Of a stretch of 64,000 nucleotides of DNA, positions 1 to 64,000 are shown piece by piece; positions within the stretch are counted from its first letter, which is position 1, and every line of letters begins with the position of its first letter. Made by a program: the position numbers and the translations under genes. The notes beneath the pieces are model-generated. The model saw only the letters and a list, made by a program, of their open reading frames with translations. It was not told where the DNA came from and did no database searches. The DNA is from Pseudomonas frederiksbergensis (lineage in GTDB: Bacteria; Pseudomonadota; Gammaproteobacteria; Pseudomonadales; Pseudomonadaceae): the NCBI RefSeq assembly GCF_900105495.1, contig NZ_FNTF01000002.1, positions 4,580,501 through 4,644,500 of the forward strand, read 5' to 3'.

Positions 1-342
1 GTGGTAATCACCGTAACCACCAGCACAGAACCGGTCTACAACGAGCCAGCCAAGCCTGGTCGATTGATTATTGGTGTAGGTGCATTCAAGCCAGAGATGG
101 CGGAGCTTGGCAAAGTCACTTTAGACGGTAGCGTTCTCTATGCGGACGATACTGCCGGTGCGCAGCACGAAGCAGGCGACCTGCTGCGGGCAGGTGTGGA
201 TTGGTCTCAAGTCAGATCGCTGGCCGCAGCCATTCGCGGTCCAATCGACTCGTCACGACCCCTAGTATTTAAAAGCGTTGGTACCGCGGCTTGGGACCTG
301 GCCGCTTCGCGGGTCGCGCTCCACTCCCTTGCCAGCCAATAG
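1..342 (+). CDS. Ornithine cyclodeaminase / mu-crystallin family, C-terminal part
   Basis: This is the 3' end of a gene that begins before the window, ending at a TAG at 340-342. The visible 113 residues carry the family's typical stretch TATTSTEPVY-like (here VTTSTEPVYNEP) followed by GRLIIGVGAFKPEMAEL, where the Rossmann-domain loop precedes the NAD(P)-binding acidic region. Members include ornithine cyclodeaminase and the delta1-pyrroline/piperideine-2-carboxylate reductases of Pseudomonas; the visible part cannot separate these activities. The family assignment is from recognised sequence pattern; the substrate is not inferred. The first in-frame GTG is simply the window edge and should not be taken as the start. 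Confidence 0.75.
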   Translation: MVITVTTSTEPVYNEPAKPGRLIIGVGAFKPEMAELGKVTLDGSVLYADDTAGAQHEAGDLLRAGVDWSQVRSLAAAIRGPIDSSRPLVFKSVGTAAWDLAASRVALHSLASQ

Positions 343-519
343 CCCGATTCGGGCGGTGCGGTCGGCGGGACGATGCCCTTGTTCGCGCCCATCGGCGCGG
401 CGCACCCAATCGTTCTCGGCCACGCCGCGCCAGCACGTCCATGTCCCAGAGGCTGTAATTTTTTACGAGTTTTTTTGCGTGGCCGATTGCAGCCAGTCGT
501 GGATATCAGCTATCGGCCC

Positions 520-585
520 GCAGGCCAGCAGTGATTATTACCCCATTCAAAACAATCTCACTAAGTGACCAAGGAGCATGAACGC
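520..585 (+). repeat. 66-bp direct repeat, copy 1
   Basis: This stretch matches 5056-5121 in the same orientation with five single-base differences over 66 positions. Both copies start GCAGGCCAGCAG and end CATGAACGC. They flank the two PDZ lipoprotein genes and the sensor kinase. Copy 2 lies about 150 bp before an IS66 tnpC remnant, so an insertion-sequence origin is likely but not proven. Confidence 0.8.
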
Positions 586-789
586 AAGTGGGCACTCTCA
601 CTTAGCTCTCCCACCTGGCATTAAACCGAATTCGGTTATCGCGGGTCACCGAACATGTTCGTGTCGATTGAAGCCTCAAACATTAGCGGGCGGTAGTCGT
701 ATCCCGGACTGGATTTAACACCATCACTCCATCCAACTCTCAATGTTCAACTGGTCGCCAGCCCCAAGCCACATAACTAAGGGTCGCGA

Positions 790-815
790 CAGGCAGAAAT
801 CGGCCAAAAGCAGCC
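790..815 (+). repeat. Dispersed intergenic motif, copy 1
   Basis: The motif ATCGGCCAAAAGCAGCC preceded by CAGGCAGA occurs here. Degenerate copies in the same orientation lie at 3577-3601 and 4975-4996, always outside genes. It resembles a short intergenic remnant that is common in Pseudomonas; no function is inferred. Confidence 0.5.
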
Positions 816-891
816 CGTGGCGAGGTAGTGCAATCGAGACATCGCTGCGGGAAAGTTCCAGCCCCGATATCACTTCTCAGTAGCCGCTGCA

Positions 892-2007
892 TTACGTGCC
901 AACAGGTCGCCACGTAGAGGCCTGAAGGAAAGGCCATTGCTTGAGCATTGCGGCGCGCACAGCTTCTACGCCTTGCAAGGTATCCGCGCAGTTGACCACC
1001 GCGGAAAAGCTTCGCATGGTCAGTAGGAAGTCTTCAGAACCCAGCGATTGGCATTGTTCAAAGGAACCGATGGGCTGGCAGAACATCGGTTGCATTTCCA
1101 CGTCATAGCCTTGGGACCGGGTGAATGCCTGGAATTCAGGCATAGCAAGACGAGCCGGTGTACCGCTGAGTGCCGGCCCCTGCCAGACGTTCGTAATGAG
1201 GCCCCTCGACGGATAATCGCTCAACCCTTGGTTTTGTCTGGCCTCGAACTGGGCGAAACAGAACGAACTGTTTGTCGCGCTGCTGACAGGGGTTGCATCG
1301 GGAGCGATCGCAGGTGTCCTCGACGTCGGTGCGACGGCGATCGGAAGCTGAGAAACTGCCCCTTGTGCCGTATCCGTTGAACCGCTGATTTCAACCAGCA
1401 CGTCGATGTTAGCCCGGTGACGCCACACCTTTAGCGGTGCCGTGAAGCCAGGTCGAATGCGACTGGCAACAGCAACCAGCTCGGCCGGGCTGTTAACCGG
1501 CGTACCGGCGATTTGCAAAACGATATCGCCAGCCAACATACCTGCCTTTTCACCGCCAGTTCCCGGCTTTGGCCCCAAGACCAATACGCCGCTGGCCGAG
1601 GGTAAGCCGAACTGCTTCGCCACCTTGGGTGTAACGGCGGTGATGTGTAAACCCAGGGTTCCCAACTGATTAGCTCCTTGTGCAGGAGTTTCCGACGACG
1701 GTACGGCAGCAGGTGGAACCGTAGCCGCAACTGAAGCAGAAGGGCTGCTGACAGAGCAACTGCGTTGTGTCGCTACCTGCTGAATCACCAGGTTAACGGG
1801 GTCGTTCGCCATGCTGGGATAAGTCTCCCACCCTCTCTTGGTAGCCAGGAAAGTTTCACAATCCATTGCGTAGTAGGTCGCAGGGTCTTTTGACTTTCGC
1901 AGGTATTCCGCTGTTTCAGCGCGCTCCGCAGCGCTGTACATGGGGTTGATGCACGATGCCAGAAGCGGGAGCAGAGCAAGCGTTAAGGCAAAGCGTTTAG
2001 TCGACAT
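892..2007 (-). CDS. PDZ-domain lipoprotein A
   Basis: A 371-residue protein with a lipoprotein signal (residues about 1-19, lipobox LLAS then Cys), so it is probably anchored in a membrane and faces the periplasm. A Pro/Ala/Ser-rich linker precedes a PDZ domain at about residues 115-210, with the carboxylate-binding-type GVLVLGPKPG segment and the helix start GEKAGMLAGDIVLQIAG. A second Pro/Ala/Thr-rich linker leads to a Cys-containing C-terminal domain. No protease domain is present, so it is more likely a scaffold or adaptor than an HtrA-type enzyme. The start has a good ribosome binding site (AGGGAAG, 4 nt before ATG). It is divergent from 2211-3371, which has the same architecture. Function unknown. 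Confidence 0.75.
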   Translation of the reverse strand: MSTKRFALTLALLPLLASCINPMYSAAERAETAEYLRKSKDPATYYAMDCETFLATKRGWETYPSMANDPVNLVIQQVATQRSCSVSSPSASVAATVPPAAVPSSETPAQGANQLGTLGLHITAVTPKVAKQFGLPSASGVLVLGPKPGTGGEKAGMLAGDIVLQIAGTPVNSPAELVAVASRIRPGFTAPLKVWRHRANIDVLVEISGSTDTAQGAVSQLPIAVAPTSRTPAIAPDATPVSSATNSSFCFAQFEARQNQGLSDYPSRGLITNVWQGPALSGTPARLAMPEFQAFTRSQGYDVEMQPMFCQPIGSFEQCQSLGSEDFLLTMRSFSAVVNCADTLQGVEAVRAAMLKQWPFLQASTWRPVGT

Positions 2008-2210
2008 GGACTTCCCTGATGCTGGGGCGTTGAGACAAGTCCGAGCAAGTTAGCGTTTGACCATCATGCTGTCCAACGCCAGGCTCAGAAATCTACCGCC
2101 CACTGCAACTGGACGAGTGGCATCGGGCCACACCGTTCGTGCGTATACAACTTAACGGCACTTTGCCATGATGCGGCACGATCCGTTAGAACTCATCACA
2201 GGGAAGCGAA

Positions 2211-3371
2211 ATGCTTGCACATATCCTCAAGTCAGGCTCTCGCTTTGCCTTCGCATTGTCTCTCACCGGCCTGACGGGTTGCGCCTCCGATGGTGGACTG
2301 GGCGATGCTGCGCTGTTCGGCGCGATGCTCCTACCTATGCCGGCGGGATTGGACACCAGCGTAGTGACCACTGCCGTCGGCGTCGCGGCCGGTGCCTACG
2401 TCGTTTCCTCGGTGGCTAGTACGGACTCCGCCAACGTTTCACCTGCGACCTCCACGATTGCCGCACCTCAAGGCATGCCACCCATAGACTTGCAAAAACT
2501 GGTCACCCGGGAAACGCCGGAACGGTATCGCTTCAAGTCGTGCGATTACATTGAGATGGCCCTCAGCGAGGTGCCGATGTACCAGGCTAGTGCTGAGCCA
2601 ATGATGAAACAGGTCGGCAATGCTCGTAAAGAAGCGGCCAGCCCGATATGGCTTGAGAAGCACTGCCAGTCCGCCAACCTGCCTCGCGGCAGGGTCGGCA
2701 TCAGCATGGACACTATCGATCCGCAGCGGGCGATGGCCTTGTCACAGCCCCCGGCTGGCGTGGTGGTCCTGGCGACCGTTCCGGGCAGCGGTGCTCAACA
2801 GGCAGGCATACAGCCTCAGGATATAATCGTGGCCGTCGATAACAAGCCGATCGGTGATTCAATCGATTTCAGGGTCGAACTCGCCAAGATCGCCATCGGT
2901 TCTCGGGCCAATCTAAAGGTTTGGCGAGGCAACGCTTTTAGCATCGTGCCTGTTGTCGTGGGCCCTGGCGGGACCCAGGTATCAGTGACGCCGGTGCCGG
3001 CAAACGGCGCAACGGCTACGTCATCGACCGACGCACTGTATTGCACCGCAGTGGTGTCCACTCAGCATACTTACGGCGCTACCGTCAGCCCGGTCAAATT
3101 GATCAGCGGTGCAGCGAACGACATGCAAACCTCGCTGAAGGGATATATCGCCAAAGTGAAACAGGAACAACCCGGCGTCTGGGGGAATTTCATACTCAAC
3201 CCCGCCGTTTGCGCACCGGGCGCGGTGGTTTGCATGGCCGAGGCCAAAGGGCCGACTGGCAAAACCCAGAACGCCTTCGAGTTTTGTCATCCGACCCAAG
3301 CCAAGGCGGACGCTGAACTGAGCCAGATGCGTCAGGGTGATCCCCAAGCAGTCGTCGTCAACTGGCCTTGA
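2211..3371 (+). CDS. PDZ-domain lipoprotein B
   Basis: A 386-residue protein with a lipoprotein signal (TGLTG then Cys at residue 24). The lipobox is followed by a Gly/Ala-rich, partly hydrophobic segment of about 50 residues. A PDZ domain occupies about residues 165-255 (RVGISMDTIDPQ, GVVVLATVPGSGAQQAGIQ, DIIVAVDNKPI), followed by a Cys-rich tail with five cysteines. The PDZ domain and the flanking layout match the divergent neighbour at 892-2007, so the two appear to be old paralogues. The intervening 203 bp must carry both promoters. The start is chosen for AGGGAAGCGAA just before ATG. No enzymatic motif is visible and the partner is unknown. Confidence 0.75.
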   Translation: MLAHILKSGSRFAFALSLTGLTGCASDGGLGDAALFGAMLLPMPAGLDTSVVTTAVGVAAGAYVVSSVASTDSANVSPATSTIAAPQGMPPIDLQKLVTRETPERYRFKSCDYIEMALSEVPMYQASAEPMMKQVGNARKEAASPIWLEKHCQSANLPRGRVGISMDTIDPQRAMALSQPPAGVVVLATVPGSGAQQAGIQPQDIIVAVDNKPIGDSIDFRVELAKIAIGSRANLKVWRGNAFSIVPVVVGPGGTQVSVTPVPANGATATSSTDALYCTAVVSTQHTYGATVSPVKLISGAANDMQTSLKGYIAKVKQEQPGVWGNFILNPAVCAPGAVVCMAEAKGPTGKTQNAFEFCHPTQAKADAELSQMRQGDPQAVVVNWP

Positions 3372-3576
3372 ACGGTTGAGGCGTTGATTGGAGCGAATGC
3401 CTGCGGCCTTTTATGTAGAAACCTAATCTACGGAACGCCCGCTGAACGATTTAGCCAATCTTTTGCATCGACCAGTTGAATTAACAACCAATAGCTGTCG
3501 CATGGGGACTACTGCTGTTGGCCGATTTGCTGGCTGTCGCCACCGACAACTATGGGTTGATTCGGTCAGTCGTGAA

Positions 3577-3601
3577 CAGGCAGACATCGGCCAAAAGCGG
3601 G
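3577..3601 (+). repeat. Dispersed intergenic motif, copy 2
   Basis: Second copy of the CAGGCAGA-ATCGGCCAAAAGC motif, with one changed base in the first part (CAGACATCGG). It sits between the stop of the PDZ lipoprotein gene and the end of the kinase gene. Confidence 0.45.
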
Positions 3602-3617
3602 AGCTCCCGAGTGTCTA

Positions 3618-4755
3618 CTAAATCAGGGGCGCTTCAGTAATTGGAAGCTTGACTAGAAAAGTGGTGCCTCCACTTGAGTCAGAACTGACATCGATTGAAC
3701 CGTTATGTTGCCACGATCTCTGACGCGATGAACAGGCCCAAGCCCAGCCCCTCTGTCGGCCCGTGATCAATTGCAGATCGCTGAGAGAAACGACCCATAG
3801 GGTTAAATATAAACGGGAGAACGTCCTCTGGTATGGGCTCACCACTGTTATGGACGGTAAAAATAGCGCAGTCTTCTGAGGTCTCTAACTCCACCTTGAT
3901 AGGGAGTTGATTATCTCCATGCTGTACAGCGTTGCTGATTACATTCGAGAAGACTTGTTCCATTCTGGCGCCATCGAATTGCCCTTGAACTGGAGTCTTC
4001 GCGTCGAACAAGACCATCGCCTCTGGATGAGACGCTCGGATTTCTTCGACAACACGTTCGCAAACGTGCGAGAGATCTAGATCCGTCGTTTTGACAGGAA
4101 TGCCTGGGCCCATTTGGCAGCGTGTTAAATCGAGTAGGTCTCCAACAATTTGGCTCGCTCGCCGCACGCTTGTATATATCTGATTGGCAACCTTGGTAGC
4201 CCGGGCTCCGGCCCCTTCTGAGCGCCTCAACATATCGGCACCCAGCAAGATTGCTCCAAGCGGGGTGCGCAGGTCGTGGCCGAGAATGCCTAAAAATACG
4301 TTGCGCGATGCCTCCACCGCGCGTGAGTAACTGGCGATGGATTCGGCGAGAGCCTGATCGATGGCCTTATGGAATCGGATCATGTCGTCGACATTAATCG
4401 GCGTGCCATCCTTCACTTGCCTCATCCACTGACTGACGACACTCGTTCTTAGGGCTCGATATTCCGACACCATTTGATCGATCGTGAAACCTGCCATTAG
4501 CCGTGTCATTGCATGCGTTTCAGCTGCGGTTTCTTCATCATCTGAAGGGGCTTGGCCTTGAGACTTGGCCGCTTGCTCTCGCTTCGTCTGCTTTGTTCGC
4601 AGGTCACTTACAATTGCCCGCAACATCTGTTCGGCATGATCTCGCAGAGCTTCACTATCGAGGTCCGCACCCGGCGTCTCAATGGTTCTGGCGAAATCTT
4701 CCCAGGCCTGCAAAATCGGCTCAAGGTTCTCAAGAATGAAATCGGACAGGCGCAT
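3618..4755 (-). pseudogene. Sensor histidine kinase, frameshifted near its 3' end
   Basis: The intact frame gives 350 residues. An RsbRD-like N-terminal helical domain (about 1-145) has the pattern ILENLEPILQAWEDFA. A HisKA dimerisation domain follows, with the phospho-acceptor in FLGILGHDLRTPLGA (His about 179), then a HATPase domain (NVISNAVQHG N-box, GLGLGLFIASEIV G-box). No membrane segment is seen, so it is probably cytoplasmic. The frame stops at 3703 directly after EIVAT. The normal ending continues in the next frame as HNGSIDVSSDSSGGTTFLVKLP to 3618. Removing one A in GCAACATAACGG near 3710 restores VAHNGSI. The loss removes only the last 30 or so residues, so partial function is possible. 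No response regulator is adjacent. A sequencing error in the A/C run cannot be excluded. Confidence 0.8.
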
Positions 4756-5269
4756 GTCGGTGATCCTAATGGGAGGCGATGCAGAGGCCGGCAGGAAAGC
4801 GAGGCTGCGTAGATACGGTGTGAGGGGGTGTTCAGCAGTGTAGGAGGTTGTTTATAGCTTTTAAAGCTCAGTGCGTATGAGGCCGCTTTGTCGATACGCA
4901 TGATCAAGGCATCGCCAGATTTGACACTGACCCTGCTCTGTAGAAGAGACTGAATCCGAACGCCGACTTTTTCAACAGAATCGGCCAGAAGCAGCCATTC
5001 AGTACGTTTGCGAAAGTAGGTCGATTCAGTAGTTCCAACCTTGTTTGAATTGACCGCAGGCCAGCAGCGATTATTACCCCGTTCAAAATAATCTCACTAA
5101 GTGGCCAAGGAACATGAACGCCCGACAGCCTGAAGCTCCTTCATCTGAGTTTTGAGCTTGAGCGATTTTCTCTTTCAGCCGCACCGCACTGAGCTACTGA
5201 ACAATCCAGACGCCCGCTCCATGATGACGCGCGGCACGGGAATCATCGGCTACAACGTGCAGAGCCATC
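4756..5269. other. Intergenic region with repeat copies
   Basis: No gene is recognised. It contains the third dispersed motif (4975-4996, ATCGGCCAGAAGCAGCC) and copy 2 of the 66-bp repeat (5056-5121). Sequence after the repeat is probably insertion-sequence debris leading into the IS66 transposase remnant. Confidence 0.5.
5056..5121 (+). repeat. 66-bp direct repeat, copy 2
   Basis: Partner of 520-585, with five mismatches in 66 bp. It lies upstream of the IS66 tnpC fragment. The two copies are 4.5 kb apart in direct orientation. Confidence 0.8.
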
Positions 5270-5590
5270 AGCAGAGCCTTGGACTACAGCCTGAAACGCT
5301 GGACTGCGCTGTCGCGCTATCTCGAAGACGGGGCCTTGCCCAATAATTGGGCCGAGAACCAGATCCGGTCGTGGGTCGTAAGAACTAGCTTATGCAGGTT
5401 CGCTGCGCAGCGGCAAACGGGCGGCGACGATCATGAATTTGATCCAGTCAGCGCGACTCAACAGGCATGATCCGTATGCTTATTTGAAGGACGTCCTCAC
5501 GCGCCTGCCGACGCAGCGGACCAGTAATATTGCGCAGTTGCTGGCGCATAACTGGCAACCGATTTAGTTGCGCAAGACGGGGCGGCACCA
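5270..5590 (+). pseudogene. tnpC: IS66-family transposase (TnpC) 3' remnant
   Basis: Translation in two frames rebuilds the C-terminal end of an IS66 TnpC. The first frame gives LDYSLKRWTALSRYLEDGAL and then NNWAENQIRSW (the region of the catalytic glutamate). It has lost the usual two residues before NNW. The frame breaks near 5385 and continues as GSLRSGKRAATIMNLIQSAR and then HDPYAYLKDVLTRLP, ending at NWQPI with a stop at about 5567. The following GCAAGACGGGGCGGC resembles the right end of such elements. More than three quarters of the gene is missing. It marks the left border of the copper-related island. Confidence 0.85.
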
Positions 5591-5871
5591 ACTGCTGTCG
5601 CAGTATAAAAAATAGCCAGCGTAAAAAGGGTTGTGTAATTCTTTCTGAATCTATCTTCATTGCCGTTCAATGTTGGGAGAAATAAATGGAGAAGAAGATG
5701 ACAGCTGAATTATCTGGTTGATATAAGAAGATTCTTAAAATCAGAAGCGTCGAGCTGACAGGGTTTAGTGCGAATTCGTAAAAGCGTCCGTCGCTGTAAG
5801 ATACTGTAACAACTTCAACTTGGCATGGAATGCAATTGCAAGTCCAATAGACCCTTTACAGGGAGACAGCC

Positions 5872-6003
5872 ATGCTTAGCACTCAACTGATTCTGTTGGT
5901 CGTTTTTGGAGTCGTCGTCACCGCTTGGGGTGCCAGACTAGATATAAATAATCACAGGAAGGAAAAAGAAGCTCAGCGAGCACAGAACAACGATCAGCAC
6001 TAA
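5872..6003 (+). CDS. 43-residue single-pass membrane peptide
   Basis: A small open frame, MLSTQLILLVVFGVVVTAWG and on, with stop TAA at 6001-6003. It has a strong ribosome binding site (GGGAGACAGCC before ATG). Residues 4-20 form one hydrophobic membrane segment. The tail is very polar (RLDINNHRKEKEAQRAQNNDQH) and should face the cytoplasm. The layout, binding site and absence of stops support a real gene, but I do not recognise a named family. It stands alone between the IS66 remnant and the decayed reverse transcriptase. Confidence 0.55.
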   Translation: MLSTQLILLVVFGVVVTAWGARLDINNHRKEKEAQRAQNNDQH

Positions 6004-6049
6004 TCCCGTATCATAAGCAACTAATACTAGATTAGCGCTAGTTGAGTTC

Positions 6050-6230
6050 CCCCTCTTTTAGTCTCGGCTGTTGGTGCCAACTCATCCCGCAACCCAAGTA
6101 ATAATGCCATCGGCACACCGTGCGCCCTTGTTGCTGACTACGCGCTGAAACGCACGCTTGAGGTTGGCGGGTGCAAGCACCCGGGCCATAAGCGTGTCCG
6201 GCTCCGCGTTCGTCCACGACACGGACGCCG
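6050..6230 (-). pseudogene. Decayed group II intron-type reverse transcriptase N-terminus
   Basis: Reading the minus strand from about 6188 gives MARVLAPANLKRAFQRVVSN then KGARCADGI. This matches the start of group II intron-encoded reverse transcriptases (pattern VL..NL..A..RV..NKGA.G.DGM). The frame then ends at a TGA (6082-6084); the next frame continues with LRDELAPTAETKRG. Nothing of the catalytic palm (the YADD region) is present. It is a short dead fragment and is called from pattern recognition only. Confidence 0.45.
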
Positions 6231-6567
6231 TCGATGCTTGACTCTGTCAGAGTCTTCCTCGGATACCATCCGGGACTCGAAGTAACAGTTTTCTTTTGGA
6301 AAATGATCTGCGTTTCACATGCTTCCTTCAGATCCGCAGTCACCCGCGACACCCTTGCCTCTGGCTTCTTCCCTTTGCCGGGAGTGCAGAGAGTTTCACC
6401 ACCAGGTCACCAGCGGGGCCACCACAGCCAAGCTGGTTGCACTAACGCGCAACGCGCCATGCCTGGCGCGAAAACAATAAACGCCCGCATTATCGCGCGC
6501 TAAATTAAACACCAAATCCAAGTTAGCCGAGTATAAAAGAAGTGAATATCGGGAACGGTTCGAATGA

Positions 6568-6792
6568 TCAAATATCGGGCTGTTGATTCTGTTCGATAGT
6601 GTCTGCTGCAGAAGAACCGTTGTATTTGGTCTGGGCTGCCAAGGTCTTTTGCCCGGCTTCAGCGTGGGCCTCCATTTGGCTGGCCTGGAACGCCTCCCAA
6701 CGGGCGCGGGCCCGGTCAGAACCGTCTTCGGCAAAGGCGGCGACAGAGATGACGGACAATAGGCCGGCCATGACAAGGGTGGACAGTTTCAT
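6568..6792 (-). CDS. PtrA-like small secreted protein
   Basis: A 74-residue protein with a signal peptide (MKLSTLVMAGLLSVISVAAFA, cleavage before EDGSDR). The mature start AEDGSDRARARWEAFQASQM resembles the N-terminal domain of Pseudomonas PtrA co-regulatory proteins, which are induced by copper in P. aeruginosa. The tail is short and polar, with no cysteine and no histidine beyond one. The binding site CAGGAAATTT lies upstream of ATG. It follows the DUF2790 gene by 105 bp in the same direction, and the two may share the promoter with the CusR-like box at 7241-7256. The copper link is inference from family and neighbours. Confidence 0.65.
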   Translation of the reverse strand: MKLSTLVMAGLLSVISVAAFAEDGSDRARARWEAFQASQMEAHAEAGQKTLAAQTKYNGSSAADTIEQNQQPDI

Positions 6793-6897
6793 AGAATAAA
6801 TTTCCTGAGGTAATAACGGAGGGTGCCGCTTGGGCTATATGAAATTTATGAATGGCACTTTAGGAAGTGTCGTTATTAATTGATCGCTTAGTGATCA

Positions 6898-7152
6898 TCA
6901 GTTTTCGTTCGGGCAACTCCCTTGAACCAGATAGTCCAATACATGCTCCCGCCCCTGATGGTCCAGGTAATCGAGACGTGCGGGAATCACACCGCACTGG
7001 CCCGAGATATCGGTAACTGATATGACTTTTGCGATATCCATAGAAACATAGAAGCCAGTCTTGTCGTGAATCACCGGTGAGTTCTCGGTGGTATCGGCAA
7101 AAACTGAACCACTGGTGAGCAAGGTAGCAAATCCAAGCATAAATAACTTCAT
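6898..7152 (-). CDS. DUF2790 small periplasmic protein
   Basis: An 84-residue protein with a signal peptide (about residues 1-19, ending VFA). The mature part shows the DUF2790 layout: YVSMDIAKVISVTDISGQCG, a central VIPARLDYLDHQG, and a closing Cys (QGSCPNEN). The two cysteines probably form a disulfide. DUF2790 proteins are common in Pseudomonas and several are metal-responsive, but no biochemical role is established. It is the first gene after the regulatory box at 7241-7256, about 90 bp upstream of its start. Confidence 0.75.
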   Translation of the reverse strand: MKLFMLGFATLLTSGSVFADTTENSPVIHDKTGFYVSMDIAKVISVTDISGQCGVIPARLDYLDHQGREHVLDYLVQGSCPNEN

Positions 7153-7240
7153 TGTATTACCTCTCTATTTGTTTAGTTTTTTTTAGCTGACAATTAGCCC
7201 ACAGCAACTAATCCGACAAAAGCAATCTACGAACAGAACA

Positions 7241-7256
7241 ATGACAAAGTTGTAGT
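7241..7256. promoter_or_regulatory. CusR/CopR-like copper box
   Basis: The sequence ATGACAAAGTTGTAGT fits the CusR box of E. coli (TGACAA-N2-TTGTCA): both half-sites are present, with one change in the right half (TTGTAG). It lies 90 bp before the DUF2790 gene and 506 bp before the RiPP operon. The match is seen in sequence; control by a CopR/CusR protein is inference. Confidence 0.5.
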
Positions 7257-7677
7257 GCAATCTCGCCCCACCTTAAGATTCATGAGGCGTAACTGCATGA
7301 GATGTGTATAGGGCTAATGAGCCGGACACTCACAATTGAGATACCGCCTAGAAAAGTCTGATTCCCCATCGGGGTAAACGGGGGAACGACCTCCAGGGAC
7401 AAGTTCAGCGCGAAAAAATGGACGAGAAATGACCATGGTATTTCCATTAGCAAGTAATGCGGGATAGCGCGGTGATTGATTCAAATTCATCCTTCCACTT
7501 TCACCCGATATGCACGATGACATTTTTCGCATGTGCGCCATGCCCTATTGGCATGGCTTGTGTCCCCCTGCCCAACAAGAGAGTGAAATCTACCCACTCG
7601 GCAACATCGCTTTAATGCATACCAAAAAGGCATGCGACCTATCAAAAACAAGCAATGGTGCATATGTCGGCTGTAGA

Positions 7678-7690
7678 TGACGATGTGTCA
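7678..7690. promoter_or_regulatory. Weak dyad upstream of RiPP operon
   Basis: TGAC-GATGT-GTCA is a perfect 4+4 dyad with a 5-nt spacer, one shorter than the CusR spacing. It sits 72 bp before the GTG start at 7762, a sensible operator position. It could be chance. Confidence 0.25.
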
Positions 7691-7699
7691 CACCTCATT

Positions 7700-7725
7700 G
7701 GTGCTGCTTGGCACCACTCGGTGCC
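7700..7725 (+). promoter_or_regulatory. Two mutually exclusive leader hairpins
   Basis: GGTGC-TGCTTG-GCACC (7700-7715) and GGCACC-ACTC-GGTGCC (7710-7725) share the GGCACC arm, so only one can form at a time. They lie 37 bp before the operon start. There is no T-tract, so simple termination is unlikely; an effect on translation or RNA stability is possible. Confidence 0.35.
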
Positions 7726-7761
7726 CTGCACATTCAACTTCAGTCCGTTTGGAGCTTCACT

Positions 7762-8697
7762 GTGAAAAAAATCTTGCGAATCGCCACCGCTCTTAGCTTG
7801 GCGGCACTCTCCTGCGGTGCATTGGCCGCTACAACTAGCTGTGACAAATCGCATTCCATGAGCATTCAACTGCTCGGTTCTGGTGGCCCCATCTCTGACG
7901 ACGCTCGTGCATCATCCGGGGAGATAGTCTGGATTGATGGAAAGTCGCGACTGCTCATTGACGCTGGCGGCGGTACGTACCTGCGCTTTGGTCAGGCGCA
8001 TGCCCGATTGGAAGACCTGAACTTCATCGGCATTTCGCACTTCCACACGGACCATAGTGTCGACTTACCCGCCATCTTGAAGGGCGCGTATTTTATGGCC
8101 TCGGGCCACACAACCGCACTGGTCGGTCCGGATGGATCTGACTCATTCCCGAGCATGACGGAATTCTTCCGTGACACGTTTGCTGCCAAGACGGGCTCAT
8201 TTGCCTATCTCGAGGGTCTGCATGATGGCAGTGATGGGCTGAATCTGAAGGTCAGCCCGATTATCAACGTGGATCGCCACGCCGAGAAAGCCTCCCTCGT
8301 CTATCAAGACGCCGAGGTTAAGGTTTATGCGTACGGCATTCCGCACGGTGATGTGCCGACCCTGGCGTTTCGCATCGAAGGCAAGTGCGGCACGATCGTG
8401 ATCTCCGCGGATCAGAACGGCAGCCGTGCCGGGTTCATCGACTTTGCCAAGGGCGCTGACATTCTGGTTATGCCGGCTGCCATCGATGACGATGCCGACG
8501 ACACCTCTAAATTCCTCCATGCAACACCCACGGTCGTTGGCAAGATTGCCGCAGCCGTCAATCCCAAAATGCTCATCCTCAATCACTTCATGGGTAAGTC
8601 TTTGAAGAATAAGGATAGCAACGTCGAAATCATCAAACGCTACTACCACGGCCCGGTTTACGCCGGTCGTGATCTGTCGCGCTTCGAAATGCCATGA
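7762..8697 (+). CDS. Periplasmic metallo-beta-lactamase-fold hydrolase
   Basis: A 311-residue protein starting at GTG 7762 (GGAG 9 nt upstream), which gives a clean signal peptide (KKILRIATALSLAALSCGALA). An in-frame start at 7708 would bury it. The MBL metal-site motif HFHTDHSVD is at residues 93-101. Further conserved points are GIPHGDVPTLAF, the loop ISADQNG with an Asp ligand, and LNHFMG near the end, so both metal sites look complete. The arrangement resembles RNase Z/phosphodiesterase-type MBL proteins, but the signal peptide places it in the periplasm. It is the first gene of the RiPP operon, 14 bp before the precursor gene, which implies a role in maturation or turnover of the product or in its metal handling. 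Substrate unknown. Confidence 0.8.
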   Translation: MKKILRIATALSLAALSCGALAATTSCDKSHSMSIQLLGSGGPISDDARASSGEIVWIDGKSRLLIDAGGGTYLRFGQAHARLEDLNFIGISHFHTDHSVDLPAILKGAYFMASGHTTALVGPDGSDSFPSMTEFFRDTFAAKTGSFAYLEGLHDGSDGLNLKVSPIINVDRHAEKASLVYQDAEVKVYAYGIPHGDVPTLAFRIEGKCGTIVISADQNGSRAGFIDFAKGADILVMPAAIDDDADDTSKFLHATPTVVGKIAAAVNPKMLILNHFMGKSLKNKDSNVEIIKRYYHGPVYAGRDLSRFEMP

Positions 8698-8711
8698 CTC
8701 AGGAGCATCCA

Positions 8712-9014
8712 ATGAAACACACACTTGCACTATCCATCGCTGTAGCTTCGCTCGCCTCGCTCGCCGTCATCAGCCAGCCGGCTCACGCAAGCGAAACCCC
8801 ACCATCGGCCACTGCCAAGACCACCACGGGTGGCGGCAAGTGTGCCAGCGGTAAGTGCGGCACCGAGAAGATCTACGGCCAGACCAAACTCAGTCAGGAC
8901 CCACAGGGTCGCCTGGTCCGCACACGTGACGGTAAATGTGGCCTGACCGCTGAAGGTTACGACATCGCCGAAACGACTCAGAAGAAGCTCTCCGAAGGGG
9001 TTTGTGGCCAATGA
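8712..9014 (+). CDS. HvfA/bufferin-type Cys-rich RiPP precursor
   Basis: A 100-residue peptide with a signal peptide (cleavage after QPAHA, residue 26) and a mature part of about 74 residues holding exactly four cysteines: KCASGKCG, DGKCG and EGVCG. The repeated (S/D/E)GxCG units match the EGKCG-type motifs that MNIO enzymes convert to oxazolone/thioamide groups in HvfA and to thiooxazoles in bufferins, and these products bind copper. The last unit has Val in place of Lys. The start has AGGAGCATCCA before ATG. The gene overlaps the MNIO gene by ATGA. Copper sequestration in the periplasm is the expected role; that is family knowledge, not shown here. Confidence 0.85.
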   Translation: MKHTLALSIAVASLASLAVISQPAHASETPPSATAKTTTGGGKCASGKCGTEKIYGQTKLSQDPQGRLVRTRDGKCGLTAEGYDIAETTQKKLSEGVCGQ

Positions 9015-9844
9015 TTATCCAAGGACGAGGGCTTGGGCTCCGACGTGAGTTTGCCTCGTCTCTCGCCAACGGCCCCATCCGGAATGACTTCGACTTTCTG
9101 GAAGTCGTACCCGACAACTGGATGGGGTTGGGTGGAGAGAGCATGGAACAACTCGACGCCATCGCGGATAAATATCCACTGGTGGCACATAGCTTGAGCC
9201 TGTCCATCGGCGACGCACAACCGCTGGATATGAATTACTTGAGCGCAGTGAAGACCTTCCTGGACAACTACGACATTGCGATTTACAGCGATCACGTCAG
9301 CATGTCACGCGATAGCTGCGGCTACCTTTACGAGCTGATTCCGGTACGTCGCACGCAGGCCAGCCTGCAGCTGATGGTCGATAAGATCAAGGCAGTGCAG
9401 GATTACCTGTCCCGGCGTATCGCGTTGGAGAACATCTCCTACTACTACGATGAGGAGGGGCAGATGGCCGAGAGCGAATTCATCGCTCGGCTGATCGACG
9501 CCTCAAGCTGCGGGCTGCTATTGGATGTCAACAATGCGTATGTGAACTCGCGCAATCACGGATTCGATCCGCACATGTTCATAGATGCATTACCAACGGA
9601 TGCGGTGACTTACTTTCACGTTGCCGGCCATCTGGATAATGGCCCTCAAGAGCGGGTCCTGGATACCCATGGAACCGACGTTTCGGCCGCCGTGCTTAAT
9701 CTGGGTGCCTATGCGGTTCATCGGTTCGGCGAGCAGCCCATTGTGCTGGAGCGCGACAACAATATACCCAGCCTTGACGAGCTGTGTGAGGAACTACGCG
9801 GCATCCATGAGGCCATGACCGGCTCGACCGGGAACCTGCAATGA
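9011..9844 (+). CDS. MNIO family (DUF692) RiPP-modifying oxygenase, HvfB/BufB-like
   Basis: A 277-residue cytoplasmic TIM-barrel enzyme of the multinuclear non-heme iron oxygenase family. Its sequential ligand motifs are visible: HSLSLSIG, YSDHVSMS, ALENISYY, LLLDVNNAYVNS, FHVAGH, DTHGTDV and VLERDNN. These residues hold two or three irons, and the enzyme oxidises the cysteines of the precursor peptide. ATG at 9011 overlaps the precursor's stop codon and is preferred to the TTG at 9002. Its own stop overlaps the next gene's ATG, so the three genes are translationally coupled. Confidence 0.9.
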   Translation: MIIQGRGLGLRREFASSLANGPIRNDFDFLEVVPDNWMGLGGESMEQLDAIADKYPLVAHSLSLSIGDAQPLDMNYLSAVKTFLDNYDIAIYSDHVSMSRDSCGYLYELIPVRRTQASLQLMVDKIKAVQDYLSRRIALENISYYYDEEGQMAESEFIARLIDASSCGLLLDVNNAYVNSRNHGFDPHMFIDALPTDAVTYFHVAGHLDNGPQERVLDTHGTDVSAAVLNLGAYAVHRFGEQPIVLERDNNIPSLDELCEELRGIHEAMTGSTGNLQ

Positions 9845-10500
9845 ACGTTCGCATCGCAGCAGATGTCGCCAGCGAAGCAGAGCGTCGGTGTCAGGCCGTT
9901 CGCCGCGGTGATCTCGGCCCGTATGGCGAGTTGGTCCGGGTGAACGCGCAAGAGCTAGTCACCACGATGTTCCCACGGTTTACCCAACATCGCGGTGCCG
10001 AGCGCCTGCGCCAAGATATCGACGCATTCTACAAATGCTTTGGCGCAACGCGGGCCGAATTCATTCACCTCGCGACCGAGTTTGTCCGCTTCATGCAACC
10101 GCGCCTACCGCCAGGTATCGGGCGGCCCCTTATCGAGTACGAATGGATTCTGTTTGACGTTGAGGTCGATAAAACCCCAGTCCCCCGCCCCGATGGACAG
10201 GAGGCGCGTCGCCCAACCCATGTTTACCTCAACCCCACTGTGCGATGGCTGGCCACTCCCTTTGATCTGCATGCGGACGACCAACATGCGGCGCAGGCGC
10301 TGCTAAACCACGATGCGCCTTATGCCTATGCCATCTTTCGCACATTCGACCATAGGGTCATGACGCAAAGGCTTTCAAATCACGACATCGCAGAACTGTC
10401 CTCCTTCACAGATGGCGAGCGGCTCATATCGCCAAAAGAGTCAGCACACTGGTTCGCGCACGCGCTTGCGCACGAACTCATTACTTCACACCACGAATAG
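9841..10500 (+). CDS. HvfC/BufC-like MNIO partner protein (DUF2063)
   Basis: A 219-residue cytoplasmic protein. The N-terminal DUF2063-type helical domain (about 10-100) contains the pattern YGELVRVNAQELVTTMFPRF. It is followed by a domain with VYLNPTVRWLATPFDLH. In characterised systems this partner binds the precursor's leader or core and presents it to the MNIO enzyme. The ATGA overlap with the MNIO gene supports a heterodimer. No catalytic motif of its own is visible. Confidence 0.85.
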   Translation: MNVRIAADVASEAERRCQAVRRGDLGPYGELVRVNAQELVTTMFPRFTQHRGAERLRQDIDAFYKCFGATRAEFIHLATEFVRFMQPRLPPGIGRPLIEYEWILFDVEVDKTPVPRPDGQEARRPTHVYLNPTVRWLATPFDLHADDQHAAQALLNHDAPYAYAIFRTFDHRVMTQRLSNHDIAELSSFTDGERLISPKESAHWFAHALAHELITSHHE

Positions 10501-10512
10501 TAAGGCATCACC

Positions 10513-11103
10513 ATGGCTAAACTGATCGCACTTCTGAATCGCGGCCTCGAAAGGTCCAAAAAGTTGGATTTCGTAGCGCTCCTTTCCATCCGTTTGTATC
10601 TGCTGCCGACCCTTTACGAGGGCGCCCACGCCAAAGTTACCGGCTTCAGTGGCCTGGTCGAGTGGTTCGCCACTCCAGCAGCTCAAGGCGGTCTCGGCAT
10701 GCCTTTGCCCACGCTGATGGCCACGCTTGCTACGGGAACCGAAGTAGCAGGACTCATCTGCATTGCCCTGGGTCTGTTCACCCGCATCGTCACCATTCCG
10801 TTGGCGATATTGATGACCGTCGCCGGTCTGTCCGTCCACTGGTCGCACGGCTGGGCCGCGATTGCCGACAAATCCACCGAAGCAAGTATGCGGCTCAGTG
10901 GTCTAATGACTTGGCTGCAACAATCCTTTCCGGGCCGCTTCAATTATGTTACGGAATTGGGTGACCCAATAATCCTCAACAACGGCATCGAATTCACGGT
11001 GACCTACGCCATCATGATTATGGTGCTGTTCTTCTATGGTGCAGGTCGCTATGTCAGCGCAGACCATTGGCTGGCCAAGGTCTTCCCGCGTTGGCCGAAG
11101 TGA
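10513..11103 (+). CDS. DoxX-family membrane protein, HvfX-like
   Basis: A 196-residue protein with four predicted membrane segments (about 60-90, 95-115, 150-172 and a weaker one near 22-40). It has the DoxX pattern RLYLLPTLYEGAHAKVTGF and GTEVAGLICIALGLFTR. HvfX-type DoxX proteins accompany the precursor, MNIO and HvfC genes in copper RiPP loci; their exact role is not established. It starts 12 bp after HvfC and ends the operon, with a terminator 140 bp downstream. Confidence 0.85.
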   Translation: MAKLIALLNRGLERSKKLDFVALLSIRLYLLPTLYEGAHAKVTGFSGLVEWFATPAAQGGLGMPLPTLMATLATGTEVAGLICIALGLFTRIVTIPLAILMTVAGLSVHWSHGWAAIADKSTEASMRLSGLMTWLQQSFPGRFNYVTELGDPIILNNGIEFTVTYAIMIMVLFFYGAGRYVSADHWLAKVFPRWPK

Positions 11104-11243
11104 CCATATGGCTAGCGTGGCGGTTCCAATCTAGGACGCGCTATGTAGCCGCGTGGTCAATGTCGCCAGGTATATCCATCAACGACCGGCGACGGTAACA
11201 GTTAAACCCAAGCCGGGTTCTGAAGGTTCCGTTTGAATAGCTT

Positions 11244-11276
11244 TGGGCTGAGTTCGCTACTCAGCCCATTTTTTTT
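11244..11276 (+). terminator. Rho-independent terminator of the RiPP operon
   Basis: GGGCTGAG (11245-11252) pairs with CTCAGCCC (11260-11267) around a 7-nt loop, with an extra T-A closing pair, followed by A and eight T. It is correctly oriented for the genes from 7762 to 11103. Confidence 0.85.
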
Positions 11277-11308
11277 GCAGCGATAGACCGATAGGCTAAT
11301 GGCAGCCG

Positions 11309-11613
11309 TTAAAGCAGTGTGATCGCACCACCAGACCCCACGCGCTGCCATGGCAGGCCCAATACCAGAGCTTGGAGTTGCTCGGTATCCAACTGTATTT
11401 CAGAGCCATGGCGAATGCTTGGCCAGTGGAACTTGCCTTGGTTCAACCGGCGAGCAGCCAGCCAGATGCCGAAACCGTCATGCACCAGAACTTTCATACG
11501 AGTGGCGCGACGGTTGGCGAATAGATAAGCACAGTGCGGCTTCGCCGCACCGAACACCGCGATCACCCTGGCTAACGCGGTTTCGATGCCCGCTCGCATG
11601 TCCATCGAATCAT
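11309..11613 (-). pseudogene. tnpB: IS66-family TnpB remnant
   Basis: The minus strand encodes the IS66 accessory protein TnpB from MDMRAG to the end (LFANRRATRMKVLVHDG, LNQGKFHWPSIRHGSE, LGLPWQRVG). At the start, ATGATTCG joins directly to ATGGACATG. The usual residues between (IDAIWLA-EP) are missing, a loss of about 31 bp that shifts the frame. The expected start ATG at 11613 overlaps the tnpA stop, as in intact elements. No tnpC follows. Confidence 0.85.
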
Positions 11614-11942
11614 CGCAGCAAATCTCGAAGAAAAGTCGCGCAGGCAGCAGCACTTTCAGTTGGCCAGTTCACTTTGATGGTGCCGCGCGGGGGCTGGATC
11701 TCAACGCAGATATTCGACGATGTCGCTTGCGAATTTGCTCCGGCCAGCAGCATGGGTAACGGAATAAATGCAGGTTGCAGCGCAGTGCTTTTCTGCGCGT
11801 GCACTCGAATCCATTTGTGGACGAGGTTTGCGTTGAGGCTATGGCTGAATGCGATGCTGGCAATCGAAGCGCCGGGCTGGACACACTCTTGAATGACCTG
11901 GGCCTTGAAGGATTTGGAATAGAAACGGCGTGTTGGCTGCAT
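11610..11942 (-). pseudogene. tnpA: IS66-family TnpA, element remnant
   Basis: A 110-residue open frame (MQPTRRFYSKSFKAQVIQEC and on) with the helix-turn-helix pattern SIASIAFSHSLNANLVHKWI of IS66 TnpA. The frame itself is open. The element as a whole is dead because tnpB is shifted and tnpC is absent here. With the tnpC scrap at 5270-5590 it brackets the copper-linked island. Confidence 0.8.
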
Positions 11943-11969
11943 GAAATACCCGCTTAAAAGGCTAGAACT

Positions 11970-11997
11970 GGTGCCCACTTAAATTTAAGTGCACACC
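11970..11997. repeat. Perfect 16-bp palindrome inside a longer dyad
   Basis: CACTTAAATTTAAGTG (11976-11991) is fully palindromic and is extended by GGTG on the left and CACC on the right. It sits 28 bp before the tnpA start. It could be an operator for the element, an insertion target or a dimeric regulator site; nothing in the sequence decides this. Confidence 0.55.
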
Positions 11998-12239
11998 ATG
12001 TCTTGGCCTTGCGGGGCTGGGTAGATGACTTGGCCGGACGCATACAACACATCTAAAAAAAGGTGTTCTCATCCAGTTCACCAAACGGCAAAAAACTTAC
12101 CGGCAGGACAAGGTAAGTCGGAGTCGCTGGCAATGCACACAAGGCAGTTGGAAGGGATAAACAACCGATCAAGCGGATAGCTTATGGTTATCGGGATAGA
12201 GAATCTTTTTCATGCAGAACCTTTGCCCGCCGTTTGCAG

Positions 12240-13115
12240 TTACTGCTCGAGCAAGGAAAGTAATTCGCGCTCGGCCGGCCCATCAGGTACGGCCGCGCGA
12301 CGCACAATACTCAACGTTCGGCGAAGCGTGAGCTGCGCACAGGGTAGAGGGATGAGTACGTCATTGGCCAATTCATCGGTGATACTGATGGAGGGTAGCC
12401 AGGCAATGCCGCCGCCATGAATGGCTGCCTGCTTGATGGCCTCGGTGTTGCCAAATTCCATGATCGATCCTTGCTGCACACCAAGATCTTCGAGTACTGC
12501 CGCGACCAATTCGCGCGTTCCCGATCCGACCTCGCGCATCAGTAATGGCTCGTCATTGATATCCCGGGGTTTAATGGTTGTAGCATCGGCCAACCGGTGC
12601 CATGCAGCTACTACCGGCAACAAATCGTCCTGGCGAAAACTGGTCGCGGTCAAACCGTTTATATGCAAAGGACCTTCAATGAACCCCAACGAGTAGCGCA
12701 TATCTGCAACGGCCTGAGATACCTGTTCCGTGTTATTCACGAAAAGACTTACCTTTACACCTGGATTGTTATTCCGAAAACGTGCGAGAACGCGCGGCAA
12801 TACATATGTACCGATGGTGCTGCTTGCCGCTATGGATAAGTGCCCAATGTTGGCGCATGCGAGCTCCTTCATCGCCAGGTCAGCTGTTCTGACAATATCA
12901 AAGAGTCGATCGGCATATTCGGCAAGAACTTCGCCGGCGTGCGTCAAACGCATACCACGTGGTTGTCGTTCAAACAGTGTCAGACCGAATCGCTCCTCCA
13001 GTTTGCGCAATTCGCGAGACAAAGCCGGTTGCGAGATGTGCAACGCCTTTGCGCAGGCGGTAATGCTGCCAGTTTTGCTAATCGTATGAAAGACTAAGAG
13101 GTGATGAAGGTTCAT
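12240..13115 (-). CDS. LysR-family transcriptional regulator
   Basis: A 291-residue protein. It has an N-terminal winged helix (residues 1-60: LHHLLVFHTISKTGSITACA, then ISQPALSRELRKLEERFG, LFERQPRGMRLT) and a periplasmic-binding-type effector domain (about 90-290) with the common GSGTRELV loop. It most resembles CysB/CbbR/YeiE-type regulators. It is separated from the sulfite genes by 740 bp and is followed by IS66 debris, so its target is uncertain. A link to the sulfite dehydrogenase locus is possible but not supported by a clear operator. Confidence 0.85.
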   Translation of the reverse strand: MNLHHLLVFHTISKTGSITACAKALHISQPALSRELRKLEERFGLTLFERQPRGMRLTHAGEVLAEYADRLFDIVRTADLAMKELACANIGHLSIAASSTIGTYVLPRVLARFRNNNPGVKVSLFVNNTEQVSQAVADMRYSLGFIEGPLHINGLTATSFRQDDLLPVVAAWHRLADATTIKPRDINDEPLLMREVGSGTRELVAAVLEDLGVQQGSIMEFGNTEAIKQAAIHGGGIAWLPSISITDELANDVLIPLPCAQLTLRRTLSIVRRAAVPDGPAERELLSLLEQ

Positions 13116-13856
13116 ATATGGGAAAAAAGAATAGTTATGAGCGAATGCTAGCGGATACTCAGTCTATCCAATATCTGGACGATGCAGTCAGCGCTAAGTG
13201 ACGGGGCAGCGCTGACTTGGCACCATGGCTAAGCAAGTTAAATAAGTGCATGATATTATCCTATTCGCTACTTCCTGGACATCAAATTGGTGCACGCCAC
13301 AACAAACTGGGAAAAAGCTTTGACGCAATGGTCTCACTGGCTTGCACCATACGGTGTTTACGACATTACCTCTCGAGGACATAACGCAAGCCCAGCTTGT
13401 CTGTCCCGGATTTGGTGGCAGACCAGACCCCAGATTTTATCCACGGTACCAACTCCGATAGCTGTGGAGTTAAAGTAACAGCCACGCCAATCCACTATCT
13501 GCTGCGCGGATGCGTACAACTCGACATCAGGCGCGAGCGATTCCAGATCGGGATGCTGCTGCCTTAGCGTCTCCAGAACCTGTCCGTGGCTCTGACGGAA
13601 CTACGCAAACTGTTCTGAACCTTGCGTATTGTAACGCTCAGCCATCATCTCCGATGAAGCATTGCCTTACAGGCTGGACGGATAAGTTATTGTTAAACCA
13701 GCACGTTATGGTGCTGTGTTTGTCCTGAATAATTCGGTCATGAGATCTGTAGCTGCTCCGTGCCCAAACAAATGAGCGGAATCTCGTTGTGATTGGTCAG
13801 CCACTTCAGTCAGACAGCCCCCAACAAAAAGCAAACGATGCTGGAGGCTGTACAAT
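13116..13856. other. Intergenic region with hairpin and decayed frame
   Basis: It contains a 10-bp perfect inverted repeat at 13186-13217 (AGTCAGCGCT and AGCGCTGACT, 12-nt loop, no T-tract) and a coding-like minus-strand frame with an internal stop at 13358-13648. No intact gene is seen. Confidence 0.5.
13358..13648 (-). pseudogene. Unrecognised decayed small gene
   Basis: The minus strand reads MMAERYNTQGSEQFA, then an in-frame TAG, then FRQSHGQVLETLRQQHPDLE and SLAPDVELYASAQQIVDWRG to a stop at 13358. The composition after the stop is clearly protein-like, with an amphipathic helix. I do not recognise the family. It may be a remnant, or the TAG may make two short peptides. Confidence 0.3.
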
Positions 13857-14474
13857 CTAATCGTGCAACTTTACCAATTGCGTGAGAGCGGCAGGCACTG
13901 CCTCTGGGGAACCCACCATACTGGCGTCGGTGAAGTATTTATCATTCACCACAAAACTGGGCACCGCCTGGATTTTATAGCGCTGGGTAAGTTTATCGCC
14001 TTGAGCCATCCGACTTTTAACTGCGAATGAGTTGATTTGTTGCTCGGCAACTTTTCTTTCTATGCAGAGCCCAACAAAAAAGTCAGCAATCTCCTCAGCA
14101 GTCTCCAGCTTCCCGCCGCGATGCGCCAGTTCAAATAGCGCATGATTCGTGACGACTTGAATATCAAGGGCTTCACCAACATAAAAGGCTTTTGCATAAC
14201 CTTCCCATTGCTTGCTGCCAAAAGTGACAGGGACACGAGTCAGGGTTACGTCGCTTCCAGCCCTGGCAGCCCATTGGGTTATGCTCGGATCGAGTTGCCG
14301 ACAGTGAGGACAGGCATACGAAAAAAACTCGAGCACTTTTGGCGATTGGCTTACCGGCTCATCCGTCACTGTATAATTCTTTCCAGCCTGTAATGAAATA
14401 ACCGGGGCCGCCATCCCCATTGGAATATAAAATATCGCGGGCATAACCAAAGCCAAGCAGAACTTACGCATCAA
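13857..14474 (-). CDS. DsbA-like thiol:disulfide interchange protein
   Basis: A 205-residue periplasmic protein with a signal peptide (about 1-22, ending GMA). The thioredoxin fold carries the CPHC active site at residues 55-58 (FFSYACPHCRQLDP) and the cis-proline loop VPSFVVND. It oxidises cysteines in exported proteins. It follows the diheme cytochrome gene by 42 bp in the same direction. This fits a dedicated oxidant for cytochrome or exported-enzyme maturation; a second housekeeping DsbA probably exists elsewhere. Confidence 0.85.
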   Translation of the reverse strand: MMRKFCLALVMPAIFYIPMGMAAPVISLQAGKNYTVTDEPVSQSPKVLEFFSYACPHCRQLDPSITQWAARAGSDVTLTRVPVTFGSKQWEGYAKAFYVGEALDIQVVTNHALFELAHRGGKLETAEEIADFFVGLCIERKVAEQQINSFAVKSRMAQGDKLTQRYKIQAVPSFVVNDKYFTDASMVGSPEAVPAALTQLVKLHD

Positions 14475-14516
14475 AGCATCTCACTCATTTTATGAATCGA
14501 AGTGTATTTGTGACCG

Positions 14517-15161
14517 TCACTGCGCCAGAACAAAGTCCGCCAACTGTTTCAGCTCGGCCGGCTGTAAACCTGGGAATGGCGGCATAGGTATCGCCCCCCA
14601 ACGTCCAGCGCCACCGTGACTGATGCGATCAATAATTTGTGAAATGGCTTGGGCATCGCCTTTGTAGTGCACTGCAACATCATGGTACGCGGGGCCAACA
14701 ATCTTTCGATCAATCGCATGGCAGCCGAGACAGCCATTCTGCTCCAGAAGCGTCTTCGCATCGGCAACTTTAGGGTTATCCACTATAGGCGCCACACGCT
14801 CGATGGTCTTGATTGCAGATTTACTCTCGACAGCAGGTTGACCTGAATAAGTAGCAGCCAGGTATTCACCCACCTGACCTACTTCGCTCTCTGAAAGTGG
14901 GGCGCCATAGGATTCTTTCATTTTTCTGGCCAACCCTGTCCACTGTTTCGGGCTGAAGCCAGGAGGTTGATATTCAATATAATCGGCTGAATGACATATT
15001 CCGCACTTCTGCTGAGCAATGGAGTAACCCGGCAAGTCCGAGGGGCGGAGGCTGATAGTCTCAATAGGCAAATCAATTGTTAATGGAGAAGCTACTGCGC
15101 AAATCGGAAAGGTACAAAATGCGAACAGCAACGCTTTGATGTGTCCAAATACACTTTTCAT
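14517..15161 (-). CDS. Diheme cytochrome c, SorB-type fused to a second c domain
   Basis: A 214-residue protein with a signal peptide (about 1-24). Two heme c sites are visible: CGICH at 53-57, in a domain like SorB (FSPKQWTGLARKMKESYGAP), and CLGCH at 144-148, in a c551-like domain with an axial-Met region IPMPPFP. It should accept electrons from the sulfite dehydrogenase encoded just upstream (9-bp gap) and pass them to the respiratory chain. The canonical SorB has one heme, so the fusion adds an internal electron-transfer step. Confidence 0.85.
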   Translation of the reverse strand: MKSVFGHIKALLFAFCTFPICAVASPLTIDLPIETISLRPSDLPGYSIAQQKCGICHSADYIEYQPPGFSPKQWTGLARKMKESYGAPLSESEVGQVGEYLAATYSGQPAVESKSAIKTIERVAPIVDNPKVADAKTLLEQNGCLGCHAIDRKIVGPAYHDVAVHYKGDAQAISQIIDRISHGGAGRWGAIPMPPFPGLQPAELKQLADFVLAQ

Positions 15162-15170
15162 CCTGGAGTC

Positions 15171-16400
15171 CTATACAACCGTGACCGGGGTGGTTTCAAT
15201 ATTGTTCTTTACATAGATAGCCGGGTTCCACAAAGCTCTCACTGGCTGTTGTTCGCCCTGCCCGTTCGTGGCACGAACTTGCAAACCTACTTTGCCCTTT
15301 TCTCGAGGTATCCACTGCAGTGTCCATCCGCGAAATGAGTAATTGCCTAGGTTCTCACCCAATACAGCCAACTGCCAATTTCTGCCGCCATCTTCAGACA
15401 CTTCAACTGACTGGATGCCGTGCCCACCATCAAATGCAAAGCCTTTCAAGGTAATGGGCACGTTAAGCTTCACCTTGGCGCCAGGCTGCAAACTGGTAAT
15501 AAAGGATCGTACTTTCAGCTTGCCAATCGGACGGGTTTTGTCTGGTACCGTTCCTGGCGGTACGCATTGGCAATCATTGTCAGGAACACGGTAGGCTTTT
15601 TCCATAAAGTAGCCTTCGAAGGTATGGTCGATGACCTCAATTTCACTTAAGTGCTTGACCCAATAAGTACCGAAGTAGCCAGGAACAATCAGTTTAATGG
15701 GGTAGCCATTAAGAAAAGGGATATCGGTGCCGTTCATGGCCCAGGCAATCATCGGCTCATCGCTTAGCGCCAGATCGATACCCAGGGCCTTGATGAACTC
15801 TGGTGTTGTCGGCAATACCGGGTGGTCCAGACCGCGAAAGGTAACTTGTTTAGCCCCCGCCTGCACCCCAGCCTGCTCAAGCACTGCTTTTAACGGGATG
15901 CCCGTCCACCGCGCGTTACCTACCGAGCCGTTACCCAGCTGCGCACCAAATACCCGCGGCGATCCATAACCTCGGCTGTTACCGGAACACTGGTTGACAG
16001 CCACTACCTCGACGGTCTTTCCCAACGCCTTGAGTTCAGCGAGGCTCAAGCTGAGCGGTTTGTCCACTAGGCCTTTGATCTGTAGTTGATAGTTGTCCGC
16101 ATCAATCGAGGTAGGAAGATTAGCAAGGTGATAGCGAACAAAAAAAGCGTCATTGGGCGTCAGTAGCGACTCGTTGAACACTGAAAACGGTGTTTCCAGA
16201 TGCGGTGGACGAGCCGTGACACGCATCAGCGGTCTTTTCTGCGGATAAGCCACCAACTCTCGGGTTCCATTGGCAAAGTCCTGAGCCTCAGTTTCTGCCG
16301 CTCGACTATGCAACGGTTTAAATGCAAGCCCCGCAGCTACCAGACTTGCCCCCTGAAGAAAAACACGGCGCTTAATAGTGTTTCTGTTATCAATAGACAT
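15171..16400 (-). CDS. sorA: Sulfite dehydrogenase (SorA type), molybdopterin subunit 1
   Basis: A 409-residue protein of the sulfite oxidase family. The twin-arginine signal (KRRVFLQG, residues 10-17) exports it folded with its cofactor. The molybdenum-ligating cysteine is Cys138 in VAVNQCSGNSRG. The Mo-domain continues with GNARWTGIPLKAVLEQAGV and NGYPIKLIVPGYFGTYWVKH. The C-terminal dimerisation domain (about 290-400) contains VEVSEDGGRNWQ. It oxidises sulfite to sulfate in the periplasm. It is followed by its cytochrome and dsbA. It differs clearly from the second copy at 40640-41866, so the two are not a recent duplication. Confidence 0.85.
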   Translation of the reverse strand: MSIDNRNTIKRRVFLQGASLVAAGLAFKPLHSRAAETEAQDFANGTRELVAYPQKRPLMRVTARPPHLETPFSVFNESLLTPNDAFFVRYHLANLPTSIDADNYQLQIKGLVDKPLSLSLAELKALGKTVEVVAVNQCSGNSRGYGSPRVFGAQLGNGSVGNARWTGIPLKAVLEQAGVQAGAKQVTFRGLDHPVLPTTPEFIKALGIDLALSDEPMIAWAMNGTDIPFLNGYPIKLIVPGYFGTYWVKHLSEIEVIDHTFEGYFMEKAYRVPDNDCQCVPPGTVPDKTRPIGKLKVRSFITSLQPGAKVKLNVPITLKGFAFDGGHGIQSVEVSEDGGRNWQLAVLGENLGNYSFRGWTLQWIPREKGKVGLQVRATNGQGEQQPVRALWNPAIYVKNNIETTPVTVV

Positions 16401-16535
16401 AAATTCTGCACTCTCAACACGAATAAGGATTGAAGATCAAACTCTTTACTTTATTTCCCAAGCGCTGCCACTGGCCCGCTCTACGCGTCCGTCGTTCGTC
16501 AGATAGTTAATACAATAGGCCAAGTTGGTCGCTGA

Positions 16536-16559
16536 CCTCAGGCTCGCAAGCCTGAGGCA
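16536..16559 (-). repeat. Strong hairpin between TDT exporter and sorA genes
   Basis: CCTCAGGCT pairs with AGCCTGAGG over a 4-nt loop (9-bp stem). There is no T-tract in either direction. It may stabilise or process the transcript between the exporter gene and sorA. Confidence 0.4.
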
Positions 16560-16575
16560 GCTATTGATGAATTGA

Positions 16576-17733
16576 CTATTTAGCCAAAGAAGCGATGCAT
16601 GGCGAGACGAAAAGATGTCCTCGATACGCACCAGCAATTGTCCTGGAAACCACGATCAACCACAGGACCGCCAACACCAACACCAAGCATCCGCCAAAAA
16701 TATTGAAAAAGATGGAATGGAGAACAGCGCCTAACTTGAGAGTCGTGAGGGCATAGACGCCGATAGGAAAAGTGAACCCCCACCACCCCAGGTTAAAAGG
16801 AACACCCGTCTTAAAGTAACGGACCGTGATGAGGGTGGCCATTGCCATCCACCACAACCCCAGGCCCCAGAAAAGAATGCCGGAAATCAGGCCAATGCCT
16901 TGAGCAACCTCGCCAATCCCTTGCAATCCCTGCACCGAAAAGATCGCGGGAGCGTCGCTGCCTATGACCAGCATGCCCAACGCACCCGTACCGATAGGCC
17001 CCAGGGATAACCAGCTGGATGCAGCCATGCTTTCGTGGGGAAGTTTGTGCAACGCCATGCGCAACAGCAGGATGACCAGAATGCTCAGCGCGACAGGAAC
17101 CGAATAGGCCCACAGTACATAGCTGGTAATCAACATAACGAATTGCGCGCCGGTATCGAGCAGGTGCGGAGCCAGCGCCCCACCACTTGCGGCCGCGACT
17201 TCCGCCGCGACAACTGGCAGCAACCAGACGGCCGTCATTTGATCGATGCTGTGCTCTTGACGGGTGAACATCATGTAAGGAATCAGCACACCGCAAGCGA
17301 GTGCCATGACCACATCTATCCACCATAGGGCCTCAGCCAACGGTATGACAGCTGAGCCCCAGCGAGGAGCGCCAAACACTAAAAGACCATTGATAATGGT
17401 CGCAAGCCCCATCGGAATAGTGCCGAAGAACATCGAGACCGTGGAGTGCCCGAAGATCTGCTTGGCCTCGTCAAAAAACATGATCCACCGAGCCATGTAC
17501 AGGGCACTGAAGGTACAGAACAGAAGGATGTTGAACATCCAGAGCCCTTCGGCAATGGACCTCAAGCCAGGGATGGCTAGAGGAAACTGAGCCAGGGCCA
17601 AGGCAAGAATGCCGGTGCCCATGGTCGCTGCAAACCAGTTCGGCGTGAATAGGCGTATCGCATCGCGAGGTCGACTCAAATGGCTAAGGGGTTTGGCTCC
17701 CGCATTGATAGTTGCGAGATCTTTAAACGACAT
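16576..17733 (-). CDS. TDT-family transporter, probable sulfite exporter
   Basis: A 385-residue integral membrane protein with about ten hydrophobic segments. It has the TehA/SLAC1/Ssu1 signatures NWFAATMGTGILALAL near the start, FFGTIPMGLATIINGL, and LGWWGFTFPIGVYALTT near the end. Family members move tellurite, malate, anions or sulfite (Ssu1). The position 175 bp upstream of sorA in the same direction favours sulfite efflux, as part of a detoxifying set with the sulfite dehydrogenase. Substrate is inferred from context only. Confidence 0.75.
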   Translation of the reverse strand: MSFKDLATINAGAKPLSHLSRPRDAIRLFTPNWFAATMGTGILALALAQFPLAIPGLRSIAEGLWMFNILLFCTFSALYMARWIMFFDEAKQIFGHSTVSMFFGTIPMGLATIINGLLVFGAPRWGSAVIPLAEALWWIDVVMALACGVLIPYMMFTRQEHSIDQMTAVWLLPVVAAEVAAASGGALAPHLLDTGAQFVMLITSYVLWAYSVPVALSILVILLLRMALHKLPHESMAASSWLSLGPIGTGALGMLVIGSDAPAIFSVQGLQGIGEVAQGIGLISGILFWGLGLWWMAMATLITVRYFKTGVPFNLGWWGFTFPIGVYALTTLKLGAVLHSIFFNIFGGCLVLVLAVLWLIVVSRTIAGAYRGHLFVSPCIASLAK

Positions 17734-17819
17734 GACAATCTTCCTGATGTATGTGTGACTGAGCGTGCGCTCATTTTTTGGGTGAGTTGCTTATCGCAAT
17801 TTCGCAGCTCGGCTAATAA

Positions 17820-17857
17820 CAGCCTCTTCGGGCAACGCTCGACCTTTGAAGAGGCTG
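17820..17857 (-). terminator. Hairpin after the cio operon
   Basis: A perfect 10-bp stem, CAGCCTCTTC with GAAGAGGCTG, encloses an 18-nt loop and is followed on the minus strand by TTATT. It lies 22 bp beyond the stop of the DUF2474 peptide gene, the right place for the operon's end. The T-tract is short. Confidence 0.5.
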
Positions 17858-17878
17858 TATCTGGTATCAGAATGTTGG

Positions 17879-18040
17879 TCAGTGCGACTTCATCCCCGCC
17901 GCCTGCATGAACAGTCGGATCAGCATGGCAAACACACCCAGTGCCGCCACACTGCCCACATAAATCACCAGCATCCAGCCCAACTTCTGCCGCAGTAGTG
18001 GCTTATGCTCGGCCGGTTCAACAATTGTCTTACTGTCCAT
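17879..18040 (-). CDS. DUF2474 small oxidase-associated peptide
   Basis: A 53-residue single-pass membrane peptide (MDSKTIVEPAEHKPLLRQKL and on) with one membrane segment at about residues 22-44 (GWMLVIYVGSVAALGVFAML). It starts 15 bp after cioB with GGAGGGCTGCTCCA-type spacing. DUF2474 peptides regularly follow cioAB in Pseudomonas and are thought to be a CydX-like third subunit. It is too short for usual gene finders, but the operon position makes it secure. Confidence 0.8.
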   Translation of the reverse strand: MDSKTIVEPAEHKPLLRQKLGWMLVIYVGSVAALGVFAMLIRLFMQAAGMKSH

Positions 18041-18055
18041 TGGAGCAGCCCTCCG

Positions 18056-19066
18056 CTAGTGGTAACCGTCTTCGTGGGTGACCTTGCCGCGGAACACGTA
18101 ATAGCTCCAGAAGCTGTAACCCAAGATGAACGGGATAGTGAACAAGGTACCCAGCAGGAGAAAGCCCTGGCTTTGCGGTGGGGCAGCAGCCTCCCAAATT
18201 GAAATGGACGGTGGCACGATGTTCGGCCACAGACTGATGCCCAAACCGCTGTAGCCGAGGAATACCAGCAGTAGGGTCAGCAGGAACGGCGTGTAGTGTG
18301 CGTTACGCGCCACCGCCTTGAGCAGGCACCAGGTTGTGACCAGCACCAGGATCGGCACCGGCAGGAACCAGAACAGGTTCGGCAGGGTGAACCAGCGAGC
18401 GGCAATTTCGGGATGGGTCAGTGGCGTCCAGATACTGACGATAGCAATTACCGCCAGCAGCACGAGAACCAGCGGCCGAGCCAGGTTATGCATCAGTTCT
18501 TGCAACTTGCCTTCGGTTTTCATGATCAGCCAGGTACAACCCAGCAAGGCATACGCAACGATCAAGGCCACGCCACAGAACAGGCTGAAGGGTGTCAACC
18601 AGTCCAGCTCACCACCAGCGAACTGTCGATTGACCACCGGTATACCATCGATGAACGCCCCCAGCGCCACGCCCTGGAAGAATGTGGCGACCAGCGAACC
18701 ACCGATAAAAGCTTTGTCCCAGATATGACGTTTATGTTCTTTGGCCTTGAAGCGGAACTCAAAGGCCACGCCCCGGAATATGAGCCCGAACAGCATCAGA
18801 ATCAGCGGCAGATATAACGCCGACAACACCACCGAGTAAGCCAACGGGAAGGCACCGAGCAGCGCCGCACCACCCAGTACGAGCCAGGTCTCGTTACCAT
18901 CCCAGATGGGGGCGACTGTGTTCATCATCACGTCACGATCGGTCTTGCCCGGAATGAACGGAAAGAGAATGCCAATCCCCAGGTCGAAGCCGTCCATGAT
19001 CACGTACATCATGATGCCGAAAATGATGACCACGGCCCAAATCAATGGAAGATCAATACCCATCAC
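18056..19066 (-). CDS. cioB: Cyanide-insensitive bd-type oxidase subunit II
   Basis: A 336-residue membrane protein with the CydB pattern at the start (IWAVVIIFGIMMYVIMDGFD, LGIGILFPF), then NTVAPIWDGNETWLVLGGAA. It supports subunit I and completes the quinol oxidase. Two ATG codons stand at the start (19066 and 19063). It follows cioA directly, with no gap between the cioA stop and its ATG. Confidence 0.9.
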   Translation of the reverse strand: MMGIDLPLIWAVVIIFGIMMYVIMDGFDLGIGILFPFIPGKTDRDVMMNTVAPIWDGNETWLVLGGAALLGAFPLAYSVVLSALYLPLILMLFGLIFRGVAFEFRFKAKEHKRHIWDKAFIGGSLVATFFQGVALGAFIDGIPVVNRQFAGGELDWLTPFSLFCGVALIVAYALLGCTWLIMKTEGKLQELMHNLARPLVLVLLAVIAIVSIWTPLTHPEIAARWFTLPNLFWFLPVPILVLVTTWCLLKAVARNAHYTPFLLTLLLVFLGYSGLGISLWPNIVPPSISIWEAAAPPQSQGFLLLGTLFTIPFILGYSFWSYYVFRGKVTHEDGYH

Positions 19067-20485
19067 TCAGTTCCCCTTCTTGTTCGGGCTAAGGCGGTGA
19101 TCGCCTTCAACGGTGTCGTCGGTAGCGGAAAGACCAAGACCTGCGTGGCTGATTTCTGCGCCTTCGTTGGTCTTCGGACCCTTGCGCACCAGACGCATCA
19201 TGTAGCCGAAACCGGTACCGAACAGCGCGAAATACACCACCACAAACAGCACCAGGGTAAGGCTCATCTGTGCCACGCTGTGGTTTGAGGAAGCATCGGC
19301 AGTACGCAACAGGCCATACACCACCCACGGTTGACGACCGATTTCAGTGGTGAGCCAACCGGCGAGAATCGCGATCAAACCGGACGGCCCCATGAACATC
19401 GCCAAGTACAGAAAGGGGCGGCACTGGTAAAGCGTTCCGCGTTTGCGTAACCACAAGCTCCACAATCCGGTGAAGAGCATCAACATGCCGAGGCCAGCCA
19501 TGACCCGGAACGACCAGAACACAATGGTCGAGTTTGGGCGATCTTCAGGGGCAAACGATTTCAGTGCGGGAACCTGCTTCTCCAGGCTATGGGTCAATAT
19601 CAGACTGCCCAGGTACGGAATTTCGACGGTGTATCCAGTCTTCTCGGCTTTCATGTCCGGCCAGCCGAACAGAATCAGCGGCGTCGGTTCGTTACCACGG
19701 TTTTGCCAATGACCTTCAATCGCAGCGATTTTTGCCGGCTGATGTTCCAGCGTATTCAAGCCGTGCATATCACCGACCATGATCTGAATGGGCATGACGA
19801 TCAACGCCATCCACATGGCCATCGACAGCATGGTGCGGATCGCCGGGTTATCACGGCCGCGCAACAGATGCCAGGCAGCCGATGAACCGACAAAGAAGGC
19901 GGTGGCAACAAACGCAGCGATCGACATGTGTACGAGGCGGTACGGTAACGACGGGTTGAAAATGACCGCCAGCCAATCCGTCGGAATCACCTGCCCGTTA
20001 ACGACTTCGAAGCCATTAGGGGTTTGCATCCAGCTATTGGACGCCAAAATCCAGAAGGTCGAAATCAGCGTTCCAAGAGACACCATTACGGTCGAGAAAA
20101 AATGCAGTCTGCGCCCGACGCGGCCCCAGCCGAACAACATTACGCCCAGAAAGCCCGCCTCAAGAAAGAAGGCTGTAAGCACCTCATAGGTAAGCAGAGT
20201 CCCGGTGACGGGACCGGCGAAGTCCGAAAAACGACTCCAGTTGGTACCGAACTGATAGGCCATCACAATGCCGGACACCACGCCCATGCCGAAGTTGACC
20301 GCAAAAATCTTCGACCAGAAGTGGTATAGATCACGGTAGGTGTCGTTACGAGTCTTGAGCCACAACCCCTCAAGAACGGCCAGGTAACCAGCCAAACCGA
20401 CGGTGATAGCCGGGAACAGAATATGGAACGACACCGTAAATGCGAACTGCATTCGCGCCAAGTCTAATGCCTGTAGGTTAAACAT
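19067..20485 (-). CDS. cioA: Cyanide-insensitive bd-type oxidase subunit I
   Basis: A 472-residue heme-bearing subunit. It shows conserved features of cytochrome bd: LARMQFAFTVSFHILFPAIT (a heme ligand His in FHILFP), NFGMGVVSGIVMAYQFGTNW, the b558 region LVHMSIAAF, and GWLTTEIGRQPWVVYGLLRT. The Q-loop is short, as in the CIO branch, not the long E. coli type. It oxidises ubiquinol with oxygen and tolerates cyanide and sulfide. Placed next to a sulfite-oxidising set, it could keep respiration going when heme-copper oxidases are inhibited. Confidence 0.9.
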   Translation of the reverse strand: MFNLQALDLARMQFAFTVSFHILFPAITVGLAGYLAVLEGLWLKTRNDTYRDLYHFWSKIFAVNFGMGVVSGIVMAYQFGTNWSRFSDFAGPVTGTLLTYEVLTAFFLEAGFLGVMLFGWGRVGRRLHFFSTVMVSLGTLISTFWILASNSWMQTPNGFEVVNGQVIPTDWLAVIFNPSLPYRLVHMSIAAFVATAFFVGSSAAWHLLRGRDNPAIRTMLSMAMWMALIVMPIQIMVGDMHGLNTLEHQPAKIAAIEGHWQNRGNEPTPLILFGWPDMKAEKTGYTVEIPYLGSLILTHSLEKQVPALKSFAPEDRPNSTIVFWSFRVMAGLGMLMLFTGLWSLWLRKRGTLYQCRPFLYLAMFMGPSGLIAILAGWLTTEIGRQPWVVYGLLRTADASSNHSVAQMSLTLVLFVVVYFALFGTGFGYMMRLVRKGPKTNEGAEISHAGLGLSATDDTVEGDHRLSPNKKGN

Positions 20486-21285
20486 AACTGCCCTCTTGTA
20501 TGCAGATAAAGCATGACTGCGCCCGCACTTTTAAATAAGTGACTGCGCTCTACATTACCGATGTACTTTCTCTGCCGAGATGGCACGCAGAATCACGGAA
20601 GGTAAGCCGGCTCAAATCTTTTAAATCAGCAAAAGATCATTAACCAAACTTCAACCACCAGAACTGAATACAACACGCAAATCATTGGAGCACGGTGAGT
20701 CTTGACTTAAAGACTCCGCCCCGTGAATAAGTGTTAAACCACGCGAGACTGACGCCCCATAAAACCCCCACGTTCGATTTTTCCAAGAACGATAGGAATG
20801 GAGCTCAGCAAAGCCATTAAGAACAACTACGACCCGTATGATGCTCATACTTCTTATGCGTGATTACGCGTTATAGCAATCCTCCTGATGTGAAGGTGTG
20901 TAGTTTAAGTCATTTTCTTATCGGCTTTTTACCGTATTATCGGCAAGCCTTATCGATTTTACCGATAAGGCTTTTGACGCGGCAACTCTGTCGTGAACAT
21001 GATGCTTAACGCAACATTTATCAGGGCGATGCTACAAGGTACAAACAGCTGTCGAGAATCATGACCCATGGGTGATCGAGGCTCGATTAACTCAGCAGTA
21101 TGGCGAACGGAGTGCGTATATAAAATCGAGGCTAAATCGCTGACAAGGGTAAACGCCCGAGACTATTACAAAGTTCGGGACATTTTTTCTTTCGAGCACG
21201 CCGGTATTAGGGCTCTTTAACGGAGGGAAGAGGTGCAGTTTCTCGGAAAAAACGACCAACCTATTTCATTAATTAAAGCCTGGCG
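20486..21285. other. 800-bp intergenic region with two hairpins
   Basis: It precedes cioA and follows the fimbrial operon. At 20691-20725 a stem-loop (CACGG...CCGTG enclosing GAGTCTT/AAGACTC) could be part of an RNA. At 20945-20975 an 11-bp perfect stem (AAGCCTTATCG/CGATAAGGCTT) is followed by four T. No gene or clear ANR (TTGAT-N4-ATCAA) site was found. Confidence 0.45.
20945..20975 (+). terminator. Terminator-like hairpin, plus orientation
   Basis: 11-bp perfect stem with 7-nt loop and a short T-run. No plus-strand gene lies upstream, so it may end an unannotated short transcript or be a structural element. The motif TTATCGG occurs three times within 60 bp around it. Confidence 0.35.
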
Positions 21286-21807
21286 CTACAGGTAAACGAT
21301 CTCCATCATCAGGGTTGCGTTATAACTGCCAACCGCAGGTAACTCCTGTGCGCCGAGTACCGGCTTGACCGAAAGCTTGAGATTGAGCGCTGTCGCCTCG
21401 ACCAAGAACGTCAGTGGCTCGCCAAAGTTAAAATCCACTTCGCGGACAGTGCCTGTCACGTCGCTCAGACGGGTTTTCAATCCCAGTTTGTCCAACGTAG
21501 TACGCAACGTAGCGGCGTCGTAAGCGCCGTTGCCGGCAGTGAAGCGCAATTGCACCTTACTGCCTTGGGTACATTGGAAACCCAGGGCAACGTCTGTCCA
21601 CTCGTTAAGCCCCATTTTCAATGAGTTGAGACTCACGCTGGGAAGATCAACGCTTTGCGTCGCCCCAAAGTTGGCGGTACAGGGTGGCTTGATAAGGCTG
21701 CCGCTGATGTCGAGACGGGTGGTATTGGCGGCTATGGTCTTGGTGGAGCAAAGCATGACCGCAGACAATAACGTCCCCCACAGCATCACTCTGACGACCA
21801 TTGACAT
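21286..21807 (-). CDS. Fimbrial minor pilin 2
   Basis: A 173-residue pilin-fold subunit with a signal peptide (about 1-26). It has the first conserved cysteine in SLIKPPCTANFG, the second in VALGFQCTQGSK, and the C-terminal donor-strand-type ending ATLMMEIVYL with a penultimate Tyr. It resembles its neighbour at 21809-22300 (GTLTRPPCTV), so the two probably arose by duplication. As the last gene of the fimbrial operon it may be a terminator or anchor subunit. Confidence 0.75.
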   Translation of the reverse strand: MSMVVRVMLWGTLLSAVMLCSTKTIAANTTRLDISGSLIKPPCTANFGATQSVDLPSVSLNSLKMGLNEWTDVALGFQCTQGSKVQLRFTAGNGAYDAATLRTTLDKLGLKTRLSDVTGTVREVDFNFGEPLTFLVEATALNLKLSVKPVLGAQELPAVGSYNATLMMEIVYL

Positions 21808-21808
21808 A

Positions 21809-22300
21809 TCACAAGTACTCGATACTGATCATCGTCGAAGCACTGAAATCACCCTCGGTGAGCGCACCCGTCGCAACGAGCTTTGCCTTCATGCTCAAGT
21901 CTACGGTGCCGCTTTGCGCGGTCAGCGTACGTTTCGCCCCCGTGATATCAACTTCCGAACTGTCGCTGTCCAGCGTCAGCGTATACGCCAGATTGGCCTT
22001 GTTCGTTGCCGCCCGGGTGGTCGAGCCGGCCGTGGCGCTCGAGGCCTTGACGCTGACACTCAAGGAAGAGTTCGCCGGACAAGACAGCGTAATGGGCACA
22101 GGGATCACTGGCGCGGAGGAGACTTGGTCATAACGCAGGCTGCCGAAATTCACGCTCAACGTCTTGCTGCTGGTCACCGTGCAAGGCGGCCTGGTGAGAG
22201 TGCCAGATACATTAATGGTGACAGTATCGGTAATCGCGAGTGCAGACCGGCAGGTCAGCATCACGACAACGGCAGCGGTCAGCGACAGAGGCAATTTCAT
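21809..22300 (-). CDS. Fimbrial minor pilin 1
   Basis: A 163-residue pilin subunit. ATG at 22300 is chosen because AAGGAA lies 7 nt before it; an in-frame TTG two codons upstream is weaker. Signal peptide about 1-22. Conserved Cys pair in RPPCTVTS and ITLSCPAN; the end STMISIEYL has the pilin C-terminal beta-strand. It is 1 bp from the next gene, so translation is coupled. Confidence 0.75.
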   Translation of the reverse strand: MKLPLSLTAAVVVMLTCRSALAITDTVTINVSGTLTRPPCTVTSSKTLSVNFGSLRYDQVSSAPVIPVPITLSCPANSSLSVSVKASSATAGSTTRAATNKANLAYTLTLDSDSSEVDITGAKRTLTAQSGTVDLSMKAKLVATGALTEGDFSASTMISIEYL

Positions 22301-22320
22301 GATCAAGTTCCTTTGTAAGA

Positions 22321-23238
22321 TCAGGGATAGACAATGTTCAGTGTGTACTGGCTGGAAAATTCCCCGACAGGGGAACTGCCAGCATTGAGTTGGGGCCGGA
22401 ACCCAAGTTGGATGAGGTTTGTACCCGCGCTCATTGCAAGACTGCGTGGCGTGTTAAAAACAACGGCGGTGCGGCTGTCGACCCATGTGGCGGCCATGGA
22501 TAAACCGCTAAGGGTGGTTGCGGATACACCAGGGGAGCCAGTGACCGCGTTTTGAGTAGGTACAAGCGTGACATTGACCTGCGTGGCTTTGGTGCAGCTC
22601 AAGCTAATTTCAGCCACCTGCTGCGACGAGGCGAAGTCGTTGCTCGTAAGCGCACCGAACCCAAGGGCAAGATGGGACGCTGAGCTGATGGAGCAAGTAG
22701 GTTGAACAACCGTGTAGGCGACATTCACCGCCCCGATGACGACTTTACCCGCGAAAGCCGTATCGATTCCATATAAGGTCACCCCCCCAAAATATAATCC
22801 TGGCGTGGTCCTAGTGGTTCCAGAGATGATGAAATCGTATGAAAAAGTATCACCGACTGCTAGGTAACCGTCACAATTGCCCGGTTCAAAGCAAGTAGTA
22901 TTTGCTGGAGCACTCTCATAGGGCACGTCATAACCAGTTGCCGCTGCCACTACCGTTAAGTCTCGCCCCGTGTTGGACTGCCCATACTGGGCTTGGGTGT
23001 AGTATCCACCTACCGCAATGATTGAGTTGACTTTGCAAGTTCCTGCAAAGCGGGTCTGAAAAGGACTAAGTGGAATGACCTCTTTTAGACTCAAGGTCTT
23101 CTCGGTGTTGCTGCAAGTTAAACTAAGTTTCGGGTCAGCAGACAGAGCGTATTGGCTGACAAGGCTGAAAAAAACAATAAAAAAGCAGCACTGGAATTTT
23201 CTTATCCAGGTAAATTTCCCCATTGTCAGATCGTGCAC
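22321..23238 (-). CDS. Two-domain fimbrial tip adhesin-like subunit
   Basis: A 305-residue protein, nearly twice the length of a pilin. GTG at 23238 is preferred because TGAGGTG lies upstream; the next ATG at 23223 lacks a site. The signal peptide ends at about ALSA. The N-terminal domain (about 35-165) contains four cysteines and would bind a surface ligand. The C-terminal pilin domain (about 170-305) has CSISSASHLALGFG, ISLSCTK and the ending YTLNIVYP. It follows the usher gene. The receptor cannot be told from sequence. Confidence 0.75.
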   Translation of the reverse strand: MHDLTMGKFTWIRKFQCCFFIVFFSLVSQYALSADPKLSLTCSNTEKTLSLKEVIPLSPFQTRFAGTCKVNSIIAVGGYYTQAQYGQSNTGRDLTVVAAATGYDVPYESAPANTTCFEPGNCDGYLAVGDTFSYDFIISGTTRTTPGLYFGGVTLYGIDTAFAGKVVIGAVNVAYTVVQPTCSISSASHLALGFGALTSNDFASSQQVAEISLSCTKATQVNVTLVPTQNAVTGSPGVSATTLSGLSMAATWVDSRTAVVFNTPRSLAMSAGTNLIQLGFRPQLNAGSSPVGEFSSQYTLNIVYP

Positions 23239-23267
23239 AGGAACACCTCATTCGTTATCGTCAGCCG

Positions 23268-25868
23268 TTATTTTTTTGGAGGGGGGGTGCAAGTGACCTT
23301 AAACTGACCAATGCCCGTTGGCGGCAGGTTGTATTGTTTTAAGTCCAGGTTCTCGCTACACCAAAGTTTGTCGTTAACCTTGATGACCAGTCGGAACTTG
23401 TCTGGCACACCGGTCAGGAACACCCTGCCCTTGTCTGCAATCATCGCGTCGCTCAGCAAGTTGCCTTCAAGATCGAATACTTGGGCTTGTGCTGCAAACG
23501 GTGCGGGCGTGCCCTGCTGTGTGGTGACGCTGGCCAGAAGGCGACGACCGTTATGGGTCTGAAAATTAGCCAACACGAAAGCGCCGCGGTTAGGCGTGAC
23601 TTCCTGGACCAGTCCAGGAATATCGACATCATCGGATAACGAGTCAGTGTTGAGCGACACTCGGTTATTACGATAAGGCTGGGCCGACGAAATAATCGTG
23701 TAGCCACTGCTGTTGGTCTTAACGCCGCTTCGGGTCAACACGCCGACATCGGCGGCACCGGGTGTGGCCACGATAATATTCGTTTCCCCCAGCGGCTGAG
23801 AAAACATCACAGTATCCCGCGTGGCGACGACAGCCCCTTCTACGCCATAGTCCAATTGCCGATTGTTTTTATCGCTGTTATACGAACCGTGCCAAATTCC
23901 ATTGGCACCGTTGTAACGTGCGGCAACCGAACCTCCCACGACCCGTTCATCATTACTGACCTGCTGGTTGACGCCCAAGGTGTAGGACAGCGCATCGTCC
24001 TGGAACTTGGAGCCGCTGAAGGTGGCTGAACGAGTGGCTCCGCCGTTGGAATCCTGGTTGCTGCTGAAACCAATACGGCTGCTGCTGCCAGGCTGTCCCA
24101 GAGGAATACTCACGCTCAAGGACAGGCTGCGGGTGTCGTCACCGCTGCTGCTGTTCTGCGCCAACCCCAGATTGTAAGAGGCATAGCCCACGCTGAAGCT
24201 GTAACCCAGCTGCAACGACGTGTTGCTCTTGGCCATATTCCAGTAATCCGTCTTGGTCAGGCTGGCGAACATGCCACCGTAACCGCCCAATTGCTGCGAT
24301 ACGCTGGCAGTGAAGCTGCTTTTCATATGGCCTTGCAGGTACGGCGAAAATGCCCGGCTGCTGTCCAGGGCCTCATCGACATAGGGGGTTAACGAACGAT
24401 TACTGCGCGCATTGACCGCCTCATTGAAGCTGTAATAACCGCTCGTGGAATAGCGATAGCCAATCAGGCTGAAGTTGGTATCTGTCAGGTCTAACGTTTT
24501 GGAATAGCGAAAACGATAGGACTGACCCGAAAGCGTTTTAGCCTCAACCCCCATGTCATCGCTCACCGCGTGGGTCACGTCGACGGAAATCGCACCGACG
24601 CCGGCAAAATCGTAAGCAAAACCCAATAGCGATGACTTGTATTGATCACTGACTATGGCGCCGCCAAACAGCGTCGTGCCGTCGCTCAATCCGCGGCGCA
24701 ACGTGCCCAGCACAAAGGCTGGTTTTTCCTGACTGATCGCCCCATCAGCCGGTCGATACTGCCCTGCCGTCAACGAGTAGCTTTGCTGGCCTTCACGCAT
24801 CATGTAGGGCACCGAAGAAAACGACTGGGTGTAGACCTGACGCTCGCCATTGGGGCCTTCGACACTCACCTCGATATCGCCGTTACTGGAGGTTGAATAA
24901 AGATCCTTTAACGCGAACGGACCGGAAGGCACCCATTGTTCACTGATCACGTAACCGCGCTGGCGTAACGTGACCAATGATCGACCGTTTGCCACGCCAC
25001 GCACGACGGGCGCGAAGTTGCGCGAGTCTTCAGGCAGCATGTCCAGGTCCGACTCGATGCCGACACCGCGAAAGGAAATGGAGTCGAATAGTTCGCTATC
25101 GGTAGAGCTCTCGCCGATTGTGGCAATGGCCATCATGTCGCCCAGATCGCGCTGGGCATAGGTATCTACCGATTTCCAATTGCCCTCGACGTTGGTGCTT
25201 TTCTGCCAGGTCGAAAAATTACGCAAGCGCCAGGCACCGGTATTGATACCGCTGCGCAAACTACCGAACTGTGACTGACGATTGCCGTATGACGCTTCGT
25301 AATGGCTACCGGAAAAATTATAGTTGGAGAAGGCTACTTGCTCCCCGTCACTCCAGCTTTTGCGCCTGATTGCAAACGGAACGCTGCCGATGTACGCCTG
25401 CGGAATCTGCAGATCCAGATGCTGCTTATGAAAGTCGTAGCTATAGGTGATATCAGCCAAATCACTGTTGAAGTAGACACATTGGTCGGCACTGATATCG
25501 GCCTGGGCAAGCCGACTCGATTCAACCCCCAACGCTGCCAGGTCATCAACACTGAAACAGGGGAACAATCCCGTGGGAGTCGGTTTCTGATCCGCTGCTT
25601 CCTGAACGAATCGCAAGTCACGTTGCTCTACCTTCCGATTATCGACGGTCACATTGACACGGTACACGCCCGGCAATTGCCCCTTGCTCATGGTCTTGAC
25701 TTGCTCGGCCACTTCGGTCGAAGTGTTACCTCCGCCAATTTCCAAAAATGAAGCATCGAAGCTGTAATCCGCGTAAACCACTGGGGTTGTCAGTCCTGAA
25801 GTAATCAGGGCAAAGCAACTCCAATACTTTGGTAGGCGCGCATAAGCACACATGCGCAAACGAGGCAT
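23268..25868 (-). CDS. Outer membrane fimbrial usher
   Basis: An 866-residue FimD/PapC-type usher. After a signal peptide (about 1-33) come the N-terminal periplasmic domain with YSFDASFLEIGGG, a 24-strand beta-barrel containing a plug domain (PFALKDLYSTSSNGDIEVSV), and two C-terminal periplasmic domains ending in the conserved Cys pair region (KLWCSENLDL, FKVTC). It takes chaperone-subunit complexes and exports the fibre. Length and domain order are normal. It is the third gene of the operon. Confidence 0.9.
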   Translation of the reverse strand: MPRLRMCAYARLPKYWSCFALITSGLTTPVVYADYSFDASFLEIGGGNTSTEVAEQVKTMSKGQLPGVYRVNVTVDNRKVEQRDLRFVQEAADQKPTPTGLFPCFSVDDLAALGVESSRLAQADISADQCVYFNSDLADITYSYDFHKQHLDLQIPQAYIGSVPFAIRRKSWSDGEQVAFSNYNFSGSHYEASYGNRQSQFGSLRSGINTGAWRLRNFSTWQKSTNVEGNWKSVDTYAQRDLGDMMAIATIGESSTDSELFDSISFRGVGIESDLDMLPEDSRNFAPVVRGVANGRSLVTLRQRGYVISEQWVPSGPFALKDLYSTSSNGDIEVSVEGPNGERQVYTQSFSSVPYMMREGQQSYSLTAGQYRPADGAISQEKPAFVLGTLRRGLSDGTTLFGGAIVSDQYKSSLLGFAYDFAGVGAISVDVTHAVSDDMGVEAKTLSGQSYRFRYSKTLDLTDTNFSLIGYRYSTSGYYSFNEAVNARSNRSLTPYVDEALDSSRAFSPYLQGHMKSSFTASVSQQLGGYGGMFASLTKTDYWNMAKSNTSLQLGYSFSVGYASYNLGLAQNSSSGDDTRSLSLSVSIPLGQPGSSSRIGFSSNQDSNGGATRSATFSGSKFQDDALSYTLGVNQQVSNDERVVGGSVAARYNGANGIWHGSYNSDKNNRQLDYGVEGAVVATRDTVMFSQPLGETNIIVATPGAADVGVLTRSGVKTNSSGYTIISSAQPYRNNRVSLNTDSLSDDVDIPGLVQEVTPNRGAFVLANFQTHNGRRLLASVTTQQGTPAPFAAQAQVFDLEGNLLSDAMIADKGRVFLTGVPDKFRLVIKVNDKLWCSENLDLKQYNLPPTGIGQFKVTCTPPPKK

Positions 25869-25905
25869 GAGAGAGTCCTTTCTTTAAAATTTAGAACCTT
25901 AATGC

Positions 25906-26601
25906 TCAGTGAACTGTAACGGGGGCTGCCTTGACGGTGCTGCCGTATTCATTTATGTAACTCAGTACAATTGTATCGCCCGTTTTAAGTGCTTGTGCGG
26001 ACTGCAGCGTACTAACTGGCTTAATGACCTCAGGCAAATCTTTGTTAATAGTGTTATTAACCAATACCTCACTCACCACCACATTAAAACCTGAGCGATT
26101 ACGAACACTAAGTTTGCCATCATCAACGCTCCACTGCAGTTGATCAACAGCATCCTTCAGTGACCCCTTCAAGTTTTCCGGGCGATAAAAAAGCTTGATC
26201 GTTGTTTTCAATGCAATCTGCAGTACGTTCTGACTGTGCTGCTCGGCGCTCACCGCCGGGATAGCCTTGACGTTGACAAAGAACAGACTCTCCCTGTCGC
26301 CAGGCAAGTTCTGTACGTTGGTCGCGATTATTCGCAGAATGTTCTGACTTTTCGCATCGAGCCTGAACAGCGGCGGAGTAACAATAAACTCATCGGCACT
26401 GGTATCGCGATTATCATAAGGACTTATCCAAGACTGAACCAAATAAGGAGAATCATCATCGGTGTTGGCCAGAGAGAGATTCGCCTCTTTGTCTTTACCT
26501 TGATAAACCACGCGTGTGGTGCCCACGTTGACGCCCGCCTGAAGCTGGGGCAACCAAAAACACGCCGCCAGAGCCGTAAAGGCCGCAACTTTTAAGCGCA
26601 T
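25906..26601 (-). CDS. Periplasmic fimbrial chaperone
   Basis: A 231-residue PapD-type chaperone with two Ig-like domains. It has a signal peptide (about 1-22), the start GVNVGTTRVVYQGKDKEANLS with the conserved Arg that anchors the subunit's C-terminus, the F1-G1 donor strand region NVLQIALKTTIKLFYRP, and the second-domain ending YINEYGSTV. It holds subunits until the usher takes them. It follows the major pilin gene by 66 bp. Confidence 0.9.
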   Translation of the reverse strand: MRLKVAAFTALAACFWLPQLQAGVNVGTTRVVYQGKDKEANLSLANTDDDSPYLVQSWISPYDNRDTSADEFIVTPPLFRLDAKSQNILRIIATNVQNLPGDRESLFFVNVKAIPAVSAEQHSQNVLQIALKTTIKLFYRPENLKGSLKDAVDQLQWSVDDGKLSVRNRSGFNVVVSEVLVNNTINKDLPEVIKPVSTLQSAQALKTGDTIVLSYINEYGSTVKAAPVTVH

Positions 26602-26667
26602 GATAAATAGTCCTCGGTTAACACCAGGGCTCGCTACTGAATTCGACCCCTGGCGTTAATATCATGA

Positions 26668-27243
26668 TTACTTGTAGGTCACATCGAAACTGGCCAGTGC
26701 ATTTACCTGGCCGGTGCCGATACCGCGAACACCAGGCTTACCATCAGCACCCTCTGTGTCTGCAACCAGGCGCACATAAGATGCGGTGAAATCAAAGGTA
26801 TTGGACTGCGGGCGCAACACGTAATCCGTGCTGGCGGTGTTGAGTGGTAGTTTGGCTCCGGTGCGGGCATCGTTGATTTGAATACCGACCCCCGCTACCT
26901 GATTGGCACCGGTCATGCCCAGGATCGTTGGATCGGAAGACGATTGCTGTCCGCGGAAGGTGATCGCCGCATTTTTCAATGTGGCACTGCTGCAGTTTTC
27001 CAGCGAGATTGAAAACGGAACGGATCCAGCGGTGGCACCGACCGTGTTGGCGAAGTCCCCCACGCGGACCTGCCCCAAATCAACCGACTTCTTCACATTC
27101 TCGGTACTGATGGTACAAGCGTTGTCATTGATCGAACCCGTGAATTCAACTTGGCCGTCCGATGCTTGTGCACTGACGGCGGCCATCAGGATCAACAATG
27201 AGGAACCACACAGAGCGGTGCATTTACAGATATTCTTAACCAT
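26668..27243 (-). CDS. Major fimbrial pilin
   Basis: A 191-residue subunit starting at ATG 27243 with AAGGGTAA upstream; earlier in-frame starts would add 60 residues before the signal peptide (VKNICKCTALCGSSLLILMA, ending AQAS). The mature protein has the pilin Cys pair (DNACTIS and LENCSS) and the C-terminal LASFDVTYK. First gene of the operon, 110 bp downstream of the shared regulatory box at 27353-27370, so it should be the most abundant subunit. Confidence 0.85.
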   Translation of the reverse strand: MVKNICKCTALCGSSLLILMAAVSAQASDGQVEFTGSINDNACTISTENVKKSVDLGQVRVGDFANTVGATAGSVPFSISLENCSSATLKNAAITFRGQQSSSDPTILGMTGANQVAGVGIQINDARTGAKLPLNTASTDYVLRPQSNTFDFTASYVRLVADTEGADGKPGVRGIGTGQVNALASFDVTYK

Positions 27244-27352
27244 GAAAGTTACCCTTAGCTGTAGTAGATGTGCAATTTCATCATTTAACGTCCCTGTTCC
27301 ACGGCTTGCCGTAGCAGGTGATTCAATAATGCACTGCAACATGCGCCTACCC

Positions 27353-27370
27353 CATAAGACGATTCTTAAA
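27353..27370 (-). promoter_or_regulatory. RocA/RcsB-like box upstream of the pilin gene (site a)
   Basis: On the minus strand this reads TTTAAGAATCGTCTTATG, nearly identical to the site upstream of the kinase genes (TTAGGAATCGTCTTATG). It lies 110 bp before the major pilin ATG. The core resembles the RcsB box (TAAGAAT-N-TCTTA). It is seen in the sequence; regulator binding is inferred. Confidence 0.6.
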
Positions 27371-27482
27371 CACCACTTATCTTCACGAATAAAAATGCGC
27401 GGCAAGGCCAAAACGCTGTTCACTCACTTACTACTGGTAGTCGCATGCGGTCATGCGCGCTCTCGTTTGATCCTTAAGAAAA

Positions 27483-28388
27483 TCAGGCAATCCACTTTCG
27501 ATCTCCGGTAAAACAGATGGTCAACCATCGTGTTGTGTCTGGCTTGCCAAGCTTGGCGGAAATCTGTTCCCTGAGTGCATCTAGCTTTCCCACATCCTGC
27601 AATTGATAATCCATCGGCAACACTACATGAATTTCGATAAACCGCGCACGTCCATGCTTCTGAACATACGAGACGTATTCGGAAAAACCCTGATTAGCTT
27701 TAACCTCGTCCATCACTCGGCGAACTTTTTCATCTAGCTGATCGGGGACGATCCCAAGTACATCGCGTAACGCTGGCCTTAAGATCTTAAGCGCCGGCGC
27801 GAGCATGCTCAGCCCCAACAGGATCAGGACAGATGGATCGACGTAAGCGGCCCATGCGCCATAGCCTTGCGACTTGAGCACCAACGCGGTGAGAAAGCTA
27901 ACCAGCAAGCCGATCGAAAGCATTGCATCCACCAGCCAACTGATATTGTCGAACTGGATCAGCGAAGATTTCAACGTACGATTGCGATAGCGGACGTAGA
28001 AGAAATAGCCCAAACAGACGACGCTAAGTACTGCCGCAAAAGGGATCACGATGCTCAATTCGACCTCGCGCCCACCATTGACTATGCCGAACATACCGCT
28101 GAGGAAGGCGTAAATTGCAATCAATAACAGAAAGCTGCCTTCGATGAGCAGTACCATCGGCTCCAGGTGCCAGAAGCCAAACTGGAAGCGCTGGTTGCTT
28201 TCCTTGGCAATCAACTTGGCGGTGATCAGCATTAGAACTTTGATGAAGGTTGCGACCAACGAAAAAAACCCATCGAACAAAATCGATTGGGAGCCAGAAA
28301 AAAACCCCGTGATGATAGCGGCAATTGCCACAGCAAACATCAGAGCGGTCGATTGTTTGAGCATTGTCTGCTCAACACGGTTACTCAC
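27483..28388 (-). CDS. Cation diffusion facilitator family transporter
   Basis: A 301-residue membrane protein. GTG at 28388 is chosen because TAGGAGGCTAT stands directly before it; an in-frame ATG 13 codons upstream lacks a site. Five to six membrane segments are visible. The metal-binding face shows SILFDGFFSLVATFIK and ISWLVDAMLSIGLLVS (Asp-containing helices 2 and 5), followed by a cytoplasmic domain from about residue 210 with FIEIHVVLP. Likely exports a divalent metal such as zinc, iron or manganese by proton exchange; the metal is not decided by the visible residues. Confidence 0.8.
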   Translation of the reverse strand: MSNRVEQTMLKQSTALMFAVAIAAIITGFFSGSQSILFDGFFSLVATFIKVLMLITAKLIAKESNQRFQFGFWHLEPMVLLIEGSFLLLIAIYAFLSGMFGIVNGGREVELSIVIPFAAVLSVVCLGYFFYVRYRNRTLKSSLIQFDNISWLVDAMLSIGLLVSFLTALVLKSQGYGAWAAYVDPSVLILLGLSMLAPALKILRPALRDVLGIVPDQLDEKVRRVMDEVKANQGFSEYVSYVQKHGRARFIEIHVVLPMDYQLQDVGKLDALREQISAKLGKPDTTRWLTICFTGDRKWIA

Positions 28389-28498
28389 ATAGCCTCCTAC
28401 AACATAATTCAACTCGCCGCCTAGCACGGCTAATCTTGCGAAGCCTAGTCTACGCGACAGTCTTTACGCAATTTCGTGAAATATACTAGCAAATGTAT

Positions 28499-28515
28499 AT
28501 AAGAATCGTCCTATA
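28499..28515 (+). promoter_or_regulatory. RocA/RcsB-like box (site b)
   Basis: ATAAGAATCGTCCTATA lies in a near-palindromic TATA-flanked context, between the divergent CDF and kinase genes. It shares the core AGAATCGTC with site a and differs from site c by a few bases. Confidence 0.5.
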
Positions 28516-28579
28516 TACGAACACACAACCCTTGTCCCGGAAAGCTGCCATAGCACTGCAAAGAAAAAATTATTGATAT

Positions 28580-28596
28580 TTAGGAATCGTCTTATG
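28580..28596 (+). promoter_or_regulatory. RocA/RcsB-like box (site c)
   Basis: TTAGGAATCGTCTTATG, the best match to the pilin-operon site (one or two differences over 17 bases). It lies 225 bp before the first kinase gene. The adjoining TTCCTATCG may be a further half-site. Confidence 0.6.
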
Positions 28597-28770
28597 TTCC
28601 TATCGTTATAGCCGTGTGAGTCAGCTTGATCAACCAATGAAAATCGCCATATGAAAATACACAAAAGCCTTACCGAGCCAGACAGTCCTCTGCGGCTTAT
28701 AAGTTTTTACGACACTAAACTAAAACGATGTGACCGCTACGCCAGCGAATAAAGACAAAGAGCGCCAGTT

Positions 28771-28787
28771 TTAGGAATCGCCTGATA
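28771..28787 (+). promoter_or_regulatory. RocA/RcsB-like box (site d)
   Basis: TTAGGAATCGCCTGATA, 34 bp before the kinase ATG and therefore within or just after the promoter. Binding here could repress or activate, depending on the transcription start, which is not visible. Confidence 0.5.
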
Positions 28788-28800
28788 CCCGCTCAAATAT

Positions 28801-28812
28801 CCTATCGATAGG
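28801..28812. repeat. 12-bp palindrome over the kinase ribosome binding site
   Basis: CCTATCGATAGG is perfect and covers the AGGG that serves as ribosome binding site for the ATG at 28821. It could form a short hairpin hiding the site or bind a dimeric regulator. Confidence 0.35.
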
Positions 28813-28820
28813 GTATTCGG

Positions 28821-31643
28821 ATGAAACTGAAGAACTACCTTTACCAGATCAATCCCCTCCTCTCTACGCCAAACGCCGCAAGACGTTTGTTGCGTATTTT
28901 TGGCGTGGTTTTGCTCGTCGGTATACTAAGCGGCGTCTACAGTTTCCTGCTGCTGACGTTCAACGCCGAAGTGTCGCGCAGACGCAGCCACATGAGCAGT
29001 GCGATTGCTGAAGCCCATACCTTTTTCACCACCCGCGAAGCGCTGCTCGAAAGCCTTAGCCTGTCGGCGATTCGCAAGCCCGATGGCGTAAAGCCGCAAG
29101 TATCACCGGAAGAAATCCATTTACTGCTGGGCAATACGCGCGGCAAGCAATGGAGCATTTGGCTGAGCGAGCGGATTCGGCAATATCTGACGAGCAAGCA
29201 GGTCAACTTGCTGTACGTCAGCAGTGGCAACAATCTTCAGGTGAAAAGGCTTTATACGGCAACACCGACCGTGGCCGATTTTCCCCAGGCAATGCTCGAA
29301 CGCTTGCAAGCGTTGAAAGGTGAGAATTCCAGTGCGATGGACGAGTTATGGCTGACCAATCAATCGTCCAGCCATTCTCAGTTATACATATTCATTCGCC
29401 TTGATGCGCACGACCTCGATTCCGGGTGGTTGGGACTAGAGATGGACGGTCGCGAAGTATCCCATGCGTTGGATGATCAAAGCGCCGGGCAGTTCATGAT
29501 GTTCAACCCCGACGGCATGCTGCTGTTCAGCAACAGCCAACCTGCACAGATCTGTAAAAATCTCATGCAAATGCAGCGTCAGAATTTCTTTGGCTTTGTT
29601 GGAAAAAATTTTCTGCCCGATAATCTGGTGATGCGCAAACAATTGAAGTCATCCGACTGGCAATTGGTCTACTCCATCGATTTGCGGGATGTGCTCATTG
29701 CTCTATGGCCACGACTTGGCGGCGCCCTACTGTTCTGCCTGTTCAGCATCAGCCTGGTGTGGATTGTGATTCGACGCCTCGAATACCGGTTTATCACGCC
29801 CACCATCAGTCGGATCCAGGCGCTGGTCGAAAGCGAACTATTCAGCAGCGACGTGATTCAGACCGCACCCGTTGCGCTGTGTGTGCTGAGGCGCGCCAAC
29901 GGCCAGGTGGTGCTGGAAAACACCTTGTCACAGCAATGGCTGGGCCAGAGTGGTGAGCGTGAACGGCTCAGTCCGCGCTGGATCTACCAGGCATTCGATG
30001 AGATGAACCCGCAAGTCACTGACTACTTCGAAGCCGCCGACGGTCGTCACCTGTACCTGAGTTGCGCGCCCACCCGTTACAAGGGCGAAGACGTGTTGCT
30101 CTGCGCCTTCAGTGACATCAGCACCCGCACTCAGATTGAAGATGCGCTGGATCAGGCGCGGCAACTGGCCGATGCAGCGAACGAAGCAAAAACCCTGTTC
30201 CTGGCCACCATGAGCCATGAAATCCGCACGCCTTTATATGGCGTGTTGGGCACCTTGGAATTGCTGGCCCGAACCGAACTGGATGCGCAACAAACCAACT
30301 ATCTGCGCACCATCGAAGGATCATCTGCGACGCTGTTGCAATTGATCAGCGACGTACTCGATGTATCGAAAATCGAAGCAGGGCAACTGGCACTCGAACT
30401 CACAGAGTTCAGCGTACTCGAACTGATTCACGAAGTGATCCAGGGATACTCAGCAGCAGCCCACGGCAAGGGCCTTGATCTATACGCGGTGATTGATCCG
30501 AAATTGCCGGAACGGATGATCGGCGATGTGTCGCGCATCCGCCAAATTCTCTACAACCTGCTGAGCAACGCCGTCAAATTCACCGACGCAGGCCATATCG
30601 TCCTGCGCGTGAGTTTGATTGGCCGCGACGGCGAGCGCGCCAACTTGTTCTGGCAAGTCTCGGACACTGGAAAAGGCATCACCCAGGAGGACCAGACACG
30701 AATTTTTGAACCCTTCTACCAAACTCGCGGCCACGCCAACGTGATCGCCGGTACTGGCCTCGGTCTGCCCATTTGCCAGCGCCTCACTCACTTGATGAAT
30801 GGCAGTATCCGCGTGGTCAGCGAACCCGGACTGGGTAGCAGTTTTTCGCTGACTCTCTCTCTGGAACAGCCCTCAAGCCCCGCGTTGAATGACAGTTTCA
30901 CGCCGTTGTTGCCAAAAGTGGTGTTTGTGCTTTCACCCGTTCGCGAACTCGCGGAAGCCATGAGCGGCTGGTTACGTCGATGGGGCGCACGCCCGCAACT
31001 CGAGCGCCCTTCGCGCGGCACCGATACGCCAGACAGCGTGCTGCTTGAGCTGCATCCCGGTTGCTACGAAGCGCGCCTGGCCCCTGAATGGACGGGGCCG
31101 CTGGTGATGGCCACCGGCGAGGGCTACAAAGAACCCCAAGCAGGTTCCGGCGGCTGGGTCGTCAACATCAACTATCTGGAGGCCATTCATCAGGCTGTCA
31201 GCCGGGCCCAAGGGCTTTCGGCAATCAAACTGGAAAATGACAACCTGCAATGGCAGCTGAAAAAGTTGCATTTGCACATACTGGTGGCTGAAGACAACGT
31301 CATCAACCGGTTGATCCTGCATGACCAATTGCAGGAACTAGGGTGTACGGCAGAACTTGCCGGCAATGGTGAGGAGGCACTGACGATGTGGCGCAGAGGT
31401 CGCTTCGACATGATTCTGAGCGACGTCAACATGCCGCGCAAAAATGGCTACGAACTGGCGCGAGAGTTGCGCCGTATGGGTTGCAACGTACCGATCATCG
31501 GCGCAACCGCCAACGCCATGCGCGGCGAAGAAGCCCTGTGTCTGGCTGCTGGAATGAACCATTGCCTGGTCAAACCTTTCACGTTGCAGGCCTTGCACAA
31601 CCAACTGGCGCCTTACGAAAGAACTTCTAATGAAACCACTTAG
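28821..31643 (+). CDS. Hybrid sensor histidine kinase, RocS-like, without Hpt domain
   Basis: A 940-residue inner-membrane kinase. Membrane segments at about 24-47 and 298-320 enclose a periplasmic sensor of roughly 250 residues. Then come a PAS-like region (about 350-430), a HisKA domain with MSHEIRTPLYGVLG (His about 466), a HATPase domain (about 570-685, GTGLGLPICQRL) and a receiver domain (about 820-930, Asp in MILSDVNMPRK). It ends there: the C-terminal Hpt domain found in the second kinase and in P. aeruginosa RocS1 is absent. Its phosphorelay may therefore use the other kinase's Hpt domain. The stop overlaps the next gene by 14 bp. It is a paralogue of 32897-36115. Confidence 0.85.
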   Translation: MKLKNYLYQINPLLSTPNAARRLLRIFGVVLLVGILSGVYSFLLLTFNAEVSRRRSHMSSAIAEAHTFFTTREALLESLSLSAIRKPDGVKPQVSPEEIHLLLGNTRGKQWSIWLSERIRQYLTSKQVNLLYVSSGNNLQVKRLYTATPTVADFPQAMLERLQALKGENSSAMDELWLTNQSSSHSQLYIFIRLDAHDLDSGWLGLEMDGREVSHALDDQSAGQFMMFNPDGMLLFSNSQPAQICKNLMQMQRQNFFGFVGKNFLPDNLVMRKQLKSSDWQLVYSIDLRDVLIALWPRLGGALLFCLFSISLVWIVIRRLEYRFITPTISRIQALVESELFSSDVIQTAPVALCVLRRANGQVVLENTLSQQWLGQSGERERLSPRWIYQAFDEMNPQVTDYFEAADGRHLYLSCAPTRYKGEDVLLCAFSDISTRTQIEDALDQARQLADAANEAKTLFLATMSHEIRTPLYGVLGTLELLARTELDAQQTNYLRTIEGSSATLLQLISDVLDVSKIEAGQLALELTEFSVLELIHEVIQGYSAAAHGKGLDLYAVIDPKLPERMIGDVSRIRQILYNLLSNAVKFTDAGHIVLRVSLIGRDGERANLFWQVSDTGKGITQEDQTRIFEPFYQTRGHANVIAGTGLGLPICQRLTHLMNGSIRVVSEPGLGSSFSLTLSLEQPSSPALNDSFTPLLPKVVFVLSPVRELAEAMSGWLRRWGARPQLERPSRGTDTPDSVLLELHPGCYEARLAPEWTGPLVMATGEGYKEPQAGSGGWVVNINYLEAIHQAVSRAQGLSAIKLENDNLQWQLKKLHLHILVAEDNVINRLILHDQLQELGCTAELAGNGEEALTMWRRGRFDMILSDVNMPRKNGYELARELRRMGCNVPIIGATANAMRGEEALCLAAGMNHCLVKPFTLQALHNQLAPYERTSNETT

Positions 31644-32817
31644 TATCCTGATCGTTGAAGATCACCCTTTCCAGCAACTGTATTTACGGAATCTGTTCAG
31701 CGAGCTGGGAGACTTTGATCTTAAGTTCGCTCAAGAAGGCAGCGTAGCGCTGGACTTCCTGAAAAGGCACGACTTCGATCTGGTGCTGACTGATTTGCTG
31801 ATGCCGGGGATGGACGGCGTCCAGTTCATTCAGGGTTTGGCAGCATCAGGTTCAAGGCCCGCGCTGGCGATCATGAGCGTCGCCTCCCGACGCATGCTGA
31901 CCAGCGCCAGCCTCGCCGCGCGCAATCTAGGCGTCAGCGTCATCGGCCTTATTTCCAAACCGGTCAAGAGCGGTGCACTACGTAAGCTAACCGAGCAGTT
32001 GAGAAAAATGCATCAAGCCACCCAGCCTCCGCCCGGACCGGAAATTGATCACCTGGCGATACTCGCGGGTCTGGACAACGGTGAATTGCAAGCCTGGTTC
32101 CAGCCAAAAAAGTCGCTGGTCAACGGCCGTATCGTCGCAGCAGAGGCGCTGGTGCGCTGGATCCATCCTGAGCATGGCGTGCTGTTGCCGGGTATGTTTC
32201 TGCCCGCCTTCAAGGCGTTTGGCCTGGAGGAAAGCCTGCTCTGGTGTATTCTCGAGCAAGCGATGAAGGCGCAGAAACTATGGGACGTTCAAGGCTACGC
32301 GATTCCCGTGTCAATCAACTTGCCCACCCACTTGCTTAACAGTCCGGACCTGCCGGACCGGATTCTGCAATTTGTCCTCAAACACCATGGCGTCCCGGCG
32401 ATGATCTGTTTCGAGCTGATGGAGTGTTCGATGCCAGACGACATCAGCAACTTCTACGCCGGTGCGTGCCGATTGCGCATGAAGGGATTCGGGCTTTCGC
32501 AGGATGATTTCGGTCAGGGCTACAGTTCGTACATGAATCTGGTGTCAACGCCGTTCACCGAACTGAAGATTGACCGGGCACTGGTGCACGGCTGCGGCGA
32601 AAATGAAGAGTTGACTCTGGCCCTGACCAGCATCGTCGCACTTGGACGTCAGTTGGGTCTCACAGTGGTGGCCGAAGGCGTGGAAACAGCACAGGAGCTG
32701 GCACTATTGCGTAGAATCAACTGCACTCAGGTTCAGGGGTTTCTCATTTCCCATGCGGTGTCATCATCCGAATTTCAGCAACTGCTGACCCAGGACGGCC
32801 CGGCTGTGGCGGATTGA
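31630..32817 (+). CDS. RocR-like response regulator with EAL phosphodiesterase
   Basis: A 395-residue protein with a receiver domain (residues 5-125, phospho-Asp in LVLTDLLMPGMDG, Lys in ISKPVKSG) and an EAL domain (about 140-390). The catalytic set looks complete: EALVRW, SINLPTH, FELME, DDFGQGYSS, KIDRAL and VVAEGVET. It should hydrolyse cyclic di-GMP to pGpG, and in the P. aeruginosa Roc/Sad locus the equivalent protein antagonises the LuxR-type regulator. Its overlap with the first kinase gene implies coupled translation. Confidence 0.85.
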   Translation: MKPLSILIVEDHPFQQLYLRNLFSELGDFDLKFAQEGSVALDFLKRHDFDLVLTDLLMPGMDGVQFIQGLAASGSRPALAIMSVASRRMLTSASLAARNLGVSVIGLISKPVKSGALRKLTEQLRKMHQATQPPPGPEIDHLAILAGLDNGELQAWFQPKKSLVNGRIVAAEALVRWIHPEHGVLLPGMFLPAFKAFGLEESLLWCILEQAMKAQKLWDVQGYAIPVSINLPTHLLNSPDLPDRILQFVLKHHGVPAMICFELMECSMPDDISNFYAGACRLRMKGFGLSQDDFGQGYSSYMNLVSTPFTELKIDRALVHGCGENEELTLALTSIVALGRQLGLTVVAEGVETAQELALLRRINCTQVQGFLISHAVSSSEFQQLLTQDGPAVAD

Positions 32818-32896
32818 ATCCCTGGCGCACAGATTTTGTTTCATCAGAGGTAGCGGTGTCCAAGGCTTATACAAGCGTCTCCAACAGGCTGGTCCA

Positions 32897-35800
32897 ATGA
32901 CTCATCCCAATGTGCTACTGCACAAACTGGCCAGTAGCTCGCTGCGCATGAATAAAGGTGTCGTGATGCTGTGCGGTCTGGCATCAGTGTTGGTTGGTCT
33001 CAGCGTCTGGGGCCTGAATCGTATGGTCGCCGAACAGCGTGATGCGGTGCATTATCACTTCGCCCGACTGATGGAGAACATTGGCGAACAAGACACTTTC
33101 CTCAGCGCTATCGCCAAGCAGAGTGCCAAGGGACTCACGCTGAATACGCAGCGGATGAGCATGTCTGTTCAAGAACCTATGCCCGAGCATGGCAGCGGGA
33201 TTTACCGGGCTCAAGAGCTATCTTTTTCCCTACCCTTCAGCGTCAAGATCAACCCGGCAGCGATTGAAACGGCAGAGCGCGCCAAGGTCTTCGCGCTGGG
33301 CGCGCACCTGGCCAGTTACTACAGCGCATTCTGGTCGGCCTCGCACTTTCAGTCGCCCCAGGTATTTCTATTCAACGTCCCGGACAACTTTGATATCGCC
33401 GTGCCCGCCGCCGGGCAATTACGCGGCGCCGGGCAGATCCAGGGGGTCAGCTTCCAGCAAGTACTGACGCACGTATTGCAGCGCCTGCAAGAGAAAAATC
33501 CGCAACCATTGGACAGCCGGGTTCACTGGGTTCGCTATGGCGCTGAAGTGGATAAAGACGTCGCTCCGAGGGTACTGGCTTACATCAATGTCGACCTGCC
33601 GGCAAGCCAACTGGACATTGACGGTGCCAGTCCGTGGGTAGTCGTGGCATCGCTGTTGAACCTGAGCCAGATCAACGATATCGAGCGCATCATGAAATGG
33701 TCGATCTACGACCGCTTCACACTCACCGCGCCCAACGGCAATCTGTTGGTCGGCACCGAGCCGCCCGACCGGACGTTGAGCGAAGGGCTGAATGTTCGCC
33801 TCGACGGTTTGGTGTTCAAGATTTCCAATGAAGGCCCGCAACGCTGGGCAGCGGTTTACGTAGTCGGCTTCAAGAGCTTTATCGATTACGCATGGTGGCC
33901 ACTGCTCGGCGTTTTGACGTTAATGATTGCCACTGTTGGTGGTGGCCGGGCCTTCAACCGGTGGTACAAAACCCGCGTGGTGCTGCCCGCGCATCAAGCG
34001 CATCAGAGCATTGCCGAAAGCGAGGCATTCAGCCGCGCGGTGATCGACGCTGCGCCCACCGGGCTGTGTGTGGTGCATTGCAGTGATCATCAAATATTGC
34101 TGGAAAACCAGCGTATTCAGGAGTGGCATCAAAGCGACCGACTGATCGCGGTCCTCAACCAGAAACACCCGCTGACCAGCCCCGGGCAGACCGACCTCGA
34201 AATCGATGGGCGCCATCTGCACGCGGGGGTGGTGGGCGCTCGCTACCATGGCGAGGATGTCTGGATCTGCGCATTCCATGACGTGACCCGGCATATAAAT
34301 GATGCCGCGGCACTGGAGCAGGCATTGCGTGCGGCCGATTCGGCGAACGAGGCGAAAACGCGCTTTCTGGCGACCATGAGTCATGAAATCCGCACGCCGT
34401 TGTACGGCGTTCTAGGCACGCTCGAACTGTTGGGCCTGACCGATCTCAAGCCGCGTCAACAGGAATACTTGCGCACCATTCATCGTTCGTCGGCCACCCT
34501 GTTTCAGCTGATCAGCGACGTACTCGATGTATCGAAAATCGAATCCGGGCAGATGACCATTGAAGCTCAGGACTTCTGCCCGCTGGAGCTTACCGAAGAT
34601 ACTTTGCGCGCCTACAGTGCGTTCGCCGAGGCCAAAGGCCTGCAGCTTTATGCCTGCATTGATTCGTCGGTCCCGGACCGGGTGCAAGGCGATCCGCTGC
34701 GCATCCGGCAGATTCTCAATAATCTGCTGAGCAATGCGATCAAGTTCACCGACAACGGCCGCGTGGTATTGCGACTACGGCTGCTTGATCAAAACGCCGG
34801 TGGCGCCAACCTGCAATGGCAGGTCAGCGACTCCGGAATCGGCATTTCCCAAGCGCAGCAAACGCAGCTGTTCGATCCGTTCTATCAAGTGCGCGATGCG
34901 TCCAGCGAAGCCGGCGCCGGCCTCGGTCTGGCGATTTGCTGGTGGCTGTGTGAACTGATGGCCGGACAATTGAAAGTGGTCAGCGAACCCGGACTGGGTA
35001 GTAGTTTCTCTCTGCATTTGCATGTGGCTTGCGCAGAAGGCCAATTGAGCGACTGCCCTGAGTTCGCGCCTGATGCGCCGCCGATTTACGTACAGGCACC
35101 GGCGCCCGAACTGGCACAGCATGTCTGCAAATGGTTCAACCGACTGGGCCAGGAAACCCGCATCCTCGGGCCGGACGCAAAACACTTGCCGGGCTCTTCA
35201 GCGCTGCTGCTGGATGTGCTGCCGTCCTCGAAACTTGCCTGGGCCGGCCCGCGCGTCATCGCCACGACCGCGGGAGCAAACCCGGCGGAATACACGGCCG
35301 AGGGTTGGTCGGTCGATGCGCATGACATCCGGGCGATGGCTTGGGCGGTCAGTTTCGCGCAACAAGGTGCGGATAAACGAAGCCGAACGGCGCTCACGGA
35401 GCAGGTCCGACGCCTGGATCTGAACATTCTGATTGCCGAAGACAACCCGATCAATCGGGCAATCATCAAAGAGCAACTTGAGGCGCTGGGCTGCACAGTG
35501 GTCGCCACGGCCAACGGCGAACAAGCCCTGAACCAATGGCTGCCAGGCTTGTTCGACATGGTGCTGACCGACGTCAACATGCCCGTCATGAATGGCTATG
35601 AATTGGCCAGGGCGCTGCGCAGGAACGATGCTGATTTGCCGATCATCGGCGTCACGGCCAATGCCCTGCGCGATGAAGGCGAACATTGTGCGGCGGTGGG
35701 CATGAACGCTTGGCTCGTCAAGCCATTGAACCTGCACATGCTGCGCACGCAATTGCTCAAACATTGCAAAGTTGCCGATCCATTACCTGCTGTTGATCCC

Positions 35801-36115
35801 GGCCAGCGTGCACCTGATGTTCCTCGCACTGATCAGCCGCAGTTTTCGCCGAAAATGCGTGCGTTGTTCTTCAGCACCATGCAACAGGACATTGGCAAGG
35901 TCACGGCCTCACTTCAAGACAACGACGCGGCTGCACTTGGTCGCCATCTGCACAGCATGGCCGGAGCTTTGGGCGCCGTGCGGGCCGACAGTTTGGCGGA
36001 CGAGTGCGTCAGCCTCGAGAGTCGCCTGGATGGTCGGCCTCTTACTCCGGCTTTGGCCACCGAGATCGGCGCTATGCTGGGGCGACTGGCAGCAATGCTC
36101 GACGCGCTGGCGTAA
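32897..36115 (+). CDS. Hybrid sensor histidine kinase with Hpt, RocS-like
   Basis: A 1072-residue inner-membrane kinase. Membrane segments at about 21-41 and 330-350 enclose a periplasmic sensor. HisKA has MSHEIRTPLYGVLG (His about 496), HATPase has GAGLGLAICWWL, and the receiver has Asp in MVLTDVNMPVMNG. A C-terminal Hpt domain has His about 1018 in LHSMAGALG. The relay is thus complete in one chain (His-Asp-His), ending on the response regulators. The first kinase shares most of the core but lacks the Hpt domain. Sensor domains differ between the two, so they probably read different signals. Confidence 0.85.
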   Translation: MTHPNVLLHKLASSSLRMNKGVVMLCGLASVLVGLSVWGLNRMVAEQRDAVHYHFARLMENIGEQDTFLSAIAKQSAKGLTLNTQRMSMSVQEPMPEHGSGIYRAQELSFSLPFSVKINPAAIETAERAKVFALGAHLASYYSAFWSASHFQSPQVFLFNVPDNFDIAVPAAGQLRGAGQIQGVSFQQVLTHVLQRLQEKNPQPLDSRVHWVRYGAEVDKDVAPRVLAYINVDLPASQLDIDGASPWVVVASLLNLSQINDIERIMKWSIYDRFTLTAPNGNLLVGTEPPDRTLSEGLNVRLDGLVFKISNEGPQRWAAVYVVGFKSFIDYAWWPLLGVLTLMIATVGGGRAFNRWYKTRVVLPAHQAHQSIAESEAFSRAVIDAAPTGLCVVHCSDHQILLENQRIQEWHQSDRLIAVLNQKHPLTSPGQTDLEIDGRHLHAGVVGARYHGEDVWICAFHDVTRHINDAAALEQALRAADSANEAKTRFLATMSHEIRTPLYGVLGTLELLGLTDLKPRQQEYLRTIHRSSATLFQLISDVLDVSKIESGQMTIEAQDFCPLELTEDTLRAYSAFAEAKGLQLYACIDSSVPDRVQGDPLRIRQILNNLLSNAIKFTDNGRVVLRLRLLDQNAGGANLQWQVSDSGIGISQAQQTQLFDPFYQVRDASSEAGAGLGLAICWWLCELMAGQLKVVSEPGLGSSFSLHLHVACAEGQLSDCPEFAPDAPPIYVQAPAPELAQHVCKWFNRLGQETRILGPDAKHLPGSSALLLDVLPSSKLAWAGPRVIATTAGANPAEYTAEGWSVDAHDIRAMAWAVSFAQQGADKRSRTALTEQVRRLDLNILIAEDNPINRAIIKEQLEALGCTVVATANGEQALNQWLPGLFDMVLTDVNMPVMNGYELARALRRNDADLPIIGVTANALRDEGEHCAAVGMNAWLVKPLNLHMLRTQLLKHCKVADPLPAVDPGQRAPDVPRTDQPQFSPKMRALFFSTMQQDIGKVTASLQDNDAAALGRHLHSMAGALGAVRADSLADECVSLESRLDGRPLTPALATEIGAMLGRLAAMLDALA

Positions 36116-36153
36116 TCCGTATGCATTCAACAATAAATCAGGGAAAGCCGAAC

Positions 36154-36801
36154 ATGGCAAAACTCAACGTCGTGATCGCCGATGATCACCCCATCGTGTT
36201 ATTGGGTGTACGTGAGCTGATAGAGCGCGATGAACGCTTTAGCGTCGTGGGTGAAGCGATGTGCTCGAACGAGCTGATCGAGTTGCTCAAGCGTCAATCC
36301 GTTGATCTTGTGATCACTGACTTCAACATGCCCGCTGATTCACCTTATGGAGATGGCCTGAAGCTGGTGGAATACCTGCTCAGGCATTTTGCCGATGTGA
36401 AAGTCCTGGTCCTGACCATGATCTCCAGCCCGTTGATCCTGACGCGACTACATGAATTGGGCGTCGTTGGGGTCATTCAGAAAAGCCAGTTGCATGACGA
36501 GATTCAATTGGCATTGATGGCCGTGGCGCAAGGTCGTTCGTTCAACAGCGCCAAGCCGGCGCCGACGTGTGTGAAGGAGCCCAATGTAGCGCTGGATGAA
36601 AGGCTCTCTCGGCTGTCGCCCAAGGAGTTCGAAATATTGCGCATGTTTGTCGCCGGGCAGAGCGTAACCACAATTGCCCGCAACCTTTCCCGAAGTGCAA
36701 AAACCATCAGCACGCAAAAGATTGCGGCCATGCGCAAGCTGGATGTTGCGAGTGATCAGGATCTGCTGACGTATTGCCTGGAAAACAACGTGTTTAGCTG
36801 A
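36154..36801 (+). CDS. RocA-like LuxR-family response regulator
   Basis: A 215-residue protein starting at ATG 36154 (AGGGAAAGCCGAAC upstream). The receiver domain has DD in VIADDHPIV and the phospho-Asp in LVITDFNMP. A C-terminal LuxR helix-turn-helix (about 150-210) has LSPKEFEILRMFVAGQSVTT and IARNLSRSAKTISTQK. This family (BvgA, FimZ, RcsB, RocA1) controls fimbriae; RocA1 activates cupC in P. aeruginosa. It is the natural candidate to bind the AGAATCGTC-type boxes near the pilin and kinase genes. Confidence 0.85.
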   Translation: MAKLNVVIADDHPIVLLGVRELIERDERFSVVGEAMCSNELIELLKRQSVDLVITDFNMPADSPYGDGLKLVEYLLRHFADVKVLVLTMISSPLILTRLHELGVVGVIQKSQLHDEIQLALMAVAQGRSFNSAKPAPTCVKEPNVALDERLSRLSPKEFEILRMFVAGQSVTTIARNLSRSAKTISTQKIAAMRKLDVASDQDLLTYCLENNVFS

Positions 36802-36817
36802 GGCTGATTTATCAGCC
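36802..36817 (+). terminator. Short hairpin after rocA-like gene
   Basis: GGCTGAT-TT-ATCAGCC is a perfect 7-bp stem that starts right after the stop codon. It has no T-tract on the plus strand, so it may act as a transcript stabiliser or weak terminator. Confidence 0.35.
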
Positions 36818-36827
36818 GAATTCAATC

Positions 36828-36860
36828 AAAAAAAGCGTTCACCTGGATAAGCGTGAACGC
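36828..36860 (-). terminator. Terminator of the sulfite-oxidase/cbb3 operon
   Basis: On the minus strand GCGTTCAC pairs with GTGAACGC around a 10-nt loop and is followed by seven T. It lies 34 bp after the last gene of the minus-strand operon. Confidence 0.85.
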
Positions 36861-36893
36861 CGACATCGGACTATCAGATCGCAATCAATCTAT

Positions 36894-37094
36894 TCAAACA
36901 GTCGCTTTCTTCGCAGCGCTTTCGTAACCGAGTAAGGCGACGTCACGCCGTTGCGCCCGTTCGTAGGTCTGCTCTCGCTTGAGCATCTGGTATTTGGGCA
37001 CCTCCGACCAATTCCTCATTGCCTTGCTGGACAGCCAGGCGATTGTGCAGGCAAAGACAATCAACGTCATGGTGATGACCATAAAAGCGAACAT
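36894..37094 (-). CDS. Small membrane subunit of the cbb3-like operon
   Basis: A 66-residue single-pass protein (MFAFMVITMTLIVFACTIAW, membrane segment about 2-22) with a charged tail. AGGAATAACCC precedes ATG. It is separated by 3 bp from the cytochrome gene. The size and place recall CcoQ or CcoS, but no conserved motif is visible, so it is named only by context. Confidence 0.6.
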   Translation of the reverse strand: MFAFMVITMTLIVFACTIAWLSSKAMRNWSEVPKYQMLKREQTYERAQRRDVALLGYESAAKKATV

Positions 37095-37097
37095 GGG

Positions 37098-38360
37098 TTA
37101 TTCCTGAGCAGAAGGTTGATAAAGAGAACGCAAGTAACGCACCAGACTGTGGCGTTGTTGATCGGTCAAGACTTCCTCCCATGGTGGCATGGCGGTGCCG
37201 GGGATGCCGTTGCGCAGGACCATTTCCAGATAGTCAGGGTTGCCTTGCTTGAGCTGAAAGTTAGCCGGGCGCGGAGCCAGGCTGCGAGCTGCCGGGCCAT
37301 CGCCCTGCCCAGTTGCGCCGTGACAGCTGCTGCAGTTTTTCTCGAAGAGTGTGGCGGTCTGCACAGCGCTTTCGCCGATAGCGGTCTCTGGTAAGGCTTG
37401 CGAGGTGTGCAGGCTCTGAACGTACACCGTCAACGCGGCAAGCGTTGAGTTGTCGAGATCGCGCCACGCCGGCATGGAGCTGCCATAGCGACCATTCCAC
37501 AGTGCATCTGCTATGCGCCCCGAGGTGAAGCTGGCGGCGCGCAAATCTGCCGGTCGCGGGAGAAGCGATGCGGCTCCTGGTCCGTCACCGGCCCCCGTCA
37601 CACCGTGACACGCCGTACAATTTTGCTCGAAGGCGGTTTTCCCGGCGGCCAAAGCGACCGAGTAATCTTCCGGATTGTCTGGCAGAGAGAATTGCGGCAC
37701 CGCTGCGTCTAGCCGCGCTTGTGCCGAGATCGCCTGGCGCCGCGCCGCCAGCGTGGATGTGTCCATGCTGTCGGCATGTCCCGCGGCCATTGGCGAAGAC
37801 GCTGGCGCCGTTTCATCGTGGTAACCGGAGACAATCCGTGGCCGCCCCAACGCTTGTAGATAAGCCACCAGACTCACCGCATCGGCTGTGGGTTTTGCAG
37901 CATCACCGTCAAACAACCACGGATACCCTGGCATCACCGAGTCGCCTACGACGAAGCGCGGGTTGAACAAGTGGGTAAGCTGCCAATCGTTACTGCGCAC
38001 ACCCGACTCGCGCGCCAGATCCGGGCCGATACGCCGCGTGCCCCACAGCTGCGGATAATCAAAACGGGTTTCCCAGGCCTGCGTTGGCGCGCCCCAACGG
38101 GCAACGTCCTCAGCAACAAAACGGACCTGTTGAGTATGGCAATAACCGCAACCCTCACGGCCATATACAGTTCTACCCCGCTCTTCCTGTGCCGTGTAAT
38201 CGGCCATGTCAGCGGGTACGCGCGCGTCAATTTCCTTTTGCAGTTCCTGACCGGGCAAGATCCCCAGCAAGTAGAACGACAACGCAAAAAAACCAATGCC
38301 GGCAACAAAAATGACCAGGTAAACGCTGTTGAAAACACGGTGTCTATTAGCCGTTTTCAT
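37098..38360 (-). CDS. CcoO-like cytochrome fused to two cytochrome c domains
   Basis: A 420-residue membrane-anchored protein. The first part is CcoO-like: a membrane helix (about 12-33), CGYCH at 71-75, and the tail RIGPDLARESG and VMPGYPWLF with the axial Met. It is followed by two class I cytochrome c domains with CTACH (248-252) and CSSCH (343-347). Each has an axial-Met-type segment (SSMPAWR, AMPPWEE). Standard CcoO is about 200 residues with one heme and CcoP has two hemes, so this chain combines the heme content of both. It should feed electrons to the catalytic subunit. The gene ends 3 bp before the small membrane subunit. Confidence 0.8.
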   Translation of the reverse strand: MKTANRHRVFNSVYLVIFVAGIGFFALSFYLLGILPGQELQKEIDARVPADMADYTAQEERGRTVYGREGCGYCHTQQVRFVAEDVARWGAPTQAWETRFDYPQLWGTRRIGPDLARESGVRSNDWQLTHLFNPRFVVGDSVMPGYPWLFDGDAAKPTADAVSLVAYLQALGRPRIVSGYHDETAPASSPMAAGHADSMDTSTLAARRQAISAQARLDAAVPQFSLPDNPEDYSVALAAGKTAFEQNCTACHGVTGAGDGPGAASLLPRPADLRAASFTSGRIADALWNGRYGSSMPAWRDLDNSTLAALTVYVQSLHTSQALPETAIGESAVQTATLFEKNCSSCHGATGQGDGPAARSLAPRPANFQLKQGNPDYLEMVLRNGIPGTAMPPWEEVLTDQQRHSLVRYLRSLYQPSAQE

Positions 38361-38363
38361 GGA

Positions 38364-39812
38364 TCAGGCTCCTGCCATTGCACTGTGGAAGCGAGGGTCT
38401 GCAACGTTGCACGAAGCCGATCGCGGCCCCGTGATCAGCCCGAAGAAAAACAATACAAAACCTGCCAGCAGCGGCACTGCCGATATGTCTCGCAGCCACC
38501 AGTAGGCAAGTGATGCGCGAACCGAATCCATCCACGGCGCGGGGCTCGCCCAAAGGTGCGCCTGAACCAGCCCTCCGGCCGTCAACGTGACGAACATCAG
38601 CAACAGGCCAACGGTAATCAGCCAGAAGGCCCAGTTCATGGCGGCGTCGTTGTAGCGCGCATGCGGTATCCGCTGCCACGCATGGGCAATGCCGCCGGCA
38701 GCGATGAAGGTGGCGAAACCGAGCATCGCAAGATGCGAGTGGCCGATGACCCAATCCGAGAAGTGCGTCAAGCGATTGACTGGCATCAAAGCCTGGAAAG
38801 CGCCTTGCAGGCTGACCAGCAGGTAGAAAATGATGCCGGTCCAGACGAACCGCAACGGCACGTCACTGGCGACTTTCGCCGCCTGCCCACGCAGCGACAT
38901 CAACAGGTTGAATACCACAAGGATTACGTCCATCCCCAGGTACACCGAGGCAATGATCGCCGCCTTCTGCGCATCCATCGGCACTGCCGAATAGACGTAA
39001 TGGTGGGTGCCATTCAAGGGATAGAAGAAAAACAGAAACCAGAATCCGATCATCGAAAGAAAATGGCTGTAGATCGGTCGCTGGGTGGTCGCCGGGATAA
39101 TGTAATAGGCAATCGCCAACACGAATGGGGTGACAAACAGCCCGACCGCATCGTGAATCCATAGTCCGCTGAAGGCCGCTCCCTGCGCCCCCGGTATAAA
39201 GGCCGGGACGAAGTTCCCGACTGGATAGGCCAGCAAACTGAAGACTGCGCCGCCTACCAGGTACCAAACGGAAATATAGACCCCCCCGGACTGACGCTTG
39301 AGCACGAAAGGTCCGGCGAACTGCACGCAGATCAGCAGCAAGCCGAGCACCGCGAACAGATCGATGAGCATCGGGAACTCTGCCCATTCCAGCGACTGCA
39401 CCGCGAGCCACTGGTTATCCAGGCCCAGCGAAATCAACGCCCATCCCGGCAAGAGCACACCGAAGTTCCAGAGCAGGAAAATCCCCCAGCCAAGCTTGCG
39501 GCTGTACACCGGACGATCAGCCAGTCGAGGCACCATGTGGTAGCAGAACGCGAAAAATGCGTTACCCAACCAGCCGAAGAAGATGCCTTGGGTGTGATCG
39601 AATCGCAGCCTGCCCCACGATAATGCCGCGTGGTTACCCAGCAACTCCGGCAGGGTCAGTTTGAGCGCGACCAGCAGGCCGGCAATGGCGGACAAAAATA
39701 GCGTGATGACCGCCGCGTAACTGTGCGCCTTGATCAGGTCGTAGTCGGTGCGCGGTAGATATTCCAGCGGTCGTTGAGCAATTCCGGTCGATGCCGAATC
39801 AAGACTTCTCAT
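38364..39812 (-). CDS. cbb3-like heme-copper oxidase subunit I
   Basis: A 482-residue protein with about twelve membrane segments. Heme-copper ligands are recognisable: the low-spin heme His region RFDHTQGIFFGW and CYHMVPRL, copper-site histidines in LWIHDAVGLFV and NGTHHYVYSAVP, and the high-spin heme region VIGHSHLAMLGF. The YY pair in AYYIIP is where the cbb3 His-Tyr link sits. It resembles CcoN but is divergent. It overlaps the cytochrome gene before it by 4 bp. Its oxygen affinity and proton pumping cannot be judged here. Confidence 0.8.
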   Translation of the reverse strand: MRSLDSASTGIAQRPLEYLPRTDYDLIKAHSYAAVITLFLSAIAGLLVALKLTLPELLGNHAALSWGRLRFDHTQGIFFGWLGNAFFAFCYHMVPRLADRPVYSRKLGWGIFLLWNFGVLLPGWALISLGLDNQWLAVQSLEWAEFPMLIDLFAVLGLLLICVQFAGPFVLKRQSGGVYISVWYLVGGAVFSLLAYPVGNFVPAFIPGAQGAAFSGLWIHDAVGLFVTPFVLAIAYYIIPATTQRPIYSHFLSMIGFWFLFFFYPLNGTHHYVYSAVPMDAQKAAIIASVYLGMDVILVVFNLLMSLRGQAAKVASDVPLRFVWTGIIFYLLVSLQGAFQALMPVNRLTHFSDWVIGHSHLAMLGFATFIAAGGIAHAWQRIPHARYNDAAMNWAFWLITVGLLLMFVTLTAGGLVQAHLWASPAPWMDSVRASLAYWWLRDISAVPLLAGFVLFFFGLITGPRSASCNVADPRFHSAMAGA

Positions 39813-40300
39813 TTATTTTCTTCTCGTGCATGACTCAATATCCAGGCGGCCACGCCTAGTTGTGCATCGGGTGTCAGAGCAATGGCTGAAGGTCCCGGGG
39901 TATACCCGTCCCATCCCGGACGCGGGTGGCTAATGGCGGTATTCATCAGCGCCAAGGCATCGGCACCCATGGGATCTGCGCCAACATGTTGCTGGTAGCG
40001 CGCCACAATCGCTTGCCAGGACGGCCCTTCCAGCCGTTGCTGCGCGTCATGGCAACCGGCACAACGCTGGCGAACCACCACTTTGCCGGTTTGGATCAGA
40101 GCAGACGCGCGGCCCGGGTCGAACGCCGTCCCTTGGGGCACGCCGGGCAAGGTGTCGCCACGCGGGCTAATGGTCGAACTCGCGGGCATGCGCACCACGC
40201 TCCAGGCGATAACGGTACCCAGACTCAACACGCCGACCAGCATGACCAGCGCCGCGCGTGAGATGCTCGAGTGTCTGGCGTTTGTTTCAACATCACTCAT
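39809..40300 (-). CDS. Membrane-anchored monoheme cytochrome c
   Basis: A 163-residue protein with an N-terminal membrane anchor (about 16-36) and one heme site CAGCH (80-84). It lacks a close match to CcoP. The position between SorB and the oxidase subunit suggests that it bridges electrons between them. Overlaps of 4 bp at both ends show tight coupling. Confidence 0.8.
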   Translation of the reverse strand: MSDVETNARHSSISRAALVMLVGVLSLGTVIAWSVVRMPASSTISPRGDTLPGVPQGTAFDPGRASALIQTGKVVVRQRCAGCHDAQQRLEGPSWQAIVARYQQHVGADPMGADALALMNTAISHPRPGWDGYTPGPSAIALTPDAQLGVAAWILSHAREENK

Positions 40301-40638
40301 GGCGCGGGCTTACCTTGCAGGAACATTAGGTAATCGAGGATCGGCTCAACCGCCGCATCGGGAATCGGCGCGCCGTATTCGTCGCGCATCTTCGCCACTT
40401 CCGCCGCCCAGGTTTTGCGGGGATAGGTAGGCTGAATGACGACGTAGCGTGGCGAATGACAAATCACGCATTGCTGAAGAAATTCTGCACGTCCCGGCCC
40501 GTCCAGCAGGTACGGCTCGTTGTGCGGCACGGTAATGCTATGTACCGCCTGGCCGAAATTCACATCCGGCGACTCTTGCGCGTGGAGCGTCGGACTGAGT
40601 GCGCATGCCAATAGGCACGGCAGATAATGGCGGGCCAT
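40297..40638 (-). CDS. sorB: SorB-like monoheme cytochrome c
   Basis: A 113-residue periplasmic cytochrome with a signal peptide (about 1-20) and one heme site CVICH (57-61), followed by the SorB-like pattern YPRKTWAAEVAKMRDEYGAP and an ending LDYLMFLQG. It takes electrons from the SorA-type subunit, which is encoded 1 bp upstream. The N-terminal half of the diheme protein at 14517-15161 is homologous. Confidence 0.85.
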   Translation of the reverse strand: MARHYLPCLLACALSPTLHAQESPDVNFGQAVHSITVPHNEPYLLDGPGRAEFLQQCVICHSPRYVVIQPTYPRKTWAAEVAKMRDEYGAPIPDAAVEPILDYLMFLQGKPAP

Positions 40639-40639
40639 G

Positions 40640-41866
40640 TCAGACCACCATTCCGCTGGTGCTCTCGATCATGCGACGCGCAAAGCCGCCACGATTCCAC
40701 TGTGTGACCGGTTGCCCCTCGCCTGCGCGATTAGTCGCGCGAACCAGAAAGGTGTAACGACCCTTCTCGCGTGGCGTCCAAAGGTAACGCCAGCGCCGCC
40801 AGGAAAAGCGCCCGATCTCAGGATCCAGTAGTGCGTCGACCCAAGTGCGGCCGTTGTCCACCGACACCTCGACGCGGGCTATGCCGTCGCCGCCGTCATT
40901 GGCCAATCCTTCGAGCATCATCGGATGATTAAGCAACAACTGCTCTTCTGGCTCGGGGCGCACGAAAATCGAATGGGTAGCAAAGCGATTGATCGGAACG
41001 GTTTTCTTCGCCAGATTGCCCGGCTCTTCGTTGATTTCCGGGTTATCGGGAATGCGGTAGGCCACGTCCATCCAGATATTGCTCAAAGGCTTTTCGAGCA
41101 CCTCGATGTGTGCCAGCGATTTGATCCAGTACGTCGCGTACCAGCCCGGCACCACCAAGCGTAGCGGGAAGCCGTTGAGCATAGGTAACGGCTCACCATT
41201 CATGGCGTAAGCGATCATCACGTCACCGTCGACGGCATGATCGAACTTCAACGATTTGACTACTTTGGGTAGCCCCGGCATGGGCGACTCGTCCAGCCCG
41301 GAAAACGCCACTTCCACTGCGCCGGACTTGACCCCGGCACGCGCCAGCACATCTTTGAGCCGCACGCCTGTCCATTGCGCATTCCCCATCGCGCCGAATT
41401 GCCATTGGCTGCCAGGCGGTTGCGGACTGAACAAACTACGTGCGTTACCGGAGCATTGATTCATCGCCACCAACGTGACCGGATCGAAACCCTTGACCAG
41501 TTCTTCGAGAGTGAACGATTGCGGTTTGTCGACGAGGCCGTCGAGACGCAAACGGAAGGTTCGCGTATCTACTTCAGTCGGGTAACCAGACAAGTGCCAG
41601 CGCACAAAATGTGCCGAATTGGGTGTCAGGTCCTGACGAAAGAAATGCAGCGGGGTTTCCAGTTGCGGCGGTCGATCGGTGATCAGAATCATCCCGGTCT
41701 TTTCCGGGTAGCGCACCTGTTCCCTCGATGCAGTCTGGCCTGCAATGGCCGAGTCCGGCGAGCCCGAAAGCGCCTGCCTGGGCAGAAGGCTAACCAAACC
41801 GGCTCCGGTTGCAAGTCCGAGCAGGCGCCTGCGGTTGATTTTCAAAAAAGTGTCGTCTGTATTCAT
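40640..41866 (-). CDS. sorA: Sulfite dehydrogenase (SorA type), molybdopterin subunit 2
   Basis: A 408-residue sulfite-oxidase-family protein with a twin-arginine signal (NRRRLLGLATG, residues 11-21) and the Mo-ligand Cys138 in VAMNQCSGNARS. Same layout as 15171-16400 (GNAQWTGVRLKDVLARAGV, NGFPLRLVVPGWYATYWIKS, VEVSVDNGRTWV), but the two share only family-level similarity. It is the first gene of the six-gene operon that ends with the cbb3-like oxidase. It should oxidise sulfite in the periplasm and pass electrons to SorB. The substrate could be another sulfur compound. Confidence 0.85.
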   Translation of the reverse strand: MNTDDTFLKINRRRLLGLATGAGLVSLLPRQALSGSPDSAIAGQTASREQVRYPEKTGMILITDRPPQLETPLHFFRQDLTPNSAHFVRWHLSGYPTEVDTRTFRLRLDGLVDKPQSFTLEELVKGFDPVTLVAMNQCSGNARSLFSPQPPGSQWQFGAMGNAQWTGVRLKDVLARAGVKSGAVEVAFSGLDESPMPGLPKVVKSLKFDHAVDGDVMIAYAMNGEPLPMLNGFPLRLVVPGWYATYWIKSLAHIEVLEKPLSNIWMDVAYRIPDNPEINEEPGNLAKKTVPINRFATHSIFVRPEPEEQLLLNHPMMLEGLANDGGDGIARVEVSVDNGRTWVDALLDPEIGRFSWRRWRYLWTPREKGRYTFLVRATNRAGEGQPVTQWNRGGFARRMIESTSGMVV

Positions 41867-42777
41867 GTTTACTCACTGTGGCCGGCAGAGTGTCCACAGG
41901 GGGGTTCGCATTTAAAATAAAATAGCGCTCACTATTAAAACGAAACCTCCCCTCCACTAAATAGTTTAAGTTGGCACTTCGGCCAGCCACCATCAGACGA
42001 TTCCGAAATAACTTCGCACATGAGAAACAACATCAGACGCAACTTTTATCTTGTTTCGCGCTCACCCCGTTGCGCCGATCAATAAGAATTGTTTACACCC
42101 CATTCCCACCCCCTCTTTACATTTCAACTCAATCACGACACAACTTAACTCGATCATAGATATATAAATAAAAATGCTTTCGCAGCATTGTTTTCACTTT
42201 CGACGGCCAGTCGTTAGCAGCAAATCCAGTAACGCTGACGGGCGTTTAAATAATGATGCGTTTATCTATGAACGGCCAAAAACGAGTACATTTGTCCGGC
42301 TGGTGAAACGCTCATTTGGCGTTACTCCAACGCTGAAAAAGGCCTGAAGTTGCACCGTTACTGGAGTTAAAACTGCCAAGGCTGTGCGTTGAAATCGCAG
42401 TGCACACCAAGCACGGAACTACAAGTTCGACACTTGAAGCGGGTCATGAACATCATCGGTGCTCACACCACCACAACCAACGCAGTTTGATGAAGGCTCT
42501 GTCGTCCTAAAAAGGCCAGTTTTTGACCATCCCAGAAGTTATAAAAACAGGGTTGACGTGTTCCAGGTCGTGACTAGTGCGAGCCGCGGCATTGACTGCG
42601 CAATCGCTCAGTCAACGAACGTCGATAATCGAAAGCGATAAGGTCACGAGTTTTTTTACACACTCTAGGCCAAAAGCCGTCATTCGTGAGCCGCAGCTTT
42701 CGACCCAAAATTGACTTTCTGGTCCGAGCATAAAATTGAACTTCATCCGAAAACTACGCTTTGAATAATCCGCCCTT
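41867..42777. other. Upstream region with IS1182 debris
   Basis: Between the second sorA gene and the TetR gene. It contains a small inverted repeat TGTGG/CCACA at 41877-41898, near the sorA start, and a decayed IS1182 transposase at 42240-42490. No other gene is seen. Its low-GC part (42100-42180) could hold promoters. Confidence 0.5.
42240..42490 (+). pseudogene. IS1182-family transposase remnant
   Basis: Frame one gives NDAFIYERPK. After a one-base shift it continues as NEYICPAGETLIWRYSNAEK and GLKLHRYWS, then an in-frame TAA, then NCQGCALKSQCTPSTE. This is the central Cys-rich region typical of IS1182-family transposases. It has at least one frameshift and one stop, and both ends are missing. 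It lies between the sulfite-oxidase operon and the TetR group. Confidence 0.75.
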
Positions 42778-43371
42778 CTAAACCGCTTCCACATCATCGT
42801 TCGGCAACGAAGCAAACATTTCAGCGCGGCACACCTCAAGGATCTCATCCGCCAGCGCGGAATCATCCGGGCAGGCACGCGACAAAATAATCGCGCCGAC
42901 AGCACGTGACAGCAGGTCAATCATTTTCTTTCTTCCCTCACCCGCCGCGGAGTCCGGCCCCGTCGGGTATTTTTCCCCCAGCGTTTGGAGAGTGTGTTCG
43001 ATCCCTTCAGCAAACGTCGCTTTCAAATCATCCGATTGACGCGCCGCGTCGCCACACAACGCGGCCATGGTGCAACCGCTGCCACGTCCGTCCCGATGTT
43101 CCCTCGTCACATAGACGTCGATGAAGCCGGGAACGTCGAGAGCTTTGGCGCCTGTCAGCGACTTGGCAAGACTGCAAGCAGAGGCTTCGGCCATCAGGTC
43201 GGCCTTCGAACCGAAATGCTTGTAGAAACCTCCATGGGTGAAACCGGCAGCCGCCATGAGATCCGACACACCGACGCCGTCAAAGCCACGCTCACGGAAC
43301 AGCTCAGAGGCTGTCTCGACGATGTGCTCTCGATTGGCCTGCGCCTGGGCCTTGGTCACTCTCACGTGCAA
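42778..43371 (-). CDS. TetR-family transcriptional regulator
   Basis: A 197-residue regulator with an N-terminal helix-turn-helix (about 10-57: REHIVETASELFRERGFDGV, then VSDLMAAAGFTHGGFYKHFG) and a helical ligand domain. It is divergent from the Old Yellow Enzyme gene with 143 bp between, and a dyad at 43450-43467 is a plausible operator. It probably represses the downstream group and is released by an electrophile or an aldehyde. Confidence 0.8.
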   Translation of the reverse strand: MHVRVTKAQAQANREHIVETASELFRERGFDGVGVSDLMAAAGFTHGGFYKHFGSKADLMAEASACSLAKSLTGAKALDVPGFIDVYVTREHRDGRGSGCTMAALCGDAARQSDDLKATFAEGIEHTLQTLGEKYPTGPDSAAGEGRKKMIDLLSRAVGAIILSRACPDDSALADEILEVCRAEMFASLPNDDVEAV

Positions 43372-43436
43372 TACCTCATGTTCACTGGGAAATCATGCGG
43401 CCAAGCATACATAGATGCTGGTCATAATCAAAGCCG

Positions 43437-43467
43437 TTGACAGCTTAGATTAAGATCATCATCCTAA
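43437..43467. promoter_or_regulatory. Putative promoter/operator between tetR and OYE genes
   Basis: TTGACA at 43437-43442 is a good minus-35 hexamer. It is followed by TTAAGAT-CATC-ATCCTAA (43450-43467), a dyad with one mismatch per half. The spacing puts the dyad over the likely minus-10 region, where a TetR repressor would block transcription. The promoter call is weak. Confidence 0.35.
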
Positions 43468-43514
43468 TTGCACACACCACCGACCTCCATCAACGGGCAC
43501 GGAAGAAATACCAG

Positions 43515-44615
43515 ATGACCGATCAGAATCTGTTCACCTCTTACACGCTTGGCGCCCTCACGCTGTCGAACCGCATCGTCCTGGCGCCGCTGACACGTAA
43601 CCGCGCCGGTCAAGGCTTTGTCCCCAGCGAGTTCGCGGCCACTTATTACAGCCAACGTGCCAGCGCAGGCTTGCTGATCAGCGAAGCCACGCAGATTTCC
43701 CAACAGGGCCAGGGCTATCAGGACACCCCCGGGATCTACACGCAGGCGCAGATAGACGGCTGGCGCACAGTGACCGATGCCGTCCATGCCAAGGGCGGAA
43801 AAATCTTTCTGCAACTGTGGCATGTCGGCCGCGTGTCGCACGTTGATCTGCAAGAAAACGGCGCCGCACCCGTGGCCCCTTCTGCGCTGCGCGCCGCCAC
43901 CAAAGTATTCGTCAACAACCGCTTTGAAGACGTCTCCGAGCCGCGCGCACTGGACATCAGTGAACTACCAGGGATCGTCTCAGATTTCTGCCAGGCCGCG
44001 GCAAACGCGCTCGATGCTGGGTTCGATGGTGTAGAGATTCACGGTGCAAACGGCTATTTGCTGGATCAATTCCTCAAGGACAGCGCCAATTTGCGTACTG
44101 ATGCTTACGGCGGTTCGATTGAAAATCGAGCGCGTCTGTTGCTCGAAGTGACGGCGGCCGTCGTCAATGAAATCGGCGCGGATCGCACTGGTGTGCGCTT
44201 ATCGCCGGTGTCGCCGGCCAATGGCGTTTCCAGCAGTGATCCGCAGGCGCAATTCGATTACGTCGTCGACCAACTCGACGCGCTCGGCGTGGTTTATCTA
44301 CACGTGGTCGAAGGCGCGACCGGTGGCCCGCGTGACGTGGCGCCATTCAATTTCGGCGCCCTGCGCCAGCGCTTCAAAAACACCTACATCGCCAACAACG
44401 GCTATGACCTGAATCTGGCGACATCAAGGCTCGCCGAAGACCAAGCCGATCTGATCGCATTCGGTCGCCCGTTCATTGGCAATCCGGATCTGGTAGAGCG
44501 CCTCAAAAGTGGCGCGCCATTGTCCGCCTTCAATCCCGCCACGCTCTATGGCGGCGGTGCAGCAGGCTACATCGACTACCCGACGTTGGCTGAATCGAAC
44601 GCTACCGCAAGCTGA
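43515..44615 (+). CDS. Old Yellow Enzyme family alkene reductase
   Basis: A 366-residue FMN-dependent TIM barrel. The HxxN substrate-binding pair is visible in VEIHGANGYLLDQFLKD, the FMN-binding ends in GNPDLVERL and AFGRPFIGN, and the start NRIVLAPLTRNRA. It reduces activated C=C bonds of enones or nitro compounds with NAD(P)H. It is the first gene of a group transcribed away from TetR, like NemRA-type reactive electrophile defence. Confidence 0.9.
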   Translation: MTDQNLFTSYTLGALTLSNRIVLAPLTRNRAGQGFVPSEFAATYYSQRASAGLLISEATQISQQGQGYQDTPGIYTQAQIDGWRTVTDAVHAKGGKIFLQLWHVGRVSHVDLQENGAAPVAPSALRAATKVFVNNRFEDVSEPRALDISELPGIVSDFCQAAANALDAGFDGVEIHGANGYLLDQFLKDSANLRTDAYGGSIENRARLLLEVTAAVVNEIGADRTGVRLSPVSPANGVSSSDPQAQFDYVVDQLDALGVVYLHVVEGATGGPRDVAPFNFGALRQRFKNTYIANNGYDLNLATSRLAEDQADLIAFGRPFIGNPDLVERLKSGAPLSAFNPATLYGGGAAGYIDYPTLAESNATAS

Positions 44616-44667
44616 GCAATCAGTGATCGCGCTTTCTGTTTCACACATCCTCAAAGAGAGATAACCC

Positions 44668-45456
44668 ATGAGCACTCGCCCTGCTGTTCTCATCACTGGC
44701 GCCTCCACCGGCATTGGCGCCGTCTACGCCGAGCGCTTCGCGCAACGCGGCCACGATCTAGTACTGGTCGCCCGAGACCAGGTACGTCTGGACGCACTTG
44801 CAGCCCGATTGCGCAGCGAACACGGCGTCACCATCGATGTCATTCCGGCGGACCTGACCCAACTCGGCGATCTGACAACTGTTGAAACCCGCCTGCGCGA
44901 CGACGCCCGTATCGGCATCCTTGTCAATAACGCCGGTGCCGCGCTGTCCGGTAACTTTATCGACCAAAGCACCGACAGCGTTGCGCAACTGGTCGCCCTC
45001 AACACCACAGCGCTGGTGCGCTTGGCCAGCGCCATTGCCCCACGCCTGGCCAAAGCAGGCGAAGGCGCGATCATCAACATCGGTTCGGTGGTGGGCCTGG
45101 CGCCAGAGTTCGGCATGTCGGTCTATGGTGCAACCAAAGCGTTTGTGCTGTTTCTTTCCCAAGGCCTGAGCCTGGAACTTTCGCCTCAGGGCGTCTACGT
45201 GCAGGCCGTGCTGCCGGCGGCCACCCGCACGGAGATCTGGGATCGCTCCGGCGTCGACATCAACACCTTGAGCGAAATCATGGAAGTGGACGATCTGGTG
45301 GATGCCGCACTGGTCGGTTTCGATCGTCGCGAACCGGTGACGATCCCGCCGCTGCACGAAGCTGAACGCTGGGATGACCTGCAGAGCGCACGTCAGGGCT
45401 TGCTGGGGCAAATCCGCCAGGCTGCGGTTGCCCAGCGCTACCTAACCCAACAGTGA
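44668..45456 (+). CDS. Short-chain dehydrogenase/reductase
   Basis: A 262-residue NAD(P)-dependent SDR with the nucleotide motif TGASTGIG (residues 10-17), NNAGAAL, and the catalytic Tyr/Lys in SVYGATKAF with Ser in IGSVVG. Start has AAGAGAGATAACC before ATG. It follows the OYE gene by 52 bp. It may reduce the carbonyl left after alkene reduction; substrate unknown. Confidence 0.85.
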   Translation: MSTRPAVLITGASTGIGAVYAERFAQRGHDLVLVARDQVRLDALAARLRSEHGVTIDVIPADLTQLGDLTTVETRLRDDARIGILVNNAGAALSGNFIDQSTDSVAQLVALNTTALVRLASAIAPRLAKAGEGAIINIGSVVGLAPEFGMSVYGATKAFVLFLSQGLSLELSPQGVYVQAVLPAATRTEIWDRSGVDINTLSEIMEVDDLVDAALVGFDRREPVTIPPLHEAERWDDLQSARQGLLGQIRQAAVAQRYLTQQ

Positions 45457-45523
45457 TCTTTTGGTAGCGAGCATTCGCGCCGGATTCGATGCAGGCGCGT
45501 CAGGCTCGCTGTCCGGAGTAGAA

Positions 45524-46280
45524 ATGAATCCAACGAAGACAAATACCCCCTCGGGTTCGCAGACGTCGTTCATCAACGCGGCGAACCAGTCGATCACGGT
45601 CAACGGCATTCCCTTCGCCTACCGCGATACCGGTCCCACAACCGGTGTGCCTCTCGTACTGTTCAACCATTGGGGCGCGGTGCTGGATAACTTCGATCCC
45701 GCGATCATCGATGGCCTAGCACAAACCAGGCGCGTCATTACCACCGACTATCGTGGTATTGGCGGCTCAGGTGGAACCGCACCACTGACGGTCGGCGAAA
45801 TGGCTGACGATGCCATCCAACTGATGCATGCGCTGGGGTTCGACACCGTTGATATGCTCGGTTTTTCGCTCGGCGGTTTCGTTGCTCAAGACATCGCCCT
45901 GAAAGCGCCAGCATCCCAAGTTCTACCTGTTCTTTACTTCGACGCCCAACGGCCGTCGATCCGCCTCGCAGTATTTGCAACGCTTGAAAGCGCGGAAAAA
46001 AAATCGCGACAAAGGCCCGACGCCCTACGCTTTCCTGCGGCAGTTGAAAGCCATCACCGCGTGGGGCAATCAGGCACCGCAAGACCTCGATCGCTTGCGG
46101 ACGCCGACGCTGATCGTCAACGGCGACAACGACATCATGGTGCCCAGTGAAAACTCGCTGGCACTGGCCAACCGCGTCCCGAGCGCACAGTTGGTTATTT
46201 ATGAAGATGCCGGGCACGGCGGAATTTTCCAGAACTACGCTGACTTCGTGGCCAAGGCACTGGCGTTCCTCGATGCCTGA
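45524..46280 (+). pseudogene. Alpha/beta hydrolase with internal deletion and frameshift
   Basis: The first part encodes an alpha/beta hydrolase from ATG 45524 (GGAGTAGAA upstream) with NHWGAVLDNFDPAIIDGLAQ, DYRGIGGSGG and the nucleophile elbow GFSLGGF. After DIALKAP the frame breaks. The continuing frame reads PKFYLFFTSTPNGRRSASQY then LQRLKARKKN and runs to LTLV-type end ADFVAKALAFLDA, with the catalytic Asp and His (NGDNDIM, DAGHGG). The joining point lacks the usual cap-domain stretch of some 35-40 residues. The gene is therefore dead, while the neighbours on both sides are intact. Confidence 0.75.
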
Positions 46281-46348
46281 CAACGCCGCACATCAACGCC
46301 GAATACGTACCGCCCTCCCTCCCTCCAACCGACAAGAGCCGCACCATG

Positions 46349-47347
46349 ATGAAGGCATTTCTAATTGATCGCTATGGCAAGAACACTGGGCGCATTGGAG
46401 AAGTGCCCGTCCCTGAAGTGGGCGCCCACGACGTATTGATTGAGGTACACGCCAGCAGCGTCAACGTTCTGGATTCGAAGATCAGGAAAGGCGAATTCAA
46501 ACTGATCCTGCCCTATGCATTTCCGCTGGTGCTGGGCAATGACCTGGCGGGCGTAGTGGTTCAAATTGGAGCACAGGTGACGGGGTTCAAGCCGGGAGAC
46601 GAGGTCTACGCTCGCCCGCCTGAAGCGCGGATCGGAACGTTCGCCGAATTGATCGCAGTGGACGAAAACGCGGTCGCACGCAAACCCGCCAATACCACCA
46701 TGGCACAAGCCGCGTCCCTCCCCTTGGTTGCACTGACCGCCTGGCAAGTGCTGGTCGAAACCGCCCAACTGAAAAAGGGCCAGAAAATACTGATCCACGC
46801 CGGCTCCGGCGGCGTCGGCACTCTCGCCATCCAGCTCGCCAAACACCTCGGCGCCTTTGTCGCGACCACCACCAGCACCGCGAATGTCGAATGGGTGAAG
46901 GCACTCGGGGCCGATGCAGTGATCGATTACACACAGCAGAACTTCGAAAGTGTCTTGCACGACTATGACGTGGTGTTGAACAGCCTTGGCGCCGATGTAC
47001 TGGAGAAGTCACTCAAGGTCCTCAAGCCCGGCGGCCAACTCATTTCCATCTCAGGGCCACCCACTGCACGGTTCGCGCAGGAGCAAGGACTGTCCTGGCC
47101 ATTGCAGCAAGTCATGCGCCTGCTGAGCCTTGGCATTCGTCGCAAAGCGCGCAAGCAGGATGTCAGCTATGCATTCGTGTTCATGCGGGCCAATGGTGCT
47201 CAACTGCAACAAATCACCGCGCTCGTTGAGGACGGCATCATCAACCTTGTGGTTGATCGCGCCTTCACCTTTGAATCAACGGCAGAGGCGTTGAAGTACG
47301 TCGAGCAGGGACGAGCCAAGGGCAAGGTCGTTGTTACGCTCAAATGA
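46349..47347 (+). CDS. Quinone oxidoreductase-like MDR family reductase
   Basis: A 332-residue zinc-free medium-chain dehydrogenase (MKAFLIDRYGKN and on), with NAD(P)-binding motif AGSGGVGTLAIQLAKHLG and the enzyme's NxxD-type sites for quinones or enones. The second of two adjacent ATG codons is used as start; an upstream GCACC gives only a weak site. It follows the dead hydrolase and completes the electrophile-defence-like group. Confidence 0.8.
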   Translation: MKAFLIDRYGKNTGRIGEVPVPEVGAHDVLIEVHASSVNVLDSKIRKGEFKLILPYAFPLVLGNDLAGVVVQIGAQVTGFKPGDEVYARPPEARIGTFAELIAVDENAVARKPANTTMAQAASLPLVALTAWQVLVETAQLKKGQKILIHAGSGGVGTLAIQLAKHLGAFVATTTSTANVEWVKALGADAVIDYTQQNFESVLHDYDVVLNSLGADVLEKSLKVLKPGGQLISISGPPTARFAQEQGLSWPLQQVMRLLSLGIRRKARKQDVSYAFVFMRANGAQLQQITALVEDGIINLVVDRAFTFESTAEALKYVEQGRAKGKVVVTLK

Positions 47348-47717
47348 CGACGCTACATATCGATGAGCTAACCGATTGGTCTGTACTGGCGCTTAAGGGC
47401 TTCAATGAGCAACGCAGTACGGATACGCGCAAACTTCCCTCCAAGCGGATCTGTGACCGCTTTGCTCTGCTGGCGAGCCTCACTCTCTAGGCGCTCGTTA
47501 TCTCTGTTTACTCGTCGCCCTCCTGCGCAGTACTTAAATATGTGCCTGATTCCGACACCCCTTGCCGGCAGACGACAGACGCTCCGAACTTGTTTTCTTA
47601 GTCTCCCCTGGACCGACGTTCAACGCTTCACGTCGGCTTAACCAGTCTTGCCACTGCACATCCCGCCATAGGCTCTAGCCGAGCGCACCAGGGATGGGTT
47701 CAAGGAGAATAAGAATA
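47348..47717. other. Intergenic region with coding-like minus-strand tail
   Basis: No gene with a clear start is seen. On the minus strand, from about 47550 to a stop at 47362, the frame reads RVNRDNERLESEARQQSKAV then TDPLGGKFARIRTALLIEAL and KRQYRPIG. It has protein-like composition, possibly the tail of a lost gene. A plus-strand frame over the same bases looks less natural. Confidence 0.35.
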
Positions 47718-48902
47718 ATGAATCCGGCTTTCACTTCATCAATCAATAACCTGCTCGATACCGTCACCGCGGGACAACAGCGCGTGCCAGGCGTAGTTGC
47801 AGCAATAACCGGGCGAGATGGTTTGCTCTACGAGGGAGCTTCAGGACAACGAACGCTCGGTCAAACTGATGCAATGACGACCGACAGTGTTTTCGCTATG
47901 TTTTCGACGACTAAAGCGATCACCGCCACGGCGGTGCTTCAGTTGGTCGAGGACGGCCGACTGGATCTCGATGCGCCTGCCAGGGACTATGTGCCGATGA
48001 TCGGCGAACTTAAGGTGCTTGACGGGTTTGATACCGACGGCACCCCGCGGCTTCGCGCGCCCAAAAAACACATCACCACGCGGATGCTTCTGCTTCATAC
48101 AGCAGGCCTGGGTTATGAATTCTTTAACGAAAACTACAACCGGCTAGTCCAGGAAGGACGCCAACCCAGCATCATCAGTGGATCGTTGGCGGCACTTATA
48201 ACGCCCTTGCTGTTTGAGCCTGGTGAACAGTGGGAATACGGTTCCAACATGGATTGGGCCGGTCTGGTGGTCGAGGCCATTACCGGCAAACGTCTGGGTG
48301 AAGTCATGCGACAGCGTATTTTTGAGCCGCTGGGCATGACCGATACCGCCTTTAGCATGAGCGCATCGATGATCCAGCGACGGGCTGGAATGCATCAGCG
48401 TGAAGAAGATGGATCGCTGACCGCGGTCGAGGGCTCCCTCCTTCCAGAGGAACCAGAAGTGCACATGGGAGGCCATGGCCTGTTCTCGACAGTGAAGGAT
48501 TATTGCCTGTTCATCCGGGCCTGGCTAAACGATGGACAGGGTGATCACGGACGAATTCTGAAGCCTGAGACGATTCGTTTCGCTGAAAAAAACGGGCTCG
48601 ACAACCTGAAAATAAAAGCCCTTCCCTGCGTGATTCCGAGTATCTCCCACACTGCGGAATTCTTCCCTGGCATGCCAAAGTCATGGGCGTTGAGTTTCAT
48701 GATCAACGAACAAGACGCACCCACCGGTCGTCCTGCGGGCTCTTTGGCGTGGGCTGGGTTGGCCAATCTTTTCTATTGGATCGATCGCAAGAATGGCATC
48801 GGTGGTTTTTGGGCCACTCAGATATTGCCATTCATAGACCCTGTTTCGACCAATGGATATCTGGATTTTGAAACGGCGGCCTACCGCAATCTGACCACCT
48901 GA
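47718..48902 (+). CDS. Class C beta-lactamase-like serine esterase
   Basis: A 394-residue enzyme from ATG 47718 (AGGAGAATAAGAATA upstream; an earlier in-frame ATG adds 8 residues without a site). It has the SxxK motif STTK (about 63-66) and the YxN motif in EYGSNMDW. It also has HMGGHGLFST, a family VIII esterase feature in place of the KTG box. It has no clear signal peptide, so it is probably cytoplasmic and cleaves esters, not beta-lactams. Confidence 0.85.
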   Translation: MNPAFTSSINNLLDTVTAGQQRVPGVVAAITGRDGLLYEGASGQRTLGQTDAMTTDSVFAMFSTTKAITATAVLQLVEDGRLDLDAPARDYVPMIGELKVLDGFDTDGTPRLRAPKKHITTRMLLLHTAGLGYEFFNENYNRLVQEGRQPSIISGSLAALITPLLFEPGEQWEYGSNMDWAGLVVEAITGKRLGEVMRQRIFEPLGMTDTAFSMSASMIQRRAGMHQREEDGSLTAVEGSLLPEEPEVHMGGHGLFSTVKDYCLFIRAWLNDGQGDHGRILKPETIRFAEKNGLDNLKIKALPCVIPSISHTAEFFPGMPKSWALSFMINEQDAPTGRPAGSLAWAGLANLFYWIDRKNGIGGFWATQILPFIDPVSTNGYLDFETAAYRNLTT

Positions 48903-49008
48903 ACCCGTACCTGATTCGATTCGCATGAGAGCCCCCCAAGGGCTCCAGGCGATGGCGCAAGAAAACTATCCCCTTCTCCGAAAACAACAAAAACAAAACA
49001 GGTGACTC

Positions 49009-49932
49009 ATGGAGATCTCCACACGTACCCCTGCGCGCGCTCGATCCACAAAATGCGCATTTGGCACTTCAACAATCAGTGCCGGCATCCTGCTGGCGAC
49101 TCTGGCGGGCAACGCCGGAGCCGTCGATGTGGACGCCGGCGAATACGCCGCTGCGCTTCCAGCCGGCAGCAATATCGGCTTGCTTTACCTCCAGCATGCC
49201 GAACGGCGGTCACTTTACGGTAATGGTCACAAGGTTGCGATAAAAGCGGGACTCGACTCGGATATCGGCATATTGCGCGTCGCGAATTACCAGCAGTTGG
49301 GTGACTACACGATTAATACGCAGTTCCTGTTGCCATTCGGGCGCCTGGAAGGAACACGCGATAACGACTCGTTGGGACAAACCAATGGCGTGGGCGACTT
49401 GGTCCTGGCGTCCACTCTGTGGCTCGTGAATGATCCGGCGAAGAACCGATATTGGGGCATTGCGCCCTACCTGTTCGTGCCGACCGGTAACTATGACCGA
49501 AACGATGCACTCAACCTTGGCGAAAATCGTTGGAAGATGACGTTGCAGACAGGCTATGTGACCGGCCTCACTGAAAAGTTGTCTCTGGACCTCACCGCCG
49601 ATGTAACCCTGTTTGGCAAAAATGATGACCTCACGAGTCAAGGCCTGACGTTGCGACAGAAGCCTCTATGGCAAGCCCAGTCCTACCTGAGATACGCCGT
49701 GACACCCAAGCTGTCGGTGCATGTCGGCGCGTCTCAACTCTGGGGTGGTGAGACGCGCGTTGACGGTCAGGATCTGAACGATGAACCCAACACCAGCAAG
49801 TACCGTGTCGGGGGATCGTACTGGATGACCCCTACGTTCCAGGCCCTGCTCAATTACGGCCAGGACGTATCGGTCGACAACGGCTTCAAGGAAAAGCAGC
49901 GGGTTAACCTCCGGCTGTTGTGGGTGTTCTGA
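49009..49932 (+). CDS. Outer-membrane transporter-like protein (phenol MetA pathway family)
   Basis: A 307-residue protein with an export signal (about 1-38, ending NAGA) and a run of beta-strands ending in the aromatic terminus VNLRLLWVF typical of outer-membrane barrels. The pattern resembles the MetA-pathway phenol degradation transporter family. It is preceded by the esterase and followed by a terminator. It probably takes up or secretes a small hydrophobic compound. Confidence 0.7.
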   Translation: MEISTRTPARARSTKCAFGTSTISAGILLATLAGNAGAVDVDAGEYAAALPAGSNIGLLYLQHAERRSLYGNGHKVAIKAGLDSDIGILRVANYQQLGDYTINTQFLLPFGRLEGTRDNDSLGQTNGVGDLVLASTLWLVNDPAKNRYWGIAPYLFVPTGNYDRNDALNLGENRWKMTLQTGYVTGLTEKLSLDLTADVTLFGKNDDLTSQGLTLRQKPLWQAQSYLRYAVTPKLSVHVGASQLWGGETRVDGQDLNDEPNTSKYRVGGSYWMTPTFQALLNYGQDVSVDNGFKEKQRVNLRLLWVF

Positions 49933-49956
49933 CCCACAGCAAGTGGTTGGCTTCCT

Positions 49957-49998
49957 GGGCACCGAGAGCGTCTTGGACGTCACTCTCGGTGCCCTTTT
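49957..49998 (+). terminator. Terminator after the outer-membrane protein gene
   Basis: GGGCACCGAGAG pairs with CTCTCGGTGCCC (12-bp perfect stem), loop 14 nt, followed by TTTT. It separates the plus-strand genes from the minus-strand AraC gene. Confidence 0.85.
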
Positions 49999-50011
49999 CT
50001 GCCTCGCATCG

Positions 50012-51040
50012 CTAACGCAGTCGGCGCTGCAAGGTTTGGGAGGGTAATTCACTGAAACGCTTGCGATAGATTCCCGCAAATTCACCCAGGTTTAGATAAC
50101 CCCACCGAAAGGCGATGGTGGAAACAGTTGTCCCCGACTCCGGACCCGTTGCCAATAAATCGCGGCGCACACCCTGCAACCGCTGCTCGCGCAAGAACGC
50201 ACCGGGCGTCATGCCGCGAAAACGCGAGAAGGCTCCACTCAATGCCCGCACACTGGTCCCGACGGCACTGGCAACCTCTGCCATCGTCGGCAGGCTCGCT
50301 GCGTTGGCACTCATGAACTCTTCAGCGGCCCTGACATAACGCGGTGCAATCCGGTTCATTGGACTATTGAAATCAAGCCCTGCTTGCTCGGCGCGGCCAG
50401 CCCACTCTCGTAATAAATGAACGCAAAGACTTTGTTCCAAGTGAGCCCCCATACGTCCTTCAGCCATGTGCTCGGAAGCCTCGGAAACACAACGAACCGT
50501 GTACTCCAGCAGGCTTAGCCAGCTAGAACCGACTCCGCCGATAATGCATTTATGTCTCCAGAACCGATCATCGGGCACGAACCCAAACCACTGCTGCGCC
50601 ATCCGTTCCAGAACTGCATGAGGAATAGTCAGATTCAGTTGCAGGTGATCCGGGTCGAGGTCGATCCGGTAATCGACACGACTGCAATTGGCAATGAAGG
50701 ATTGACCTACTGCCGTATCCTCAGTGACCGAACGTTGAGCCCAGTGCCGGGCATTGCCGCGAATGGTCGTCAGCAGTAATGCATTCCCCGACTCGGGCGA
50801 AAATTCATCGACGCTCACGGCGACTCCATAGGCAAAACGAGTCAGCGTCAACTCGCCAATCCTGGACGAATGCATGGTTGCGTGCGGCTTGATGGCATGC
50901 CCGATGGGGGCCACACGATAGGGCATGTAAACGCGATCCGACCAGTCGCTGATTTCATCCCAATCGGTTGAAAAAATTTTGTGCTGCTGACGTATCGGTT
51001 TGCCGCTGACATCGGTTAACAACGCATGGTCGAGACGCAT
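50012..51040 (-). CDS. AraC-family transcriptional regulator
   Basis: A 342-residue regulator with a ligand/oligomer domain (about 1-220, AraC_binding_2-like) and a C-terminal AraC double helix-turn-helix (about 235-342) with MAEVASAVGTSVRALSGAFS, RFRGMTPGAFLREQRL and STIAFRWGYLNLGEFAGIYR. It faces away from the porin and esterase genes and likely controls one of them. Target unknown. Confidence 0.85.
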   Translation of the reverse strand: MRLDHALLTDVSGKPIRQQHKIFSTDWDEISDWSDRVYMPYRVAPIGHAIKPHATMHSSRIGELTLTRFAYGVAVSVDEFSPESGNALLLTTIRGNARHWAQRSVTEDTAVGQSFIANCSRVDYRIDLDPDHLQLNLTIPHAVLERMAQQWFGFVPDDRFWRHKCIIGGVGSSWLSLLEYTVRCVSEASEHMAEGRMGAHLEQSLCVHLLREWAGRAEQAGLDFNSPMNRIAPRYVRAAEEFMSANAASLPTMAEVASAVGTSVRALSGAFSRFRGMTPGAFLREQRLQGVRRDLLATGPESGTTVSTIAFRWGYLNLGEFAGIYRKRFSELPSQTLQRRLR

Positions 51041-51093
51041 GGAGACACCTGTTTTTATTATTTTAGGGTGAACCGCTGATCAGAGTAGCAACC

Positions 51094-52050
51094 TCAGGGC
51101 GATGGCAAGTAGGCCATCGCTTGCGACTCGCCCATCAGCAGCGGGCGATTGAGATCCGCGCAGGCGCGCAAATAGTCGGCTACCAAGGTGATCCGCTTGA
51201 GCTTGCGCAGGTCCTCGCTGTAGTACATCCAGAACTGTCGAGTGACCTCCACCTGATCCGGTAGCACTTCGCACAGGCGCGGGTCGGGACCGGCGAGGAA
51301 GCAGGGCAGGATGGCCAGCGCGCGCCCTTCCAAGGCCGCATGGTACTGGGAAACTACGCTGGTGCTGCGCAGGCGGCTGTGCGCGCCGGGCAGCAGGTCG
51401 TTCAGGTAGAGCAACTTGAAGCTGAAGGCCAGATCCTCGACATAGGTCACGAATGGGTGACCGGCCAGGTCCTCGCGACTGGCAATCGGCGAATGATTGG
51501 CCAGGTACTCCGGTGTCGCATACAGACGCAGACGGTAGTCGCACAGCCGCGAGCACACGTACGGACCGCGCTCAGGCCGCTCCAGAGTGATGGCGATGTC
51601 TGCCTCACGCCGTGACAGGTTGACGAAGTGCGGGACCGGCAGGATGTCCACGGAGATATGCGGATAGTGGATGATGAAATGGCTCATCTGCGTGGTGACG
51701 AAACAGGAGCCGAAAGCTTCGGTACAGCCAATACGCAGGTGCCCGGCGAGCCCCCCGGTGGTTCCGGAAACCTGCTCGCAGGCTGCCAGCAGCGTACTTT
51801 CCAGAGTTTCGGCGTGACTGACCAGGCGCTGCCCCTCGATGGTCATGACGAAGCCCGACGCTCGGGACTTCTCGAAAAGCAGCGCACCAAGGCTTTGCTC
51901 AAGGGCGCGGATGCGCCGCGACACCGTGGTGTAGTCCACTCCCAAACGGCGTGCTGCGCCACTCGCGGTGTGAGCACGGGCGACTTCGAGAAAGAAGCGC
52001 ATATCGTCCCAATTCACATGACTTTGGGTTGTGCGTTTTTGCATATTCAT
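51094..52050 (-). CDS. LysR-family regulator of the branched-acid locus
   Basis: A 318-residue regulator. The ATG at 52050 (AGAAAAG upstream) is favoured over longer in-frame starts. An N-terminal helix-turn-helix (WDDMRFFLEVARAHTASGAA, RRLGVDYTTVSRRIRALEQS) and an effector domain are present. It is divergent from DUF485/actP with a 388-bp gap, and the LysR-type box at 52063-52087 lies just upstream of its own start. Likely controls the catabolic genes in response to a pathway intermediate. Confidence 0.8.
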   Translation of the reverse strand: MNMQKRTTQSHVNWDDMRFFLEVARAHTASGAARRLGVDYTTVSRRIRALEQSLGALLFEKSRASGFVMTIEGQRLVSHAETLESTLLAACEQVSGTTGGLAGHLRIGCTEAFGSCFVTTQMSHFIIHYPHISVDILPVPHFVNLSRREADIAITLERPERGPYVCSRLCDYRLRLYATPEYLANHSPIASREDLAGHPFVTYVEDLAFSFKLLYLNDLLPGAHSRLRSTSVVSQYHAALEGRALAILPCFLAGPDPRLCEVLPDQVEVTRQFWMYYSEDLRKLKRITLVADYLRACADLNRPLLMGESQAMAYLPSP

Positions 52051-52062
52051 CAGGCTTTTCTG

Positions 52063-52087
52063 CCAATACATATTGGAAATTAGCCAA
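52063..52087. promoter_or_regulatory. LysR-type operator with three half-sites
   Basis: CCAATA-CA-TATTGG (perfect dyad) is followed by AAATTAG and a further CCAA. The part TTGG-N7-CCAA fits the T-N11-A LysR box with dyad symmetry. It overlaps the region just before the lysR start, consistent with self-repression and activation of the divergent operon. Confidence 0.5.
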
Positions 52088-52245
52088 CATATACTCGCAT
52101 TCAGCCTGGTTTGACCAGCATCGTTTCTCAACCGGAAAGGCCCCGATTTCAACCAGGGCTAACGGCATGAATGCAGGGTAAAAAACACTGCTTTCAAGCC
52201 GAAAACAGGCGGCTGCGCGACCGCGCAATCACTGCCACCATCGCG

Positions 52246-52277
52246 CCCGCCGAGGGCTAATACGGCGGGTTTCTTTT
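52246..52277 (+). terminator. Terminator-like hairpin in the leader of the actP operon
   Basis: CCCGCCG (52246-52252) pairs with CGGCGGG (52263-52269), followed by TTTCTTTT. It is oriented with the catabolic operon and lies about 160 bp before its first gene, while nothing is transcribed into it from upstream. It may be a leader attenuator. No leader peptide is obvious. Confidence 0.5.
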
Positions 52278-52438
52278 CGGCGCCACACCTGCCATTTCAA
52301 CCCTCGCCTCCGGAAGATCGCCAGGGCAGATACGACTCCAGCAGCATTCAGGTGACGCTCCGCTTCGGGACGTCGCCCGGGTACCCGTACGCCTCTCAAA
52401 AGGCGACATACAACAACAATTAAAAGCGGAGCCTCATC

Positions 52439-52768
52439 ATGACGACTGACCATCCGAACCACGCCCAGACCTGCGCCCAGGTCAGGGCCAATCCCAAGTT
52501 CCAGCGACTCACCCGCCAGCGCGCACTGCTGGCCTGGTCACTGAGCGCCGCGGTCCTCGCTGTCTATTACAGCTTCATCATGGTAGTGGCCTTCGCACCT
52601 GCCTGGCTGCACCTGCCGCTGTACGACGGCAGTCATCTCAGCCTCGGCATGCCAATCGGCGTGGCAATTATCCTGCTGTCCTGGCTGCTTACCGCCTGGT
52701 ACGTGAACACCGCCAACACACGTTTCGACGCGCTCAGCGCGCAGATCCTCCAGGAGACCCGCGCATGA
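52439..52768 (+). CDS. DUF485 inner-membrane protein
   Basis: A 109-residue protein with two membrane segments (about 30-58 and 68-92) and the DUF485 pattern [23 protein letters not shown]485 proteins (YjcH) accompany ActP-type acetate symporters. It overlaps actP by 4 bp, so the two probably work together. Its function is not known. Confidence 0.85.
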
Positions 52769-54414
52769 AACGCCTACTCGCCCTTCTCGCCCTCAGCCCC
52801 CTGCTGGCCAACGCCGCACCCATCACCGCAGAGAAGCAACCGCTCAATGTGCATGCCATCGGCATGTTCTTCATCTTCGTCCTCGCCACTTTGCTGATCA
52901 CTTGGTGGGCGTCCCGTCGCACGCGCTCCGCTGCTGACTTCTACAGTGCCGGCGGCGGTATCACGGGCTTTCAGAATGGCCTGGCGATCGCCGGTGACTA
53001 CATGTCGGCGGCCACTTTGCTGGGCCTCTCGAGCCTGGTGTTCGCCAAGGGCTATGACGGCTTCATCTATATCATTGGCTTCTTCGTCGGATGGCCCATC
53101 GTCACCTTCCTGATGGCCGAGCGCCTGCGCAACCTGGGCCGCTATACATTCGCCGACATCGTCTCCTTCCGCCTGGATCAAACTCGCGTGCGCAGCTTTG
53201 CCGCCCTTGGTTCGCTGACGGTGGTGTGTTGCTACCTGGTGGTACAGATGGTCGGTGCTGGCCAGTTGATCAAGCTGCTGTTCGGCCTCGACTATCGCAC
53301 GGCGGTGGTGGTGGTCGGCCTGCTGATGCTGGTCTACGTGATCTTCGGCGGCATGCTCGCCACCACATGGGTGCAGATCACCAAGGCGGTCCTGCTGCTG
53401 GCGGGCGGCACGACCCTGATGCTGATGGCCCTGAGCCGTTTCGGCTTCAGCTTCGAGACGCTGGCTGCCCAAGCCGTGGCGGTGCATGCCAGCGGCGTGC
53501 AGATTATGGGCCCGGGCACGTTGCTGGCCGACCCGATCAACGCGGTGTCCCTGTCCCTCGGACTGGTCTTCGGCATCGCCGGCCTGCCGCACATTCTGAT
53601 GCGCTTCTTCACCGTGCCCAACGCCAAGGAGGCGCGCAAATCGGTGCTATTCGCCACGGTGTTCATCGGCTTCTTCTTTCTGGTGGTCTGCATCCTGGGC
53701 TACACCGCCATCGTCATCGTCGGCACAGACCCGCAGTACTATGTCGACGGCAAGCTCGGCGGCGCCATGATCGGCGGCGGCAACATGGTTGCCATGCATC
53801 TGGCTAAAGCGGTGGGCGGCAACCTGTTTCTCGGATTCCTCTCCGCCGTGGCCTTCGCCACCATTCTTGCAGTGGTGGCCGGCCTGGCCCTGGCCGGCGC
53901 CTCGGCCATCTCTCACGACCTTTATGCCTCGGTACTGAAGAAGGGCCAGGCCGACGAGAAGCAGGAAATGCGAGTGTCGCGCATCGCCACTGTCGGTCTG
54001 GGCATCGTCGCGATTTCCCTCGGCATTCTGTTCGAGGGCCAGAACATCGCCTTCCTGGTCGGCCTGACGTTTGGCATAGCAGCCTCGGCGAATTTCCCGG
54101 TATTGATCATGGCCATGTACTGGGGTGGCTTGACCACCCGTGGCGCCCTCTATGGCGGTATGACTGGCCTGATCAGCGCCCTGGCCCTGGTCATCGGCTC
54201 TCCGTCGGTATGGGTCGGCGTATTGGGCCATGCCCAGGCAATCTTTCCCTACGACCAGCCGGCGCTGTTCTCCATGCCTTTGGCCTTCCTGGTCATCGTG
54301 GTGGCGTCCAAACTGGACCGTAGCGAGCGTGCCGACCGCGAGCGCGCTGCCTATGCCGATCAGTTCGTCCGCGCCCAGACTGGCCTGGGCGCTGCTATGG
54401 CCAGCAGTCACTAA
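52765..54414 (+). CDS. actP: Sodium:solute symporter, ActP-like
   Basis: A 549-residue protein of the SSS family with a signal-like start and about 13 membrane segments. Family features include [36 protein letters not shown] and [20 protein letters not shown]. ActP members import acetate and other short-chain acids. Here the genes that follow point to a short branched acid such as isobutyrate. Substrate is inferred. Confidence 0.8.
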
Positions 54415-54443
54415 CGCTGCAGCTTCCCGGGGTCTATGCCCCG

Positions 54444-54477
54444 AGCGCGAGTTCGCCCCTTAGCGTCGCGCTTTTTT
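54444..54477 (+). terminator. Terminator between actP and oprD genes
   Basis: AGCGCGA (54444-54450) pairs with TCGCGCT (54466-54472), followed by a T-run. A second stem CGGGG/CCCCG precedes it. A further perfect 8-bp hairpin CCTGCGCC-GCCC-GGCGCAGG lies at 54486-54505. It would separate the transporter transcript from oprD. Confidence 0.6.
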
Positions 54478-54582
54478 ACTCCCGTCCTGCGCCGCCCGGC
54501 GCAGGGCACCTCCAACGAGTCTTCCCTCCACCGGCCCCGGCCAGTGCGGGAAAGGCTTGCTTATAACAACAAGAGGCATGCA

Positions 54583-55833
54583 ATGAAACCCACCCTTTTT
54601 ACCCTGCTCCTGGCAAGCAGCAGCGTTGCCACCCAGGTCCACGCGGACTTCCTCGCAGACAGCAAAGCCAGCCTGGAACTACGCAACTTTTACTTCAACC
54701 GAGATTATCGTCAGACCAACGCCGCCCAATCCAAACAAGAGGAATGGGCCCAGGGGTTCCTGCTGCGCTACGAATCGGGATACACCGACGGGTTGATCGG
54801 TGTCGGCTTCGATGCCATCGGCCTGCTCGGCGTCAAGCTCGATTCCAGCCCTGATCGCGCAGGTTCCGGCCTGCTTAAACGCCACCGTGACACGAGCAAA
54901 GGGGCGCAGGACGAGTACGGCGAACTGGGCCTGACCGCCAAAGTTCGCGCCTCAAAAAGCACACTGAAACTCGGCACGCTGCTGCCGAAACTGCCGACGG
55001 TACTGGCCAATGATTCACGGCTGTTGCCACAAACCTTCAAGGGCGGTCAGCTGACGTCGCTGGAACTCGAAGGCCTGACCGTGGATGCCGGGCGACTGAC
55101 GCAAGTCAATCAGCGCGACTCCTCGGACTACGAGGACATGGGCATCACCCGCACCGGAGCCAAGGGCATCACCACGCGTCATCTCGACAGCGACAGCTTC
55201 GATTTCGCCAGCCTGAACTACAAATGGACCAGCAACCTCGCCACCGGCTACAGCTACGGCCACCTCGACAACTTCTACAGCCAGCACCTGGTCAACCTGA
55301 CCTACGTCTTGCCAGTCACCACCGGCCAGTCGCTGAAGACCGATCTGCGCTTCGCCCGCTCCACGGACGATGGCGGCAGCAATGTCGATAACAACGCCAT
55401 CGGCGCGATGTTCACCTACAACCTCGGCGGGCATGCGGTGGGCCTGGGTTATCAAGGCATGAGCGGCGACACCGGCTACGCCTACGTCAACGGCACCGAC
55501 GCCTTCCTGGTGAACTTCGTGCAGATCGGCGACTTCGCCAGCAAGGACGAACAGTCCTGGCAGGCGCGCTACGACTACAACTTTGCGGCCATCGGCATTC
55601 CGGGTCTGACCTTCATGACCCGCTACCTCACCGGTGACAACATCGATCTGGGCGGCAATCGCCCGGAAGGCAAGGAATGGGAACGTGATACCGACATTGG
55701 TTATGTGGTGCAGAGCGGGCCGCTGAAGAATGTCGGCGTGAAGTGGCGTAACGCGACAGTTCGCTCGACCCACTTCGGTAGCGACCTGGATGAAAACCGC
55801 CTGATCGTCAGCTATACCCTGGCGCTCTGGTAA
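54583..55833 (+). CDS. OprD-family outer membrane porin
   Basis: A 416-residue porin from ATG 54583 (AAGAGG upstream; a longer in-frame start would hide the signal peptide). The signal ends around THVHA and is followed by the OprD opening DFLADSKASLELRNFYFNRD. The C-terminus ends in a terminal aromatic (LIVSYTLALW). It should admit small carboxylates through the outer membrane, matching the acid-catabolic genes downstream. Confidence 0.85.
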   Translation: MKPTLFTLLLASSSVATQVHADFLADSKASLELRNFYFNRDYRQTNAAQSKQEEWAQGFLLRYESGYTDGLIGVGFDAIGLLGVKLDSSPDRAGSGLLKRHRDTSKGAQDEYGELGLTAKVRASKSTLKLGTLLPKLPTVLANDSRLLPQTFKGGQLTSLELEGLTVDAGRLTQVNQRDSSDYEDMGITRTGAKGITTRHLDSDSFDFASLNYKWTSNLATGYSYGHLDNFYSQHLVNLTYVLPVTTGQSLKTDLRFARSTDDGGSNVDNNAIGAMFTYNLGGHAVGLGYQGMSGDTGYAYVNGTDAFLVNFVQIGDFASKDEQSWQARYDYNFAAIGIPGLTFMTRYLTGDNIDLGGNRPEGKEWERDTDIGYVVQSGPLKNVGVKWRNATVRSTHFGSDLDENRLIVSYTLALW

Positions 55834-56186
55834 ATCCCCCCGCCAGACGGGGGCCGCTCGCATCGCCTGAGAGTGCGAGCGGCCCTCCATCCAACGCGCC
55901 ACCTCTATGATTTTTTTGCACAACGCACCGGTTTTTATGAGCATTTTTAATTGATTTTTGCATGCATATACTGGGCTCAAGCGCCTGGTCATGAACCGCG
56001 CCAGACCCAACAAAAACAAACAAGGGCATACACCGTGAAGACATCCATGCTTGCCGCCGTCTCCCCGCTCTCAGGTACCTGCATGCGTCTAGTACGCATT
56101 GCTGCCCGCAGCGAAGCCCCCCTCGCCGCCTGACCATCCCGTACCTGTACCCGCGCCGATCGTCACCACGATCGATGGAGACTCCA
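55834..56186. other. Intergenic region with hairpins and a possible short peptide
   Basis: An 11-bp perfect stem (GGCCGCTCGCA/TGCGAGCGGCC, 55852-55884) follows oprD with no T-tract. A GTG frame at 56036 (MKTSMLAAVSPLSGTCMRLV and 12 further residues) has AAGGGCATACACC before it and could be a leader peptide. The evidence is weak. Confidence 0.4.
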
Positions 56187-57890
56187 ATGAACAGCAACTG
56201 CCAACCGTTCCTCGCCGCTCGAGACTTCTTGCTGGCCCACCGTACCGACTACGCCACTGCCGTGCGTGACTTCCGCTGGCCGCAACTGAACGAGTTCAAC
56301 TGGGCACTGGATTACTTCGATGCCATGGCCGAGGACAATCACGCCAACGCCTTGTGGATCGTCGAAGAAGACGGCAGCGAACAGCGCTACAGCTTCCAGC
56401 AACTGGCCTCGCGCTCCAACCAGGTGGCCAACCACTTGCGTGCCCTCGGCGTGCGCCGCGGCGAGCGCATCCTGCTGATGCTCGGCAATGATGTCGCCTT
56501 GTGGGAAACCATGCTGGCCGCCTTCAAAATCGGCGCCGTGGTCATTCCCGCCACCGCCCTGCTGACCCCCGATGACCTGGGCGACCGCATCGAGCGCGGC
56601 CAGGTTCGTCACCTGGTGGTCGGCAGCGCCCATGTCGACAAGTTCGTCGGCCTGGGAGAAGGCTGCAGCCGCATCTGCGTCGGCCCGGCCCCCGCCGGCT
56701 GGACCGCGCACAGCGCAGCCAGCGAATATTCCGAGCAGTTCGAGGTCGAGGACCGCACGCTAGCCACCGACCCGATGCTGCTGTACTTCACTTCTGGCAC
56801 TACCTCCAAGCCAAAGATGGTGCTGCACAGTCACCAGAGCTACCCGGTCGGCCACCTGTCAACCATGTACTGGATTGGCCTGCAGCCGGGTGACCTGCAC
56901 TTGAACATCTCGTCACCGGGCTGGGCCAAACATGCCTGGAGCTGCCTCTTCGCACCATGGAACGCCGGCGCCTGCATCTTCATCCACAACGTCGCGCGCT
57001 TCAGCGCCCCGGCCCTGCTTGGCGCGCTGGAGCGCTATGGCGTCACTAGCCTGTGCGCCCCGCCCACCGTGTGGCGCATGCTGATTCAGGAGGATCTGGC
57101 CAGTTACAAGGAGCGCCTGAACCTTCGCGAACTGGTGGGTGCCGGTGAGCCACTGAACCCGGAGATCATCGAGCAGATCCTGCATGCCTGGGACTTGCCG
57201 CTGCGTGATGGTTTCGGCCAGTCGGAAACCACCGCCCTGGTCGGTAACACACCCGGCCAACTGCTCAAACCCGGCTCCATGGGCCGTCCTCTGCCGGGCT
57301 ACAGGGTGACCATGCTTGACCCCGACGGCGTACCCGGCAACGAGGGAGAAGTAGCCCTGCCATTGGATGTGCGTCCGCTCGGCCTAATGTTGTGCTACGA
57401 GGACAGCCCGGAAAAAACCGCAGAAGTAATGCGCGACGGTTACTACCGCACCGGCGATACCGCACAGATCGATGAAGAGGGCTACATCACCTTCGTCGGC
57501 CGTGCCGACGATGTGTTCAAAGCCTCCGACTACCGCATCAGTCCCTTCGAGCTGGAAAGCGCACTGATCGAGCACCCGGCGGTGATGGAAGTGGCCGTGG
57601 TGCCAAGCCCGGACCCTCTACGCCTGGCCGTGCCCAAGGCGTTCCTGATCCTGGCACATGACGAACCCGGCAGTGCTGAACTGGCCGGCAACATCCTCGC
57701 CTTCGCTCGCGAGCATCTGGCGCCCTACAAGCGGGTACGGCGTATCGAATTCGTCAGCGAACTGCCCAAGACCATCTCAGGGAAGATTCGCCGGGTGGAA
57801 CTGCGACAGATGGAAGTGCAGCGCCGCCAGAGCGATGCACGCGGCGCGCAAGAGTACTTCGAAGAAGACTTCCCACAGCTCAAGGGCTGA
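56187..57890 (+). CDS. Acyl-CoA synthetase (AMP-forming)
   Basis: A 567-residue ligase from ATG 56187 (GGAG 9 nt before). It has the AMP-binding motif YFTSGTTSKPKMVLHS (about 200-215), GFGQSETT, YRTGDTAQIDEEGYITFVGR and the C-terminal catalytic Lys region SGKIRRVELR. It activates a carboxylate to its CoA thioester. Given the neighbours, isobutyrate or a related medium/short chain is likely. It resembles acyl-CoA synthetases of the acetyl/propionyl type with a full C-terminal domain. Confidence 0.85.
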   Translation: MNSNCQPFLAARDFLLAHRTDYATAVRDFRWPQLNEFNWALDYFDAMAEDNHANALWIVEEDGSEQRYSFQQLASRSNQVANHLRALGVRRGERILLMLGNDVALWETMLAAFKIGAVVIPATALLTPDDLGDRIERGQVRHLVVGSAHVDKFVGLGEGCSRICVGPAPAGWTAHSAASEYSEQFEVEDRTLATDPMLLYFTSGTTSKPKMVLHSHQSYPVGHLSTMYWIGLQPGDLHLNISSPGWAKHAWSCLFAPWNAGACIFIHNVARFSAPALLGALERYGVTSLCAPPTVWRMLIQEDLASYKERLNLRELVGAGEPLNPEIIEQILHAWDLPLRDGFGQSETTALVGNTPGQLLKPGSMGRPLPGYRVTMLDPDGVPGNEGEVALPLDVRPLGLMLCYEDSPEKTAEVMRDGYYRTGDTAQIDEEGYITFVGRADDVFKASDYRISPFELESALIEHPAVMEVAVVPSPDPLRLAVPKAFLILAHDEPGSAELAGNILAFAREHLAPYKRVRRIEFVSELPKTISGKIRRVELRQMEVQRRQSDARGAQEYFEEDFPQLKG

Positions 57891-57892
57891 AC

Positions 57893-57950
57893 CCGGGCCG
57901 GTACGCCGGCCCTCCTGAATTCAAACGCGACCGCTCGGCCAATCCGGCCG
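57893..57950 (+). repeat. Paired GC-rich hairpins before mmsA
   Basis: GGGCCGG-TACG-CCGGCCC (57893-57910, a stable tetraloop) and CTCGGCC-AATCC-GGCCGAG (57932-57950). Neither has a T-tract. They may mark RNA processing or stability points between genes of the locus. Confidence 0.5.
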
Positions 57951-57992
57951 AGGGGTCTCACTCGACTCAAAAAAAGTAGACAGGACCCGAAA

Positions 57993-59501
57993 ATGACCTC
58001 CTCCAGCATTCCTAGCGTCAAGCTTCTCATCAACGGCGAATTCGTCGAATCGCGCAGCACCCAATGGCGCGACGTGATCAACCCGGCTACCCAGGAAGTC
58101 CTGGCCCGCGTGCCCTTCGCCACCGCCGAGGAAATGGACGCCGCCGTGGCCAGCGCCAAGGAAGCCTTCAAGACCTGGCGCAAGACTCCGATCGGCGCCC
58201 GCTCCCGGATCTTCTTCAAATACCAGCAACTGATCCGCGAGAACATCAAGGAACTGGCCGCTCTGCTCACCGCTGAACAGGGCAAAACCCTGCCGGATGC
58301 CGAAGGTGATGTGTTCCGCGGCCTGGAGGTGGTCGAGCACGCCGCCTCCATCGGCAATCTGCAGATGGGTGAGTTGGCCAATAACGTGGCCAATGGCGTC
58401 GACACCTACACCTTGATGCAGCCGCTGGGTGTGTGTGCCGGCATCACCCCGTTCAACTTCCCGGCGATGATCCCGCTGTGGATGTTCCCGATGGCCATCG
58501 CCACCGGCAACACCTTCATCCTCAAGCCGTCCGAGCAAGACCCGCTGGTGACCATGCGCCTGGTCGAACTGGCGCTGGAGGCCGGTGTACCCAAGGGTGT
58601 GCTTAACGTCATCCACGGTGGCGTCGACGCGGTGAACCTGATCTGTGACCACCCGGACATCAAAGCCGTGTCCTTCGTTGGTTCGACCAAGGTCGGCACC
58701 CACGTCTATAACCGCGCGACCCAGAATGGCAAGCGTGCACAGTGCATGATGGGCGCGAAGAACCACGCCATCGTCCTGCCCGATGCCAACAAACAGCAGA
58801 CGTTGAACAACCTGCTGGGCGCCTCCTTCGGCGCCGCCGGTCAGCGCTGCATGGCCCTGCCGGTGGTCATTCTGGTGGGTGAAGCGCAGACCTGGTTGCC
58901 GGACCTGATCGAGCGGACCAAAACCCTCAAGATCAATGGCGGCACCGAACCTGGCACCGACATCGGCCCGGTGATCTCCTGCGCGGCTCTGGATCGCGTC
59001 AACAGCCTGATCGCCAGCGGCATCGAAGAAGGCGCCAGGCTCGAATTGGATGGGCGCAACCCGAGTGTGCCTGGCTACCAGGACGGCAACTTCGTCGGCC
59101 CGACCATCTTCTCCGGCGTCACGGCACAAATGTCCGTGTACCGCGAAGAAATCTTCGGCCCGGTGCTGTGCGTCATGCATGCCGCCAACCTGAGCGAGGC
59201 GATCGAGATCATCAACGCCAACCCGAATGGCAACGGTACCGCCCTGTTCACCCGCTCCGGCGCTGCGGCCCGGCACTTCCAGGAAGAGATCGACGTCGGC
59301 CAGGTGGGCATCAATGTGCCGATCCCGGTGCCGGTCCCGCTGTTTTCCTTCTCTGGTTCCCGCGCCTCCAAGCTGGGCGACCTGGGCCCCTACGGCAAGC
59401 AAGTGGTGACCTTCTACACCCAGACCAAGACGGTCACCCAGCGCTGGTTCGATGAAGACGACACCAGCGGTGCGGTCAACACCACCATCACCCTGAAATG
59501 A
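57993..59501 (+). CDS. mmsA: Methylmalonate-semialdehyde dehydrogenase (CoA-acylating)
   Basis: A 502-residue ALDH-superfamily enzyme. It shows [35 protein letters not shown], and the catalytic Cys about 286 in [13 protein letters not shown]. It converts methylmalonate semialdehyde to propionyl-CoA, CO2 and NADH, the last step of valine degradation in this branch. Length is normal. It is followed by a hydratase scrap and mmsB. Confidence 0.9.
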
Positions 59502-59509
59502 CCTTTGCT

Positions 59510-59530
59510 GGCCGGCGCCAAGCGCCGGCC
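59510..59530 (+). repeat. Perfect 9-bp hairpin at the hydratase deletion
   Basis: GGCCGGCGC-CAA-GCGCCGGCC forms immediately after mmsA. It abuts the first codon of the surviving hydratase scrap at 59531, so it lies at the deletion junction. It may be original intergenic sequence or a byproduct of the deletion. Confidence 0.5.
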
Positions 59531-59647
59531 AATCAGGGCGTACGTTTCGAGCGGCGGCTGTTCCATTCGCTGTTTGCCAGCCACGACCAAAAGGAAGGCA
59601 TGCAAGCCTTCGTCGACAAGCGCGTGCCGAATTTCCTGCACCGCTGA
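59531..59647 (+). pseudogene. C-terminal scrap of an enoyl-CoA hydratase
   Basis: The frame reads [20 protein letters not shown] then [18 protein letters not shown] and ends at TGA 59645-59647 (38 codons plus stop). This is the conserved tail of enoyl-CoA hydratases (FERRLFHxLFA-DQKEGMxAFVEKR). No start or active site remains. It stands where a methacrylyl-CoA hydratase gene is expected in an mms locus, so that activity must come from elsewhere. Confidence 0.85.
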
Positions 59648-59672
59648 TCCCCACTCGCAAAAGGTAGTCATC

Positions 59673-60569
59673 ATGCATATCGGATTTCTCGGCCTCGGTA
59701 ACATGGGCGGCCCAATGGCCCGCAACCTGCTCAAGGCTGGACACAGCCTGACCGTCTTCGATCCTTTCCCGCAGGCGGTCGCGACCCTGGTGGAGGCCGG
59801 TGCCAGCGCCGCTGACTCACCCGCCGCCGTGGCCAAAGCCAAGGTTGAGGTGATCATCACCATGTTGCCGACCGCCGACCATGTGAAGCAGGTCTATCGC
59901 GGCAAGGACGGCCTGTTGGCCAATATTGGCCAGGGCGTGCTGTTGATCGACAGTTCAACCATTGACCCGCTCAGTGCCCGCGAGGTGGCCAAATTCGCCC
60001 TTGCCCAAGGCAACCCGATGCTCGACGCGCCGGTATCCGGCGGCACCGGTGGCGCGACGGCAGGCACCCTGACCTTTATGGTCGGCGGCCCGGTCAGCGT
60101 ATTCGACCAGGCCCTGCCAATCCTCTCGGCCATGGGCAGGAACATCGTGCACTGCGGCGCAGCAGGAAACGGCCAAGTGGCCAAGATCGCCAACAACATG
60201 CTGCTCGGCATCTCCATGGTCGGCGTCGCCGAGGCCATGGCCCTGGGTGTGGCCCTGGGCATGGACGCCAAGGTGCTGGCCGGTGTCATCGGCACCTCCA
60301 CCGGTCGGTGCTGGAGCTCGGAGATCAACAATCCGTTCCCGGGCGTGCTGGAAAACGCTCCGGCCTCGCGTGGTTACCGTGGCGGCTTTGGTACCGACCT
60401 GATGCTCAAGGATCTCGGCCTCGCCACCGAAGCAGCAAAACATGTGCGTCAGCCGGTGGTGCTCGGTGCTGCCGCCCAGCAGCTGTACCAGACCTTCAGC
60501 CTGCAAGGTAATGGCGGCCTGGACTTCTCCGCCATCATCAAACTGTTCCGTGGGGAAGCAAAAGCATGA
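59673..60569 (+). CDS. mmsB: 3-hydroxyisobutyrate dehydrogenase
   Basis: A 298-residue dehydrogenase from ATG 59673 (AAGGTAGTCATC upstream). NAD motif GFLGLGNMGGPMARNLL near the start, substrate motif DAPVSGGTGGA (about 120), and the catalytic Lys in GQVAKIANNMLL (about 170). It oxidises 3-hydroxyisobutyrate to methylmalonate semialdehyde. Its stop overlaps the next ATG. Confidence 0.9.
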   Translation: MHIGFLGLGNMGGPMARNLLKAGHSLTVFDPFPQAVATLVEAGASAADSPAAVAKAKVEVIITMLPTADHVKQVYRGKDGLLANIGQGVLLIDSSTIDPLSAREVAKFALAQGNPMLDAPVSGGTGGATAGTLTFMVGGPVSVFDQALPILSAMGRNIVHCGAAGNGQVAKIANNMLLGISMVGVAEAMALGVALGMDAKVLAGVIGTSTGRCWSSEINNPFPGVLENAPASRGYRGGFGTDLMLKDLGLATEAAKHVRQPVVLGAAAQQLYQTFSLQGNGGLDFSAIIKLFRGEAKA

Positions 60570-61654
60570 GCGAGCAGCAAGCCCCGGTGCTGGCCAGTGT
60601 GCGCAACCGCATCGGGCACCTGACGCTGAATCGACCAAGTGCGTTGAACACCCTGGACCTGCCCATGGTGACACTGTTGTGCCGGTACCTGTGGGTCTGG
60701 GAACAGGACCCGGAGATCGTCGCCGTGACCCTTCGTGGCGCCGGGGAAAAAACCTTCTGTGCTGGTGGCGACATCCGCATGCTGTACGACAGTCACAAGG
60801 CCGGCGACAACCTGCACGAACTGTTTCTCGAGGAAGAGTACGCCCTGGATGAGTACCTGCACGGCTATTCCAAACCGGTGCTGGCGCTGCTCGATGGTTT
60901 CGTCCTCGGCGGCGGCATGGGCCTGGCCCAGGCCGCCTCGTTACGGGTGATCACCGAGCGCACGCGGATGGGCATGCCGGAAGTCGGCATCGGCTTTTTC
61001 CCCGATGTCGGCGGCAGCTATTTCCTGCCGCGCCTTCCGGGTGAGCTGGGTATCTATCTGGGGGTCACAGGTTGCCAGGTACGTGCCGCCGATGCCCTCT
61101 ATGCCAACTTGGCTGACTACTGCCTGCCCAGTGAACAACTGGCCGAACTGGATGCCGCCCTGGATCAATTGAACTGGACCGGTGCGCCCGACGAAGACCT
61201 GCAAAACCTGCTCGCCCGCATGTCCACCGAACGTATTGCGGGATCGGAACTCAAGGCCTATCGCCAGGTGATCGATGAATATTTTTCCCTGCCCGATGTG
61301 CCGGCCATTCTCACCGCCCTGCAGCGCGAGCAACGTCCCGAGCTGCGCGACTGGGCCGAGCAGACGGCCAAACTGCTCGACAGCCGTTCGCCACTGGCGA
61401 TGGCCGTGACCCTGGAGTTGCTGCGTCGCGGCCGTTACCTGAGCCTGGCCGACTGCTTTGCCCTGGAGTTGCACCTGGACTATCAGTGGTTTGACAAAGG
61501 TGACCTGATCGAGGGCGTGCGCGCGTTGATCATCGACAAGGACAAAACCCCGCGCTGGAACCCGCCAACCCTGGCGGGACTGGCACCACCGCGGGTGCAA
61601 TCCTTTTTCAGCGGCTTCCGCCCGGCCTCTGCAAACCCTCTTCGCACCGCCTGA
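60566..61654 (+). CDS. 3-Hydroxyisobutyryl-CoA hydrolase-like crotonase
   Basis: A 362-residue crotonase-fold protein, longer than hydratases, with LRGAGEKTFCAGGDIRMLYD, LDGFVLGGGMGLAQAA and FFPDVGGSYFLPRL. The last two are typical of HIBYL-CoA hydrolases. It frees 3-hydroxyisobutyrate for MmsB. It overlaps mmsB by 4 bp (ATGA). A hydratase role is less likely given its length and GGSYF motif. Confidence 0.85.
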   Translation: MSEQQAPVLASVRNRIGHLTLNRPSALNTLDLPMVTLLCRYLWVWEQDPEIVAVTLRGAGEKTFCAGGDIRMLYDSHKAGDNLHELFLEEEYALDEYLHGYSKPVLALLDGFVLGGGMGLAQAASLRVITERTRMGMPEVGIGFFPDVGGSYFLPRLPGELGIYLGVTGCQVRAADALYANLADYCLPSEQLAELDAALDQLNWTGAPDEDLQNLLARMSTERIAGSELKAYRQVIDEYFSLPDVPAILTALQREQRPELRDWAEQTAKLLDSRSPLAMAVTLELLRRGRYLSLADCFALELHLDYQWFDKGDLIEGVRALIIDKDKTPRWNPPTLAGLAPPRVQSFFSGFRPASANPLRTA

Positions 61655-61672
61655 TCGGCAGGAGACACCGCA

Positions 61673-62824
61673 ATGCACGATATCGAATTGACCGAAGAAC
61701 AACGCATGATCCGCGACATGGCGCGCGACTTTGCCCGCAGCGAAGTCGGCCCGCATGCCCAAGCCTGGGAGAAGGCCGGCTGGATCGATGACGCCGTGGT
61801 GGCGCAGATGGGTGAGCTGGGCCTGCTGGGCATGGTAGTGCCGGACACTTGGGGTGGCAGTTACACAGACTATGTGGCCTACGCCCTGGCCGTGGAGGAA
61901 ATCTCGGCCGGCGACGGTGCCCTCGGCGCATTGATGAGTATCCACAATTCAGTGGGCTGCGGCCCCCTGCTGAAATATGGCAGCCCGACTCAGCAAGACG
62001 ACTGGTTGCCGCTTCTGGCCAGCGGCCAGGCCATAGGCTGCTTCTGCTTGACCGAGCCTCAGGCCGGCACCGAAGCACACAACCTGCGCACCCGCGCCGA
62101 GCTGCATGATGGGCAGTGGGTGCTCAACGGTGCCAAGCAGTTCGTCAGTAACGGCGAGCGCGCCAAGCTGGCCATCGTTTTCGCCGTCACCGATCCGGAA
62201 CAGGGCAAGAAGGGGCTGTCGGCCTTCCTGGTACCGACCGACAACCCTGGTTTCGTGGTCGACCGCCGTGAGCACAAAATGGGAATCAAGGCCTCGGATA
62301 CCTGCGCAGTGACCCTGGACAATTGCATGATCCCCGAGGCTAACCTGCTGGGCGAACGCGGCAAGGGCCTGGCCATTGCCCTGTCCAACCTGGAAGGTGG
62401 TCGCATTGGTATCGCCGCCCAGGCCTTGGGCATCGCCCGCGCCGCTTTCGAAGCCGCGCTGGGGTATGCCCGCGAACGCGTCCAATTCGGCAAGCCGATC
62501 ATTGAACACCAAAGCGTATCCAACTTGCTCGCCGATATGCACACCCGGCTCAATGCCACCCGACTGCTGGTGCTGCATGCCGCACGCCTGAAAAGCGCCG
62601 GGCAACAGTGTCTATCAGAAGCCTCGCAGGCCAAGCTGTTCGCCTCGGAAATGGCCGAGCGCGTCTGTTCCAGCGCCATGCAGATCCATGGCGGCTACGG
62701 CTACCTGGAGGATTATCCGGTTGAGCGTTACTACCGCGATGCACGCATCACCCAGATCTACGAAGGCACCAGCGAGGTCCAACGCCTGTTGATCGCCCGC
62801 GAGCTGGCCCACTACGCGCTCTGA
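61673..62824 (+). CDS. Acyl-CoA dehydrogenase, probable isobutyryl-CoA type
   Basis: A 383-residue FAD enzyme with the ACAD motifs [16 protein letters not shown], the FAD-binding [20 protein letters not shown] and the catalytic Glu in [18 protein letters not shown]. It would desaturate isobutyryl-CoA to methacrylyl-CoA, the first step after activation. The start follows GGAGACACCGCA. Substrate is inferred from the locus. Confidence 0.85.
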
Positions 62825-62831
62825 GTCCCCC

Positions 62832-62868
62832 GTCCGGACGCGCCTGCCGCGTCCGGACGCCCTCTTTT
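62832..62868 (+). terminator. Terminator of the catabolic operon
   Basis: A perfect 11-bp stem, GTCCGGACGCG with CGCGTCCGGAC, with a 5-nt loop, followed by CCTCTTTTCT. It ends the acyl-CoA dehydrogenase transcript 8 bp after its stop. Confidence 0.75.
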
Positions 62869-62892
62869 CTGCCCCTCCTTGTGGAGTTGCCC

Positions 62893-64000
62893 ATGCCCCG
62901 CTTGCGCAATATTCCCATCAACCGCCGACTGTGGTTGATCCTGCTCACGTCCATCCTGATGCTGCTGATTCTTGCCGGCATGATGCTCAAGCAGAGCTAT
63001 GACAACCTGTATGCAGCCAAGGCGCTGAAAACCCGTCATGTGGTCGAGACGGCCAGCGGGATCCTGCGCCACTTCCAAAACCTGGAAGAACACGGGCTCA
63101 GTCGTGAACAGGCGCAGCAGCAGGCTATCGCGGTCATACGCGATCTGCGCTATGACCACGGGGACTACTTCTGGCTCGAAGACCTCGACACGCGCATGAT
63201 CCTGCATCCCAATGCCAAGCTTGAAGGCAAGCGCATGACAGGCACCCTCGACCCTGATGGCAAGGCGCTGTTCGACGAGATGGTGGCCGTGGCAAAACGC
63301 GACGGCTCAGGCCTGGTGAGTTACCGCTGGCCCAAGCCGGGTTCCGACGCGCCAGTGGAGAAGGTTTCCTACGTCGAACTGTTCAAGCCCTGGGGCTGGA
63401 TCGTCGGCTCGGGTATCTACATTGACGACGTGCAAGTCGAGTTCCGCCGCCAGCTGGTACACACCTTCGTCATCCTGATAATGATCACGCTGCTGCTCAG
63501 CGCGCTGATCCTGCTGATTGCCCGCAGCATCGCCTCGCCACTGGCGCAAGCGGTCGATGCCATGCAGAACATCGCCAGCGGCGATGCCGACCTGACCCGC
63601 AATCTGGACAGCCAGTGGCGCGACGAGCTCACTGCCCTCAACGTCCACTTCAACGTGTTCACCAACAAGCTACGCACGGTGATCGGCCAGTCTATGCAGA
63701 CCGCAGGCAGCCTGGACCAGGCCTCGCAATCACTCGCTGAGATTGCCAGCGATAGCCAGCGCCACAGCCAGCAACAGTCCCAGCAGATGGAGTTGGTGGC
63801 CACCGCCATTCACGAGGTTTCTTACGCCGTGCAGGAAGTGGCGAAGAACGCCGAACACGCCGCCAACGAAGTACGCCAGGCCGATGAGCAGGCACGCCAG
63901 GGTCAGCACAATATTGACAACAGCCTGAGCCAGATCGACCAGTTGTCCGAGACCATCGGCCAGGCTGTCGAGGTGATCCAGAGCCTGGCCCAGGAAAGCA
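62893..64000 (+). CDS. Methyl-accepting chemotaxis receptor with Cache domain, partial
   Basis: It starts at ATG 62893 (GTGGAG upstream) and runs off the window. The 369 visible residues show a first membrane segment (about 12-33), a single-Cache (sCache_2) sensor with the paired pattern YFWLEDLDTRMILHPNAKLE and YVELFKPWGWIVGSGIYIDD, a second membrane segment (about 190-215), a HAMP region (ARSIASPLAQAVDAMQN), then the coiled-coil methylation region. sCache_2 receptors in Pseudomonas often sense short-chain acids. Location next to an acid-catabolic operon suggests chemotaxis toward the pathway's substrate. Confidence 0.8.
   Translation, partial: MPRLRNIPINRRLWLILLTSILMLLILAGMMLKQSYDNLYAAKALKTRHVVETASGILRHFQNLEEHGLSREQAQQQAIAVIRDLRYDHGDYFWLEDLDTRMILHPNAKLEGKRMTGTLDPDGKALFDEMVAVAKRDGSGLVSYRWPKPGSDAPVEKVSYVELFKPWGWIVGSGIYIDDVQVEFRRQLVHTFVILIMITLLLSALILLIARSIASPLAQAVDAMQNIASGDADLTRNLDSQWRDELTALNVHFNVFTNKLRTVIGQSMQTAGSLDQASQSLAEIASDSQRHSQQQSQQMELVATAIHEVSYAVQEVAKNAEHAANEVRQADEQARQGQHNIDNSLSQIDQLSETIGQAVEVIQSLAQES

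Follow-up and report, generated by a model that had tools for sequence, protein, structure and literature searches.

A six-gene operon in Pseudomonas frederiksbergensis that likely links a SorAB-like sulfite dehydrogenase to a cbb3-like oxidase

Haem-copper oxidases are usually viewed as sinks that serve the whole cytochrome c pool. In Pseudomonas frederiksbergensis, genes for a SorAB-like sulfite dehydrogenase run directly into those for a cbb3-like oxidase, which raises the question of whether such an oxidase may be served by a donor of its own. To address this question, we analyzed the window, i.e., the whole 64,000-nucleotide stretch of assembly GCF_900105495.1 (contig NZ_FNTF01000002.1, positions 4,580,501 to 4,644,500), together with related loci. 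The parts themselves are of known kinds. That they form one dedicated relay from sulfite to oxygen is, in our estimate, likely (roughly 70%). Among the papers listed, no title or abstract opening mentioned a sorAB-cco or tsdA-cco operon; a description may exist elsewhere, chiefly in subscription journals or supplements.

Operon layout and the sulfite dehydrogenase genes

An initial annotation had described a six-gene operon with closely spaced or overlapping genes and one terminator at its end, and all of these elements were found. The six ORFs form a minus-strand block running from the SorA-like gene through those for the SorB-like protein, the membrane cytochrome c, the CcoN-like protein and the CcoO-CcoP fusion to that for the small membrane protein (Table 1). 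A gap of 1 bp separates SorA from SorB, the SorB-cytochrome c and cytochrome c-CcoN junctions each overlap by 4 bp, and gaps of 3 bp lie between CcoN and CcoO and between CcoO and the small protein. The single hairpin that follows has a perfect stem (GCGTTCAC/GTGAACGC) before its T run, and its fold (z -2.45) was equaled by 6 of 200 shuffles. It was missing from the output of our pattern scanner, probably since that program allows loops of 3-8 only. A sigma-70 scan returned no promoter-like site on the minus strand and one site overall, on the plus strand, which is fewer than in shuffled sequence. We also considered whether the convergent sensor kinase/response regulator pair at 32897-36801 controls the operon and rejected this idea, since the pair may serve other genes: one related locus (L006) carries matching DNA near the operon with a chaperone-usher set in between (read from translations), while the Pseudomonas graminis locus (L008) has no DNA match to the pair.

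Table 1. Features of the operon, with coordinates in the window
Feature	Coordinates	Strand	Length	Basis
Rho-independent terminator of the operon	36828..36860	-		8-bp stem and seven T, read from sequence; fold -13.8 kcal/mol
Small single-TM protein	36894..37094	-	66 aa	TM at 1-19; CcoQ-like by position only
CcoO with two fused CcoP-like cytochrome c domains	37098..38360	-	420 aa	PF02433, PF13442, PF00034
CcoN-like haem-copper oxidase subunit I	38364..39812	-	482 aa	PF00115; ligands; predicted structure
Membrane-anchored cytochrome c	39809..40300	-	163 aa	One CAGCH; PF00034 barely over cut-off
SorB-like mono-haem cytochrome c	40297..40638	-	113 aa	One CVICH; NCBIfam SorB; 2blf_B
SorA-like periplasmic Mo sulfite dehydrogenase (predicted)	40640..41866	-	408 aa	PF00174/PF03404; Starkeya SorA match

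The SorA-like protein begins with a twin-arginine-like signal (NRRRLLGL, by eye), and its best PDB match is Starkeya SorA (2blf_A, 360 bits). Equivalents of Starkeya R55, H57, C104, R109, W231 and Y236, which we take to be the sulfite-site residues (numbered from the alignment), are all kept, as they are wherever an oxidase-linked SorA row extends that far (17-18 of 18 rows, the window included, one row being without the R55/H57 part). The NCBIfam SorA model gave 459.5 bits, under its cut-off of 600, and the protein falls outside the branch formed by 19 ordinary SorA rows. The SorB-like protein likewise scored under the cut-off of its NCBIfam model (71.5 against 93 bits) and had no Pfam match; its only PDB match at E <= 0.001 was SorB itself (2blf_B, 31 bits). 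The pair thus resembles Starkeya novella SorAB (PDB 2blf) in having a Mo subunit and a mono-haem cytochrome subunit from adjacent genes with the same catalytic residues. Unlike the window operon, all 20 ordinary sorA loci used as a control had no CcoN match nearby; for S. novella, the excerpted description lists the gene order sigE-orf1-sorAB (PMC3797975). A co-encoded cytochrome acceptor is also found with the sulfite dehydrogenase SorT of Sinorhizobium meliloti, whose partner is SorU and for which the excerpted account mentions no oxidase (PMC4760952). The window operon shares this arrangement, but the SorT model scored its dehydrogenase far lower than the SorA model did (166 vs 459 bits).

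The oxidase and its cytochromes

For the CcoN-like subunit, we assumed the residue numbering and roles of P. stutzeri CcoN and anchored them on the GHNAVG motif. On this basis, the haem b, haem b3 and CuB histidines and the helix VII active-site tyrosine are kept at 7 of 7 positions in the window protein, and H60, H207, Y251, H257, H258, H345 and H347 are kept in 17/17 Sor and 53/53 Tsd CcoN rows (loci with SorA and TsdA, respectively; L007, a copy of L008, and L066, a short match, were omitted, and L019 was counted as Sor through a SorA fragment). The K-channel residues T215, S240 and Y223 are also kept in the window protein, so that proton translocation by this oxidase is possible; Y223 is replaced by F in 6 of the 70 rows. 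The predicted structure (pLDDT 87) matched cbb3 CcoN structures with TM scores of 0.83-0.86. The TIGR00780 ccoN model gave 188.9 bits against a cut-off of 583.15, and we file the protein as cbb3-like, not as ccoN.

The next gene had been labeled a CcoO-like/c-type fusion. A CcoO-cytochrome c fusion is indeed present, but the label missed its CcoP part, which comprises two CcoP-like haem domains. The protein has one TM helix and CxxCH motifs at 71, 248 and 343 (three, compared with one each in SorB and the membrane cytochrome c), and its PDB matches are cbb3 subunits II and III. Counted from these motifs, its haems c (one of CcoO and two CcoP-like) equal those of a whole cbb3 complex. CcoO is likewise joined to cytochrome c domains in the fused C-type oxidases PRK14485/PRK14486 (NCBIfam), although the window fusion is not PRK14486 as curated (154 bits vs a cut-off of 447). 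Among the best 80 of 132 matches, 43 loci have CcoN in the same open frame as the fused CcoO-CcoP parts. Measured against cbb3 CcoNOQP (subunits and haems as listed in the excerpt of PMC7876108), the operon shares the CcoN fold and metal ligands, the one CcoO and two CcoP-like haems, and a terminal small single-TM protein. It differs in the low identity of its CcoN (25-30% to ordinary CcoN), in the fusion of the CcoO and CcoP parts, and at E323, where the window protein and 78 of 79 family rows have Q.

Two further membrane proteins complete the set. The membrane cytochrome c has a single N-terminal TM helix at 18-36 and its CxxCH at 80, and is probably the shuttle from SorB to the oxidase. 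Within the best 80 of 132 matches, tblastn detected a homologue at 10 of the 17 Sor loci and at none of the 53 Tsd loci; since it went undetected in 7 of the 17 Sor loci, it is not obligatory everywhere. The small protein, which matched no Pfam or NCBIfam model, had tblastn matches in 26 of these best 80 loci (Sor 8/17, Tsd 15/53).

Relatives of the oxidase and their sulfur-enzyme neighbors

We then asked what accompanies this oxidase elsewhere. Peptide patterns gave 132 matches, of which the best 80 were used, a non-random sample with some near-copies (e.g., L007/L008 and L016/L018). A survey for the same gene order had been proposed with the initial annotation, and the order does recur in other phyla; since the spacing recurs as well, we rejected a chance neighborhood. 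In a tree of 51 rows, the 44 family rows formed one clade apart from ordinary CcoN (support 100/98). The window CcoN is 52-82% identical to its relatives in this clade. The clade spreads over Pseudomonadota, Acidobacteriota, Planctomycetota, Melainabacteria/Cyanobacteriota and an Actinomycetota MAG.

Among these 80 loci, 70 have a sulfur dehydrogenase within 6 kb of the oxidase (17 SorA, 52 TsdA or TsdA-like, 1 both), and the other 10 are cut off by a contig edge on the flank that holds such an enzyme in their nearest relatives. Thus, wherever a locus was not cut on the telling side, a sulfur dehydrogenase adjoined the oxidase (70/70 in the best 80 of 132 matches), which is a further difference from cbb3 CcoNOQP. 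SorA or TsdA was found in 0 of 20 ordinary ccoN loci used as a control (70/80 vs 0/20, Fisher p 6e-14; the controls are all Pseudomonadota, the family loci mostly Acidobacteriota). TsdA, which converts thiosulfate to tetrathionate, was identified from PF21342 (SoxA-TsdA domain) in two proteins, L025 and L031, of which L025 matched solved TsdA/TsdBA at 187-269 bits. The remaining TsdA loci were called by tblastn with these two proteins as queries; 43 of 53 scored at least 200 bits, and 10 were distant (130-166 bits). TsdA or TsdBA (thiosulfate dehydrogenase; PDB 4wqc, 5lo9) adjoins in relatives the same oxidase that has SorAB in the window. A c4-type TsdB has been proposed to feed cbb3 oxidases, the oxidase appearing in the excerpted source as a suggested partner and not as a gene of the same operon (PMC9237845). 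Other sulfur genes lie nearby: in 6 loci the gene immediately upstream of SorA is of the MBL-plus-rhodanese kind, and Tsd loci have DsrE-like, sulfate-binding-protein-like and BLH-like genes.

The reading of the operon as a sulfite-to-oxygen chain, offered initially from the sequence, gains from the contrast between 70/70 uncut loci and 0/20 controls; a sulfite-only oxidase, however, was rejected, since most relatives carry TsdA. We limit the claim to the inner clade and dropped a sulfur-partner rule for the sister branch (32-35% identity), in which one Phyllobacterium plasmid locus has soxYZ ~5 kb past the oxidase genes and two members (L192 and L193) were negative with the SorA and TsdA queries.

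Proposed electron path and competing readings

We propose that SorAB is coupled to the oxidase as follows. Sulfite would be oxidized to sulfate at the periplasmic Mo center of SorA, and electrons would pass from Mo to the SorB haem, to the membrane-anchored cytochrome c, and then through the fused CcoO-CcoP protein with its three haems. The final leg would run from haem b to haem b3-CuB of CcoN, where O2 would be reduced to water, and neither the quinone pool nor the bc1 complex would take part.

A competing reading that we regard as a real possibility, albeit at less than even odds, concerns purpose and is compatible with the same electron path: the operon may detoxify sulfite coming from organosulfonates or the environment, O2 being a mere sink for SorAB turnover and no energy being gained. 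In P. graminis (L008), the operon is closely preceded by genes for a SLAC1-type transporter and a LysR protein, and beyond them is DNA 77% identical to the bd-type oxidase genes of the window. The same kind of genes accompany a second, ordinary SorAB locus ~20 kb away in the window (SLAC1-type transporter and bd-type oxidase), which exceeds both NCBIfam cut-offs (SorA 651.1, SorB 96.6). The transporter and LysR genes of L008 and the neighbors of the second SorAB favor detoxification; the L008 surroundings, with the bd-like DNA, also count in favor of the relay. Conversely, the kept K-channel residues suggest an energy-conserving oxidase, and the TsdA-type relatives oxidize thiosulfate, a compound of no particular toxicity.

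Less probable, and in our view unlikely, is co-regulation of SorAB and the oxidase with no private wire between them. SorAB would then deliver its electrons to the periplasmic cytochrome c pool at large, with the cbb3-like enzyme as an extra oxidase for that pool, co-expressed because the normal chain is poisoned or loaded by sulfite. With three ordinary ccoN genes and the second SorAB in the host, coupling could run via a shared pool; in excerpts of PMC4760952 and PMC6527743, known SorAB and SorT use separate cytochromes c as electron acceptors or assay partners. A general oxidase should, however, have other partners too, whereas in our sample all 70 uncut loci, from several phyla, carry a sulfur dehydrogenase; moreover, 10 of the 17 Sor loci encode the membrane-anchored cytochrome c between SorAB and the oxidase.

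It appears quite improbable that the substrate of this SorA branch is a different oxyanion or a sulfoxide and that the chain does not serve sulfite: the sub-threshold score of the protein and its place outside the ordinary SorA branch would fit, but six of six compared sulfite-site residues are kept, sulfur genes surround many loci, and the donor enzyme found in SorA's stead acts on thiosulfate. Reduction of a non-O2 substrate such as nitric oxide, as by the related NorB, is the least credible reading and was rejected, since, despite a model resembling cytochrome c-dependent NOR (TM 0.74-0.79) and the replacement of E323 by Q, the O2-reductase tyrosine Y251, which NorB is not known to have, is kept in 70/70 labeled rows and the sequence scores far better as CcoN (130-146 bits) than as NorB (31 bits).

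Returning to the dedicated relay, since the same branch adjoins TsdA elsewhere, the oxidase is best viewed as a module for periplasmic sulfur-oxyanion dehydrogenases, whose donor enzyme (SorAB or TsdA) would have been swapped between lineages. A wider proposal, on which we are evenly divided, is that the whole clade is committed to sulfur, each copy being wired to its own SorAB for sulfite or TsdA for thiosulfate. The resulting donor-specific sulfite:O2 and thiosulfate:O2 complexes would bypass quinone and bc1, and their genes would travel as cassettes, plasmids being among the carriers. In our sample, the branch occurs only beside periplasmic sulfur dehydrogenases, which suggests a private wire from donor to oxygen. 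The branch may offer a sequence marker by which respiration on sulfite or thiosulfate could be recognized in Pseudomonas, Melainabacteria and soil Acidobacteriota; to our knowledge, most of these are not regarded as sulfur oxidizers. Since the same oxidase pairs with two unrelated donor enzymes, it would also provide a natural test of how dehydrogenases and oxidases choose their partners.

A cbb3-like oxidase beside sulfur dehydrogenases

The six tightly spaced genes proposed in the initial annotation, from a SorA-like to a small membrane protein, were borne out: they follow one another on the minus strand between 41866 and 36894, joined by 4-bp overlaps or by gaps of 1 bp or 3 bp. The single terminator expected at the operon end corresponds to a hairpin with a T run at 36860–36828. 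Operon GC is 0.59 vs. 0.563 for the window.

Genes of the cbb3-like operon (in order) and other features of the window
Feature	Position	Length (aa)	CxxCH motifs	Remark
SorA-like		408		
SorB-like		113	1	
Cytochrome c		163	1	single N-terminal membrane helix
CcoN-like subunit		482		
CcoO with two further cytochrome c domains		420	3	
Small protein		66		single helix
Second, ordinary SorAB locus	12240–20485			
Second SorB-like	14517–15161			above NCBIfam cut-off
Second SorA	15171–16400			above NCBIfam cut-off
SLAC1-type transporter of second locus	16576–17733			
bd-type oxidase pair of second locus	18056–20485			
Genes read as chaperone-usher genes	23268–26601			
Hybrid histidine kinase and response regulator	32897–36801			convergent with operon; best kinase model RcsC, below cut-off

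The pairing proved more general than the initial annotation recognized. From the 132 relatives that a single scan of GTDB species genomes turned up, we retained the best 80; all counts of family loci below refer to these best 80 of 132. Using tblastn with the six window proteins, TsdA, TsdB and other neighbors, we found within 6 kb of CcoN SorA (sulfite dehydrogenase) at 17 loci, TsdA (thiosulfate dehydrogenase) at 52, both at one (L020, where the SorA match is weak, 131 bits) and neither at 10 (L010, L012, L019, L034, L039, L048, L074, L078, L080 and L084). In all 10 partnerless loci, the contig breaks off on the flank that carries the partner in their nearest tree neighbors, and L019 retains a SorA fragment at its end. 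The TsdA-like protein is distant in 10 of the 53 TsdA loci (130–166 bits) and scores at least 200 bits in the other 43. The near form was assigned as TsdA because PF21342 matched two proteins and one of these scored 187–269 bits against solved TsdA and TsdBA; NCBIfam returned only SoxA matches for it, below cut-off. Near-copies among the 80 are L007/L008 and L016/L018. The L007 and L008 contigs, labeled Pseudomonas poae DSM 14936 and P. graminis DSM 11363, have identical SorA rows and equal match coordinates, so one label may be wrong.

As controls, we took 20 ordinary ccoN loci from 20 genomes, picked from better matches that came from 74 of 100 phylum genomes, and 20 ordinary sorA loci from 19 genomes (30 of 398 genomes had a match), excluding the window's own sorA and its 83% relative. 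At none of the 20 ccoN loci did SorA or TsdA reach E ≤ 1e-5 within a distance of about 6 kb; one of these loci is cut right behind CcoN and two are short by about 1 kb, and one gave a weak match to TsdB only (42 bits). No CcoN match was found at the 20 sorA loci. The contrast between 70 of 80 family loci and 0 of 20 ordinary ccoN loci (Fisher p about 6e-14) compares mostly Acidobacteriota with Pseudomonadota, and the p value is too small because the loci are related to one another. What the sampled loci show directly is which genes are there, in what order, which residues are kept, and that the pairing rule holds; the parts are of known kinds. The parts consulted of the literature matches listed held no description of a fixed donor-swapping oxidase–dehydrogenase pairing, and the text examined of PMC6349859 notes C-type oxidases of Melainabacteria with no sulfur link.

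Donor and acceptor proteins

The best solved-structure match of the SorA-like protein was Starkeya novella SorA (360 bits), and the SorB-like protein had a single solved match at E ≤ 0.001, Starkeya SorB (31 bits); both proteins fell under curated NCBIfam cut-offs. R55, H57, C104, R109, W231 and Y236 (Starkeya numbering), which line the Starkeya sulfite site, are the same in Starkeya SorAB and the window protein, and are kept in 17 other oxidase-linked SorA rows, with one oxidase-linked row stopping short of R55 and H57. In a quick 40-row tree, the 18 oxidase-linked rows (window included) lay outside a branch that united 19 ordinary SorA rows (99% SH-aLRT).

On the acceptor side (P. stutzeri numbering), all 17 Sor and all 53 Tsd CcoN rows keep H60 and H347 as low-spin heme ligands, H345 as high-spin heme ligand, H207, H257 and H258 as CuB ligands, and Y251 of the active site; nine rows from cut loci were left unlabeled, and L019 was called Sor from its SorA fragment. 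Of the K-channel residues, T215 and S240 are kept in the same 70 rows, and Y223 is F in six of them. Q takes the place of E323 in all but one of the 79 family rows, which comprise the window and 78 of the 80 loci (L007, a copy of L008, and L066, a short match, were dropped). The predicted CcoN model (mean pLDDT 87) gave TM scores of 0.83–0.86 to cbb3 CcoN chains vs. 0.74–0.79 to cytochrome c-dependent nitric oxide reductase. CcoN and the CcoO fusion share a single open frame, mostly of 800–960 aa, in 43 of the 80 relatives, a count that takes in loci cut by contig ends. The CcoO chain holds one CcoO heme and two CcoP-like hemes, a complement equal to that of the cbb3 oxidase in the consulted part of PMC7876108, in the window oxidase fused in one chain.

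Neighboring genes and possible mobility

One gene lies directly upstream of SorA, in the same position, in six Melainabacteria/Cyanobacteriota Sor loci. The two such proteins scanned each combine an MBL fold with two stretches of rhodanese type, the build of persulfide dioxygenases, enzymes that produce sulfite; no NCBIfam match exceeded cut-off. At 48 of 53 Tsd loci there was a DsrE-like, BLH-like, weakly TetH-like (f2) or sulfate/molybdate-binding-protein-like match, counting query matches anywhere in the fetched stretch as they stand. At L069 (8626–9597), an extracellular solute-binding protein gene, with ModA and sulfate-binding models below cut-off, adjoins the TsdA-like gene; similar proteins stand beside that gene throughout one branch and, in several Pseudomonadota, near TsdBA. 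No transporter genes were noticed alongside.

The window's second SorAB locus also holds a DsbA-like gene and a LysR regulator (best model YeiE, below cut-off). Its SLAC1-type transporter and bd-oxidase DNA recurs in P. graminis (L008) beside the cbb3-like operon instead: the stretch immediately upstream of SorA carries genes for a SLAC1-type transporter, a LysR regulator and a beta-propeller protein, and farther upstream, beyond these, comes DNA 77% identical to the window bd-type oxidase genes. What look like IstA/IstB transposition genes, read from translations, follow the L008 operon. P. spelaei (L006) carries DNA homologous to the window kinase–regulator segment near its operon, adjoined by genes 31% identical in protein to the window's putative chaperone-usher genes.

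Within the genus, the family was found at 82–100% identity in 2 of 298 genomes; the phylum sample (E ≤ 1e-60) gave the same 2 of 398, plus two matches at 34–35% from another branch. Plasmids of Paraburkholderia fungorum, Acetobacter ascendens and Komagataeibacter xylinus, the latter two typed mobilizable, carry two cytochrome c genes in the TsdB and TsdA places, followed, all tightly packed, by CcoN, CcoO and a small protein. This patchy presence and the plasmid-borne relatives suggest that the oxidase cassette spread horizontally.

Probable donor exchange and the proposed electron path

In a careful CcoN tree of 51 rows (44 chosen from 79 family rows, plus seven outsiders), the family forms a single clade (100/98), separate from ordinary CcoN, and the TsdBA-upstream, TsdA-downstream and distant-TsdA types each form a single clade. 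A sister branch (L192, L193 and L189; 32–35% identity to the window CcoN) has CcoO fused to c domains, with CcoN in the same fusion in L193; SCO, metallophosphoesterase and TauE/SafE genes neighbor L189, and the surroundings of L192 look similar. The Sor/Tsd label has to change three times on the 51-row tree, and three to four times for Sor across the bootstrap range, so the donor enzyme was probably exchanged repeatedly; but support for the deep forks is weak, and just one change is forced by the starred branches by themselves.

Of the 17 Sor loci, 10 gave a match to the membrane cytochrome c; no Tsd locus did, and 8 of 53 Tsd loci have TsdB instead, a distribution that fits a donor-dependent adaptor. 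In the parts of the sources consulted, R. capsulatus cytochrome cy is a known membrane-anchored donor to a cbb3 oxidase (PMC7876108), and TsdB had been suggested to feed cbb3 oxidases (PMC9237845). In the window, sulfite would be the substrate of the SorAB-like enzyme, from which electrons would pass through the membrane cytochrome to a cbb3-like oxidase that would reduce O2 and may pump protons.
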